Assembly: GCF_000003815.2 (NCBI RefSeq)
Contig: NC_049981.1
Location: 5,524,312-5,588,311, forward strand
DNA: 64,000 nt
Source: Branchiostoma floridae
Taxonomy: Eukaryota; Chordata; Leptocardii; Amphioxiformes; Branchiostomatidae
Direction: 5' to 3'
Shown: piece by piece, positions 1-64,000 of the stretch
Position numbering within the stretch: position 1 is the first letter of the stretch
Layout of the letters: each line of letters opens with the position of its first letter
Translations under genes and position numbers: made by a program
Notes under the pieces: model-generated
Seen by the model: the letters and a program-made list of their open reading frames with translations, nothing else
Told to the model about the DNA's origin: nothing
Database searches by the model: none

Positions 1-724
1 ATGCGCAATAAAACAATCACCGATTCACAATTCACGTATAGAATACCTTTATCGGTAACGGTCAGAATATGCTAACTTCGAATCTGTCCTAAAACTAATC
101 CATGGAATATCTGTCGCGGATATGTCTCGTAAATGGAAAGAAAAGAAAATAGTATGAATTCGAAAACATGAAACGTCCCTGACACGTATTCGGAAGAACG
201 GGAAATTCTATCCGTCCGGGCATGTGCTGAAACATTTCATGACTCATGATATTCTGAGACATAATGAATTGAAAATGTCATCTGACAATGGCCCAGAAAT
301 AATGCACATCATGCTTCGTGCAAACTCCTAATTTGTCCGGGTATTCCTTATCGAAATATATGGACCTTGGATATGTAAAGAATGTAGAACATATCACGTA
401 TTCGGAGGCAAGAAACGTCAATGGCGCGTATCTTGAAAAGCAGGAAAGTCTTATTTGTCCGGATACATAACAAGACAATTCCTGACTCATGATATTTCCA
501 GATATGGGAAATATTGAACATCGTGCCCGGACACAGTCCGAATATCTAGCATGTCCAAAAATATGTCAACTCCGACTTTGTCCGGAAATCACACCCTTTC
601 GCACAGTGCATGGGCCGAGAAATCACAGGATGTTATAAGCCTAAAGGGGCCAGGGAAAGAAGTGAGAAAATGTGGTGGGTGATAGAATTAGTAGATAGGG
701 ATACAATGTAAAAATATAAACCAC
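1..724. other. Intron of left gene, degenerate repeats
   Basis: No coding exon is seen. Motifs recur loosely: CACGTATTCGGA near 183 and 397, GACTCATGATATT near 241 and 484, and several TTGTCCGG(A/G)TA variants. This suggests an old tandem repeat with a unit of roughly 214-243 bp. Confidence 0.3.
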
Positions 725-861
725 CTCACATCCCCGGTCGGTCCAAAGACTTGACGTTTCGTCGAAGAAGAGACATTTGGAGGCTGTGATGCTCATGGTG
801 TAGTGAACACTGGAGTCTGACGTTTGCCCGTTCTCGTCAGCGGTTGAAACCCGCTGGAGGC
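725..861 (-). CDS. L31: GPS motif, first half (last left-gene exon in window)
   Basis: LQRVSTADENGQTSDSS... ends SKCLFFDETSSLWTDRGCE. The C-x-F-F-x(7)-W...GC pattern is the start of a GPS autoproteolysis motif. 137 bp, phase 1 to 0, same as R29. The cleavage dipeptide would be in the next exon, off the left edge. Confidence 0.85.
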
Positions 862-3800
862 CTACAATACAACAATGAGAAGTTAATAGATACAAGGTAG
901 TCCGATTTACGTCTCCAAGAGGCTTTAACATTTGCTTAATATTTCAGTAGAGGTAGGTCAAAATATTGAAGCAATTTGCCCATGTCATTAAACTCTTGAT
1001 TACATCTATTATTTAATCAGTTGTTAGCTAGCTTCATTGTTACTGTTCATTGAGTATCTCGAGCCCTGTATAGTTCGGAGAATAATATGATTTGATCCTT
1101 CTGTTCAAAAATAAACATGTGAACTATTCCGTATTGAGTCCCCTTTTGATATAATTAGCGACTTGCATTGGCTTGCATTGGACTTGGAATATTGAAGAAA
1201 ATACATTTCAATTATATGTCTTCCAACCAACCTATTGCCCACTCTTCTCGTACACCCCTGGTGTTTAAAGCTGCCTGGTTCAGGAACCACGTGTGCGGAT
1301 GTGTGGTGACATCCTTCCCTGTCAGGGTAACGTCATGGCTATAGTCAACAGGTGAGGCCACGGCACCACGTTTCAGGTAAGCCCTTAACGTGACGTTGAC
1401 GTAATCGCTGGTGACGTCAGGGATAACGCGGACGTATAAGGCCACACCTGGTTCTGTTGTGTAGAATTTATGTAACTGTTGGAACAAAGAAAAACAGACA
1501 TGTGTTTTAGAAAAAAAGAATTGGAACTATTTAATCCCCCCCAAACAACTTACACCAATGACAACAGAGAAGCCGGTGAAGGAGGTGTTTGCTCGCAACC
1601 CGCTGAAGAAGAATGATGGATGTCACTCGAAACGTCCGGAAGTAATTCCTCGCTTTTTATCCAGTTGTAGAGATTGAATTGTATTTCAATATTGTTTACC
1701 TGGATGTCTAACCTTCTAACCTTCATAAAGTTTGTTTATTTCATAAACCTTAGTTTATTTTTGACAGTGGTTCGATCGTGATCCTAATACCTTTTGAATT
1801 CTATATCAGCGAAAGAAAAACGCACGGATACCCAACAGAAAAAAATTTCTTCAGATTGGCAGAAAGGAGAATAGTGGAGTTCTCTTTTACACAACCTGTC
1901 AAGTCTGGTCACTTACATCAGAAATGTTCCTCAGAGAAGAACCTGGACGAGGCGAAGGGATACAAACATACAAAATGTAGTCTCGTTTGGGATTACTTAT
2001 AGTGGCGAGAAGCAGCACTCCAGTTAAAAGCTCCGAGGAAAATGTGTGATCGGCATCGGGAGGTAAGACAACTCCAATATCTTACCGATATTTGTCTGGT
2101 GTTAGATGACGTGGCCGTGCCGTTCACAACTATTGGATTCTCCAGAGTGACGGGGCTGATATACTCGATACGTTCGTCCTTCTTAAGGTTACTGACAAGG
2201 ACTTTCTGCCTTTCGCCGAGGACAGAAAGTCCCAGAACTGGGGTCCTGGCATCTTCGGCATTACTTCCGTACTCGAAAGGGTTCCGTGGTGCGAAGTAAG
2301 TCTGAAAGATAAAAGAAATAACGTGAAAGTAACAAATGAGTCCCACCGATTCTCAGAAATGCAGGATGTTTTCCTTACATCGATTCGTTCTCTATAGTGA
2401 TTTTTGGATACAGTTTAAAAGCCTAATCTCCAAGGATATATGACTTTGTTTGGTTTTAAAGCTCCACCTCGACTTCATATAACAAAGTTGACTTCACGCG
2501 TAGCTTGGGCAGATATCGCGAGAAATGGAATATCAATTCTAAATGTGTAAGATTTGTGCTTTGGGATGGTCCTGAGTTATTGATTCATGATATTCCAAAT
2601 TCCTTCTATCTCATTTTATGAGTACTAGTTCAAACATACACACCTGGGATCCGACAGTTCCGAGACAAAGCTTCGACGTAAATTTCTCCGGGATTTCAAA
2701 ATACGCCCTCGTATCTTCCTGGGTCTGTATTACCCGCGCCCCGAGTCCGTCACAGCTGGACCTCGCCAGGGACATCAGGAACTCCTTAGCCTGGAACAGA
2801 GTCGGCTTCTCGTCTCGGTTCTTCCTCGAGATCATTGTGAAAGACAACTCGTCGATAGTTTCGAAGGCGGTGGTGGTTGCCTGCTTGTTCTGTTTTTATA
2901 AGGAATAAAAGAGATAAAATGAAAGCAGCATCGAATAACACTTGATCATGTTAATTTGGTTACCAAAATCTCCATCATCATTAGAGCATGTGTGTGGGTC
3001 AAAAGTGGCTTAAGTTAAACTTTGTACAATCCACTGTCCAAGTTGAGTGATGATTTGTGGCCCCTAAATATAGAACAACTATCTCACCTTCACTACATTG
3101 ATGCTATTGATCAAATGATGTGTGTTGTCATTTGCATTTAAAAGTGGGCAGACTACATACGGGAACTAGATTTCAGTGTCACCTTTTGGAAGTCTGTAGT
3201 CTTGTTTTCCAGTTGTGCTTCCGACCTCCCTCTGTCCACGCTTTGACTGGAAGCGTCCAGAATGTTCACGGCACCTGAAATAGGAAAAAAGACTGCGTGT
3301 GTCATAATTTTGCTTGCTTGATAAAGAACACGTTTCACTGGTTAAAAGCGTAGTTGGCCATGCATATTTTCATCCTGGGAATCTTCGACGTTCTCTCGTT
3401 TAAGAGGTTCATCAGTCACGTATGAATACAGTTACTCCATATTTTCTTTAGGCATTAACCGTTTTGAAAGGTAAGGTACAGACCTCCAAATTTCCTACGG
3501 CTGACAGTCCATACTCACGTGCACGGAGAATGACCTAGTCTCGATCTCGCGAGAAAAGACGAGAACTAGGTCAAGCTTGCGTAGATCACCATCATCGTAG
3601 ATCATAAGGGTTGGGAGCTGATCGAGTCTTATCTATACCCCTACTCCACAAGGAGGCGGGGGGAGGGGGCAGATGATCTACGCAAGCCTGACCTCTTTCT
3701 CGTGTTCTATCACGAGACTAAGTTATTCTCCGTGAACAAGATGGACTGTCAGCCGTATGTACCTTACCTTTAAAAATGGTAATTGCTTGAAGAAAATTTG

Positions 3801-6800
3801 GAGTAATCGCCGTTTACTAATTTTGTTCGTTTTTACAGCAGGGCAATACTGTATTACCTGTGACCAGGTGAGCCGCTATGCCTTCCAGCTCCTCCGTTCC
3901 AACCTCTGATGCCTCAGTCGTCAACACTTCTCCTAACGTCTTTAAAGTGTCAGCCGCCCTTACCTATAGGTGTGTGTCAACCAATTGAGGGGGTAGAGGT
4001 TATTGCTTACTGACTGTAAGGTATAGGAACGTTCGTTGTGTCTGTGTTTCTTTTTGCATTTTGCGACTTGCAGTCGCAAAATGCCTTCTGGCCAGTGTAG
4101 TCGCCGTTGTGATGTTGAGATGAACGGACCTGTTCAATCCATGCCAAACATTTGTATACCTGTTAAAACAGGCATTTCTTCAACATGTACGCACTAGCGC
4201 AGTGGTAAAGTTTACGCATTCTAAACCAATGCACCCGGTTCGAATCCGGGGAGGTAGATTTTTTTCAACTTTTTTTCTTCTTTTTTACATCCATTAAAAT
4301 ACTAATTTCTACATCCATTTGGCCACACCAATTTATTTCTTTGGTTAACGGATTCGCCGCTTGGTTTTTTTGCCGAATAGAAATAAAAAAAAAAAAACAA
4401 CTTAAAAATGCCCCGCAACAGAGCTCACTCAAAAACAGGCAATGTGTAGTGAAATTTGCTGCAGTTCACGCAAATTTTAACAGGTGGCGTCTAGATCTGC
4501 TGCAGTTCAGGCACATATGTGAATCTCTCCATGCGCCAATATCAGGTTTAGTTACTCTGTTCTATTTATGTGACATTCTAATAACTAGAAAAAACGTTCA
4601 CACACGCAAACATTGGCAAAATGCCAGCTTTTTTAAAAGCACTTGTTTTTGTTTGCCTTTTGTCAGCAGGACTACTAACTGGTTGAGTTACTAGTGTTAT
4701 GTCTTTTTTTCTTAATAGTCCTCTTTAAGAAAATGGAACACTATTCCGAAGCAACCACTTTTCGGCATTAACTGGAAAGTTAATCTGACTTGTTAGTCAT
4801 TCTGCATGAACTGTAATATGCAACACAAAAATGATCTTTTTGACTAATTGACTCCAGTCTAGTATTTGTCAAGAAATGTACAACCCTGCTTCTATGGCGT
4901 CACGTTTTGTATATACCCCCACCTTTCAGTATGTTATAAACTGCAGATCGCATATCTTACTCTAAGCTACACATAAAATCAACTCACCTGAGACTCATCC
5001 GACAATTCTTCCGGCTTGTTGGTCACGTGTTCCAGCGTGCCTGACACCTGTTTCACCTGCTGCACGTCCAGCACCTGCACCTGCTCCAGAATTTGCACCA
5101 TCCGATCACGTGCCTAAAAACAATGATGAACAATCTATCTTACATTTGATAACATAATAATCAAGAACGTTTGGCATGTTTTTTTATTATTACAATCATT
5201 TTCGACAGTACGTTCTCAGTTTTCTTACAGGTAAATCTTCGATGTGGAAACGGACATTAAACAATCAGGGCGATTTTTTTATATTCGGACGCAAAGATTA
5301 TTCATTTTAAAGCTACTAAATAATTAGAAAAGACAGTCTGTCAGAAAAAGACCATGGACAGGTATCATATGACTCGTAGGACTCAATGGACCGATAGCAT
5401 ATTTAGCGTTGACGAAACACTACACTGGCGAAGGTAGTTTTATGATTGCAGTACTAGTGTTTAAAATGTATTTCGTCTCCTTACCTTGGTATAGGCCTCT
5501 GATGTATTGTCGACGTCGGTTCCGTTGACGACGTTCAGCACAGACGCCGCGCTAGCGATTGATGACGTAGTCTGTTGTACGTTATCGACGTCCGCGTCAT
5601 CTAGAACAGTCTCAACAAACTCTTCAATGTTTTCCGGTGGTCTTACCTGAATAATGGTAGAATAGTTCGCAAAGCTGTAAATAATAACATTTAACTGAAC
5701 TGTAATACATAAAAATATTGGTGTAGTGAACCACATCAATCAAAGTTGTCTCCTTAGCAAACACTCGAAGATGTCAGCAAATATGCGTAAAACACCTTAA
5801 TTTGCTACACTGTGTATTAACCTGGTTTTCATCAACATTTTAGCTGCAGGGTCCCTTTCGTCCTTTTCCTAGAACGGACGAAAGACACTCGGCAACTAAA
5901 ATGATTGGATACCAGGATACTATCTATCGAATGTATTCATAATAAAATTGCACTCTCACATCCGTTGTGACCGTTGTGACGCTAGAAGCACCCAGTGCAT
6001 CGGTTACACGGATGACGATCTCCAGCTCATAGTTCTCGTCTGGGTCGCCTATAGGTAGTCTAATAGGAGGGGTGCTGGAAGACTGGTTGATGAACAACCA
6101 TACAGTCATATTATGTCAACTCATCTACTTACACTAACTGCCATGATAAATCGTAGTGATGTTTAACCAAAATGTCTGAGGCAAACTTGGTTGACAAACG
6201 CGCGCGCATAAGTTTCATCCGTTTCAACAAAAAATTCAACCATTTTATGAATCGTACATAACAGCTGTAAAATTATCACATATATACTGCAAATTTAAAA
6301 AAAAAAACATGTCAAAAACGGATGTCATGAAATGTCAATGTAAAGTAAAAAAAATGTGAAAGAACAAAAGAGAAAAATTTATCTTTCCTTAATCCAACCA
6401 TACTCTCTGTGTGATTATTCATACTCTTTATGTTCGACCTTCCAGACCACTTAGTATTCATAATGAAGGCAACTTTTGTTTGTGCCAAACTTTGTTTTTT
6501 TAATTTGCATACTGCATAACTTTTGGAGTTCCCAGATGATGCCATAATATCAAATCAACATGATCTTTCCAACAAACAATGCGTCTCTCCCATTGCGCCC
6601 GACCTCTAAAGAATGCCATATAAACGGGTACACCTACATTTTTAATGACAAGTTATTACATTGATTGATGCATAAATAGATTGAATTATATAGATACAGC
6701 AAAGGAAGAGAGGAGAGATATCTATAGAACACAGAGTTAACCTTGCATCCTACATATGCTTATCATGGGATCACTATATGCTATAATCTTTGTATGTTAA

Positions 6801-9800
6801 ATTTAGATTGTTCACCTGTTTTCAATCACTTCATGTATTTGATTTTGTTGGCAATTAGCCCCATGGGAATGAATTTGCAACTAGAAAGGCCGACATTTGC
6901 TTGAGAGCAAATACAGCATATTTCAGCCATACCCCTTCCCACGCAACATTGGACTGTTCCAAATCACCCCTGCGCAAAAATGGAACATCCTCTTAACAGT
7001 ACATTATCCCCCAAAGTGGACTGGTATTGTGAATTGATTCCAGGTAAAAACAGAGCTTGCTTCTATTTTTCAGAAAATGACAATAATCACACCTTCCATT
7101 CAGAAAATTTTCATCATGACTGAAAATTGTTGAATGACTTCATGTAATGTCATTAACAATTTTCAGTACGATAACTAGGTGTAAGTTTAAAAAAGTATAA
7201 GCTCCTTGTGATGTGGGTACATTTATTATTGCAGTGAACTTTTTTATTCAAGTAGGGCATACGATTTAATAATTATCAAGCAGGTGCAGGTACTGTAGGA
7301 GCGTTTGTTTTCTTCAAGCTGTAAAACTGTTAAACTGTTTTACTTTGTATGCAATCAGCCATCGAGCCTATTCTTATTTTAGTTTAACAACTTCCTGCCA
7401 GACCCGGAAGATACGATTGAACCTTGTTCGAGGATTTATTTTCGTCTGTCTGGTCAGTCTGTTCATACCCTGGCGCTGAGAGTGTTTTGTTGGGATGAAA
7501 CTCTGGCAGTTTAAAGTTACTTACAATCTAAATGTTCAAAGTTTATGTCAAACAACAACAGCACTAGAAACACATACATTTGCTCTGGAGAAAATACAGC
7601 AGTTTTCGCAAGTTCCAGTCCAGTGATAGAAATGTGGCCACTATAGACAGGTGGTCACTATAGAGAAAATGCTGATCTATTGACTAGGAGCCATTCGTTA
7701 CACATGATTTCAGTACACTGATCATTACTCATATAAACATTGCACAGGTAAGCCAATTGTTTAGATGTACAATTAAGTTCAAATAATTCTGAAGAGAAAT
7801 ATTGATGAGAAAATAATCATTCTCACCACTGTCTAACTTATAATTACGTATCAAAACTAAACGCAGATTTTCTAGCTAACGCACCTTTCGCCGACTTCAT
7901 CAAAGGACCGCCGGCTATCAATCAAACACGGCTGTTGATTAGACTTAGAGTTTCAAACAGTCATGTGCTGTGTGCCAGTTGACAGCGAACTTCATGCTAC
8001 GTGATGTTTTACATTACTTGGAACTTCTTTCCTACAGCGGTGCTTCTACAAAATATTTAGACTGTAACACTGAGTCCCACCTGTTTTATAGAATAGAATT
8101 TGACGCAGAACAGCGTTTTTTGCTGGGTATTTTTCTTGAAACATGTCCGTGGGAATATCAGCGAGGCGGCGACGTAGGGATATCAGACCGTCAACAAAAG
8201 TCGCACGGCGGCTAACGGCGCAGCGAAGATATTAGCGCTATAAATAAGCGCTTCAACTAAGGATGGCAACCCGTACAATATTTTTGTATACTGTTGAGCT
8301 AAGTAAAGTTTGTTGTTTATGAGGTTTTAGTTGTCTTTGAAGCTTTGACCCGAAATATTTTAAAGTCAAACTGCTGAAGAGAAGTAAGTGACTGCTACGA
8401 TTATCGTAGATATGGCCCTAAAAAAACTGATAAAAGAAGCCTTCTCAATAGTCTAAAATGCAAGAGCTTTCGGGGGGCTTCGCCCACCTGGGTCCCCCCA
8501 CAGTGGCCCTGCCCCTGGACCCCGCCAGGGACATTCGGCGGCCCCCGGACCCCTGTCCGACGCTTTGAAAAAATCCTGGCGAGAAGTCTGTACGGCCTGA
8601 GTCTTCAAGTTAACGTATTGTGTGGTCCCGCTTATGAATATTAATTAGCCTTCGCTTTCCTCTTCGCTGATTGGCTGAACCATTAATTGAATTAACTCTT
8701 CCTGCCGGCTAGACGCAGGTGCAGATGTCGGCTCTGTGGGGTGAACGTCCGAAAGGTCATGGCATGGAGAACGAAAGAAAACCAATTTCCCCTAAAAAAG
8801 TGCTGTAATTAAGCCTTTTACAGTACTTTATGCCAAAAATTTTACTTGGATCAATTTACCAACTATCTTATGCCTATCTATACCAAATGTTACTCATACC
8901 AGGGTACAGGGGTGCAAAATATACCGTTATAAGACCGTCAACAACAGTCGCACGGAGCTAACAGCGCAGCGAAAATACCATCGCTAGCGTTTCAACTTCG
9001 GATAACAAGTTATAAGTACTGTTGAACTCAGTAACGTTAAAGTTTGTTTTTAGTTGCCTTTGACGGTTTGACCTGAAATAGTGTTACGCTAAACTCCTGA
9101 AGAGAAGTTAAGTGACTGCTGCGATTATCATAGATATGCCCCTAAGAACTGATACAATATAAAGCCTTCTGAATAGTCTAAAATGCGAGAGCCTTAGGCG
9201 GGCTTCGCTCCCCCTGGCGGGAACACTGCTATATACGGGATCATGAGGCCCCGCTAATGAATATTAATTAGCCTTTGGCCTCCTCTTCGCTGATTGGCTA
9301 GGTCTTTGATTCAATTAACTCTCCGGCTGACGCGCACAGGTGTGGCTCTGTGCGGGGTCACGGAAGGTCACGTCAGGAGGCCAAAAGAAAACAAATTTCC
9401 CCTCAGAAAAGTGCCAAAATTAATCATTTTAAAGTTGTTTATGTCAAAAATTTTACTTGAATCCTGTTACCAAGTATCTAATGCCTATTATACCAAATTT
9501 CAGGTCATTTAAATGTAATACCATGGTACAGGGGGGAGATTATACCGTTTTGGTCAAAACATGACCAAAAAATCTCAATAAAATCATTTTAGAGGCAGAT
9601 ATGAAAAAAATGGGAAAAAAACATCAAGGTATTGGCCCACTCTACCCCTGTGCCGAATTTCAGGTCATTCGGTCCAGGAACGGCGAAGATGAATCACTTT
9701 GAAGATTTGACAGGAGAAAGAAAGAAAGAAAGAAACATTACGAATACAATATATTTCACCATACTATGTATGGCTGAAATATAATAAAACGTTATAACAT

Positions 9801-12800
9801 AACTGTAATTAAGACATGTTGCTAAAGTGCTCCTTTAGCTATATAAGATACACAACTAAATGCAATTCTATTTTCAACCATGTACGAAACAGATAACTCA
9901 CGGGCCCACTGTATAGAAGGTATTGGTTGGATCTGGTGGTTGAGTTGACGGAGGCCACTTTGACATCTGCTGCCGTGTACTCAAAGTCATAGCGCAGAGG
10001 GAGATCCGGGTCGCTGAAGCCTGGAAATAATGTACTATTATCTACCTGAAACACTGGAGCAAAGTGTCGGTGGCAATCTCAGTAAAGCCTTCATTATAGG
10101 CGGGGAAAGGAGGTAGAAGTTCCACGCAAGTCTCGACCTAGTTCTCACAACTCTCGCGAGAACTAGGTCACTCCGTGAACAAGATGAAATGATAACCATC
10201 AAAAATTTGGAGGTACGGGTGTCTACCTTTAAAAATGTGGTCACTGCTTGATGAGAATTCTATCAACTGTGTACAAATGTGACTTATGAATCTATTCAAC
10301 GATATTCATGACAACTGACAGTGCAAAGAGACTTGACCTTGATAATGATGTATTCAAAAGATACACACTGAATTGTCCCTACTTAAAACATTCAAAAACA
10401 CTAGAAAGGCCGACATTTGCTTAAGAGCAAATACAGCATATTTCAGCCATACCCCTTCCCACGCAACATTGGACTGTCCCAAATCACCCCTGCGCAAAAA
10501 TGGAACATCCTCTTAACAGTATATTATCCCCCAAAGTGGACTGGTATTGTGAATTGATTCCAGGTAAAAACAGAGCTTGCTTCTATTTTTCAGAAAATGA
10601 CAATAATCACACCTTCCATTCAGAAAATTTTCATCATGACTGAAAATTGTTGAATGACTTCATGTAATGTCATTAACAATTTTCAGTACGATAACTAGGT
10701 GTAAGTTTAAAAAAGTATAAGCTCCTTGTGATGTGGGTACATTTATTATTGCAGTGAACTTTTTTTATTCAAGTAGGGCATACGATTTAATAATTATCAA
10801 GCAGGTGCAGGTACTGTAGGAGCGTTTGTTTTCTTCAAGCTGTAAAACTGTTAAACTGTTTTACTTTGTATGCAATCAGCCATCGAGCCTATTCTTATTT
10901 TAGTTTAACAACTTCATGCCAGACCCGGAAGATACGATTGAACCTTGTTCGAGGATTTATTTTCGTCTGTCTGGTCAGTCTGTTCATACCCTGGCGCTGA
11001 GAGTGTTTTGTTGGGATGAAACTCTGGCAGTTTAAAGTTACTTACAATTTAAATGTTCAAAGTTTATGTCAAACAACAACAGCACTAGGAAATGTGGCCA
11101 CTATAGACAGGTGGTCACTATAGAGAAAATGCTGATCTATTGACTAGGAGCCATACGTTACACATGATCATTAATCATATAAACATTGCACAGGTAAGCC
11201 AATTGTTTAGATGTACAATTAAGTTCAAATAATTCTGAACAGAAATATTGATGAGAAAATAATCATTCTCGCCACTGTCTAACTTATAATTACGTATCAA
11301 AACTAAACGCAGATTTTCTAACTAACGCACCTTTCGCCGACTTCATCAAAGGACCGCCGGCTATCAATCAAACACGGCTGTTGATTAGACTTAGAGTTTC
11401 AAACAGTCATGTGCTGTGTGCCAGTTGACAGCGAACTTCATGCTACGTGATGTTTTACATTGCTTGGACCTTCTTTCCTACAGCGGTGCTTCTACAAAAT
11501 ATTTAGACTGTAACACTGAGTCCCACATGTTTTATAGAATAGAATTTGACGCAGAACAGCGTTTTTTGCTGGGTATTTTTCTTGAAACATGTCCGTGGGA
11601 ATATCAGCGAGGCGGCGACGTAGGGATATCAGACCGTCAACAAAAGTCGCACGGCGGCTAACGGCGCAGCGAAGATACTAGCGCTATAAATAAGCGCTTC
11701 AACTAAGGATGGCAACCCGTACAATATTTTTGTATACTGTTGAGCTAAGTAAAGTTTGTTGTTTATGAGGTTTTAGTTGTCTTTGAAGCTTTGACCCGAA
11801 ATATTTTAAAGTCAAACTGCTGAAGAGAAGTAAGTGACTGCTACGATTATCGTAGATATGGCCCTAAAAAAACTGATAAAAGAAGCCTTCTCAATAGTCT
11901 AAAATGCAAGAGCTTCCGGGGGGGCTTCGCCCACCTGGGTCCCCCCCACAGTGGCCCTGCCCCTGGACCCCGCCAGGGACATTCGGCGGCCCCCGGACCC
12001 CTGTCCGACGCTTTGAAAAAATCCTGGCGAGAAGTCTGTACGGCCTGAGTCTTCAAGTTAACGTATTGTGTGGTCCCGCTTATGAATATTAATTAGCCTT
12101 CGCTTTCCTCTTCGCTGATTGGCTGAACCATTAATTGAATTAACTCTTCCTGCCGGCTAGACGCAGGTGCAGATGTCGGCTCTGTGGGGTGAACGTCCGA
12201 AAGGTCATGGCATGGAGAACGAAAGAAAACCAATTTCCCCCAAAAAAGTGCTGTAATTAAGCCTTTTACAGTACTTTATGCCAAAAATTTTACTTGGATC
12301 ATTTTACCAACTATCTTATGCCTATCTATACCAAATGTTACTCATACCAGGGTACATGGGTGCAAAATATACCGTTATAAGACCGTCAACAACAGTCGCA
12401 CGGAGCTAACAGCGCAGCAAAAATACCATCGCTAGCGTTTCAACTTCGGATAACAAGTTATAAGTACTGTTGAACTCAGTAACGTTAAAGTTTGTTTTTT
12501 AGTTGCCTTTGACGGTTTGACCTGAAATAGTGTTACGCTAAACTCCTGAAGAGAAGTTAAGTGACTGCTGCGATTATCATAGATATGCCCCTAAGAACTG
12601 ATACAATATAAAGCCTTCTGAATAGTCTAAAATGCGAGAGCCTTAGGCGGGCTTCGCTCCCCCTGGCGGGAACACTGCTATATACGGGATCATGAGGCCC
12701 CGCTTATGAATATTAATTAGCCTTTGGCCTCCTCTTCACTGATTGGCTAGGTCTTTGATTCAATTAACTCTCCGGCTGACGCGCACAGGTGTGGCTCTGT

Positions 12801-15800
12801 GCGGGGTCACGGAAGGTCACGTCAGGAGGCCAAAAGAAAACAAATTTCCCCTCAGAAAAGTGCCAAAATTAATCATTTTAAAGTTGTTTATGTCCAAAAA
12901 TTTTACTTGAATCTTGTTACCAAGTATCTAATGCTTATCCATACCAAATTTCAGGTCATTTAATTGTAATACCAGGGTACAGGAGCCAAAAGTGTCCTTT
13001 TTTGGTCAAAAATTGGCCAAAAATCACAAAAATAAGCATTTTATTGCACTGTACACCAAAAGTGTTATTGAAATTATATAAAGGGATTATCAAGGCACAT
13101 CTGTGTCAAATTTCAGCTCATTCGGTTGCAATACCAAGGTACAGGAGCCAAAAGTGTCCTTTTTTGGTAAAAAATTGGTCAAAAAATCGCAAAAATAAGC
13201 ATTTTGTTGTACTGTACACCAAAAGTGTTATTGAATTTATATGGGGGCATTATCAAGGCACATCTCTGTCAAATTTCAGCTCATTTGGTTGTAATACCAG
13301 GCTACAGGGGCCAAAAGTGTCCTTTTTTGGTCAAAAATTGGTCAAAAAATCGCAAAAATAAGCATTTTGTTGTACTGTACACCAAAAGTGTTATCGAATT
13401 TATATGGGGGCATTATCAAGGCACATCTCTGTCAAATTTCAGCTCATTTGGTTGTAATACCAGGGTACAGGGGCCAAAATATACAGTTTTGGTCTAAAAT
13501 TGACCAAAAAATCTCAATAAAATCATTTTAGAGGCAGATATGAAAAAAAAACTGAGAAAAAAGCATCAAGGTATCGGCTCATTCTACCCTTGTGCCAAAT
13601 TTCAGGTCATTCGGTCCAGGAACGGCGGAGATGAATCACTTTGAAGATTTGACAGAAGAAAGAAAGAAGAAGAAGAAACATTACGAATACAATATATTTC
13701 ACCATACTATGTATGGCTGAAATATAAATATAATGTACCGACGGGCCTGTTACAATGGCTTCGGTCAAAACATATTTTCAAGAATTACCTTGACACTGTA
13801 TCTCAAAGAATCCAGCTGGGTTGCCTAACTTGTGGACCTCACAGTTCCCTACAATTGGCGGTTCAGTAACTGTGAAAGAGTACTCGGCAGAACCAGACTC
13901 CCCTGTGTTAATGTCCGTCACTGTAGATGTCACAGTGAACTGGCCTTGCTGCTTGAAATAAAGGATAATGTGTTGACTATATACTAGTACACAGAGAATT
14001 TGTGAGCTCCGGAATGCATATAAATGACGCCAAACTAATTATAGACGCATGGTCTGATATAACAGAGAGATGACAAGGTATGCAAAAATCAGAACATTGT
14101 AAACAAGTCCTACTTGCTATAAGTCAACAAAAGCACTACAAAGACAATTTGTCTGGTGTAGCCGCAAATTAATGAAACCATATGTTTCGATTCCGTGTTA
14201 GAATTAAGGGTAAATGACCCGCCCCGAGGTGTGTATGGTGTCATAACGCCTGGTCCTTTGCTATAACCTCCGAATAAAACCACCGGTGCCGGTGTCGATT
14301 CATTCTGACCAATCAAAAGGGCGATACACGCCGGTCTGGCGGGAATCTATGTGTGACGGCATCATAACCAACGTAAAACGGGGCCTGGCTATATGATAAT
14401 TCACATTTATATCTAGTAAAACTGCATTCATAGAAATTAACATACCGAATCAAAGACCTCTGCCCTGAACGTCACGTAGTCTTGACTTCTGTCATTCAGT
14501 ACGTCTGTCCTCCAGTCTTCTTCCGTCCAAGTCCCAGCTCCTCCCTGTGTCTGCACCAATGTCCAGTTGTACCTGTAGTTGTTGGGATCTGCTCGACAGT
14601 TGCTGCACAGCACGGACAGTCTCATCTTTTCTCCGGAGTTGATTTTGGGACCGCAGGTTCCGTAGATTGTGTCACAACTGTAGAAAGAGATTACAGAAAC
14701 AAAGAACATCAGGCAAAACCATACCAAATGACATACACAAGGAATTAATCTCTTGCTGGATCACATGAGGCATGAGTAGTTATCCATCTTATTTAGCAGA
14801 AAAACGTACATTCATAATTTCGTATCATTTTGACCCTCTACAATTTCAATGTTTAAAGCCCACACAGTTGGAAAACCCCCTGAAAATCATTACCTATTGT
14901 AGACCAGGTAATACTTGTGCATGCAAACAAAATGATTACATTTTCCACCATAGGGATATTTCAGCGAGTAATACAATCTTTGAAACTATGAACTGATATT
15001 TCAGACTTACATGACTGATGACTGTGGTATGGTCGAATTAACCACCTTTATGACCTGACTCGCAGAAGCACTGACCCTGTTGGGTGCAGACACCTCCACA
15101 GTAAACGTGAACCCGTAGTTAAGTGAACCCTGATTGGTATTTACTGTAAGGAGACCATCGGCTCCTCCATTCAATGCAGGGCAAACTCCATCTGAAAAAT
15201 ATACGCTGTTGTATAGTAAAATAAAGTCAACACGGAATTTGGTAACTGTCTTATAAAAGAAAGCAGGGTACATTCTGATGAAGAAATTGATGTTACTATG
15301 ATTATATGCAAGCAGTCGTAATTTTAAGCGTTGGACATACTATTAGGCGTCGATACACAATGGGACTTAAAGCTGTCCACAGATTTAGCATCAGTGCTGT
15401 AACGGCGGGGTGTTTGGTCCAGAACGTATAGGTTATGGGTTCGAATCCGCTGATGTGCTACTTATGTAGTGTGTGTCAGGTGCAAATGGGTACCAAGCTT
15501 TAGTTAGGGCCGTCCCTCGGATAGCACGTTAAACGGAGGTCTCGTATTTGGGAGAACTCCCCCCGAGCACGTTAGCACAACACTAATCGACAAGACTTTG
15601 GATAAATCCCGGTGTAAATAGATCAAAACTTAACGGTGACAGTCTGATCTCTAGGTTGACACCTTGAAAAGACGATAGTCCCCCTAATTTCAATCAATTG
15701 TGGTAAATCTCAATAAATAAATAAACATTACTTACTGATAGGATCACAAGACCAGCGATAGTCCAGGTCCGCGCTCCTTGATATGATACCGTCAGGATCC

Positions 15801-18800
15801 GATGACAGCGTGGCCGCATCTATGGTAAATTCACCAAGTCCAACCTGCCTTCTGGCCCCTCCCAAAATACCAGCAACGAGAGGGGAGGGCGTGATGCTCA
15901 CCGATGTGTTATGACTTATACCCGATACTACAACCCCTGTAGTAGTCTCAGTCATAATTACAGTGAGTCTAAACAGGTATAGACCATAGTCGAGTGTTCT
16001 GGGAGGAACCAGAAGGTCTGATTTTGCGGAAACAACATCGGTAAGGTCTTGCCACTGTGTTCCACTAGGTGGAATAAACTCCCATTTGTACTCAACATCT
16101 CGTTTCTCAACACAGTTTGCATTAACGTTGAGTCGACTGTTCAGTCTAAGCGCCCTACTGTGCGCGATTGTTGTTCCTCCACCCAAAATAGTTACATCAG
16201 GTGAGCAGTAGGTGCATCCGTATCCACCAGGTGTATTTATGCAGGTAGATCCTTGAGGACAAGCGGTTACCGTAGTGTTCTCTGTACACTCATCGAGATC
16301 TGAAATACAGGGTGTAGTAACTGTTATAACATCAATATCATACAAAGCAAACAATTGATATGGTAACAATTGAAAGAAGTGAAGTGCCTCTTTGTTTATT
16401 AAAAGTCACATATTGATGTTCGTGATTTACATCGTCAACAGAATATGCTCAATAAATCAGAGTTCCTAGATTGTAACACATCATTCTATTATTCCATAAG
16501 GTACTATGGGGTCTATATTTTCATGAACTAGAAAAAATACCTGTCACTGTTGCCTCAACAAACGGAAATGATGAGTTTTCCATGTTATTGTCGATGTAGT
16601 CCTGCAATCGATCCTCCAACGTAGCAGGTAACAAAGGTGCATCTCCTTCGACAAGTGTCAATGACTGAATGGCAACCAAGCTGCCTCTCACAAAGCTTCT
16701 AAACTCTGGGCTCCCAAATCTTTGGATTTCCGTCATGGAATTCACCATGTAGTTGAACTGCCATGGAAGAGGGTAGTTTTAGTGAGTTATCGTGGCAATA
16801 ATGTCACATCATTTAAAACAATCGATGCAAAGATATCAAAACAAAAGTACAGCGACTTTTGCAAGGTCTACAAAACTATATATAATTTTTCAACATGAAT
16901 GTGTAGCATTCCATGATGAAGAAAATGTGTTTCGTAAGCCGGACGGACTACAGAATATTGAACGAAAATCACCAATGGCAAGGCCGCTGTGAAAAGAAAA
17001 AAAGACACATTGGAGTAGCATATGTCTTGAATGGACAATTACGATTCTGGTAAGAATTGGTCAAAGGCATTCTAGCATCACGTTCATCGATTTTTTAAGA
17101 TATTCAGGTCAGGATAAGGAATGATAGAATGCATACCTGACGTAAATGTTCTTTCTTGCTCTGTTCATACTGTGGTCCACTGGTTGCATGTTTGCCAGGG
17201 TCATAGTCGAAATCCTCATTGTAGACAGTGCGGACGTAGAACTTGTTCAAAGCTGTGAAAAATAAATAATTATTAAGTGATGATAGGAATGGCTCCATAT
17301 ACTAGTAGCGCCTATGGCAATCAAGCAGTAGGGATGCGTCGTCGGTTTACACATTCCAAAGCTTTTGAGAAATCAAGGAGTGATAGCAGGGTAGTTTTAC
17401 GATATCAGAATCAAGAATCTCGAAGAAGTCTCTCGACAATTTTATGATGATTGTGATAAAGGTGATTTCGTAGGAGCTCGTCCATTCTGCCCCACGACTT
17501 ATCCCAAGGCATACACTACAGATTAAGTGGGAAGGAAACAGACTGCAGTCTTATCAAACTGGGCTAAATTTTTTTCCGAAAAAAAAAGAGGGGGGCATGC
17601 AGATGTAAGTAAAATATCTACCTGTGCATTTGTCTTGGAATCGTACGAGCCATGAAAGACAGTCACATCTGTAGCTTCCTATGGTGTTTACGCAGCGTTC
17701 CCGTAATCCTTTGCAGGGAGACATTCTGCACTCATCTATATCTGTGCAAAGAAAATATTTTAGAAATGATATTCGATATATAGAAAATATGCCGATGTAG
17801 GTTAACCCTATTCAGACGGGGGGGGGGGGGGCTTTTGAGGCTCGCGACAACTCCGATGCCCTATAACGCCAGAACGCCTTACGCTAAAGCCACCAAACTT
17901 GGTGAGTTTTCCTAAAATATTGTTGGCAACAATTTTATGAAGTTTGAAATTTTTCCATTTTTTCATGTTGCCATGGCAACCGTTTGCTGACAGGCAGTTT
18001 TGCCAAAAATCACTATTTTTGGTTCTAACAATGTATTTTTCACATTAATTTGCTGTATTACTGCTATTTTGTTACATAAATAAAATCTTATATTATTTAG
18101 CATATCTTTCATAATTATATATGCATAAATTATGCTAATTTGATGACGTCATCAGCCCAAAATCAAAGATGGCGGACCGTATGGCCAGATCAAGAATAAC
18201 AAGCTAATTATCCCTCAAAATTTGTAACTACCTGGTATTTTTTCATCAAAAAACATCTAAATGAATGAATTTAGTCTATTTCCATTGCCCTTTGTGATTA
18301 TATGTTGCAATAAAAGTAGTTTTAAAAATTCAAGGTGGTGAATATAATATGGCGGAGCCTAACTCGTATCTTAGATGTGCATGACGTCATTTTATGACGT
18401 CATTATGACGTCATCGATGTTGCTATTGGCAATACAAGTCGAAATAAACATAATTATTCTATTATCTGTACTTGTTGTTACATTTTTGTAGTATAACTTG
18501 AAGTTTTCTGAGAATGCCCTTTTTTCATGGGTCCGGCCAATATAATAAAATTGATGACGTCATAATTACGTCATCTTAGATCAACGTAACGTCAAACGTC
18601 AAATACTTGTCAGACATTATGTCGATATCATGTCCTAAAAATTTGGTGGCCCTACGGCACGTCGTTCAAGAGTTAGAGGACGAAGAAGTGGAGGGCCTCA
18701 AAAGCACCCCCCCCGGTCCAGGGATGACCAAAAAAGCCCGGTCTGAATAGGGTCAAACATCCAGGTAAATAGACTGTTACACAGGAATATGTTTGGTATA

Positions 18801-21800
18801 CGGTAGGGTTGGGTCACAAGTGCAGGAATATTCAACACGTAGTCCTCAACCCTTCATTGGCTTGAGCGATGTTACTGTTTATGAAAAATGTCAAAAAGAT
18901 CCAATCACATTTCTAAATAAGGATATTGCTATCATTATATCAGCCAGCTATGTTGACCAGAAAATAAACATCTTTCGTGGTCTTTGGGTTCTTCACATTT
19001 TCCATGCTCTTTTCTATAAAGGGTATCATTTCTGCTTTTCTTGTACGCGTACACGTATATGTTAACATTTCAAATCCTTACCTTCACAAATGTGTCCATT
19101 TCCAACCCATCCACTGTTACATGTACAGGTTGGGGTAGCATCTTGACAGGAGGCTTGGTCATGGCAGCGCGTTGGACACGTGGCTTGCTGGCGAGTGCCG
19201 GATGTTGAACCTATGGTACCTATGGAAATAGGTGGACGGACCGATATGCCTGTACTGATTGTTGAAGCTGTGGTACTAGTGGAAACAGATGTACGGTCCG
19301 AAATTCCTGCATTGGTTGTTGAAATTGTGGTACTTGTAAAAATAGTTGGACGGGTTGATATTCCTTTGCTGGGTGTTGAACCTCTGGTACTTGTGGCATC
19401 CGGTGGTCGGGTGAATATTTCTGTAAAGAAAAACAAAATTACGAACCTTTTGTGGAGTGCTTTTCTTCAGTACACAGAAGCTATCTATTGTTAATGGGGT
19501 AGTAAAATTGAGGTTGGTCAATTATCTTTTTTACTTGTGCACTTAAGATGTATGTATAATACCCGCCCTCCCACATGCTAATTCTTATTTAAACAGTGAA
19601 AAAAGGGTCTTATTTCATGCACCATTCGCTGTTTGTTTATAGTTGTTTGCATTTGATTTTGATTGCAAGCCAGCATAATTCTATTATGTCAAGTTCTTAA
19701 GTTACCAAATGATCTTCGAAAGTAATTTTGTCTCTCTGAAAATAAAGATTATTGGTTATGTTGGAACATTGTTGCTCCATGTTCCATCAGCTTGGCACGT
19801 CACAAAGGAATCTCCTTTCAGTTGGTATCCCGAGTTACAGGTGATCGTAACCTGGTTCGGGTAGTAGTGTGGTCCTGTAGGACTCAGCGCTCCGTTAGTT
19901 GGGGCCGTCAACCTCGGACATGGTATGGCTGTAATGGTTTAAGAGTTTTGTTCACGAACGTTTTGAGTCAAATAATGTGCACTGAGTGACGTCTTCTGTC
20001 GACTTTTGGATTTAGGAATAAGTGTTACACGTCTAATGATCTAGCCACTACTAATTTTCATCTCCTAATGCCCTGTCACATTATCCGCGATCTTCGGGCG
20101 TATCGATGGAAGATCGGCCATATTTAATATCGACAGAGGGTTGTACGTATTTTTTACCTGAAAACCCGTCCCTGTGAAATATAAGCCATACTTTGTACCT
20201 TGTACAATTGTTGTGCAATAAAGTTAAGATTATAACCGAGACTCGGGCGATTGCCGCAGAATCGTCGTCCGATCGATTTTCGCCAAATGTGACAGGGTTA
20301 TAACTTATAAGGCCCCATTCCTCTAGACGGCGATCGAGCTGCGACCTCGATGCAGCCTGGACTTCTGTAGCCATTGACTTCATATTTCATTCAAGACGTT
20401 GAAGTATGAATACAATGACCACAAAACATCCAAAGCTTGAAAAGACTCATTTTCTGTGAAATTCGATGAACACTCTAGATCTGTCAAATCGCTCGGTTAC
20501 CTCCCTGGTGAAATAGTAGTATAAACGGTCTTTCTTGTTACCTGATTTGTTCTGTTCTACAGACAGTCACTGAAGAAAGACAGCGTATGCTCAAAATCTT
20601 GACCGCTTCTATATCATCTACAGAGTGATTGTTACATCGCGTGAAACCAGTGTGCTTATTTTCAACTAATAGTTTAGGATTAATGTAAGAGACACAGTTG
20701 ACTAAATTGTCTATTGATTAAAAGTCATCTTACGTTCACATGTTGGAACAGGATTAGTCCACGTTGTGTCTGCTTGACACGTCACACTTGATGCTCCATT
20801 CAGCAGGTATCCCGCGTTACATCGGAACGTCACCGTTTCCCCGTAGGAGTTCCCTCCAGTAGGGGGTGTTCGTGCTCCGTTAGCTGGGGCCATCAACGAC
20901 GAACATTTTCCGCCTGAAATTAAAAAAAAAATTTATGATGGGAATCTTTTTCTGTACTGAAGATACACAGCCTGTACATATTAAGCTAGCTCCTTGAGAG
21001 CACCACCCAAAAGGGAAACATGTACAGATCTAAACTCAGCACAAAAAGTTTGGAATATCAACTTTAGCTAATTATATTTCCGTTTTTTTTGCATCAATTT
21101 CAATGTGTTATATATCAATAGAAAGCGTGTATGGTTTTCTTTCATATGGTATCAAACTCTTTATGACTATAAATTCGTGAAACGAGCACCACGGCTGCTT
21201 AGCTTACGTCAGTGGGTCGCGAAAAAAAGTGCCCAAATGTCCCTTCTTGTGTTCAACACTATCATACTGTTGGTAAGGGTGAGGGTGTCAAGGATTCAAT
21301 CTATTCTTTTTTCACATAATCTTTGGTATACATCCAAGTTTATCTTTAACATTTGATAAGAGTATATGTGCCCTTTAAACGATGGAACAGGATTGCTCCA
21401 TGTTCCTCCGGCTTGGCACGTCGATGTAGTCGCGCCGTTCAGTGTGTATCCCGAGTTACAGGTGAACGTTACTGTATTCCCGAGAGACGTCGCTCCGGGA
21501 GGACTCAGCGCTCCGTTAGTTGGGGCCGTCAACATTGAACATTTTCCGGCTGAAATGTTCAATGACCTTGTATTGAAGATGCACAGGTCATGCAATTTCA
21601 TTCTGATACTCTCTTTTTAGATATTATCTACATATAATACAAATCGATTAAAAATTTCTATTAGATATCAACTTGCAAGTCGTCTTACGGTCGCATGTTG
21701 GAGTAGGGTTGTTCCATGTTCCGTCAGTTTGGCACGTCGCAGTTTCATCACCGTTCCGTCCGTATCCCGTGTTACAGGTGAACGTAACCGTGACAGGGTA

Positions 21801-24800
21801 GTTGTGCGGTGCTGGAGGACTCAGCGCTCCATTAGTTGGGGGCGTCAACATTACACATGATCTGGCTGAAATGATACAATAGACTTGATGAAGAACTTTA
21901 TAGGTCCTGAATACTAATGTTCCGTTGACAAACATGTATGGCGAGTTTAAAGTCGTAATAAGGAAGCCTACTTTTCTTTTAATAAAGTTATCCTTAACTA
22001 GAAATGAAACCTTCGGGCAGGTGTACGGTCCAGGAGAATTCAGTGCCCGTTAGTTGGCGGTAATGGCGGTCATCGTGTCCCTGAAATAGTAACTACGCAT
22101 TACATCTCTCTCTCTCTCTCTCCCTCTCACTCACAGTCTCTCTCTCTCTCTCTCATTCTCTCTCTCTCTCTCTCTCATTCTCTCTCTCTCTTTCTCTCTG
22201 TCCTGTAAAACGACGCATTTTAATCATAAAAATCCGACAAATTTACCCTGGAAAAGCAGACTTTAACCAGGGCTGGCAGAGAATTTGTTAGGGAGCCAAG
22301 GCAGTTCTTTCCTAGGACTTTCGATAAGCTCTCTGTTGAAGTGTCATGCAGGGAGTGGGTTGCCGGTCTAGCTAGGCCTCCCCGGACTGCTGATCAAAGG
22401 TTCTCGGGAATAACTGCCTTGGCTGCCGAACAAATTTTCTGACGGCCCTGGCTAGAATCTGGTATTTCAGCGTAGGTCAATCAAATACATTTACCAGATA
22501 TAGTAGGCCTTCTTTTACTCTCTTTACTATCTAGTAAATGTATTCTACAAGTTAGTACAACTCGCTGGACTTGTTAGCATACATTAACTTGCAAGTCGTC
22601 TTACGTGTGCATGTTGGAACAGGGTTGCTCCATGATCCGTCAGTTTGGCACACCGTAGTTTGAGCGCCGTTCCGTACATATCCCGGGTTACAGGTGAACG
22701 TAACCGTTGCAGGGTAGCTGTGCGGTGCGGCAGGACTCAGCGCTCCGTTAGTTGGTGCCGTCAGCGCATTACATTGTCTGGCTGTAATGGTACAATAGAC
22801 TTGATGATGAGCCTTTTAGGTTCTAAATGCTTATGATTCGTGAATAAATATGTATGGTATTTTGCAATTGCTGGCATTGACCAAAATAAAAGCCGACCTA
22901 CGTGTGCATGTTGGGACAGCATTGCTCCATGTTCCGTCGGCTTGGCACGTCGTACTATTAGCGCCGTTCAGGACGTTTCCCGTGCTACAATTGAACCTGA
23001 TCACGTCCGGGTAGGGGTACGGTCCGACATCACGGACCCCTCCGTTAGTTGGGATAGTCAACACCGGGCATAATCTGGCTGTATGATCATAAGAGAACAA
23101 TTGATATTCATAAAAACAATATATTTACATACTGAAGTAGTATAGAGTCAGCACGATGAGTCCCATTATTCAGGAGCAAGAAGGAGCAGGTCAAAGGTCA
23201 TCGCCTGCTGGTATCATTTATTCAGGCGGAGCAAGGTGAAGCAGGTCAGGGGTCACATATCATTTATTCAGGTATAGCAGGTCAGGGGTCAGATATTATT
23301 TATTCAACTGATACCAGCAGGTGATGACCTTTGACCTGCTCCTTCTTGCTCCTGAATAAATGGACTCATCGTACTGACTCTATACTACTTACTGAAGATG
23401 CACAAAGCAATGATTGTTAATTTTAGTCTGTTTATCAACGTTTGAAAACTTACAAGTTTTACAAGTTCTCTTTGTTTGATTTTATTTTCACAACAATTTC
23501 TTTACTCAAGAACACAATGATACAACCATTGAATAAAAGTGTGCAAAACATTAGCAATTACAATAAGCGTTCGTAGAACTCAACCTCCGTGAAATGGGTA
23601 AGGATGTGGTGGTTGGAGGGTGTTGTATAGACATCTCAGGGGCTAGCCTAACAGTATATGATACGTCCCATTGGCAAAAATTCCCGGAATTCTACAGGAT
23701 TTTTTCCGCGCCAATGTAGTTGCATCATACCTTTGGAGTGGAATAATTTGGGTTGACAGATTGTCAAGGTATTTGAAATGCAGATAGCTTTTGTCATGGG
23801 CTGTGAGCGAGCGAGTGAGTGAGATAGCTTTAGAGATGCTTTACATAATCAATTTTTTATTATGCAAATCAGGGGCTAATTCGGAGAATAATGAGGACAG
23901 TTCATAAGCCTGCTTCAACGATAAGACACATGTAACTGACAAAGGGGGAAATTTTAGCCTAACTGGGTAAGCAATATTTATTGGGGGTTACATGAACTAG
24001 CAACTCATCTTACGTGTGCATGTTGGAACAGGGTTGCTCCATGTTCCGTCAGCTTGGCATGTCACGGGAGTCACTCCGCTTAGTTCGTATCCCGTGTTAC
24101 AGGTGAACGATATCTGGTCCTGGTAGGAGTTTGAACCAGTAGGCGGTGTCCGAGCTCCGTTAGTTGGGGCCGTCAAATCCGGACATTGTCTCCCTGAAGT
24201 GGTTTAACAGTCTTTTGTAGGAACCTTTAACTCCACGTAGACCTGGGCTCTAGTCAAAATTTATGTCGCATCGCGTACGAACGGATTACGCTATAAACAC
24301 AGAACTTGGCGACCATTTCTAAAACTATCTTGCACAACATTTGTAATAATGAATTAAATCCATCATCAATAAATAGTTTGCCAAGAATCGCTAACATCCT
24401 ACAATGCCAAACTCGTCTTACGTGTGCATGTTGGAATAGGATTGCTCCATGCTCCGTCCGCTTGGCATGTCGCATCAAAAGCACCGTTCCGTACGTATCC
24501 CGTGTTACAAGTGAACCTGATCACGTCCTGGTAGGAGTTTGCTCCGGTAGGGGGCGTTCGCGCTCCGTTAGTTGGTGCCGTCAAATCCGGACACCTCGCT
24601 GAAACCGATATGTTGTATTCTTCAGGAATTAAGCTTTTAGGGATCTACATAGTCATACTGCTTAGAACAGCATTTATTTCGAAAGACTTTTACGGAACGT
24701 ACCTCTAGTGAATTTGAAAACTGGGCGACCTATTCGCCAGAAAAAAATTGATTTCCTTATGTTCAGGTGTATAAATTACACTACGTTGATAATACTCAAT

Positions 24801-27800
24801 TAGTTGAAGTTCGCCTTACGTGTGCATGTTGGGACAGGGTTGCTCCATGTTCCGTCAGCTCGGCACGTCACAAGAGAGACACCGTCCAGGTCGTATCCCG
24901 AGTTACAGGTGAACGTTATCTGATTCTGGTAGAGGTTCGATCCGGTAGAGGGCGTCCGAGCTCCATTAGTTGGGGCCGCCAACACCGGACATTGTCTGGC
25001 TGAAATGATCAATAACATTTGTTACCAGTATCTATTGTTTATTGTTTTACTCATGATCAAGATGCACTACGCCTATCGCGATTTAAGTCTATTTTATTTG
25101 AATACACGTGTCATGAAATCTGTTTGTTATACTTCCTCTGCAATCTGCTTATTGCTTGAATAGTGCAATTCGATGGTAGCCTGAGTACCATCCTATGTAG
25201 TGACCGCTGGCTCAAAACTTTTGCTTGGCAAATCAAAGGAGAGACTCCGTTCAGTTGGTATCCCGAGTTACAGGTGACCGTAACCTGGTTTTGGTAGGAG
25301 TACGGTCCGGGAGGACTCAGCACTCCGTTAGTTGGGGCCGTCAGCGTCGGACATTGTCTGGCTGTAATGGTCAGTTATATGTACCTTTTACTTTTGGGAT
25401 TTATTTTTGTACTAAAGATAAACAAAATTTTTAATCAATGTCCGTCTATCAAATTTTGAATTAAGAAATGCAAATGTGTCTATTTTACCATTTTGATTGA
25501 CATTTGTAACATGTATTAATTTGAAACGCTATAAAACGGTAGCTTTTATAAAACATCAAAAAGGGAACATGTTTAACTAAAACCTTTTTTTAAAATAACA
25601 CACACATGCAAAACATGACAGAAAGATACGAAAAAAGCCAAAGAAAATATTCTCAAGTCATACCTACAATAATGCATTTAATGGTAAAATCGTATATTGT
25701 TCAACCCACCATTTGGTATGGTGCAGTTGTCCTCAGGCAGTTGTTGGCAGTACCAAGCATAAGGTATAGCACCGACGGCCTGAGCTTGTTGCCCACAGGC
25801 ATCATTAATCTCAAGGCAAAAGGAGCGGCATGGAAGTCTGTGGAATCAAACAGTTGAGGCAAATTCCTTATTGTTCAAATTGTATTTTTACATCCATAGG
25901 AATCTAATTATTATAACTACTGTAGAAGATGAGACGGTGGGCGCCATAGACTTCCTGCAACCTATGATCCACTGATTACTGAGTAACGTGTTCTATCTGC
26001 ATAACGTGACGTCACGACAACAGTGAATTGTTCATTCCTTGACAAAGACTGGTGCTGTTCAGTCGAAAATTTGGATGAGTCCAATTTTTGCGTTGGATAT
26101 TACAGTTAAACTTGTTCAATAATGATTTCTACCAACAAAGATGAACTTTCATGTTAAGAATCCAACTATTGTTGTTATATATACCTTGCCATGCATTTGA
26201 CTGAATTCAATTTCCTTATCTATTCCTCTTAGTGTTCAGCTAAGATAATCTCTTTACGTTTCACAAGCATGCAACTTATCGTATAGCTATTTGTCAATGT
26301 CCTAAGATACTCACATTTGCCCTCCAGACGTGCATTGGGGAAAGGAAAACGAACACAAGAAGAAATACATATCCGGGTGACAGTCACTGATGTTATTGTA
26401 TGGTGAGAACGTTGAATTGGCAATCCCAATGGCGATCTCTTGATTTGTCCACTGGAAAAGGTTCGGGAAGGATGTTTGGGAGTACGACAGGCCCATGCAA
26501 CGGTTGTACCGGATAGGTTCGCATTCTAAATATAGAAAAAATAGATATTGATGAACTTTCAGAAGGTAATCGATGCCTGTATGTAATCAATACAGTAATA
26601 ACACAATAAATCTCCAAACGGAAGGGTGCCAGAATTAGGTACAGGTCTCCCTTTTATGGCAGTTAAGTGTAAGATTATAAATTACTGCTAAATCAAATAA
26701 TATATCCAGAAGAAATGTTGGTTCGATCGACAGTCGATGAATTTAGCAAAAGTAACGTAACGGAATAAACATTCAACTGCTGAATTCTTTGATCAATTAC
26801 AACGGTATGGCTCTAAAATACTTACCTGTTGGTTTTTCGACAAGAGAGCATGTTGGATCGCCGTCCTGGTCAGGAAATACGTCGCATGAAAAAGGTAACC
26901 CCAGCCCAACCGGCGAGCACGTCGTGTTTATTTCCTCGCAGACATTCCTGCACAACTGTATCTGCGGACATTAACGTACACCATGATTACATGTAACAGT
27001 AGCTATTAGAGGTGAGAAATAATTCAGGTCCAGAGGATCAGTTTCAGGTCAAGACCTGAACCTGGACATAATTGTATTTGAAAGCAAATGAATTGGCGGT
27101 ACTCAAAGCAATGGACCACGTCACTGTAAAAAAATCTGCTTAGTGGAGAGTTTGACACCCACAGGCTTTAAACAATCCTATCTTCATTTAGCTCCGTTTC
27201 TGACCGGTCCAACAAGAACAAGAATTCGGAGACCTCATATCTCCACGAAATAGTCTGATTATGTAAATGACTTCCACATTTGCATGATCTATGCTTGATT
27301 ATGTAACACCTGTAAATAACCTACACTGGTCACTATGTTGATTGTCCAAGGATTTACCACATCGATGAATTATGGCACGTTTGCATTAATTATGCAAATT
27401 AAGGACTTATTTGCATATTTGGCATCTGATAATGTTCCATCAGCCACAAACTATATATATATTACATGTATTTGAGTTCTGTAAAGGAAACACGGTGGTC
27501 AAATTCGGTCTCAAAACCTCCCATTTCTAGTCGAATTCAAACCTGGTTCCACATGTTCGATCTGCCGTAATTCGAATCGAACCCGTGTTCTATTTAGGTC
27601 ATCTGCGGTCATGGAAGGTAAAACAGTGCTTTCTGGCCTTTTCTCCCCCAACTACATTGAATAAGGCGAAAAATATAGTTTTTCACCAATATAAACAATT
27701 TTCTGGACAGTACATCTACGCTGTCCCTTTTTTTGGGTCCTGTAATATGTAACGAAGCTACTGGCGTTTTTGTTGGTGACCTTGAATATAATACGCGTGT

Positions 27801-30800
27801 TGTTTACGCCGGTATCAATTACCCCATCCCGCTTTCCGTGTGGCATGGTATGCGTACAAACATCGTTTAAGATCGCGACCAAGGAGAGTCCAAATTAACT
27901 CATTGACGGCTGAAAATGACCGCAACGGTTTTCCCGAGATTTCTGTTTTGGGGATTTTTAAAAAAATGCCTTCGATTTTGAATTATCGGTAATTAAGTGC
28001 AAAAAATGCCATTTTTACGCATATTTTCGACTGTAACTATGCTTAAAAACAAAATTAAAAAATACCAAAAAAGAAAAAAAAGTTTTCCTCATGTATGATG
28101 ATAGATATAAAAATCGAGAATTTTCAATGACACATGCGGCCCATCTTATCAAGAGTTTAGTCAAATCAAAGGCCTTCCTGAAAACAGAAAATAACTGTCT
28201 TTGGAAGCAAAATCTAAACAAAACAGCTATTCAAATTCAAATGACAAGATTCAAAGTATGTAAAATTGCTAATTTGATCTAATTTCAAAAACATTTTCAC
28301 TGTCATAACACTTTGTTTATTTTCAAATATTTTACGGTTAGCCCATAGTAGACCTCCTGTAACCCGATACGGGAAAGAATGCCCTAACAACCGACCGCCG
28401 GGAAACACTGCAAATGCAGATTTCCCTCATTAAATATGCAAATTTTAATTTGCATCTTTATAAACAGAGATGCACATCAGGAAGTGCAAATTATGCAAAC
28501 TGACAATTTAAAGTGTCAGTTTGCATAATTTGCACTTCCTGTTGTGCATCTCTGTCATAAAGTAAGCTACCTACATAACAAATATCATGTAAATTTGTCA
28601 TTTCCTTCTTCAGTTATCGTCCAGAGCAACCTGCTAGGGGGGGGGGGGGATATACACCACATATCCCTTATGTCACAAGCTATCTGCCATCCAAAAATCA
28701 AGACCATAGCACATCCAGTTCAAAAGTTTAAGAAATGAATTTCTGCTGCAGTACCAAGGGCACATACCAAGGGGCCCAAAGTTGACCTTGACCTTTGTCT
28801 TCCCAACACCTACCCACAAATCAAATATCATTGTAATCCATTCAGAGGTTCTTGAGTTATGCTCAAAAATCCGGACACACAGACAGACAGACACACAAAC
28901 AGACAGACAGACAGACACACATACAGAGAGAGAGAGAGAGACAGACACAGACACAGACACACGCAAAACTATATCTCCATTTTTCATGGAGATAATAACA
29001 AGTCATGTATCAGTGCGATGTTCCGGTCCCCAACCCACTAAAAAAGCTGTGCATATAGAAGAAAAAATGAAGAAAGAAAAACTCTTACCTGGGTGTCATT
29101 CTCACATTCAGGCATGAACATTCTACAAAAAGCTGTGTAGATGTGTGGATAGCAGCTTGATTGAATGTTTTGTTGGATCGGTTCTAAGAGATTGTACTCT
29201 TGAGAGTTTATCATCTCCTGGAACGACCGATGTCCAAAGGAGTTCGGAAATGATGTAGTATTGTACCCGGTAAGATTTTTGCATATGGCCCAGAAGAGTG
29301 GAAAGGGTTCACATACGCCTGTAGAAGGGGCAAATGTTAGCCAAGTTAAACACGAGGGTCGATGTGAACCATCTTCATAACAAATAATTATAGCATTGTA
29401 AGACCAGCTGATTTGGCTTTCTGAACGCATATGGCGTGTTACAAGAAATAAGAACGCTTTGAATTAGAAAAATCTATTCCCAGCTAGCAAATTGAATGAT
29501 GTAGTGCTTTATGCAGCGTCAGCTAAAAGGAGTTCATGAACCAAAAAGCTAATAAGTCGCTTTGGATATCCAAGAGCGAACGTATCTCAAGGGGTTCGTT
29601 GTACATTCGTAACAACTCTATTCCCAAATATTTTATAATTTACTGTGCAACGGTGTATTTTTGAATGAAGAACAGTTTGAAATTCGACAAGTGTGTCTCT
29701 AAGAATAATACTAGCATATCCAACAGCTGCGCCTGAAGAAAATTTTTTCGTATTTCAATGATTATACTTAAAAATCGAAATACTTGTGGACTTAATTGAC
29801 AGAATACAAGTAAGACTTTAAGCCGTGGCTATAATGACTTTTAGTTCATATTTTTTTACTATTATCCTGACTGTTATAAATTTTACATGGGTATTAGTTT
29901 GTAAATCATTGTTTGGGTACTGCATTATTTATTTGTGACGCGGGGCACCCCTGCCGAAGAAAAGTATTAAAAATATATCCAAACAAAATGAATATCAAAC
30001 TTTACTTTATGGACTAATTTCCATTCATTTGCATGATTCTGCATGGATACAATGTTTCAATAATCAAGTACTCACGTTGAGGAGTTGTGATCGTCGTCTG
30101 GGAGACACCTGTAATAAGAGCACTTTCTTATTATGTAACGCTCGGTAACATCATAAGTATTAGTTATTACATTAACATGTAGAAGAGTTATAGAAAAAAT
30201 TGCTAACACTTAAGAGCAAGTGTCTGTAAGGGTCAAACAATGGTGGCACCGGTCAAAATAGATTTGGCTCCTTTTTTGCACAGAGATAGTACTTGGTACA
30301 CAATCCCTCAAAATAGCTTTCTTTCTTCTCAGAACCCCTCGTTGCCATGGCAACAGGCCAAAGAAGTTTTGGGGCCATTTTTCCGGATTTTGGCATGTCA
30401 AAAACATGAAAATTGGCCAACTTTAAGGCCCTATCACTGAACAATGCTTTAACTAAACAACAAAAACAGAATATGCTAATCAGAGCAATGCCTAAACTTG
30501 TATAAAAAAAGCTGTAAAGTTAATCTCCTGTAAACTCTAAGGTATTGGGCAGCCTGAATACAATACACTGTTTTCAGGTTGTCAAAAATCTGAAATTTTG
30601 CCCAACTTCAAAGCACTGAAATTCCATAAGTATAAAATATTTTCGCTCGCATTTTACCACAAAGAATATCCCATTATAGAGCTATCAGAGGAATGCTAGC
30701 AAAGTTTGGGTTCTTGTTTTGTTGCTACACAATCGGCCGTTGAAGTGGGTCAATTTTTATGATTTTGATAATAAGTCATTTTGTGCTCTCTTTAAGCTAT

Positions 30801-33141
30801 CATAGGTTCCAAACCAAACTTGCGCGCTCTGCAATTGAAATTCACATGGATTATAAACCATTATATTGTCTATCAAACGCATGTTTGTAAAGTTCGGGTT
30901 CTTGTTTCATTGCTACGCAATTGTCCTTTAAAGTGGGTCAATTTTCATGATTTTGATAAAATACATCAGTGTGCACCATCTTCGAACTACTATAAGTCAC
31001 AAGCCAAAATTCTTCTGTAACTAGAATTTACATGAAATGTAAACCAAGATATTGTTTCTCAAGGTCATGCTTGTAAATTTTGGGTTCTTGTTTTGTTGCT
31101 ACGCAATTGTCCGTTAAAGTGGGTCAATTTTCATGATTTTGATGATATGTCATTTTGTGCTCTCTTTGAACTGTCATAAGTTCCAAAGTGAATTAGTTCT
31201 GAAATTGAAATTAACATGGAATACAAACGAATATATTGTCTATCAAATGCATGTTTGGAAAGTTCGAGTTCTGGTATTCTAACAGTGAATGTACATGTCC
31301 CTGAAAGTAGGTCGTATTCCACAAATCATGTTGTTGACAACAGTGATACACATGTCACAGTCTTTGTTTTTATAGAACCGATGTAGCAATGTGCTATCAC
31401 CATGAAAATCATTTGTAGGGATTATATTCTACACAAAGTCATATTTATGTTTAATGTCAGATTAATCCACTCTGAACTTTCTGAAGTTGGGCAAAATTTC
31501 AGATTTTTGACAACCTGAAAACAGTGTATTGTAATCAGGCTGCGCAATACCTTAGAGTTTACAGGAGATTAACTTTACTGCTTTTTTTTATACAAGTTTA
31601 GGCATTGCTCTGATTAGCATATTCTGTTTTTGTTGTTTAGTTAAAGCATCGTTTAGTGATAGTGCCCTAAAGTTGGCCAATTTTCATGTTTTCAACGTGC
31701 CACAATCCGGAAAAATGGCCCCAAAACTTCTTTGGCCTGTGACCATGGCAACGAGGGGTTCTGAGAAGAAAGAAAGCTATTTTGAGGGGTTGTGTACCAA
31801 GTACTATCTCTGTGCAAAAAAGGAGCCAAATCTATTTTTTGACCGGTGCCACCATTGTTTGACCCTTACAGACATTCGCTCTTAACTTCCAACACTCAAT
31901 TAAACGATAGGGACTTACCCTCTAAATTTTCGGTCAATCTCCGTCGACCTTGTTCAGTGAGCAGGAACACACCACTTTTGCAGGAGGGGGTCATAAGTAT
32001 CAGAAAGTGGTGTGTTCCTGACGTCACTGCTGGAGATAGGGAGGGTCATTCTGTGAACAAGTTTGACGGAGATTGACAGAAAATTTAGAGCGTAAGTTCC
32101 TATAGTTTAATTCAGTGTTGGAAGTAAAGTGTTAGCATTTTTCTGTAATGTATTCTACCAACACAGATGAACTTTCATGCTAAGATGTAGAAGAGTTTAT
32201 AGTTAACCATAATGTCAGACAAATATATGACTATCATTGTTTAGGCCTCCTTTCCAATTGACGGCGCTCTCACCGCGCTCTCGCTGCGAAAAAAATGCCA
32301 GATCGCGGTGAGAGCGCCGCGGGGCAGACCGCGACAAAAACCCAAATGTCAACATCTTCTTATGAGCTACTAAAAGTGCGAAAGATTACTCAGCGAATGT
32401 CAGAGATAAAGAACGAATGCTGTTCCATCTCAGTTCGTGTTGTTGTACATTTTGAACATTTCTCCGGGTTCTGTCTATGTCAAATATACTTCTTCACGAT
32501 CCACGGTTGAGAGCGCAGAGAGAGGGCGGTGAGAGCGCTGTCCTAGACCTATTGCGCTCGATCAACGCGCCCGCTGTGCTCTCTCTTGGCGCTTACGGTG
32601 CTTGCTACGCGCTCTCTTGGCGCTCTCTCTCTGCGCTCACCGTTGGATCGCCGTCCACGGCGCTCTCATGGCGACTGTTTTGAGCAGTTTCAAAACAGTC
32701 GCGGACGTAAGGGCGACCATGGCGCCCCCACCGTGCTCTCTGCGCGCTCTCATTGTGACCTTGGCACTCCCACCGCCCTCTCACCGCGCTCTTCTCAATT
32801 TGAGGTTGCAGAGAGAGCACCGTGAGAGCGCCGTCTTAGTGGAAAGGAGGTATAAGACGGGCAACCAAATACATCAGATAGGACAGGGAGTGTTGGAGGC
32901 CATTATGGACATGCAGTAGAAACCTAGCCATATAGTGCGACAAAGACTGCCACGCAACCGACGTTATACAAGCGTCGTAATGTAAAATTCATGTCCAACA
33001 CAATCCATATGTTACACGGAGTTCTCTAAAGTTACAAATAGTATGGAATTTGCAGTGTGGACGGAGAAAGGTACGTTGGTACTTACCCAGGCTAATATTA
33101 GCCACAATGAGTGCGCCAACTATCCCCAAGGCAAGCCTCAT
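725..33141 (-). CDS. LEFT gene: Frizzled-sushi-EGF-SEA-REJ-GAIN polycystin-1-like receptor (3' partial, exons L1-L31)
   Basis: This is a multi-exon gene whose ATG lies at 33141 and whose 3' part is beyond the left edge. The 31 exons listed separately keep one reading frame and sum to 5544 bp, about 1848 residues. Domain order is signal peptide, two Frizzled CRDs, seven sushi domains, Ser/Thr-rich repeats with EGF, EGF-Ca, SEA-like, partial EGF, REJ, GAIN and the first half of GPS. REJ plus GPS is the hallmark of the polycystin-1/REJ family, whose members are cell-surface proteins cut at the GPS. Frizzled CRDs in such a protein are unusual to my knowledge. By analogy with the right gene, membrane helices should follow off the window. 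Boundaries come from AG/GT sites, phases and paralog comparison only. Confidence 0.85.
1232..1475 (-). CDS. L30: GAIN domain beta strands
   Basis: GVALYVRV, VTLRAYLKRGAVASP, DYSHDVTLTG and WFLNQAALN. 244 bp against 262 in R28, a net in-frame loss of six codons. Phase 0 to 1. Confidence 0.82.
2086..2301 (-). CDS. L29: GAIN domain
   Basis: TYFAPRNPFEYGSNAED, VLGLSVLGERQKVLVSNL and NGTATSSNTRQIS. 216 bp, phase 0-0; R27 is one codon shorter. Confidence 0.85.
2644..2889 (-). CDS. L28: GAIN domain
   Basis: It contains SFTMISRKNRDEKPTLFQAK, SLARSSCDGLGARVIQ and LCLGTVGSQ. 246 bp, phase 0-0; R26 is one codon longer. Very high similarity to the paralog. Confidence 0.85.
3183..3274 (-). CDS. L27: GAIN-region exon
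   Basis: AVNILDASSQSVDRG... ends ENKTTDFQK. 92 bp, phase 1 to 0, same as R25. It contains an N-glycosylation sequon (NKT). Confidence 0.82.
3398..3815. repeat. Palindromic MITE, GGTAAGGTAC family, copy 1
   Basis: Long inverted arms: GTATGAATACAGTTACTCC...GGTAAGGTACA on the left and TGTACCTTACC...GGAGTAA on the right. Inner arms carry CTAGTCTCGATCTCGCGAGA and ACGCAAGC. Sits in the intron between L27 and L26. Confidence 0.7.
3858..3963 (-). CDS. L26: GAIN-region exon, GTAAGG start
   Basis: VRAADTLKTLGEVLTTEAS then EVGTEELEGIAAHLVT. 106 bp, phase 0 to 1, in frame from the TATAG acceptor. The paralogous R24 is one base shorter. Confidence 0.78.
4185..4262 (+). mobile_element. tRNA-like SINE head
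   Basis: A-box-like TAGCGCAGTGG, a perfect anticodon-type stem (GCATT/AATGC) and B box GGTTCGAATCC with a perfect T stem (CCCGG/CCGGG). Acceptor and D stems do not pair, so it is a retroposed or decayed tRNA-like element, not a tRNA gene. Poly-T-rich sequence follows. Confidence 0.5.
4988..5113 (-). CDS. L25: GAIN-region helix exon, nearly identical to R23
   Basis: ARDRMVQILEQVQVLDVQQV then KQVSGTLEHVTNKPEELSDESQ. 126 bp, phase 0-0. It differs from R23 at only about six bases and two residues (QI/EI region). The amphipathic helix is typical of GAIN subdomain A. Confidence 0.88.
5485..5646 (-). CDS. L24: GAIN-region helix exon starting with GTAAGA
   Basis: VRPPENIEEFVETVLDD then VQQTTSSIASAASVLNVVNG. 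162 bp, phase 0-0, paired with R22. The first six exon bases (GTAAGA) directly after the CAG acceptor look like a 5' splice site. Confidence 0.82.
5960..6082 (-). CDS. L23: REJ-associated beta-strand exon
   Basis: SSTPPIRLPIGDPDENYELE then IVIRVTDALGASSVTTV. The VRVTDALGAS ending is typical of PKD/cadherin-like strands in REJ regions. 123 bp, phase 0-0, same as R21. Confidence 0.85.
6083..6879. other. Intron of left gene, no recognised feature
   Basis: AT-rich intronic sequence between L23 and the first large transposon copy. I see no exon, hairpin or known repeat in it. Confidence 0.4.
6880..9784. mobile_element. Large nonautonomous DNA-type element, copy A
   Basis: Near-identical to 10400-13728. 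Both share the same left end (ACTAGAAAGGCCGACATTTG) and right end (CATACTATGTATGGCTGAAAT). An inverted ATATTTCAGCCATAC lies near both termini. The interior contains a diverged direct duplication (about 8340-8830 and 9000-9420). No transposase-like ORF is visible. Copy A has a ~40-bp segment at 7566-7625 absent from copy B. Confidence 0.75.
9902..10020 (-). CDS. L22: REJ domain (FSDPDLPLRY segment)
   Basis: FSDPDLPLRYDFEYT...LLYSGP corresponds to the G-W-x-D-x-x-x-P-L-x-Y strand of REJ. 119 bp, phase 1 to 0, same as R20. It is bracketed by two near-identical transposon copies in direct orientation. Confidence 0.85.
10060..10262. repeat. GGTAAGGTAC-family MITE fragment, copy 2
   Basis: Contains CTCGACCTAGTTCTCACAAC, TCTCGCGAGAACTAGGTCA, TCCGTGAACAAGATG and a degraded right terminus ending TTTAAAAATG. 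It lies 39 bp from exon L22. Confidence 0.5.
10400..13728. mobile_element. Large nonautonomous DNA-type element, copy B
   Basis: Second copy of the element at 6880-9784, same orientation, with only scattered differences. Its right part contains three tandem ~163-bp units (12981-13468) that copy A lacks, which accounts for most of the size difference. Confidence 0.75.
12981..13468. repeat. Three ~163-bp tandem units inside copy B
   Basis: Units begin AGG(A/G)GCCAAAAGTGTCC at 12981, 13143 and 13306 and end at about 13468. ORFs seen across them are only the repeat read in different frames. Confidence 0.75.
13789..13951 (-). CDS. L21: REJ domain core
   Basis: YSFTVTEPPIVGNCEVH...GFFEIQCQ contains the N/E-PP-x-G-x-C motif that marks REJ. 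The acceptor is a tandem AAG-CAG, so one Gln may be optional. 163 bp, phase 0 to 1. Confidence 0.85.
14200..14285. repeat. Fragment of a MITE shared with 47886-47992
   Basis: AAATGACCCGCCCCGAGGTG and CGCCTGGTCCTTTGCTATAA are shared with the intron of the right gene near 47890-47960. Intronic between L21 and L20. Confidence 0.45.
14446..14677 (-). CDS. L20: REJ domain continuation
   Basis: CDTIYGTCGPKINSGEKMRL then LCSNCRADPNNYRYNWTLV. Four clustered Cys and a YNW...L strand are typical of REJ repeats. 232 bp, phase 2 to 0, nearly identical to R18. Confidence 0.85.
15011..15191 (-). CDS. L19: REJ domain continuation
   Basis: GVCPALNGGADGLLTVNT through SAPNRVSASASQ to IPQSSV; 181 bp, phase 1 to 2, same length as R17. 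Confidence 0.82.
15390..15605 (+). mobile_element. tRNA-derived SINE, family 1
   Basis: B box GGGTTCGAATCC at about 15428, then a body with GTACCAAGCTTTAG, GTCCCTCGG, TTAAACGGAGGTCTCG and CGAGCACG. The same body elements occur in the 57335-57770 element. Confidence 0.6.
15736..16299 (-). CDS. L18: partial EGF-Ca fused to start of REJ domain
   Basis: DLDECTENTTV...GSTCINTPGGYGC is an EGF-Ca module followed by CSPDVTILGGG and REJ-type sequence. REJ hallmarks are YKWEF, LLVPPRTLDYGLYLFRL, SPLVAGILGG and LDYRWSC. It is the longest exon of the gene at 564 bp, phase 1-1. The REJ family includes the sea-urchin receptor for egg jelly and polycystin-1. Confidence 0.88.
16541..16757 (-). CDS. L17: SEA-like module, second part
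   Basis: FNYMVNSMTEIQRF... contains SFVRGSLVAIQSLTLVE, which resembles the central strand of SEA domains, and ends with SSFPFVEATVTG. 217 bp, phase 0 to 1, matching R15 apart from a two-codon difference. Confidence 0.8.
17137..17252 (-). CDS. L16: SEA-like module, first part
   Basis: ALNKFYVRTVYNEDFDYDP... ends HLRQ in phase 0. 116 bp, identical in length to R14. The FYV...F-Y-rich opening followed by a long helix resembles a SEA domain. That assignment is by pattern and less certain than the EGF and REJ calls. Confidence 0.75.
17622..17741 (-). CDS. L15: calcium-binding EGF domain
   Basis: DIDECRMSPC begins the exon. GLRERCVNTIGSYRCDC supplies the Asn/aromatic calcium-binding signature, and DKCT ends it. 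120 bp, phase 1-1, paired with R13. Confidence 0.85.
17801..18757. mobile_element. 957-bp TIR element containing CRE palindromes
   Basis: Termini are GTTAACCCTATTCAGAC on the left and GTCTGAATAGGGTCAAAC on the right, inverted. Subterminal inverted GCTTTTGAGGC/GCCTCAAAAGC pairs back this up. Poly-G and poly-C runs flank the termini. No transposase. Intron between L15 and L14. Confidence 0.75.
18758..19081. other. Intron remainder between TIR element and L14
   Basis: No feature seen apart from the splice donor of L14 at its right end. Confidence 0.35.
19082..19420 (-). CDS. L14: Ser/Thr-rich coding minisatellite plus EGF-like domain
   Basis: It starts EIFTRPPDATST, runs through about 3.8 copies of a 57-bp (19-residue) Ser/Thr/Ile repeat, then an EGF-like module (TCPTRCHDQASC, CTCNSGWVGNG, ICEG). 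The paralogous exon R12 is 156 bp against 339 bp here, and the difference is mainly the repeat. It would form an O-glycosylated stalk outside the cell. Phase 1-1. Confidence 0.8.
19760..19925 (-). pseudogene. Decayed sushi exon (stop replaces last Cys)
   Basis: It reads PCPRLTAPTNG through CQADGTWSNNVPT and then TAA exactly where Cys4 is expected; the donor is missing. Its acceptor (GCCATAC region, 19926 on) is also weak. This is the fourth decayed or partial copy in the left array. Confidence 0.6.
20066..20370. repeat. MITE with CTGTCACATT termini plus GCGATCG-family tail
   Basis: Inverted CCCTGTCACATT (20069) and AATGTGACAGGG (20286) define one palindrome. It is followed by CTAGACGGCGATCGAGCTGC, related to the family at 34686, 34936 and 52949. 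Confidence 0.5.
20734..20913 (-). CDS. L13: sushi domain, last intact copy in left gene
   Basis: A 180-bp phase 1-1 exon: GKCSSLMAPANG, FRCNAGYLLNG, TCQADTTWT, VPTCE. It can splice directly to L14 in phase. Confidence 0.85.
21381..21549 (-). pseudogene. Decayed sushi exon (last Cys and donor lost)
   Basis: It reads GKCSMLTAPTNG to GGTWSNPVPS, then Phe where the fourth Cys belongs. No GT donor is present at the normal position. The acceptor and the first three Cys survive. It is likely excluded from mRNA, or is a recently inactivated domain. Confidence 0.6.
21689..21865 (-). CDS. L12: sushi domain
   Basis: A 177-bp phase 1-1 exon: RSCVMLTPPTNG, FTCNTGYGRNG, TCQTDGTWN, TPTC. Four Cys and the Trp are intact. 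Confidence 0.85.
22012..22082 (-). pseudogene. Relic of a sushi exon (5' third only)
   Basis: An acceptor (TTTCAG) is followed by sequence recognisably like the PTNGALSP...GPY part of neighbouring sushi exons, but out of frame, and then homology stops. It is a fragment left by decay or partial duplication. Confidence 0.5.
22105..22200. repeat. (CT)n microsatellite
   Basis: Interrupted TC dinucleotide run in the intron next to the sushi relic. Confidence 0.9.
22605..22781 (-). CDS. L11: sushi domain
   Basis: A 177-bp phase 1-1 exon: RQCNALTAPTNG, FTCNPGYVRNG, VCQTDGSWS, VPTC. Very similar to L12. Confidence 0.85.
22902..23078 (-). CDS. L10: sushi domain
   Basis: A 177-bp phase 1-1 exon: RLCPVLTIPTNG, FNCSTGNVLNG, TCQADGTWS, VPTC. 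The middle loop (GGVRDVGPYPYPDV) is the most divergent of the set. Confidence 0.85.
23133..23397. repeat. Palindromic MITE
   Basis: Left arm (ACTGAAGTAGTATAGAGTCA...) and right arm (...TGACTCTATACTACTTACTGA) are inverted over about 90 bp each, with AGGAGCAAGAAGGAGCAGGTC in the arms. Intron between L10 and L9. Confidence 0.75.
24014..24193 (-). CDS. L9: sushi domain
   Basis: A 180-bp phase 1-1 exon: RQCPDLTAPTNG, FTCNTGYELSG, TCQADGTWS, VPTC. It has no internal Met, so a Met-based ORF search would miss it. Splice sites are clean. Confidence 0.85.
24422..24598 (-). CDS. L8: sushi domain
   Basis: A 177-bp phase 1-1 exon: RCPDLTAPTNG, FTCNTGYVRNG, TCQADGAWS, IPTC. Four Cys and the Trp are intact. 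Confidence 0.85.
24820..24999 (-). CDS. L7: sushi domain
   Basis: A 180-bp phase 1-1 exon: RQCPVLAAPTNG, FTCNSGY, TCRADGTWS, PTC. All four cysteines and the Trp of the complement-control fold are present. First intact sushi after the Frizzled pair. Confidence 0.85.
25222..25361 (-). pseudogene. Decayed sushi exon (3' truncated)
   Basis: A good acceptor and RQCPTLTAPTNG start are followed by normal sushi sequence up to LICQA. Then the conserved Trp and last Cys are replaced by unrelated sequence that runs to a stop. No donor lies at the expected place. It is probably skipped, which is phase-neutral because sushi exons are phase 1 to 1. Confidence 0.65.
25710..25837 (-). CDS. L6: second Frizzled CRD, C-terminal part
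   Basis: It begins LPCRSFCLEINDAC and carries Cys6-Cys10, ending EDNCTIPN in phase 1. The donor GTGGGT at 25709 was preferred over a site 4 nt away because it gives the phase required by the next sushi exon. Confidence 0.75.
25930..26160. repeat. Dispersed repeat shared with 43700-43855
   Basis: GCAACCTATGATCCACTG, TTTGCATAACGTGACGTCACG-like sequence, TTGTTCATTCCTTGA and AAAGACTGGTG occur in both places. The right end (CTACCAACAAAGATGAACTT) recurs at 32156. Confidence 0.6.
26315..26525 (-). CDS. L5: second Frizzled CRD, N-terminal part
   Basis: It begins ECEPIRYNRC and carries Cys1-Cys5 of a second CRD, including the SFPN segment, SDCHPDMYFFLC and FPQC. The exon split matches the first Frizzled domain, which suggests a domain duplication. 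It ends in phase 2. Confidence 0.85.
26826..26961 (-). CDS. L4: first Frizzled CRD, C-terminal part
   Basis: It supplies Cys6-Cys10 (LCRNVCEEINTTC, SCDVFP, DPTC), completing the ten-cysteine pattern. The CRNVCEE segment matches the Frizzled PCR..CE motif. It starts in phase 0 and ends in phase 1 before GTAAG. Confidence 0.85.
26962..28400. other. Intron of left gene, no recognised feature
   Basis: First part of the long intron that splits the first Frizzled domain. AT-rich, with poly-A/T tracts near 27950-28090 and no exon or structured repeat that I can support. Confidence 0.35.
28466..28557. repeat. Near-perfect 45-bp-arm hairpin
   Basis: Left arm starts CAGAGATGCACATCAGGAAG and right arm ends CTTCCTGTTGTGCATCTCTG, with only two or three mismatches and a short loop near CAATTTAAAG. 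It may be a MITE or a transcribed hairpin. Confidence 0.8.
28740..28995 (+). repeat. Dispersed repeat ending in CAGA microsatellite
   Basis: CTTTGTCTTCCCAACACCTA...TCCATTCAGAGGTTCTTGAG leads into (ACAG)n/(AG)n at 28871-28965. A reverse-oriented relative lies at 47400-47545. Confidence 0.7.
29089..29318 (-). CDS. L3: first Frizzled CRD, N-terminal part
   Basis: It begins at VCEPFPLFWAIC and contains Cys1-Cys5 of a Frizzled cysteine-rich domain (CEP..., ...IC, SSC, AFC, PEC), with the family's aromatic and FPN residues. It ends ENDTQ in phase 0. Frizzled CRDs bind Wnt acyl chains in known proteins; ligand binding here is inference. Confidence 0.85.
29319..30075. other. Intron of left gene, no recognised feature
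   Basis: AT-rich intron between L3 and L2. Nothing structured seen. Confidence 0.35.
30076..30108 (-). CDS. L2: 33-bp microexon, Thr-rich linker
   Basis: ATTACAG precedes and GTGAGT follows. It encodes VSQTTITTPQ between the signal peptide and the first Frizzled domain, phase 1 to phase 1. It is supported by clean splice sites and perfect phase continuity with L1 and L3. Confidence 0.65.
30189..32147. mobile_element. Outer palindromic MITE, interrupted by a TTAA element
   Basis: Left arm (30189-30213 continuing at 31886-31945) and right arm (32064-32147) are inverted copies. They are AGAAAAAATTGCTAACAC, CTTCCAACACTCAATTAAAC and AATCTCCGTC against their complements. The left arm is split by the 1668-bp element at 30214-31881. 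Confidence 0.75.
30214..31881. mobile_element. TTAA-flanked foldback transposon with ~395-bp TIRs
   Basis: TTAA lies on both sides (30210-30213 and 31882-31885). The termini are GAGCAAGTGTCTGTAAGG and the inverse of GAGCGAATGTCTGTAAGG. The TIRs extend about 395 bp at high similarity. The interior holds about 3.3 tandem ~187-bp units (GGGTTCTTGTTT at 30708, 30896, 31082). TTAA targets fit piggyBac or Kolobok superfamilies; no transposase is visible. Confidence 0.85.
32243..32860. mobile_element. 618-bp GC-rich TIR element
   Basis: CCTCCTTTCCAATTGACGGC on the left is inverted as GCCGTC...GGAAAGGAGG on the right. The interior is dense in GCGCTCTC repeats. Intron L1-L2. ORFs here are by-products of GC-rich repeats. 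Confidence 0.75.
33087..33141 (-). CDS. L1: signal-peptide exon, start of left gene
   Basis: The ATG at 33141 opens an 18-residue hydrophobic signal sequence (MRLALGIVGALIVANISL) followed by a GTAAGT donor in phase 1. The base at -3 is A (ACAATGA), a good start context. It joins L2 through a Gly codon. I chose this start because it gives a clean secretory leader that splices in frame into the first Frizzled exon. Confidence 0.75.
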
Positions 33142-33500
33142 TGTGTAGTCGCACAGTTAACACCTCTGAATTCGTCTTTTCAAGGAATCCGTCGCACGAT
33201 TTGAAGATGTGTGTCGTAGTTGACAAGATAAGTCTTTTCTCCAGACGATCACTCGCGAAAATCAAGTAATACTTCAGGTAAAGCGATGAGACATACCCGC
33301 ATGTGGATGCGCGCCGTTTCCTTGTGAATTTAGCTAGCTGAATATTTTGTTTCCTCAATTTGGATTTGTTGCTCAAATTAAAGGCCGTAGGTCACATAAC
33401 TTCGTACAGCGTAAGTTAACGCCGCAGGCATCTTCAAAGTCATCACCCTACTTGTGTTGTCAGTGTGACTGTATATAGAGTTTATAGACACAGTTTTGAC
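33142..33500 (-). promoter_or_regulatory. 5' UTR and candidate core promoter of left gene
   Basis: This is the sequence directly upstream of the signal-peptide ATG. A TATAAA-like box (plus-strand tttata, 33481-33486) next to CTCTATATAC lies about 340 bp upstream of the ATG. The transcription start is not determinable by eye, and a noncoding first exon further upstream remains possible. Confidence 0.25.
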
Positions 33501-34494
33501 TTTCGACAACGTTGAATATTGGCGTTCTGACGCGCCACCAATGGTATGACTACAATAACACTGAACGCAAACGACGTTCAATATTCCATACGTATGCATC
33601 TCCAGTGAGAAAATATTTCGTCATAAAAATATGCCCGACTTCCGTCAACAACTGCAGTCAAAGTTCAAAGGTAAAAGCAACTTGTTTACATTGGATATTT
33701 GTGTAATCCTTTTGCAAACAATGAAAAAATTACCTTTGTTTATTTATTTATTTATTTCTGTGTTCTTTTACCAGGGTAAACTCCTGCGATTGTAGAACTA
33801 TAATATCAATTGATTTCCTGACCAGATGAAACAATTTATTGAAGCTCGTTTAATAATTATAGATATGAACGCAATGAGGATGTTTTCCAACTTGTGCTCG
33901 TGGTGAGGCAGACTCATTGTTTTTGTATAAGTGCCCACAATATATAGAGTAGCTGTAGGTAATTTATATATGTGATCTATATGCGAAAAACAGACATCAA
34001 ATGCTAAAGTTTTGACCGAAAATGCATCCCGAAAAAGTCTATATCAGTAAAATAGTGCCACAGCAGGCTATGTTTTCTCTCCTCTTCGATTTGTATGTCT
34101 TCTGTCCATAACCCCATCTAATTGCAATGTGGTTATTCTGTGTTCAGGCAGGTAAAGTTCACAAAGATGTCATCCATGATATCCCTTAATTTTGCCTCGT
34201 GAGAATGCACCGCAGGCGCCTTTAAGCCTCGTTCATTGAACATGAATAGAGATCACAGAAGGTTACATCTGTAAATCTGTTTCCAGTTCAACAGACACGA
34301 CAACAACAACAACACAACAGCGTTTTTGTATATTTTACCGTACAAAATCTTTCGCATTTTACGTTATCCAGCTATAAACATACTTCATGCGGCTAGAAAC
34401 AGATTAGACTTCAAGCGATAAAGAGCGGCGGCAGACAAAAGAGAACGGCGACCTGCTTCAGTGAATGAAGTTACTGCTTGGTCATGTTGAGTCA

Positions 34495-34625
34495 ACTACT
34501 GTAAATGCACCTATGTTCGCGGGGCTTTAATTTCGCGGTAGAAGGAAAATTAAGTGTTCGTGGTGGTTCTGATTTCGCGGGTGCGCCCCCCGCGAAATTG
34601 TTAAATTGTATTTACAGTACTGTAC
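34495..34625. repeat. Small MITE with TTCGCGG motifs
   Basis: TACTGTAAATGCACC at the left and inverted GTATTTACAGTACTG at the right enclose TTTCGCGG and CCGCGAAAT repeats. Confidence 0.55.
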
Positions 34626-34685
34626 TGTATTCATATACTGTTATTAAAAACCCTGTAGTTTACCAACCGCCAATCGGAAACCACT

Positions 34686-34939
34686 TAAGCCCCCCTTCCA
34701 CTAGACGGCGATCGCGCTGTGCTCTCACTGAGACCTTAATAGGATAATTATTATGTGTATACTTCGCTTTCACGCTGGGTATATCATACAAAACGTAAAA
34801 GTGTGACAGAAAAGACAACAAAACAAAGTGTACAAAGATCAGTTTCTTTTCCATTCAAATCGTTGAGCGATATGTCAAATTCTAGGTCGCAGAGAGAGCA
34901 CGGCGAGAGCACCATCTTTGTGGAAAGAGGGTATAAGCC
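34686..34939. repeat. GCGATCG-family MITE, copy 1
   Basis: TTCCACTAGACGGCGATCGC on the left. The right arm has CAGAGAGAGCACGGCGAGAG and GTGGAAAGAGGGTATAAG. Directly abuts the next copy. Confidence 0.7.
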
Positions 34940-35216
34940 CCCCTCCCCCTTTCCACCAGACGGCGATCGCGCTGCGCTCCCTTTGCAAGCTTATACGGAT
35001 ATGTGCAACCAAGGACGATAGAACGTCCTTGGTGCAACCTTCCATTTAACACTGGGAATATTGTACAAAACGTAAAAGTGTGACCGAGACGACAACAAAA
35101 CACATAAGGTGTAAAAAGATCAGTTTATTTCCTATACAATTCGTTGAGCGATATGTCAAATTGGAAGTCGCTGAATAGCCAGAAAGAGCGCCATTCCAGT
35201 GAAAAGGGGGTATTAG
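34936..35216. repeat. GCGATCG-family MITE, copy 2, with a 24-bp palindrome inside
   Basis: Begins CCCCCTTTCCACCAGACGGC and ends GAAAAGGGGGTATTA. Shares GTACAAAACGTAAAAGTGTG with copy 1. It carries the palindromic insertion at 35009-35032 that its relatives lack. Confidence 0.7.
35009..35032. repeat. 24-bp palindrome insertion with 5-bp TSD
   Basis: Arms CCAAGGACG and CGTCCTTGG around ATAGAA, flanked by TGCAA on both sides. Related MITEs at 34686 and 52949 lack it. Confidence 0.75.
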
Positions 35217-35879
35217 TGGTTACTGGGCAAGGGTGCTACGAACGTATAGTGCTGGTGTGATGAACTGACACTTATCTAACCAGTATTGAAACGGGTGATT
35301 GACATTGATTTCCTCATCTTCGTTCATCACTTAGTGTAATGAATTTTGCGAGCCGTTTTAACCCTCGTGAACCGTATCTACCCCCTGAATACGTAGTACA
35401 GTACGACTTTTCTACCTTGGTGCTATACATTTTGTCGTATGAACAAATGAATGAATGTTACCTCAGAAAAACTGCGTCTTGTATAAAGTATTCGTAGCAA
35501 GTCTACACCGTAGCAAGTACCTCAAACATTGCACTGTACTGTGCCAATGTATAGTACGTTGACCAAAGGGGGTACCTCGAGCAGAAGACATAAGGAAAAC
35601 ATTCGCGATGAAGCAGCCACCGCGAAAACCGCGAACAATTAAACCACCGCGAAAGTTTGCATTTATAGTATACGGGTGCATCCATTTTCGTCCTAGTCAT
35701 TAAAATGAGCTCATGAGTCTTTATCACTAGGTCAATCAGCCCGTTCAATACCAGTTCACTGAAAAACAGTGAAAAACAGTCGCTCACAGCTTCCGAAAAT
35801 AATTTCATCAGGTTGGTAGATCAAAGGACATAAAAGTTTTATTTTCACCTGCTGACGTTTAGATGTCTGTCAGAAATCT

Positions 35880-36015
35880 GAACTCTGGGATAGTGTTCTC
35901 GCAGCAAAAGCGCCACCTACATCGGCTACAGATAGCAGCGAGAAGCAGAACTCCAGTTAGAAGCTCTGAGGAAGGTGTTTGAGAGACATCGAAACGTCAG
36001 CATGTGAGAATAACC
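35880..36015. repeat. Dispersed repeat shared with 60445-60560
   Basis: GCAAAAGCGCCACCT, GAAGCAGAACTC and CTGAGGAAGGTGT...CGAAACG are shared. A shorter relative sits at 1995-2040. Confidence 0.6.
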
Positions 36016-36240
36016 GGTTATGTAAAAAGAAAACATCTAAGTCCAGCCATCACAGCCTCCAATACCTAAATAGCGACCGGATGTTTCCATTTCGCCTGAC
36101 CTAGAGGAGTTGGCTATCGCGGTTCTAGGGATTTGACCAGTTGGTAGACTTATAAAAGCGGGATTCATTCAGTCTGCACCTCAAGAAAGTTAACCAGCTA
36201 AGCTATTAAACAGGCTAAGAATGAATAGAAGAATGACTGG

Positions 36241-36246
36241 TTTATT
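36241..36246 (-). terminator. Polyadenylation signal of right gene
   Basis: AATAAA on the minus strand, 187 bp past the stop codon. It is the first good hexamer after the last exon. Confidence 0.55.
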
Positions 36247-36432
36247 TCCATACACAATAAAATCACACAATCAATAATAGCATGTCATTGCTGTGCTGAA
36301 CCGAGACATGATCATCATTAACATAAGTCACTGCTTTCTTCAACTATAGTCTTTGGAAAGTCCAGTAGCTGCATTCAGTCTTTCTTTATCTTTTTCCATG
36401 ATTTACAGTTATAAAAACTAAAAAAAAATGTC

Positions 36433-36885
36433 TCAGGAAAGTGCGATGTAGCCGTCTCCATATGAGACATTGTCTTCAAAGACGTCGTCGTTCGAAGGAC
36501 TCCATGCCTTTTTGACGTAGCTGGGGAGGGGTGCGAGATACTGAGGATGGCCCGGACGTTCAGCAGACAATTCATCACTGACAGTTCGGTCTGACGTTTG
36601 ACTGTCCCTACGGCCAGGCGAGAGATATCGATCTGAGTACAAGTCTCGGCCACCAAAGTCTTTCTGAAAGACCACATCGGTGGATGATCTTTCAGACGTG
36701 TTCAAGGAGGTACGCCTGGACGTAAGATACTGATCTGGGTACGAGTCTTGTCGTCCGAAATCCCCTGCTGATGATGTATAATTACTGATTGATCTGTTGT
36801 CAGTGTTAATGTAATTTCGTAGTGAGGTTGGCTCCCTGACATAGCGGTCCTGGTACAATTGAAGGAGTTTCTTTCTCCTACGCTC
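36433..36885 (-). CDS. R36: terminal exon, cytosolic tail with three degenerate repeats
   Basis: It starts ERRRKKLLQLYQDRYVRE and ends DNVSYGDGYIALS before TGA. 150 residues, hydrophilic. Three roughly 33-residue repeats begin LYQDRYV, SYPDQYL and LYSDRYL; two are preceded by DFG(R/G)(Q/R)D. Basic-Ser sites such as SRRTS and GRRDS suggest phosphorylation. No known domain. In polycystin-1 the chain would continue into the channel region at this point. Confidence 0.8.
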   Translation of the reverse strand, partial: ERRRKKLLQLYQDRYVREPTSLRNYINTDNRSISNYTSSAGDFGRQDSYPDQYLTSRRTSLNTSERSSTDVVFQKDFGGRDLYSDRYLSPGRRDSQTSDRTVSDELSAERPGHPQYLAPLPSYVKKAWSPSNDDVFEDNVSYGDGYIALS

Positions 36886-39800
36886 CTGTTGACGACAAGA
36901 CAAAACATAATGACATTATTCACACAAGTACCCAAGCTGGCAGTATGATGATTCTAATTATATTGCAAATCTAGAATTTCGAATTTGTCTAGAATTCGTA
37001 TGTCTGAATCTAAATTTATATAAATGATCTTGAAGCTCAATGATAAAGTGCAGTGGTCACAAAGGACGCTGTACAGTTTTCGAAAACCTTTATGATAAGT
37101 AACATTACCAGAAATGAAAACACGCTTTTGCAATACCACTGATGATGCTCAGATACATAGATGGAAAGATAGAGAGATCGATAGATAGATAGAAATATAG
37201 AAATAGATAATTTTAGATATTGATATACTACAAACTCTTCATTTCTCTAAAAACTCGTGTACCTGTTTGCCGGTTAATGGTTACAGGGTAGTTGACAAGG
37301 TAGGAGGAAATATGGACAGAAACGATCAGATGTGCAAAACTCACCCATACTGTCTCTTCCATGACATCCATCCGACTCTGAATTATGGAGATGGTCTCAG
37401 GAGTAACCTTAGTTTTCTGTAATAACAACAAGATCAAGAATAATATGTAAATTACATTGCAAATTTTTGCCCGTGGGCTAATTGCAGGTAACATGAGAGA
37501 TTCAAACAGTGTAGAAACAATATCACAAGTGTCTACTCTAGTCTAAATTCAGTAAAAGCTTACTCTAGATCCTGTGTTATTGGGTTCGACTCCATTTTCG
37601 AACAGTGGAAGACGACAGAGCCCACCTTTTCTATTATGTGTGGGTTCTGTGATGTTAGAAGGAGAATTTTTTTTTTTGTCAGTGAATGTAAAGAAGTTTT
37701 GGTTGAATTTGGTGGCCTCTTCAAACAGCTCTTTTCTTTCGTGATCGTAGAAAGAACAGTTTGACATAAAATGTAATGATTGAACCAAATCCATGATGTC
37801 ATCAACATATCAATCATAATATGATAAAGAGTCGTCGCTTTATATAACAAGGAAAGCAGCACGTAGGCCAGCATACACAGAGCATCTCAAATTTTCAGCA
37901 CCTACATATCAAATATAATAATCATAATCAAAGCAAGGCAGCAACGAAGAATTTTTGTCAATACACAAACGTCCATTATTTCAAATCACATGAACATTTG
38001 ATACTGTGCTGTGCTGTAACCCTTATAATGCTGTTGATGATAATCGGTTGTTCTGTATTTGCATGTAGTGTAGTGGTTGTTTCCAAACGTTGTACCATGT
38101 ACAATTACCTAGCAATAAAGTTCGGTCATTCATTGTTCGCATGGTCCGGAAAAGCAATACATCCTTCATCAAAGTAACAGTACTGGAATACGTATACCTT
38201 AAAATTTTATGAATATACATAGAATGATATATAACTTCTTATAACTTTTTCAGCACCATACATTTGCGTGAGCAATTTTCTACATTCACGTTCACATTAA
38301 CATTTACACGAATCGTCTTACTTTGGTAACTAACTTGAAGAAGATGATGACCAGAATGATCTTGACCGGTTGAAGAAGGATGAAGTCAGTCAGGAAGGAG
38401 ATGAGGAAGGCCAAGAGCCAGGCTTGAGACTTGGCCCTGCCGTAATCATTGCCGTACAGGACAGTAAAGGCACCGGATACTATAACTATGGCAGCAACCA
38501 GGAACCAGGCTGTAGGGAAAATATGTTAGATATGTTATTACATGTAACTGCATGAGCCTGGTCTGGGACCTGCTGTAATCATTACCGTACAGGACAGTAA
38601 AGGCACCGGATACTATAACTATGGCAGCAACCAGGAACCAGGCTGTAGGGAAATATGTTAGATATGTTACATATTACTACATGAGACAGGTCTGAGACTT
38701 GGCCCTGCCGTAATCATTACCGTACAGGACAGTAAAGGCACCGGATACTGTAACTATGGCAGCAACCAGGAACCAGGCTGTAGGGAAAATATGTTAGATA
38801 TGTTACATGTAACTACATGAGCCAGGTCTGAGACTTGGCCCTGCCGTAATCATTACCGTACAGGACAGTAAAGGCACCGGATACTATAACTATGGCAGCA
38901 ACCAGGAACCAGGCTGTAGGGAAATATGTTAGATATGTTACATATTACTACATGAGACAGGTCTGGGACCTTCCGAAATCATTACCGTACAGGACAGTAA
39001 TGGCACCGGATATTATAACTATGGCAGCAACCAGGAACCAGGCTGTAGGGAAAATATGTTAGATATGTTACACCAAGGAGGTTAAACCTCCTTGGTTACA
39101 TGTAGCTACATGAGCCAGGTCTGGGACCTGCCGTAATCATTACCGTACAGGACAGTAATGGCACCGGATATTATAACTATGGCAGCAACCAGGAACCAGG
39201 CTGTAGGGAAAATAGGTTAGATATGTTACATGTAACTACATGAGCCAGGTCTGAGACTTGGCCCTGCCGTAATCATTACCATACAGGACAGTAAAGGCAC
39301 CGGATACTATAACTATGGCAGCAACCAGGAACCACGCTGTAGGGAAAATAGGTTAGATATGTTACATGTAACTACATGAGCCAGGCCTGAGACTTGGCCC
39401 TGCCGTAATCATTACCGTACAGGACAGTAAAGGCACCGGATATTATAACTATAGCAGCAACCAGGAACCACGCTGTAGGGACAACAGATAAGTTACTAGT
39501 ACTTTAAACTTAATCCTCATGGGAACCCATATCATTGCCAATTACCAACTGTATTTAGCTAGATTGCCAAATGGAAATCATTCATAAGACAGATTTGATG
39601 CGGAGTTATCTATTATATCTGTAGAGTGTGATACACAATTACTTAAGATCAGCAACTTATCATTTACCAACTTGAAGATAAACAGTTGTATTCAAGACCA
39701 CCTCACCTACTATACGGCACCACCATGGAAACGGCCTGTAGGGCTTCTGACTCACGGTAACCTTCGACCCCTCTTTCTTAACAACATATCTGGTATCCAT

Positions 39801-42800
39801 TTTCTTCAGAGCTGAAACAAACGAAAGACAAAATTAACAGATTAAAATTTTGTTTCTTTTTATTGCAACTCGAATGTGAACGTGTATCAGAGTGACATTT
39901 CAGATATTTCCTATCTACCCAAAACAAAACAACCGACTCTAGAAGTGCGCTATCGTCTCTAGATTATGTCGACCCCAAAACATGTCCTAGTACAGATAGA
40001 GATGCTGATAATTCACTACCAACACATAAAGGTCTTAAAACAGACCGAAAAGGGCTTAAACAGTCTTGAAACAGTCTTACCTATTGTTATTGGGTGGTTA
40101 AATGGGCTGAATGAAGATTCTAGTATTGTTTACTTCTGGTCTGATTATGCAAGAAATTGAATGGAAAGAGATATGTTTACTTTGCAGCAGACCACAATAA
40201 GATAGTCAGCCCCTTTCAGCCTGACAGTACAACACCTCACGAATGAGGTGTCCAAAACTCAGGTGAGTGCTCTCTTGTGTATCAATAATGAATAAATTAC
40301 ACTGATGTGTGAAGTCCCTTGTTATCTAGGTGTGAACTTGGTTTTCAGCCCTTGGCATCTGTATAGAAACAATGCACACCAGGACAAGACTGTTAAAGCC
40401 CCTTTAACCACCCAATAACAATAGGTAAGACTGTTTAAGCCCTTTTCGGTCCGTTTTAAGACCTTTCTGTGTTGGTACTGTAAAACTCGTCCGCAGGCCA
40501 ACATTGTTTCGAATTGTTATCACGTCGACTTCAATTATATCCTCTTACATACAATTCAATTCCGTTGCACTAATTCCAAATGCGAGATCGAGACCAAATA
40601 ACAAATCCATGACAACAATGTAAATCATATACCGTTATCTATCATAATGATATTTCTTTGTCTATATATAGGATAAATTAGCCTTGTAGTTGTTAACTAG
40701 TTGTTGTTATACATTTCACCACGTAAAAATACCCATTACATCTATATCACTCACCTCCTTCTTTCTTTAACTTATCGATGTAGGCGGACGGGTCGGCCGT
40801 GTACTCCGCGTCAAACTCTGACTCTGCGTCCTCAGCCTTCGGCAGGTAACGAGGTAGAACCAGCTCTGGACCGTGCTGACCCTTACCGGGGATGCCGTAA
40901 TTTGCCCTCTCTTTTGGTTTGGACGCCTCTTTTGTCGCCGATGATTTCTGCCTTGTCCCAGCGTACCGAAAAAGCACCACGATGAAAACGTTGATGGGAA
41001 GGGCTATCAGTGAGCTCTCAAGGCCGATTATGAACTGAAAATCAAATGCATGTTCAATAAATACTTGGAATGAGTCAATACCAATATTTGCCAAAAACAA
41101 AGGAAAAATTGCCGAAATTCAACGTCAATAACAATATTTGCACAAAATAACAAACTGAAGAAGAAATTGCCGAAATTCAAAGTAAATAACAACGTTTACC
41201 GACAAACAAAAAAACAAAGAAGAAATTGCCGAAATTCACATTTACACTCGCAGCAATTCGCTTACCTGTTGGGTAATTGATTTATGCTATTGTATTCAAT
41301 TCTATTCTCATGTCGAAATGCTGTTTTCATCTTTTACAAAGATGAAGTAATTTACCGTGTAGACTGGTTTATTTTCCAAGGAACAAAGACCAATATGGAT
41401 TGAAAGCTTGTTTTCAGCCTACGGTCTGAATTGCAAATGCAAGAGTGCACTTAACATTGATACACATTAAAAATTGCTCTACAACATTTAACATTATTAT
41501 CCAACATTACATATTTCTTATCAACTCTAAATATTTCTTGCAATCTATGGTCTATTTTGTCTTTGAATGCTAATCTATCATTGTCTATATTGTAATTGTC
41601 TATGTGAAAAATGCAACGAATGTTAAGGTGCGCTGCCACCGCACTTGTGTCAAGCTTGCATCACTACGGGGTTCGTTCACTGCGTCACTGTATTGTTATT
41701 TTCTCTGATTTTTTTATAATTCTGATATTGCGTAGGACGTAAAAGGACGACTTAGAAGACGACAAAATACACAAAAAGAAAGAAAATTTGTTCTTTATCT
41801 CTGAAATTCGTTGAGTATCTTTCGAACCCCACAGTGACGCAAGCTTGACACGGGAGCGCACCTTTAAACAGAACACTTACGGTAGTCAAACTGAAGGGTA
41901 CTTCCAACTCAATGCCTCCTATCGTGACCTTTGAGAGGAAGTTTCTGTCTCCCTGGTAGAACATGATGTTGACTAACATGAAGGACATGAGGAGGGACAG
42001 ACAACAGGATATCCTCTGCACACGGGTGAAGTGGTTGGAGGGAAATCTCACCACAGAGACCCACAAGTGATGAGACAGGAACCCCCTTCCCTTTGTGGTC
42101 TTCGACAGTTGTCTGTGTGCTTTCTTCTGTCGCTGTTAGATATAAGAAGAAAAGGGAATAAAAGATTTTAAGTTCTAACATCCGCATTCAGACAAGCTGC
42201 TAGGGACCCAAATCTCTACCAGTCTTTCTGGCTCCAAAGCTGCCAAGACCATCAAATTCAAGACCAAAACACGTCAAAACAGAAGATATAATACTAACTA
42301 TAGGCCTACTACTATCAAGAAAAGAAGCTACATGAAATAGGCAAACAAATAGCATTCATTTAAATGGAATCCCAATAGCTACCCTTGTAATAGATATTAT
42401 CAAAATCACGGCAACTAGGTAAAGATACTTGTCCACACAAACAAACAGCGCATGAAACAAGGCGTCGTTCAAGGGGGTAATAAGCTTTTTTTGTCTGATC
42501 TGTACCTACTCAAATGTCCTACTATCAACAACACAAATATACACACATAGAATGCATTTCAAAATATTAAACTGTCGGTTACTTTCCGTTCGTCGGCCAG
42601 ATCCAAACTCCTCCCGATGAACACAGCCACGATGTACAAGGCCATCACGACGCACACGGTCACCAGGGCTATCAGACTTCTGTCCAGGTCAAAGGTGAAG
42701 GAACTGCCCAAGTCCAGCGGGTTTGGCGCAACAAAACCGGCAAAGGCTGTCAGGTGGTCACAGATACAGTGGAGCTGCTCATCGGTCGTCTGGGGCCCGA

Positions 42801-45800
42801 CCTTTGGGAATAAAGAAAACGAGACCTAAGTGAAAATGGCTTGAAATATCGGTTTAGAATTACAAAGCTCAGACTGGAAACATCTATCTACAGGTACGAA
42901 ATTAATGCAAATACTATATTATAAATAGGTTATCACACTATATCATTCCTTATTATCATAACTAATTTACCCTCTATTCATCTAATAATGCAAATTCAGT
43001 TTGTTAAAATCAACTTTGTTCTGTTAATCATTATTTCTATTCATCTTCTGCAAACGAAACCTAGGCAATGTTTTTGACATTTAAACTTGACCTCTGATCT
43101 CCCACGTTTCACTTTAAGTTAATTTTGTTAACTTTCTGTTTACTTATTGTAAGAAATTGGTTGCTTATGTGATGCTTTTATTGTTATGAATTGCAGGACT
43201 GAAGGAGTAATAATAATACTACACTTAGTATCACTAATGGAGATCTCAATGAAACAAACAATTATGTTAAGAAAAATGACTAAACGATCTAACTTATCTA
43301 CAAACATGAAATTTTATGTAATGCACTTACCTCACACCCATTGTCCGTCCACAGTCGAGTCGTTTCGTTGAAGAAGATGCATTTAGAAGGAGTGATGCTG
43401 ATGGTGTAGGGGACACTGGAGTCTGTTATCTGCCCATTCTCGTCAACGGTTGGAACTCTTTGGATTCCTATGTAAAATCATGAACATTTAGTGTCGTTCA
43501 ACATTAACATAACATTGGTACCACCAAGAGCTCCAGCTTTACATAGTCCTTTTGGTCCATCATAAAGTTCATCGGGACCAAAAAATGAACAAATGCAGGT
43601 TTGGTGACGGTACGCGTCTGAAATTCATGTAACTTAATGTAAAGGTTTCGTTAGAGGGATCAAAGAAGCCATCTACATCAGAGCTTTACAACCATCCCTG
43701 AACAGAGGCGGTGGACGCCATAGTCTTACTGCAACCTATGATCCACTGCTTACTGAGTCACGTTCTATTTGCATAACGTGACGTCACGACAGCAGTGGAT
43801 TGTTCATTCCTTGATAAAGACTGGTGGTGTTCAGTCGAAAATTTGGGTGAGTCCTAATCTCCATGCAAATCCTACAATGGCATAAGATAGTACCAAACTG
43901 GCCACGAGTTGTACTCAGCCAATTTGCCATATGTAGCGAAACACAATCCTATGCCGGCTTCACTCCTCTGCCAGCTTTTGATACTATCTTATGCTACCGT
44001 AGGATCTGCTTAGAGAGTCCAGTTCTTGTGTTGGATATTACAGTTAAACCAGTTTAAACATGTAAAGGTGTTTGTTTAGCTTTGATATGAACAGGTGTAT
44101 TACTCACCTATTGCCCACATTTCCTGTTCATTGCTGATGTTCAAGGCTGTCTGGTTTAGGAACCATGCAAACGGCTGCATGGAAGACACAGTTCTTCCGC
44201 CAGATGTGTACCCAGTCGCTGTCAGCGTGACGTTGTGGCTGTAGTCACCAGGTGAGACCACGGCACCACGCTTCAGGTAAACCCTTAACGTGACGTTGGT
44301 GTCGTCGCCAGTGACGTTGACGCGAACGTAGAAGGCCACACCTAGTTCTGTCGTGTTGAAGTTATGTAGCTGTACGTAGAAATGAACAAGAGCAGAAATC
44401 TCAAAAGCGTTATGAAACATCAAATTTTAAGAATTGATTTGAGGACAATTTCAGAAAACATAATTTATGAACATGATCATCTGATACATTTTTTGGCATT
44501 AAGACTGATTGTTCAATAGACTTATATTGACCTTTGATATTAATGGCACCTTTAAAGGCGATGCACTGCGTGTACTCATGCATGGTACTTGTGCGAATAC
44601 GAATGTGAATATGATGATAACTTTGTTGTGTAACTATTTGTAAAAGGTACAAAGCATTGCATATACTGATACATAACTACATTTCTATAAGGCTAATCTA
44701 CTTAATACAAGGGTGCATAGCATGGGATGAAAATCATCATCATCAAACACTGGGCTCTGCATCTATAGTCTGGATGTCCTATAGTTGCATTCATTTTCAT
44801 GGGATGAAAATGAAAGGAATAGTAAGCATCGTAGTATGATGAAAGGAATAGTAAGGAAATCATTGGGGGGATTTCTAGCATCCAGACAGTCTTTGATATA
44901 TTTTCCTATGTATACGTATACCATACAGGCTGTCGCATGTTACATTTGTATTCAAATTTACTATCTATGAAAATGTACATGAGAGGAAACCACAATTCAT
45001 TTAACCAACGACTGTGCCTAAAAGGCCTTATGTCCAAAAGAAGTGCTGTAAGGTTTCAGAAGAAGTTGAGTCATTTCAAAAGTCAATGTCATCTGTTATG
45101 CAAGATTATTGATCAATTTGAGTAGTATGATAAAATCACACGTAACTTACCGATATCTGTTCACTGTTAGATGACGTGGCTGTACCGTTCACCATCCGTG
45201 GTCTGTTTACTACTGGGTTTATTGATTCGATACGTTCGTCTTTCTCAAGATTGCTGACAAGGACTTTCCGTCCTTCCCCCAGTACGGAAAGTCCCAGAAC
45301 AGCCGTCCTAACGTCCCTGGCGTTGTTGGCGTACTCAAAAGGGTTTTGTGGTGTAAAATAAGTCTGGAGCAAACAAATCAACAAAAAGCAGTCAGAAAAG
45401 TCACGTGTCCCCCTACCCTCATGCTAATCCCTCTGACCCCATCTACCTGTCCGTCATCTACCCAGTAGGTCATTGTGGCTTTGATTCCGTTTCACTGAGT
45501 CACGGTCATATCGTGACGGAGAGCTCACTACCCATCCTCCTATGCAGGGACATCCAACGGCGAAACCGCCTGTCTGGATGCACCCTGCTTTCTCAACCGT
45601 CATCCTTAGTTCCTGTGGGCGTCGCAACAAACCAGCTATCAGCCAATCAGAGAATAGGCCTTTCGGTTTTCAAAAGGGATCTCGTATATATAAGGAAAGC
45701 TCATTAATATGCATAAGCAGGGCGGTCAGGAACTAAGGGACCTGGTTGAGAAAGCAGGGTACATCCAGGCAGGCTGTTTTGCTGTTGGATGTCACTACCC

Positions 45801-48800
45801 TAACGGTGTATGTACTCATCTGTGAAATAGACGCAAAGGTTAGTTCTCTTCGGAGCTTGCAAAGAAGAGAACTATATCAATATTGAAATAACTTACTTAA
45901 TTCCTCTGTATTAGCAAACGATTTATGTTTATTTATTTGTTTGTTTATTTATTCTAGCAGAATCTAGATTTTTATATCTAGGGTCCAAAATCTGGATTTG
46001 CTTTTACAAGTATATTCTCTTGTCTCTGAAACAACAATGTCATCTTTAATGGGAATTGGTAAGCTATCACAACATTCGGCCCACCATATTGTCATGTTTA
46101 CTACTTATTTATTATTTATGGGGACTAGGGTTAGTCTTGTCAGTTACGGTAACTCATTTGCAAGTGAGCCCTTATTGGTGTTAAGAATACTCCAAATTAC
46201 TCTGTTTAAAGGTAAGGTAATGCCTCCAAATTTTTGACGGCTGACAGCCCATCTTGTTAGACCTAGTCTCGATCTCGCGAGAGAGGACGAGACTAGGTCT
46301 GGCTTTTATTGCGCTCTCTCGCAATATCGAGACTAGGTCACTCTCCGTGAACAAGATGAACTGTCAGGATGTACCTTACCTTTAAAAACAATCTTTGCTT
46401 GAAGAAAATTCGGAGTAACTGTATTCATACGCTACTGATGAAACTCTTCAATTAATTGTTTAAGCTTTTACTAGGACGTGTATGATATTTCAAACCTGAG
46501 ATCCAACAGTGCCATTGACACAGAGCTTCGTGGTGGTGTTTTCCGGTATCTGAAAATACGCTCTTGTGTCTTCCTGTGTCTGTATCACCCGCGCCCCAAG
46601 CCCGCCACAGCTGGACCTCGCCAGGGACATCAGGAACTCCTTAGCCTGAACCAGAGTCGGCTTCTCGTCTCGGTTTTTCCTCGAGATCATCGTCAAGGCC
46701 AAGTTGTCGATTGTTTCAAACGCAGTTGTGGTTGCCTGTTGGTTCTAGTAGTGCCAGAGGAAATCACAAAGTTTATGATATGACATCGAAGTGTGTGTTA
46801 ACGTCGTCGGAAAATCAAAAGTAATTGAGAATAATTGATATTTTGTCAGGTAATATCACCTTTTCAAAGTCTGTGGTTCGGTTCTGGACCTGTGCCTCCT
46901 CCCTTTGCTTTTCTGCGCTTTCACTGGAGGCTTCCAAAACGTTAACAGCACCTAGAAAACAGGAGCTCATTACGTCTAGTGTTTTGCTAAATGTAATACT
47001 ATACACAGAAAGATATCACTGTGTAATATGGCTGAACCTCACGGGGGTATAAGTGTCTCTCACTGCACTTGCGTCAAGTTTGCGACTCTGCGGGGTTCGT
47101 TCACTGCGTCACTGTTATGTAATTTTCTCCCTTTTTTTATAATTTAGATATATCGTAACACGTAAAAGGTAACTTAGAAGACAAAATACCACAAAAAGTA
47201 AGAAAATTAGTTCTTTATCTCTGATAAGCAGTGACGCAAGCGTGATGCAAGTGTAGTGAAAGGGCACCTCTAGGGAACAGCCCTTGACATTTGAACGTAG
47301 GTAGGACAAAACATACACTGCCGACAAAAATCTTTTTTCTATTCTTTTCTTCTTCGTCGTTCCTGTTACTTCAATAAAAAATGGATGTGGTATTTTTTGT
47401 ATGTCTGCTTGTAGGTGCGAGTCTTTCGGTCTGTGTGTCCTGAAGTTTGTTGTCCTCTTAATTAAGAACCTCTGGAATGGTATTTCATATGTCGTTAGGA
47501 GTTAAGAAGACGAAGGTCGAGGTCAATTTTGTTCATCTGGTGTGTAACCTTGTTCGTGTTCGCATGTGTGTATGTTTATATGTTTATGTGTGTATGGTGT
47601 ATTTATATGCGATTTTGTGCGTTAACTGTTTTATAAAAGCCATCTATCCAACACGTGTCTTTGACTCTTAATCTTCAGTGTCTCCTTACCTGTGACAAGA
47701 TGAGCCGCTATTCTCTCCAGCTCCTCTGTTCCAACTTCTGATGATTTATCCGTCAACACCTCTCCCAGACTTTTTAACGTGTCACCGCCCTTACCTGTCA
47801 TGGCGAAAATACGGTAGTTATGTTCAAGACCTTACAGTACGCAGGTATTTGCAAATGATTCCAACCCTAAGTGGTTAAATTAAGTGTTAATGACCCACCC
47901 CGAGGTGTATATGGTGTTTTGGTGAGGTGGTTATAGCAAAGGACCAGGCGTTATGACACCATGTTCACAGAGGAGCAAGCGGGTTATTAACGTTATTATC
48001 ATATAGCCTACCCAAATTTGCAAACTCTTGTATGACGCATAGATCGTTTGGCACTATACGTTGATGCAACACTATCCAAGGAAAGCACCTCAAGTTCCAG
48101 TATCTTCTATAAACCAGATGTATTGCTGCCTTGCCTTCGGCGACGGATTTCGCTGAGAAAGACATGCAAAAATAATCCTTACCTGAGACTCATCCGACAG
48201 TTCTTCCGGCTTGTTGGTCACGTGTTCCAGCGTGCCTGACACCTGTTTCACCTGCTGCACGTCCAGCACCTGCACCTGCTCCAGGATCTCTACCATCCGA
48301 TCACGTGCCTGCGTAGACGACAAAGTACAATAGTTGCTATCACAGGTGCCACCATAACGTAATGTAGAGCACAACAGGCTGGTACCCTAGTTGTGCCAGG
48401 GTCACTTTTCCAAACCGGCACCCACTTGGGAATTTTGGCGGGAAGAAAAGTATCATAAAAAGTATCATTCTAAGACAAAAAAAAAACCACACGCTAAAAC
48501 ACGGTAAAATAGTTATGAGCACAATTGGTGTATATTTCTTGATACACACTTTTTACCTAACATGTTAAAATTGCGTGTATCAATCCACCAACATGGCGGC
48601 AAATGTTCTGTGTACATGCATGCTGTGACGCTACGTGAAAATACAAAATGTACGTTTCCGTTACGTTTCAATTAAAAATCCTATATTTTTGGTACGAAGG
48701 TGATTAGGATTGCAATTTGCATGATTAATGAATGAATGGATCATCATTTGTTACGTATAAGATTTGCAACGTAAAATTCGTTGACGACAAGCAAACCTCG

Positions 48801-51482
48801 GTTCTTGTTGCATTCTCTACGTCGGTTCCGTTGGCGACGTTCAGCACAGACGCCGCGCTTGCGATCGATGACGTCGTCTGCTGTACGTCATCGACGTCCA
48901 CGTCATCCAGAACGGTGTCTACGAACTCGTCGACTTCTTCAGGAGGTCGTACCTGGAAATAGTTAAATGTTTGGAGGGAAATTTCTTTATGAACAAAAGA
49001 AAGAAATCCTTATTTCTCTACTAATTAGTTAACGTGATGAATCAACGTGCCTTGCATAATCACAAAGTATAGATGACGACAGGAAACAAATACATGTGCA
49101 TGAAAGTGGACATTGTTAATAAAAACACCCACGATATCATTAAAAGCATCGTAATAATCGTCATTGTCTAGGCAAATATACAGAAACTTCTGGTGTATAT
49201 CACTAAACCATTAATGCTTATATAGAAGGTTCTATTTCTGCGTTCAATTTTTAGGGACTTCTGTACATAACATGGAAGATTTGATTTCTTACATTAGTTG
49301 CGAAAGTTGCGACACTGAAGGCACCGAGATCATCTGTTACACGGATGACGATCTCCAGCTCATAGTTCTCGTCTGGGTCTCCTGTGGGCAGTCTAATGGG
49401 AGGGGTGCTGGGGGCCTGGTTCATGAACAACCGAGAATACAAGTTATATCAATTCATCTGCCTACTCACAGCCCAATCACACAAGCATGGATATTCTTAC
49501 GTGCAATATAAGCATCTGAGAATTATCAAAAAGTTGCTCTATAAAAATACATCAGCCTGAAGCTTTGTTATGATTTGCAAACCCTTATATTTAATTACAA
49601 ATTTATGTTATGTAACTGTAAATGTATGATCTTTACGCTGATTTGTATCATCTATTTACTTCAGTTATTCTGACTTGTTATGACTTTTAAGGGCTACCTC
49701 AAAAATCAGATACTCAGTAAGGGACGACACCACAATAAAGGTTCACAAATAAAGTAAAAGAAATATGGATGAAATATGATATAAAAATCTAATTGATAAA
49801 ATCCACAAAGCTCTCAGACTAAGGGCATCAGGGATTTTCTTCCAATACGCTGAACAATCTGAGTAATAGATAAATAATACTAATATCTCTTTAGTCAAAC
49901 AGTTAATGAAAAAAAGACAAATCACTGACCGGTCCACTGTACAAGAGATGCTGGTTGATAATAGCGGTGGAATTCACAGAGGCAACTTTGACATCAGCGG
50001 CCGTGTACTCGAAGTCATAGCGCAGAGGTAGGTCCGGATCGCTAAAACCTAGAAGACATTCAGTGTAATATTTCCATGACATCCTTCGACAAAGTATGAG
50101 CATATCATGTCTGGTTTTTACACAACTTTGTTGTGTTAACACCTTCTGTCTGGAGTCTTGTATCAGCCAAACGGTGATTTCCATCATTCATTCGGACTCC
50201 ATGAAGAGTTTTGATCTATCAGTCACTAATGGAAACCCGATACCAACTTAAGCAAATCAACATTTTGGCGAACATTGATCAATCATGGTGGTATCATAAT
50301 AAGCTTCCGATATTTAATTTACTTCTAGCTACTGTTATTATTCTCAAAAGTCATCCATATTGACGTTAAACTAATGCAATTATAAGTTAAATGACTTTCA
50401 GAGAATAGAAAATCACACCAGTGAGCCACTCATGGAGTATTTAAATCAGTACAGTAGGCAGTTATCAACCATTGTTTGCTTTGTCAATGGCAAGCAAGCT
50501 GAACCTGAACACCAACTTTTACTCGAAACTCTCACCTTGACACTGCAACTCAAAGAACCCTTCTGATGTATTTGAAGCGTGGACTGCGCAGGCTCCAACT
50601 GTCGGTGGTTCGTTCAGCGTGAAGGAGTACTCAGCTGACCCAAACTCAGTTGTATTACTGTCTGTCACTATGGCGGTTACAGTGTACGTCCCCTGCTGCT
50701 TGAAAAGGAAATACATAGTAATGTAACGCTAGTTCACCTTTATTCGCAGGGTAACCCATATCCGTTGTATTTGATAAAAGTGCATCTAGAGCGGTGGAGT
50801 CGCGATCGATGGATGCTGGTTTGAAATTGAGATGTTTTCAAAATATCATACCATGAAACTACATGCCGTTGACTTGAAACTTGCACTTAAGAAAGCTAAG
50901 CTGATTGACCGAAAATTCGCAAATAAAATGTCAAGAAAAATGTTTTAGTTCAGGAACCACAGGTTTATATTTAGCAGATTGTTACTTTCTGAAACAACTA
51001 AAATCATCTATTCCGCACGCACCGTATTGTAGACATCGGCCCTGAACGAAATGTGGTCTTGAGTTCTGTCATTTAGAATGTTTGTCCTCCAGTCTTCGTC
51101 TGTCCAAGTCGTAGCCACTCCCTGTGTCTGCACCAATGTCCAGTTGTACCTGTAGATGTTGGGATCTGCTCGACAGTTGCTGCAGAGCACGGACAGCCTC
51201 ATCTTTTCTCCGGAGTTGATTTTGGGACCGCAGGTTCCGTAGGTTGAGTCACAGCTAGAATTTTCAAACAGAAACGATAATGCTGGTAATGACACTTGTC
51301 GATTCATCTGTATTGGTAGAAGCCATTCTTGGTTGCAGTTTGACTGTACTCTTCAACACAAAATTGACATTTGGCTGTAAGTTTCAAGAGAAATTTGGAC
51401 TCTAACTGTATAACTGTAATTACAAACAACCCTTGACTGGCTCCAGTTTTTGTCAAGGAATGAGCTTGAAATATGAACTTTC

Positions 51483-51571
<89 letters not shown>

Positions 51572-54500
51572 GCGTAGTATTCTCCATGGAATTTTATGTT
51601 TGTATAATCATTCAGTTTGGTGACGGAGCCAACTGAATATTGAAGGTCTTCAGTAGGAATAGCAGAAAATCATTCTATTATAAGTCTAAAATTTCATTAC
51701 TCCTTTTCAGACCATAGTTTTAGTATAATAGTAATGGGTTAAAGCACCAACAAATTTCGGACTTACATGATTGATGTCAGTGGAATGGTCGAACGGACCA
51801 CCTCTATGATTTGACTTGCAGAGACATTGTCCCTGTTTGGTGCAGACACCTCCACAGCAAAGGTAAGCTCGGAGTGGAGCGTCTCAAGGCCGAGGTTTAC
51901 AGTCAGTAGACCATCAGTACTTCCGCTCAGCGCAGGACAGACTCCATCTGTATCAATACATCCGAGAATAGTTTCATCAGGTTGGTGCGTCACTGTATAA
52001 AGAGAATCTCTTTACACAACCATTGCTTTATTCACACCGACGTTTCGGTAACCGTCTGTCACCTTCTTCAGAGTTCACTGTACTGCATCTGAACTGTGAG
52101 CAGCGACACCTGTCCTGCAGTACAATGTGAACCAGTCAGAATAGCCCTGAAGAAGGTGACAGACGGTCACCAAAACGTCGGTGTGAATAAAGCAACGGTT
52201 GTGTGAAAAGAGTCTCTTTATTCTGTACAATAGACACGTTTTTGTTACAACAGACTGCTAGGGGAAAATATTTCCTTCTTCACTATATAAATTAGCTTCC
52301 ATCTCCTTTAAGAAAAAATTCATTGTTAGGGTACAAAACCCGCTGTTCAACCAGCCTTTCTCGGTGTCACTGACGAAAAATAGTGGATGCAATCTGAATT
52401 CGAAACGTCTGACCGTTTCAAAAATCATATCCAGTTACATGAGTAACTGCTAACCTTTATCGACGAATGTGGTAGCTGTTTTTTGTGCTTATCCCACCTA
52501 TCTACCCCTTAGAATAACTATTTGGCGGTTGGGACACCACAGAAGTTCTAGTTGTCATTTTTTTCTCCACTCTTCTTGTTTTTTTAGTTTTTTTTTAAAT
52601 GTTTTACTTATTGGCATGTCTTTCCATTCTCTAATATTACCCTTCGATATTTTTCGTTGCCTACCTATCTTTCTTCCTCCTTGGACGGTTCCTTGTAAGA
52701 TAGTTTTGACTCAGTATGATTCTTTGGTCAATTGGTTCTTAGAGTCATTGGAAGTTGCTTTCATGCATTAAAATATCTGAAATAATTTTATTGCCACATA
52801 CACTATGTATGAACAATTATATTATTTAGGCTATTACAGAAGCAAAACAGTTGATCGTAACTTTACTGACTCAACTAACCACATCCAAACTGGCGTCGCT
52901 GAAATCTAAAGCATTTTATTTACATTTTCACACTTTTAAGCGTTGGCAGGCCCCCTTTCCACTAGACGGCGATCGCGCTGCGCTCTCACTGCGACCTGCA
53001 ACGAATGTGTGTATCCTTCGTTTTCAAGCTGGATGTATTACACAGAATGTAAAAGTGTGACTGAAGAGGCCAAAAAACACACAAAATGTGAAAAGATTCG
53101 TTCGTTTTTCTATACAAGTCGTTGAGCGATCTGTCGCAGAGAGACCGCCGCGAGAAAGCCGTCGTAGTGGAAAGGGGGTATAAAGATGTTGTATGCTCGT
53201 AAGCAACATCACTCACCAACAGAGGTACAAGACCATCGGTAGTCCAGATCCTTGCTGCTTAATATAACGCCATCTGGATCAGACGAAAGCGTGGCCGCGT
53301 CCAACGTGACCTTTCCCGTACTCACCTGTCTTTTGAACCCACCGAGAATACCAGCAACGAGAGAGGAGGCTGTGATGGTAACTGATGCGCTGTTACTTGT
53401 GCTTGATACTACAACCCCAGTGTTGATCTCTCTGACAGTCACTCTTAGTCTGAGCACGTATGTACCGTACTCAAGTGTCCGGGAAGGCACTAGAAGGTCC
53501 GCTTTTGTTAAAACAACGCCTGCAAGGTCTTGCCATTGTGTTTTGGTAGGCGGTAAAGCCTCCCACTTGTACATAACATCTCGTGGTTCCGTACAGTTTG
53601 CACCGACGGCGAATCGACTATTCAGTCTGAACGCTCTACTGCGAGTTATGGACATTCCTCCGCCTAAGATGGTCACCTCAGGTGTGCAGTAGGTGCATCC
53701 GTATCCTCCAGGTGTGTTCAGACAGGTAGAGCCGTAAGGACAAGTCGCTGTGTTCTCTTGACACTCATCGAAATCTGAGGTGCAAAAGAAATGTTTTGTT
53801 AATCAATGCTTAGTGTAATTAAAACTTAAGAATTTATATAAACTTTGGACACGCGCGTAGGAAACGGCTCTCATAGGTAATATAATGTCTCTTATCCGAA
53901 GACTATGGTGCGCTATGATATGATATGATATGCGAATGACTAGAATGTAGCCTTTTTATCTCAAGCTTCAGAAATGTAGTTATTCCTACGCATGCGCACT
54001 ACTGCGACTCCTGTCATGAATAAATTCATGAAGTCCTTGCACACATCACGTATCATATTTCTGATGTGAAACTTTTGGTGTTCTAAAGACTTTTCTAATG
54101 TAAAACGCTGCTAGAAAGAAGTGTGGGAAGTGGATATGAAGAGAAAAAGAAGAAGAAGAAGAAGAATAAGAAGAAGACGGAGAAGAAGGCAAATAAACAA
54201 CACCATACAGTACCTGTTACTGTTACCGTTGCTCCCGCGAAAGGAAATGATGTATTCCCGACACTATCATTGATGTAACTCTGTAAATGTCCCTCCACTG
54301 TCGCAGGTAGCAGAGGTGTTTCCTGTTCGATGAGTGTCAGTGACTGGAAGGCAACCAAGCTGCCTCTCTCAAACCGTATAAACCCTGGATTTCCAAATCT
54401 TCTGGTTTGCATGATGGAATCCACCATGTAGTTGAACTGTAGGTTTAAAAAGATCATAAATCTTCGATGTACATATATAAGAAATATATAGGGTGTCTAT

Positions 54501-57500
54501 GTGGCGCAACATCTAGAGCGTTGCAAACAGAATCAGTAGGGCCTGAGTTCGATACTCGCCATGCCCCGGCCCACATGACGATGCAGTGACGCCCACCGAG
54601 CCTCATGGCTAATCTGTCTAAAGGTGCCAAAAAACACCTACGGATTTGGTGCTGCCAGTGTGTCAACATCTGTACACTTGCCACTAAGACTGGTGATTTT
54701 TTTTAATGAGAAAAATACTTGTCAACTTTAGTACTATACTATTGAACATGAGATAAAGACGCTCTTTGTTAAACAACTATTGCTTTATACATTATCACAC
54801 CGAAGTTTTGGTGACCGTCTGTCAACTTCCTCAGGGCAATATTGACTGGTTCACATTGAACTTTAGCACTTGGTGTCGCATTTCACTGTTCAGATGCGGT
54901 CACAAAATATTAAGTATTTACATATGCACATACATATTTATGCGAATTAATTTGCAATGAGGTCACTGTCCCAAACGTAAAAGAGTGAAGTATTAGATAT
55001 GGACCTATTGATGTGAAATTATCATAAACACTATATAAAACTGACTAAACAAGCAAATATTTATCCCCGCCTTACATTTATCAATAATAATTTATCCGTG
55101 TGTGAAAGAACGTGCAAACAATGGACGTCAAACGTGGTGGAAGACGAAACATATTTCATGTCAAACTGCTCTTCCTACGATCACGAAAAAAAGCGCTGTT
55201 GAGGAGCCTACCAAATTTCACCCAAACTTACTCACATTCACTGACAAGAAGAAAGCAACTCTCCTTCTAATATCACAAAACCCAAACATAATAGAAAATG
55301 TGGGATCTTTCGTCTTCCACTGTCTTCGAAAAAGGAGTCGAACCCAATAACCCAGGATCTAGAGTTAGTTTTACTAGCTTTGGACTGGAGTAGACACTTA
55401 TATTGTGATATTGTATTAACACTGTTTGAATCTCTTATGTTACCTGCGATTAGCCCACGGGCAAGAATTTGCAGTAAACTTTAATAACAAAAAAGCTTAA
55501 AAGCCAGTTAAACACCATACTTACGTGATTTAAGTGATATCTCCTGCTCTGTTCATACTGTGCTCCACTAGGTGCATGTTTATCTGGTTCATAGTCGAAA
55601 CTAGCATTGTATAAAAGGCGGACGTAGAACCTGTTCAAAGCTGGAATGATTTGCAAGAACAAGAAGTAAGTCCATGGCCAAGCGATTTACAATTATAGGT
55701 CAAACATTTTGCATAACCATGCTTTAATATTTGTTCGTTTTAACTAACGCCAGGGCAAATTAATTTTATTGTAGTTGTTTGAAGTGACACTAGTAAAGGG
55801 TAGCCATGACTGTATTTGTAGAAGTGAGATTAGTTAGCTGGCCTCGAGTGTAGTTCTCAACTTGTTGATATTATTTTACTACACTAAGGTCACTTCTGCA
55901 CTTCTTGAATACAGGAATATAAAGAATCGACGGCTTATATAAATGTTGATACCATGTTTTGTCACCACAATTGTTGTTGCAACGTTTATGGCGTTTATGT
56001 GTTTATTTTCATAATTCAGGCTTGTTTTTTTTGCCCTCTCTTATTCAATGTGGAGGCTGCTGTGGGTGCCATCCCTAAGCTTTATTTACCTTGTCCTAGA
56101 TGCACAGAGTCGATTCCATATTACCGAGAGGGTGTTTCTTGCCTTTTGTTCTAACAATTTGGAAATCTTTGTAACAATCTAACTGTGATAAGTAACTGTT
56201 TAGAACTATTTACAACATCTATGTGACGTTCTAAATGTTTCTATAGTATTCAAACATGTTACAAACATAAGTAACTGTTTAGAACTATTTACAACATCTA
56301 TGTGACGTTCTAAATGTTTCTATAGTATTCAAACATGTTACAAACATTTCTAACATCAAATACATTATTTCTGTTAGTTTTTTAACTGTTCCAACATAGA
56401 TGCATCATTTGTGATCACATGTTCGAACATGGAAACAATATGATGAAACTGGGTCAGTGGGCTGGGAAGAGGGCAATTCACACATCCCTGCCAAGTGCAG
56501 GAAATTATGTCTGTCTGCCACCTTCTCACAAAAGACTCACCAGTTTATACTAAAGAAAATCTAAAAATACAAGAGCCAAACAAAGGACCAAGCTTAGCAG
56601 CTTTGTTTATGGGGTCAATAAAAGTTTTTATGGAGGGAAAAAATGACACAAAATGTTGGAACATGTTGGAACAATAACAAAAACACATAGCTGTTTGAAA
56701 ATTGTTCTAAATAAAGAGATAATGATATCATTACTTTCCCAAATGTTGCAACAAATATAAAAAGGTTCAAACATGTTTAAACTTTCATTTTGAAATGTTT
56801 GAACAATTTCGAACTTTAGTGACTGAAATGTTCTTTTACTCAAAATAGTTCAAACTTATTACAAATATTACTTCAAAACCATCTCGGTGACTTGGAATTG
56901 ACTCTATAAGGAGCAAACATTCTATTTGTTGTGGCCTAAATGCATACGGAGTAAACATATTGGAGTTCAACCTCTACTGAACAATGTTTTTTTCTGTAAT
57001 ACTTTTAACTTATAGTGATATATCGGACAGTGACTAGGCAATACAGTGTCATGTAAATTTGCGGTTACACGTTTGTCGTTTGCCGACAAGACAAAAGTTA
57101 ACTAAGTCCATTGGACTATGGAAAAAACTTTGGGAAAGCTACATAGTTACATACCTGTACAGCTACCCTGGTAACGGATGAGCCACGGAAAACAGTCACA
57201 TCTGAAGCTTCCTATTGTGTTAAAGCAGCGTTCCCGGCGTCCTTTGCAGGGACGTCGACTCTCAGTCAAGCTGCACTCGTCTAGATCTGTTCCCAATATA
57301 GAAATAAATGTCAGATATGATCGTTGTGTGAGACCGCATGGCGCAGCGGCAGCGTGTTTGGCTCGGGACCGAGAGGTCTCGAGTTCGAATCGCGCCGTGT
57401 CACTGTCTTGTGCCCTAGAGAAAGGCACGTATTTATAGGTGAAAATGAGTACCTAGTTTCGGGAGGCCTGTCCCTCGTTAAATTGAGGTTCTGTGTTTGG

Positions 57501-60500
57501 GGAGAGCTACACCTCAAGCACGCACGCTTAATAACCCACCACACGTGCGATGGTGCGGTGTGCGATTGAGCAAACCATTATTTCTGGAGTTCGTTATTCA
57601 CTACAAATCACCCGGATTGAGGCCTGGCGAACCTCTGTCTCGTATCAGCAATACGGCGATTTACATCATTCACCACACACCCAGAGAGGAGATAGGGGTG
57701 GACTAAAATGCCTATTTATACAGAATAACATGGTGTGCTACCCCTACGGCTGATTAATCAGCTATGGGATGATGATGACATCGATGACGATCATATTTGG
57801 TACGCAAAACTTTGAAACATGACGATACAGAGTTATCTCTTCTTTTAAGTGAATATTAGATACTAGATTGGCAATGCATTACATTTTACGTGGGAGGCAC
57901 TCGTATGTTTTAGTACACATAGTTTTAGATGCACTTTTGAGTACTTACCATTGCAACTGAATCCATTTCCAACCCAGCCACTGTTGCATCTGCAGGTTGG
58001 ATTAGGTCTTGCGTCATTACAGGAGGCTTGGGCGTGGCAGGGTGGACACGTGACCGGCGGGCGGGCGCTTGTTGACGTTTGTGCAGCAGGAGGGGTCGTC
58101 ATTACTTCGATATGAAAGTACAGAAAGTTTTACATATATTACATTTTTTGTAAATAATACCTATCTGAAGCAAGTAAAAACAACTCATGATCAATTTCAT
58201 AGACACATGATTTTAATCATTCTACCAATACAGGTGAATGAGCATGAAAATATGATTATAGTTTTCTCTACATTAAACTTTGTACAGTAAAGCATAAGCA
58301 CCACAATAGCAGATACTTTGCTTCACTAAGGATTCTAGTAAAACCGACTCCTAGTGGCAGATGTGCAGATTGCATTGCCGTATCAAATCCAGTTAGTTTG
58401 ATGACCGACCACCCCAAGTAGCTCGATATTGATGAGTGTCCAAGTTGTCTCATCTACTGAGGTGTATGAAGTAAGGAAATATAGATTCTATCGGTCTATA
58501 AAATTTCCCCTCTCTTTGTTCCATAATCTACATTATACTTCAAAAGTCTGTTCATCTTCTATTTTATATAGATTGGGATATAAAAAAGGAATACCTGAAC
58601 ATCCAGTTCCAACAAAGCGACCATCCCCTGTATATCCAGGGTTGCAGGTACAAGTCGCATCAACGGCAGGAGGGGGGTTATCCACACAGGTGGCCTCGGG
58701 AACACACGGGTCAAACAAACAGGCATCCATGTCTACAGATGACAACATACATGCAGAGATTAGGTTAATATGTCCATATGATTAAATGATGCCAATGATA
58801 TGAAATACCTCATTCAAAATGACCTACTTCTTGTAGGTGTCTTGAATATATACGTACATATCGCTACTAACCCACATCCGTGGTTTAAAAAGAATAGGTC
58901 TTCTGGGCATATCAAGTCGACGGTGGTGTTTTCAAATTGCAATACTACATTATGTATTCGAGACCGTTGACTTCATATCCCTAAATACACTATTTATAGA
59001 TAACGGATATAGGTTACCCCTCAGATAAAGGTGAAGTAACAATAGCTTGATAGCAGAGTAAATATTGGGTTTCTGTCATGGCGACCAGCTTTTATGCCAT
59101 ACGTTTGTATACTGGCCACAGCGAGTAAATTTTCTTGATGACATCAGCGCGCTCATTATTTTTCGAATGATTTCAGAAAAATAATTCCTCTTTGGGGATG
59201 GTCAGATAGGCAAGCATGTTGTGTTGTAGCCTGATAATCATACTTGTAGAAGGCACACTATGGAGGTAGCTATCATTATAGTTGCAGAAGTGAAAATTGT
59301 TAGAAACTTGTAAAATTGCCTCCAATATGGAAGCCATGAATGCAGTTGCCAGCTTGGTAAGCGATACCAGTGTACCACACTAGTATCACTTTTACTACAC
59401 TAGTTCAATTCTTTGAAACAAGAACGAATGCCTTGTTAGCTCTGATATCATGTTTGGTCACTTCAAATCTTGTTACGACGTTTATGATGTTCATTTTGAC
59501 AATTTAGCCATCTTTTTTTATCTATTTCATTATCTATGTACTCTGCATAGGATGTCATTCATAAAAATTTACTTGCTGTGGCCTTTAAGTTTACTCACCA
59601 TCACAGTCTGGAACACTGGCACTCCAGGTCCTGTCCGCCTGGCAGATTGCACTGGTACTGCCGACCACCTCGTATCCCCGGTTACATCTGAACACCACTA
59701 CATTTAGGTAGGTGTTACCGGTGTTACCGGTAGGGGTCAGTCTGCCATTCACTGGTGCTGTTAGACTAGGGCACTTCACCGCTGTAACGGGGGGAGGAAA
59801 AAAAGTTCCATTTTATTCTTCTGGCCCAATGTATTGCCTGTTGAAACTTCAACAATAATCAAAACTTTTATAACATAACGGAATCATGGAAGAGGTCATT
59901 AGGCACGTATGAATACAGTTGCTCCAGAATTTCCTTCAAGCAATGACAAGGAGGCAGGGGGAGGGTGCAGATGATCTACGCAAGCCGGACCTAGTTCTCG
60001 TGTTCTCTCGCGAGATCGAGACTAGGTCATTCTCCGTGAGCAAGATGGACTGATAGCCGTCGAAAATTTGGATGTATGTACTTTACCTTGAAACACAGTC
60101 ATTGCTTGAAGAAACTTTGGAGTAAATATAAAGGAGTCAAAATTAGCAAATCACAATTGTTTGATAGCTAATTGAATATTTTCTTACGATTGCAAATTGG
60201 GACATTTTTACTCCAGTTTCCGTCTGCTTGGCAGGTAGCATTGGTGTTACCGACCAGCTCGTATCCCCGGTCACATCTAAACGACACGACATCCTGGTAG
60301 CTGATGGTATCGACAGGACTCAATTTACCGTTCATTGGAGCTGTCAGGTTGGAACACTTCACCACTGAAACGGAGAAGAAAGAAAAGAGGAATATAGGTA
60401 AATTCTTGTACATGCCGGGATGAGGGGGATACAACTTGGCCACGTTTGGGATGATGTTCTCGACGCAAAAGCGCCACCTTCTTCGCCTACATATAGCGGC

Positions 60501-63500
60501 GAGAGGCAGAACTCAAGTCAGAAGCCCTGAGGAAGGTGTCTGCTGGACACCGAAACGCAAGCAAGTACGTTCACCCTGGTTGTGTACAATAATTCTGCTA
60601 TATCCAATATTCTACCAACCTGATGAAATTATTTTCGGGATGAAAGAAAAAAGGGTTTTCAAAGAGCATGCCACTGACATAACATGCTGCCTGTTAAAAG
60701 ATTTTGTGGTAATGGTGGTGTCAAAATTTCACAGATTGTTACTTTTTCAAAGACATCCGCATAACTGTTCGAATCTAACTTGAAGACATATGCTGCAATG
60801 GACATCCACCAAATGGTAGGAAGGAAGCAGAAATCGTCTATAATTGATGAATAGAGAACTCTTCCTGCCTAATGTGTCACTGCGCACGGAAGGATATAAG
60901 TCTTTTAGTAATGTACTTACCATTGCAGGTTGGGACATTGTCACTCCAGTTCCGGTCCGCCTGGCAGGTAGCACTAGTACTGCCGTTCAGTTCGTATCCT
61001 TGATCACATCGGAAGGTTACAACATCTAGGTAGTTGTTTACACCGATATTACTGATGCCGCCGTTCACCGGTGGCGTTAGTGAAGGACAAGTGATCACTG
61101 CAAGGTGAAGATTAAAGCAAAACTTTGTTTAATATGCTACTCAAAATACTTGGATAAGGTTTTCCCTCTTGGAATCCCACCATCCAAGGTGAACAATGAC
61201 ACTGTGAAAGTTTTGTTTTCACAAGATCGCTATACTTCCTTGAGACCAGCAATATAAAACAAAACAATACGCATTATGCTGTTAAAGAGGCTCATCAGTC
61301 ACGTATGAATATAATTACTCCAAATTTTTTTGAAGCAATGGCTGTTTTTAAAAATAAGGTACATACCTCAATATTTTCGACGACTGACAGTCCATTTTGC
61401 TTACGGAGAATGACCTTTTCTCGTGTTCTCTTGCGAGATCAAGACTAGGTCATTCTCCGGATCCGTGAGCAAGAAGGACTGTCAGCTATCGAAAATTTGG
61501 AGTTATGTACCTTACCTTTACAAACAGTCATTGCTTGAAGAAAATCTGGAGTAACTGCATATTTTGCATAAAAATTTCTTACCATTGCATGTTGGAACGC
61601 TTGAACTCCAGCTGCCACCTGCCTGGCATGTAGCACTGGTGCTGCCGACTAGCTCGTATCCCCGGTCACATCTGAACGTTACCACATCTAGGTAGGTGTT
61701 TGAATTGGCGGGGATTAGACTTCCGTTCACTGGAGCTGTCAGGCTAGGGCACATCACCGCTGTAGGAGAGAAACAAAGAAAATGTTTCTTTCTCGTCCAA
61801 TGCATTGCATACCAAAATTATTACAAAGTTTCAAAACTCAAATCACTATTGTTTTATGAAAAGCTGAATGATTTTCTTTTATGGCTCTACCATTGCATGC
61901 TGGGACATTTGTACTCCAGTTCCTGTCCGCCTGGCAGGTAGCACTGGTACTGCCGTCCAACTCATATCCTAGGTCACATCTGAACGTCACAACATCTAGG
62001 TAGTTGTTTGCACCGGTAGGACTCAGACTACCGTTTACTGGTGGCGTGAGTGAAGTGCACTTGACGGCTGCAATGTACGGAACAAAGTCACACGTCACAA
62101 TAAAGAACATAGTTTTATGCTTTTCATCATCTACGCACTCTGCATTTGATAAACTTATTTTTCTAACAAATATCTGCATTATGTTCCAAAACTTCTTACC
62201 ATTGCAGTCTGGAACACTAGCATTCCAGGTTCCGTCCATCTGACAAGTAGCACTGGTACTGCCGACTAGCTCGTATCCCCGGTCACATCTAAACGTTACC
62301 ACATCAAGGTATGTGTTCACACCGGCAGGACGCAGACCACCGTTCACTGGTGGCATGAGTGAAGGGCACTTGACCGCTGCGATGCAAATTACAAAGCCAT
62401 AGGTTGAGAGCATTTTCATAAGAAGGTCACTACTCTCCATGGACTCCAACGATATAGAATGAAATAATAAAGAACACATATTAGGCATTTCTTACCATTG
62501 CAGTCTGGAACACTAGCATTCCAGGTTCCGCCTGCCTGGCAGGTGGCACTGGTACTGCCGACCAGTTCGTATCCCTGGTCACATCTAAACGTTACCACAT
62601 CTAAGTAGGTGTTTGCACCGGTGGTACTCAGTCTACCGTTCACTGGAGGCGTGAGTGAAGGGCACTTGACGGCTGCAATGTACGGAACGGAGCAAAAGTT
62701 TGTCATCAAAAGAAACCCAGTTCTACATGCTCACCATCACCTACTAGGTCTGCAATTGATAACAATCTTTTTTCATTACAGATATCTGCATTGTATTCCA
62801 AAACTCATTACCATTGCAGTCTGGAACACTAGCATTCCAGGCTCCATCTGCCTGGCATGTAGCGCTAGTCTTTCCCAACAGCTCGTATCCCCGGTCACAT
62901 CTAAACGTCACCACATCTAAGTAGGTGTTCACTCCGGTGGGACTCAGACTTCCGTTCACTGGTGGCGTGAGTGAAGGGCACTTGACCGCTGCAACGCAAA
63001 AGAACAAAGCCACAGATTGAGAGCATTTTTATAAGAAGGTCACTACTCCCCATGGACTCCACGACAAAATGAAATGATAAAGAATACACATGTCTTACCA
63101 TTGCAGTCTGGAACATTAGCATTCCATGCTCCGTCCGCCTGGCAAGTAGCACTAGTATTGCCAAACAGCTCGTATCCCCGGTCACATCTGAACGTTACCA
63201 CATCTAGGTATGTGTTCACTCCGGTAGGACTCAGACTGCCGTTTGCCGGAGCTATCAGATTAGGACACGTCACCGCTAACGAGGAGAACAAAGAAATAGT
63301 TGTATTTCAATCTTCTGCTCAGAAGTACATGTATACAAGCTTCTCATTTGCCGTCATCTGTGCCATGTCAAATTACAGTGTATGTCCGAAAATAACATAA
63401 AGTTGTCTTTGCTAAATCTAAGTACGCGTCAATATGGACTCCAGGAGAGTCATTATAATAAGTGTGACGTCAATGGAAAGCTTGCTTGTTGGATCTTGAA

Positions 63501-63956
63501 CAAGGTAAGAATTATTTTAAAAATGATAGTGTCAAAGGTACATAGTTAATCATATCACAAACCACATAGACATCTACATGATTTTCTACTCGTCCTTACC
63601 ATTGCATGTTGGGACATTTGCACTCCATTTTCCGTTAAGCATGCATGTAGCACTGGTATTGCCGTCCAACTGGTATCCTTGGTCACATCTGAACGTTACA
63701 ACATCAAGATAGCTATAGGTGATCACATTAGACGGGATTAGACTACCGTTTACTGGAGCTGTTAGTAGAGGGCATTGGACAAACATTGTTGTTTCTATCG
63801 GAGTAGTACTGGATATAATAACGTCTGTTGTTTGTAACGGAGTTGTAGGAACTGACGTTATAAAAGGAGTAATAAACGATGATGTGGCTTCTGTTGTAGG
63901 AACTGGAGTTGTTTGAGCTGATGTCACCTCCGTTGTAGAAACTGGAGTTGTGCGAA
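36433..63956 (-). CDS. RIGHT gene: sushi-EGF-SEA-REJ-GAIN/GPS, five-TM polycystin-1-like receptor (5' partial, exons R1-R36)
   Basis: This paralog of the left gene enters from the right edge and ends at a TGA at 36433-36435. From R2 to the stop the exons give 2213 residues if R24 uses its downstream acceptor. Domains are a Thr-rich linker, ten sushi, EGF, EGF, EGF-Ca, SEA-like, EGF, REJ, GAIN with a complete GPS, and about five TM helices that resemble TM1-TM5 of polycystin-1-type proteins. A 150-residue tail ends the protein. The PLAT domain normally between TM1 and TM2 is absent, and so are the extracellular loop and six helices of the channel region. The likely product is an autoproteolysed surface receptor rather than a channel. 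Whether the missing 5' part also has Frizzled domains cannot be seen. Confidence 0.85.
37345..37416 (-). CDS. R35: juxtamembrane exon
   Basis: KTKVTPETISIIQSRMDVME then ETVW. 72 bp, phase 0-0, TGTAATAACAG-type acceptor region and GTGAGT donor. It joins TM5 to the tail. Confidence 0.75.
37548..37885 (-). mobile_element. LINE 3' fragment (RT C-terminal remnant)
   Basis: In two frames it reads DLVQSLHFMSNCSFYDHERK...LFEEATKFN and LLTSQNPHIIEKVGSVVFHC. This resembles the Cys-x-x-Tyr-x-x-x-R...LF tail of non-LTR reverse transcriptases. It is frameshifted and inactive. Confidence 0.6.
38322..38509 (-). CDS. R34: TM4-TM5 exon of polycystin-1-type core
   Basis: AWFLVAAIVIVSGAFTVLYG, NDYGRAKSQAWL and FILLQPVKIILVIIFFKLV. 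The YG...G...W and QPVK motifs are diagnostic of the polycystin-1 family between TM4 and TM5. 188 bp, phase 1 to 0. Its first 96 bp (38414-38509) form the end unit of a tandem array. Confidence 0.88.
38510..39490 (-). repeat. Seven tandem copies of acceptor plus 5' half of exon R34
   Basis: Each 129-158 bp unit contains the 3' splice site (CCCTACAG), about 96 bp of exon and about 40 bp of intron. The landmark ACCGTACAGG lies at 38584, 38719, 38855, 38984, 39142, about 39278 (variant ACCATACAGG) and 39414. Copies are near-identical, and each reads from AWFLV into TAG shortly after the exon homology ends. No proper donor is present. Confidence 0.85.
39073..39095. repeat. 23-bp perfect palindrome insertion with 5-bp TSD
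   Basis: CCAAGGAGGTT, A, AACCTCCTTGG, flanked by TTACA on both sides. Sister units of the tandem array have one TTACA and no palindrome, which gives the empty site. Confidence 0.8.
39707..39811 (-). CDS. R33: loop exon leading into TM4
   Basis: ALKKMDTRYVVKKEGSKVTV then SQKPYRPFPWWCRIV. The PWWCRI-AW junction matches the polycystin-1 family entry into TM4. 105 bp, phase 1-1. Confidence 0.85.
39960..40505. repeat. Foldback element
   Basis: Arms at 40013-40102 (CTACCAACACATAAAGGTCT...TTGGGTGGTTAAA) and 40395-40478 are inverted copies. Intron between R33 and R32. Confidence 0.75.
40755..41034 (-). CDS. R32: TM3 and following cytosolic loop
   Basis: FIIGLESSLIALPINVFIVV then LFRYAGTRQK and a charged loop ending IDKLKKEG. 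The IG.ESSLI..PINV..V.LFR pattern is the polycystin-1-family TM3 signature. 280 bp, phase 0 to 1. Confidence 0.88.
41623..41867. repeat. MITE, GTCAAGCTTGC family, copy 1
   Basis: TTAAGGTGCGCTGCC... and inverted ...GGGAGCGCACCTTTAA termini; CACTGCGTCACTG inside. Its right end is only 13 bp from exon R31. A relative is at 47047-47272. Confidence 0.75.
41881..42132 (-). CDS. R31: TM2 exon, joins directly to TM1 exon without PLAT
   Basis: RQKKAHRQLSKTTKGRGF, SHHLWVSVV, HFTRVQRISCCLSLLMSF and MLVNIMFY. HLW.SV...FTRVQR.SCCL is the family sequence that normally follows a PLAT domain. 252 bp, phase 0-0. Confidence 0.88.
42133..42582. other. Intron where PLAT exons would be expected; none found
   Basis: The 450-bp gap between R30 and R31 was read for PLAT-like coding sequence on the minus strand. 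None is visible, and the flanking exons join in phase 0. Confidence 0.65.
42583..42801 (-). CDS. R30: GPS second half and TM1
   Basis: VGPQTTDEQLHCICDHLTAF completes the GPS with CIC and the cleavage tripeptide HLT. Then comes TM1 (SLIALVTVCVVMALYIVAVF) and GRSLDLADERK. 219 bp, phase 0-0. Autoproteolysis between Leu and Thr is expected from the family. Confidence 0.9.
42802..43330. other. Intron of right gene, no recognised feature
   Basis: AT-rich, no exon or structured repeat seen. Confidence 0.35.
43331..43467 (-). CDS. R29: GPS motif, first half
   Basis: IQRVPTVDENGQITDSSV ... SKCIFFNETTRLWTDNGCE. 137 bp, phase 1 to 0, pairs with L31. Confidence 0.88.
43700..44060. repeat. Dispersed repeat shared with 25930-26120
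   Basis: GCAACCTATGATCCACTG, CATAACGTGACGTCACGAC and TTGTTCATTCCTTGATAAAG at 43728-43822. Inside, CCTACAATGGCATAAGATAG and CTATCTTATGCTACCGTAGG form inverted arms at 43872 and 43984. Confidence 0.65.
44108..44369 (-). CDS. R28: GAIN domain beta strands
   Basis: LHNFNTTELGVAFYVRVN, VTLRVYLKRGAVVSP, DYSHNVTLTATG and WFLNQTALN. 262 bp, phase 0 to 1, with several N-glycosylation sequons. Confidence 0.87.
44370..45150. other. Intron of right gene, no recognised feature
   Basis: AT-rich. A local direct repeat of CATGGGATGAAAATGAAAGG type near 44720-44850; nothing else seen. Confidence 0.35.
45151..45363 (-). CDS. R27: GAIN domain
   Basis: TYFTPQNPFEYANNARD, VLGLSVLGEGRKVLVSNL and MVNGTATSSNSEQIS. 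213 bp, phase 0-0. Confidence 0.87.
45549..45797. repeat. Palindromic MITE
   Basis: Left CATCCAACGGCGAAACCGCC...TTAGTTCCTG and right AGGAACTAAGGG...TTGGATGTCAC are inverted over about 65 bp. Confidence 0.75.
46205..46450. repeat. GGTAAGGTAC-family MITE, copy 3
   Basis: GGTAAGGTAATGCCTCCAAA, CTAGTCTCGATCTCGCGAGA and inverted CGAGACTAGGTC, TGTACCTTACC. The right terminus ends GTATTCATACGCTACTGATG. Confidence 0.7.
46496..46744 (-). CDS. R26: GAIN domain
   Basis: NQQATTTAFETIDNLALTM, SRKNRDEKPTLVQAKEF and LARSSCGGLGARVIQTQ. 249 bp, phase 0-0. Confidence 0.87.
46860..46951 (-). CDS. R25: GAIN-region exon
   Basis: AVNVLEASSESAEKQREEA then QVQNRTTDFEK. 92 bp, phase 1 to 0. Confidence 0.85.
47047..47272. 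repeat. MITE, GTCAAGCTTGC family, copy 2
   Basis: CACTGCACTTGCGTCAAGTT, GGGGTTCGTTCACTGCGTCA and the inverted right end GCAAGTGTAGTGAAAGGG match the 41623-41867 copy in layout. Confidence 0.7.
47400..47545 (-). repeat. Dispersed repeat, reverse relative of 28740-28995
   Basis: AGAACCTCTGGAATGGTATT and GACGAAGGTCGAGGTCAA correspond to the complement of the other copy. Confidence 0.5.
47690..47794 (-). CDS. R24: GAIN-region exon; in frame only from an acceptor 5 nt downstream
   Basis: From the GACAG acceptor the exon opens GTAAGGGCGG and reaches TAA within seven codons. From the GTAAG five bases later (exon 47690-47789) it reads GGDTLKSLGEVLTDKSSE in frame with R23 and R25. The paralog L26 has one extra base here and uses the upstream acceptor. 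A base error or real frameshift is the alternative. Confidence 0.65.
47886..47992. repeat. Small MITE with GTTAATGACCC termini
   Basis: GTTAATGACCCACCC at the left and GCGGGTTATTAAC at the right are inverted. A related fragment is at 14200-14285. Confidence 0.6.
48183..48308 (-). CDS. R23: GAIN-region helix exon, nearly identical to L25
   Basis: ARDRMVEILEQVQVLDVQQV then KQVSGTLEHVTNKPEELSDESQ. 126 bp, phase 0-0. Flanking introns are not alignable by eye to those of L25. Confidence 0.88.
48309..48796. other. Intron of right gene, no recognised feature
   Basis: AT-rich; no exon or structured repeat seen. Confidence 0.35.
48797..48952 (-). CDS. R22: GAIN-region helix exon starting with GTACGA
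   Basis: VRPPEEVDEFVDTVLDD then VQQTTSSIASAASVLNVANG and ENATRTE. 156 bp, phase 0-0, two codons shorter than L24. Confidence 0.83.
49293..49415 (-). CDS. R21: REJ-associated beta-strand exon
   Basis: APSTPPIRLPTGDPDENYEL then EIVIRVTDDLGAFSVATFATN. 123 bp, phase 0-0. Confidence 0.86.
49930..50048 (-). CDS. R20: REJ domain (FSDPDLPLRY segment)
   Basis: FSDPDLPLRYDFEYTAADVK then LLYSGP. 119 bp, phase 1 to 0. Confidence 0.87.
50049..50535. other. Intron of right gene, no recognised feature
   Basis: No exon or structured repeat seen. Confidence 0.35.
50536..50698 (-). CDS. R19: REJ domain core, tandem AAGCAGCAG acceptor
   Basis: YSFTLNEPPTVGACAVH...GFFELQCQ has the N-E-PP-x-x-G-x-C REJ signature. 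Three possible AG acceptors in a row add zero, one or two Gln. 163 bp with the first, phase 0 to 1. Confidence 0.86.
51023..51254 (-). CDS. R18: REJ domain continuation
   Basis: CDSTYGTCGPKINSGEKMRL then LCSNCRADPNIYRYNWTLV. 232 bp, phase 2 to 0. Confidence 0.87.
51486..51572. repeat. (CT)n then (AT)n microsatellite
   Basis: About 60 bp of CT followed by about 22 bp of AT. Confidence 0.95.
51767..51947 (-). CDS. R17: REJ domain continuation
   Basis: GVCPALSGSTDGLLTVNLG then SAPNRDNVSASQIIEVV. 181 bp, phase 1 to 2. Confidence 0.84.
51994..52226. repeat. Palindromic MITE with ACCGACGTTTCGG arms
   Basis: GCTTTATTCACACCGACGTT...GTCACCTTCTTCAG on the left is inverted as CTGAAGAAGGTGAC...TGAATAAAGC on the right. 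A half copy lies at 54755-54850. Confidence 0.75.
52227..52948. other. Intron of right gene, no recognised feature
   Basis: Poly-T-rich stretch near 52558-52600, otherwise nothing structured seen. Confidence 0.35.
52949..53182. repeat. GCGATCG-family MITE, copy 3
   Basis: CCCCCTTTCCACTAGACGGC and inverted GTCGTAGTGGAAAGGGGGTA. Its right end is about 35 bp from the donor of R16. Confidence 0.75.
53217..53774 (-). CDS. R16: partial EGF-Ca fused to start of REJ domain
   Basis: DFDECQENTATC...GSTCLNTPGGYGC, then CTPEVTILGGG, YKWEALPP, LLVPSRTLEYGTYVLRL, SSLVAGILGG and LDYRWSC. 558 bp, phase 1-1, pairs with L18. Confidence 0.9.
54130..54190. repeat. (GAA)n microsatellite
   Basis: AGAAGAAGAAGAAGAATAAG run, about 25 bp from the donor of R15. 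Confidence 0.85.
54214..54436 (-). CDS. R15: SEA-like module, second part
   Basis: FNYMVDSIMQTRRFGNPGF, RFERGSLVAFQSLTLIE and NTSFPFAGATVTVTG. 223 bp, phase 0 to 1. Confidence 0.82.
54500..54690 (+). mobile_element. tRNA-derived SINE, family 2
   Basis: A-box-like TGGCGCAACATCTAGAGCG and B-box-like GAGTTCGATACTC, followed by CCCCGGCCCACATGACG and a body ending CATCTGTACAC. Confidence 0.55.
54755..54850. repeat. Half copy of the 51994-52226 MITE
   Basis: TATTGCTTTATACATTATCA, CCGAAGTTTTGGTGACCGTC and TGTCAACTTCCTCAGGGC match one arm of that element. Confidence 0.6.
55090..55395 (+). mobile_element. LINE 3' fragment, opposite orientation
   Basis: MSNCSSYDHEKKR-like sequence, HPNLLTFTDKKKATLLL and SQNPNIIENVGSFVFHC match the remnant at 37548-37885 on the other strand. 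Frameshifted, inactive. Confidence 0.6.
55525..55640 (-). CDS. R14: SEA-like module, first part
   Basis: ALNRFYVRLLYNASFDYEP ... RRYHLNH. 116 bp, phase 1 to 0, pairs with L16. Confidence 0.8.
56188..56345. repeat. 79-bp exact tandem duplication
   Basis: The unit ATAAGTAACTGTTTAG...CATGTTACAAAC occurs twice, at 56188 and 56267. The surrounding 56150-56880 is rich in CAAACATGTT-type inverted motifs. The rest of this intron (55641-57154) shows nothing else I can support. Confidence 0.85.
57155..57286 (-). CDS. R13: calcium-binding EGF domain
   Basis: DLDECSLTESRRPCKGRRE, RCFNTIGSFRCDCFPW and GSCT. 132 bp, phase 1-1, four codons longer than L15. Confidence 0.87.
57335..57770 (+). mobile_element. 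tRNA-derived SINE, family 1, with tRNA-Pro-like head
   Basis: A box TGGCGCAGCGG and B box GAGTTCGAATC. The anticodon-type loop CTCGGGA would read CGG (Pro). The body shares GTACCTAG, GTCCCTCG, TTAAATTGAGGT and AAGCACG with 15390-15605. ORFs here are accidental. Confidence 0.65.
57949..58104 (-). CDS. R12: Thr/Pro linker plus EGF-like domain
   Basis: VMTTPPAAQTSTSARPPVTC, HAQASCNDA and CRCNSGWVGNGFSCNG. 156 bp, phase 1-1, pairs with L14 without its minisatellite. Confidence 0.85.
58595..58732 (-). CDS. R11: EGF-like domain, no counterpart seen in left gene
   Basis: DMDACLFDPCVPEATCVDN then CTCNPGYTGDG and GTGCS. 138 bp, phase 1-1. Confidence 0.85.
58733..59598. other. Intron of right gene
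   Basis: No exon seen. Sequence near 59240-59580 loosely resembles 55790-56050 (ACTTCTGCA, GTTACGACGTTTATG), suggesting an old dispersed repeat. Confidence 0.3.
59599..59781 (-). CDS. R10: sushi domain
   Basis: AVKCPSLTAPVNGRLTPTG with an extra NTGNT, FRCNRGYEVVG, CQADRTWS and PDCD. 183 bp, phase 1-1, two codons longer than its sisters. Confidence 0.88.
59893..60128. repeat. GGTAAGGTAC-family MITE, copy 4
   Basis: GTATGAATACAGTTGCTCC, ACCTAGTTCTCGTG, GCGAGATCGAGACTAGGTCA and GTACTTTACCTTGAAA. Left inner arm is missing. Confidence 0.65.
60188..60364 (-). CDS. R9: sushi domain
   Basis: VVKCSNLTAPMNGKLSPVD, FRCDRGYELVGNTNATC, DGNWSKNVPIC. 177 bp, phase 1-1. Confidence 0.88.
60445..60560. repeat. 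Dispersed repeat shared with 35880-36015
   Basis: GACGCAAAAGCGCCACC, GAGAGGCAGAACTC and CTGAGGAAGGTGTCTGCTGG. Confidence 0.6.
60921..61097 (-). CDS. R8: sushi domain
   Basis: ITCPSLTPPVNGGISNIG, FRCDQGYELNGSTSATC, DRNWSDNVPTC. 177 bp, phase 1-1. Confidence 0.88.
61281..61556. repeat. GGTAAGGTAC-family MITE, copy 5
   Basis: GTATGAATATAATTACTCC, AAATAAGGTACATACC, AGATCAAGACTAGGTC and TATGTACCTTACC. Ends 27 bp from exon R7. Confidence 0.7.
61583..61759 (-). CDS. R7: sushi domain
   Basis: AVMCPSLTAPVNGSLIPA, FRCDRGYELVGSTSATC, GGSWSSSVPTC. 177 bp, phase 1-1. Confidence 0.88.
61891..62067 (-). CDS. R6: sushi domain
   Basis: AVKCTSLTPPVNGSLSPTG, FRCDLGYELDGSTSATC, DRNWSTNVPAC. 177 bp, phase 1-1. 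Confidence 0.88.
62200..62376 (-). CDS. R5: sushi domain
   Basis: AVKCPSLMPPVNGGLRPAG, FRCDRGYELVGSTSATC, DGTWNASVPDC. 177 bp, phase 1-1. Confidence 0.88.
62496..62672 (-). CDS. R4: sushi domain
   Basis: AVKCPSLTPPVNGRLSTTG, FRCDQGYELVGSTSATC, GGTWNASVPDC. 177 bp, phase 1-1. Confidence 0.88.
62812..62988 (-). CDS. R3: sushi domain
   Basis: AVKCPSLTPPVNGSLSPTG, FRCDRGYELLGKTSATC, DGAWNASVPDC. 177 bp, phase 1-1. Confidence 0.88.
63099..63275 (-). CDS. R2: sushi domain
   Basis: AVTCPNLIAPANGSLSPTG, FRCDRGYELFGNTSATC, DGAWNANVPDC. 177 bp, phase 1-1. Confidence 0.88.
63600..63956 (-). CDS. R1: Thr-rich linker plus first visible sushi domain
   Basis: A mucin-like segment (TTPVPTTEATSS, TPFITSVPTTPLQTTD) precedes FVQCPLLTAPVNGSLIP, FRCDQGYQLDGNTSATC, NGKWSANVPTC. 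The upstream limit is uncertain. A CAAG acceptor at 63957 gives the usual phase 1. Similar Thr-coding repeat continues to the window edge one base out of frame. Confidence 0.65.
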
Positions 63957-64000
63957 CTTGATGTTCTTTCTGTTGTAGGAAATGTTGCTGTGGAGCTGAT

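Follow-up and report, generated by a model that had tools for sequence, protein, structure and literature searches.

A polycystin-1-type gene of Branchiostoma floridae modelled with five transmembrane helices, a new tail and neither PLAT nor channel

A gene on the minus strand of an amphioxus contig combines Sushi, EGF, REJ and GAIN/GPS regions outside the membrane with five helices and a tail, and it does so without PLAT and without a channel. In this architecture we have high confidence. Our favored reading, to which we give a probability of roughly 0.7, is that the gene encodes a self-cleaved five-TM receptor that would signal via a new cytosolic tail, PLAT and TM6-TM11 having been lost. 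That the tail itself signals is close to an even bet, and expression, cleavage, and tethered agonism are points that we likewise infer. Because a small gene family has this layout in common, retained with the TM1-TM5 half alone, it amounts to a natural deletion experiment and a natural test of the non-channel half, one that bears on whether signalling by an exposed stalk and TM1-5 requires a pore.

Exon layout and family membership

The window, which is the whole 64-kb stretch of DNA that was analyzed (C3:5524312-5588311), belongs to an assembly of 513,431,437 bases in 431 contigs that served as the genome searched. The gene runs from beyond position 64000 down to 36433 (Table 1). Its modelled order is a Thr-rich stretch, ten Sushi modules, three EGF exons, EGF_CA, REJ, a GAIN-type region, the GPS, and the membrane part, and the region of interest, the eight exons R29-R36 (43467-36433), is cleanly modelled. 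The core and tail exons as modelled are open throughout, and hydropathy places five helices upstream of the R35-R36 tail, whose 174 residues contain none. The sequence-only reading had named motifs for TM1-TM5, and all of them (HLTAF at the GPS, FTRVQRISCCL, ESSLIALPINV, YGNDYGRAKSQAWL, and QPVK) were located on the minus strand. The direct phase 0 join of R30 onto R31 that it described agrees with the modelled splice sites, and the 72-bp exon, the hydrophilic terminal exon with its stop, and the AATAAA 187 bp on were likewise where it had put them.

Table 1. Modelled exons and neighboring features in the window (positions of the 64-kb window), with the relatives in the same genome (contig and position)
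Feature	Position	Strand	Basis
Thr-rich stretch with Sushi/CCP module one; gene begins 5' of the window	63600..63999	-	ORF, splice donor, CCP match
Nine more Sushi/CCP exons	59599..63275	-	tblastn with one module retrieves all ten CCP
Sushi/CCP exons 1-5 of nine	63275-63099, 62988-62812, 62672-62496, 62376-62200, ~62067-61891	-	exon chain except ~62067-61891
Sushi/CCP exons 6-9 of nine	61759-61583, 61097-60921, 60364-60188, 59781-59599	-	exon chain
Three EGF-like exons (57155..58732)	58732-58595, 58104-57949, 57286-57155	-	Pfam EGF_3, EGF_CA; splice sites
EGF_CA and REJ domain exons, some internal junctions provisional	49293..53774	-	Pfam REJ 2.9e-56; exon chain
GAIN-region exons (43331..48308), the last being R29	48308-48183, 46744-46496, 45363-45151, 44369-44108, 43467-43331	-	modelled exons
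R30: GPS second half with HL|T site, stalk TAFAGFVAPNP, TM1; phase 0 donor	42801-42583	-	Pfam GPS 2.9e-8
R31: short linker, then HLW...FTRVQRISCCL, TM2	42132-41881	-	PDB polycystin-1 match; splice sites
R32: TM3 (ESSLIALPINV) and an acidic loop that topology places in the cytosol	41034-40755	-	exon chain; PDB match
R33: loop end ahead of TM4	39811-39707	-	exon chain; relatives
Tandem array, 136-bp unit, 7.8 copies: acceptor and start of TM4 exon	38415..39481	-	TRF
R34: TM4 and TM5 (YGNDYGRAKSQAWL, QPVK); sole full-length copy of the exon in the window	38509-38322	-	exon chain; PDB match
R35: 72-bp exon, KTKVTPETISIIQSRMDVMEETVW	37416-37345	-	splice sites; four relatives
R36: last exon, hydrophilic tail of 150 residues (Ser-, Arg-, and Tyr-rich); TGA stop	36885-36433	-	ORF; four relatives
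AATAAA, 187 bp past stop	36246-36241	-	sequence
L033, close relative	C3:5.51 Mb		
L034, close relative	C3:5.44 Mb		
L035 and L036, close relatives	both on C192		
L037, close relative	C3:7.60 Mb		
L038, close relative	C7:20.58 Mb		
L039, distant relative	C4:8.65 Mb		
L040, distant relative	C18:5.28 Mb		

Pfam searches were run on hand-assembled modelled exons, an input that comprised six of the ten Sushi modules and the GAIN region less a few small exons. The six CCP modules submitted gave six Sushi stretches, the hand-joined REJ exons matched REJ at E = 2.9e-56, and the last 809 modelled residues contained a GPS ahead of TM1 (E = 2.9e-8, above the cut-off) and one sub-threshold match, to CitMHS (0.028). 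The Pfam GAIN model gave no match on the modelled protein, and the GAIN region likely holds additional small exons, some of its exon borders being provisional like those of REJ. In place of a 7-TM secretin-like bundle (no 7tm Pfam match at E up to 1), there are five polycystin-like hydrophobic helices. A phmmer search of the PDB returned polycystin-1 as the only match, with three distinct sequences (E = 3.5e-20 to 4.5e-20) covering TM2-3 and TM4-5. The five tails submitted contain no Pfam domain, the best result being one sub-threshold match at E = 0.18.

The REJ domain is what defines the PKD1 family in PMC1934368. By its predicted sequence the protein is a member of this family, that of the kidney-disease protein polycystin-1, having REJ, a GPS, and TM2-TM5 homology, and it has neither PLAT nor the TM6-TM11 channel half with its TOP domain. 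PLAT, when present, occupies the first intracellular loop, and in the family it is common without being universal. The HL|T cleavage-site sequence is present at the GPS, and cleavage there is predicted. "Receptor", the label that the sequence-only reading gave to the five-TM protein, is plausible.

Absence of PLAT and the channel

That the protein is free of PLAT and channel had been proposed from the sequence, and the Pfam run bears this out. GPS, REJ, Sushi, and EGF were found, and hmmscan of the modelled protein at E up to 1 returned no PLAT, PKD_channel, or Polycystin_dom. Because the genome-wide Pfam listing is weak as a test for PLAT (matches were listed upstream of at least 11 of 70 TM loci), local HMMs with controls were used, the PLAT model built from L001, L002, L003, and L005 and the channel model from L009-L012, and both were run on six-frame ORFs. 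Nothing significant was found in the 64-kb window (best sequence E above 4), in the relatives L033-L040, or in the extensions L045-L047. The PLAT model detected its domain in all four full-length loci (L041-L044), and the channel model succeeded in four of five controls (L041, L042, and L044, plus L043 via its extension L054), the one it missed being L055, a 7-kb stretch where the genome search lists Polycystin_dom. The intron between R30 and R31 of L033 gave two PLAT matches (sequence E 4.4 and 5.8) that might have marked a remnant, and on inspection they were attributed to chance. A remnant of the pre-TM6 helix in R35/R36 was also rejected after 12 pairwise comparisons with four full-length controls (shuffle P 0.14 to 0.91).

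Genome-wide, a query of TM core plus tail gave at least 127 matches, which were grouped by eye into 70 TM loci with one row per locus. Among the matches listed, PKD_channel (PF08016) or Polycystin_dom (PF20519) lies within 25 kb downstream of 60 of the 61 other TM loci and of none of the nine loci in the group formed by the window gene, its six close relatives, and its two distant ones (Fisher P = 1.5e-10, also among the matches listed). Inspection by eye found neither model at group loci among these matches, and PF08016 alone accounts for at least 49 of the 70. Candidates scored were the best 150 of 400 for PF08016, 150 of 236 for PF20519, 94 of 357 for TM core plus tail, and 150 of 248 for a further genome search. 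The counts entered comprise 150 of 158 PF08016 matches, 83 of 84 PLAT matches, and only part of the 150 PF20519 rows, those remote from any TM locus being omitted. Since the lists are lower bounds, single absences are weak evidence, yet the contrast of nine of nine with one of 61 is not. A tenth locus without a listed channel match, C16:18889433, is the sole TM-core locus outside the group with neither channel nor Polycystin_dom downstream among the matches listed. The genome as a whole is rich in polycystin-type genes, with at least 158 PF08016 and at least 150 PF20519 matches.

The spacing of R30 and R31 is 450 bp in the window gene, about 414-732 bp in the six close relatives, and 456 bp in L039. 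In the full-length control L042, 1763 bp separate the R30 equivalent from the TM2 stretch, PLAT strands can be read within them, and the end of PLAT lies in one open frame with HLW. In the window gene the HLW exon begins only ~20 residues ahead of HLW, so the loss, in this comparison with a single control, seems to have taken whole exons together with the front of the next.

Were the PLAT and channel exons hidden in gaps, or located elsewhere and reached via long introns or trans-splicing, their absence would be an artefact of the gene model or the assembly. The R30 donor of the window gene is indeed weak (gtaacc, score -0.4), and some N is present in L039 (100) and in the extension L046 (254). 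The window, L033-L038, and L040 are free of N, however, and nine loci on C3, C4, C7, C18, and C192 have no channel match among those listed, four relatives have the two tail exons as well, and the ectodomain of a tandem neighbor comes next, all of which makes such an artefact very improbable. This neighbor occupies 25356-725 (minus) of the window with its Sushi, EGF, REJ, GAIN-region, and R29 exons and the start of its GPS, and its TM exons seem to be those of L033, just left of the window. With the N-terminal half of the neighbor inside it, the window shows two tandem copies, and the HMM search gave no channel match separating R36 from the second. The sequence-only reading had accepted that transcripts splicing past R35 into distant channel exons would overturn it. 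Such splicing is unlikely because the next recognized downstream exons are the Sushi, EGF, and REJ of the tandem neighbor, and no channel match was listed or locally found in the window.

As for the R30 donor itself, it is also unusual in L033-L036 and L038 (gtttga in four, gtttgc in one). A weak or unusual donor at this position might permit intron retention, which would give a one-TM form.

Relatives, selection and precedents

All six close relatives (L033-L038) repeat R30-R34 in order and sequence, with R32 of L036 only partial (residues 1-45 of 93), and by sequence comparison this recurrence is more than chance. In these six, identity to the window gene is 92-97% for R30, 94-100% for R34, and 53-68% for R31-R33 (R33 alone 56-68%). 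Four of the six (L033, L034, L037, and L038) also have the tail. Their R35 is 72 bp and 58-63% identical to that of the window gene, and their terminal exon begins ERRRRYLL or similar, is 30-33% identical over the matched part, matches the start of R36 at E 6e-7 to 1.7e-5, and ends in a stop, with 332-533 bp to the next AATAAA or ATTAAA. Neither R35 nor R36 is recognizable in L035 and L036, which may use a different tail. Of the distant relatives, L039 shows a counterpart of R30 and a candidate hydrophilic tail, and L040 has no R30 equivalent within its 10 kb; the R30-R31 join is claimed for the other relatives and not for L040. As a genome-wide query, the window tail retrieved itself as the only match among the matches listed, and the L038 tail retrieved L033, L034, L037, and L038 and not the window tail. 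The link to the window tail therefore rests on the small-scale comparison of loci.

In a 13-row tree of 176 columns, which carries a long-branch warning, a branch with support 87/88 separates the nine rows lacking PLAT and channel from the rest. The simplest reading is that PLAT and channel were lost once, in a common ancestor of the nine loci.

Selection was measured as NG86 omega. For the TM core, the three closest pairs gave 0.18, 0.14, and 0.23, and three wider pairs fell at 0.27-0.31. For the tail, omega is 0.35 (L033/L034), 0.33 (L037/L038), and 0.48 (L033/L037), and between window and relative it is 0.17 and 0.22, with silent sites saturated in these two. Core and tail are under purifying selection, and the range of 0.33-0.48 indicates a tail that is selected, yet faster evolving. 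The sequence-only reading had described a stable derivative, and the relatives with the same core, the four with the same two tail exons, and omega well below 1 support that description.

R30 and R34 are much more alike among the relatives than R31-R33 or the tail are, a likeness that suggests gene conversion or strong constraint.

Ahead of R34 lies the tandem array, which the sequence-only reading had missed. It holds seven partial upstream copies of the TM4 exon, six of which reach a stop shortly after TM4. Counted by one pattern with the full copy included, there are 8 copies in the window, 4 in L033, 6 each in L034 and L035, 3 in L036, 2 in L037, and 1 in L038. The stops in six of seven upstream copies, and the confinement of the L036 R32 match to residues 1-45 of 93, are what might be expected of a decaying pseudogene family. 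Such decay is extremely improbable, however, given that no stop interrupts the core and tail exons modelled for the window gene, that omega is well below 1 in core and tail, and that a full-length TM4/5 exon is present in the window gene and in all six close relatives. The upstream copies were also considered as used alternative exons, and this was rejected: across 22 upstream copies (first 57 exon bases, 19 columns per codon position), variable columns numbered 10, 4, and 7 at positions 1, 2, and 3, with no third-position excess. The final copies group with a few upstream ones in a tree with weak support, and the array may thus be older than the gene duplications.

With the 11-TM members, human PC1 and SpREJ3-6, the window gene has in common REJ, GPS, TM1-TM5 sequence, and module order. 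It differs from them in having no PLAT, TM6-TM11, channel, or TOP domain, and in having a new tail and Sushi repeats in the ectodomain. The assertion of the sequence-only reading that known members keep PLAT and continue to 11 TMs is wrong. PMC1934368 gives TM counts for ten REJ proteins of the sea urchin, with 11 in just four of them (SpREJ3-6) and 0 (SpREJ10), 1 (SpREJ1, 8, and 9), 2 (SpREJ2), or 6 (SpREJ7) in the others, and it gives PLAT for five of the ten, which we infer to be SpREJ3-7. The channel-less SpREJ1, 2, 7, 8, 9, and 10 resemble the window gene in PKD1-family membership, in REJ (partial or split in SpREJ7-9), and in having fewer helices, whereas none of the ten is given five TMs in those counts (PMC1934368) and the window gene is cut just past TM5. 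Channel-less relatives are on record in fish as well, namely partial pkd1l3 sequences and stickleback Pkd1b, PKD1-like forms described without the polycystin-cation-channel domain (PMC5318412). The authors of that paper regard the zebrafish pkd1l3 sequence as perhaps a remnant rather than a bona-fide pkd gene (PMC5318412), whereas several genes here have common tail exons under selection. Channel loss thus has precedent in sea urchin and fish. As far as a search of the open-access literature can tell, the new element is a five-TM, PLAT-less form with common tail exons across a gene family, and no account of the window gene family itself was recognized in those papers.

Signalling through the tail and its alternatives

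In the reading that we favor, the ectodomain would bind a ligand or surface, the GPS would be cleaved at HL|T, and displacement of the N-terminal part would expose the stalk (TAFAGFV...), which could then serve as a tethered agonist of the five-helix bundle. The signal would exit, without a pore, through a tail that recruits cytosolic partners. An odd number of TM helices with the N-terminus out puts the C-terminal tail in the cytosol, and a tail inside the cell would be the likeliest output. In mammalian PC1 a G-protein-binding region lies in the tail past TM11, a part absent here, and this counts against the signalling reading. In adhesion GPCRs, a GPS with its stalk adjoins the membrane bundle (PMC9672506). 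The same arrangement is found here, with the difference that the five helices of the window gene are homologous to polycystin TM1-5 and not to a 7-TM bundle. For polycystin-1, both GPS cleavage with a tethered stalk and the stalk as an agonist are described in PMC9672506 and PMC11458180, and whether it signals as a receptor independently of channel gating is an old controversy (PMC9672506).

If the helices just anchored the ectodomain, the product would be a non-signalling adhesion or shield protein, and its tail a trafficking or cytoskeletal anchor. A large and modular ectodomain, the loss of channel and PLAT, and the rapid change of the tail would all suit such a role. We nevertheless consider it unlikely, since R30 (omega 0.05-0.24 over six pairs) and R34 (0-0.32) are among the most conserved parts, beyond the need of a mere anchor, with the proviso that gene conversion may inflate the apparent constraint on these two exons because they are near-identical among relatives.

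A further alternative keeps the channel but moves it to another gene, with the five-TM protein binding and gating a separate PKD2-type or full-length polycystin subunit in trans, like PC1 with PC2. The match of TM2-TM5 to PDB polycystin-1 chains would fit this, as would the many potential partner channel genes in the genome (the at least 158 PF08016 matches mentioned above). PC1 meets PC2 through TM6-11. The C-terminal coiled coil is a second place of contact between them (PMC9672506). Both TM6-TM11 and the coiled coil are absent here, and a channel role in trans is accordingly quite unlikely.

Within the receptor reading, it is a tentative and on balance doubtful idea that the lost channel was replaced by a phosphotyrosine-docking tail, with a cleavage-exposed stalk, a five-helix bundle, and a cytosolic tail that would recruit SH2 adaptors. 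The motif YxN resembles a Grb2-type SH2 site, and it takes in six of nine tyrosines in the L033 tail and five of eight in that of L034, a level reached in 0 of 5000 shuffles. Enrichment across the family was rejected, with shuffle P = 0.04 for L038, 0.09 for L040, 0.27 for L037, and 0.40 for the window gene, and with no YxN in the L035 and L039 tails (the L035, L039, and L040 tails being ORFs chosen by eye). L033 and L034 lie on C3, as does the window gene, and the one YIN among the 12 tyrosines of the window tail is aligned with the first YVN of both.
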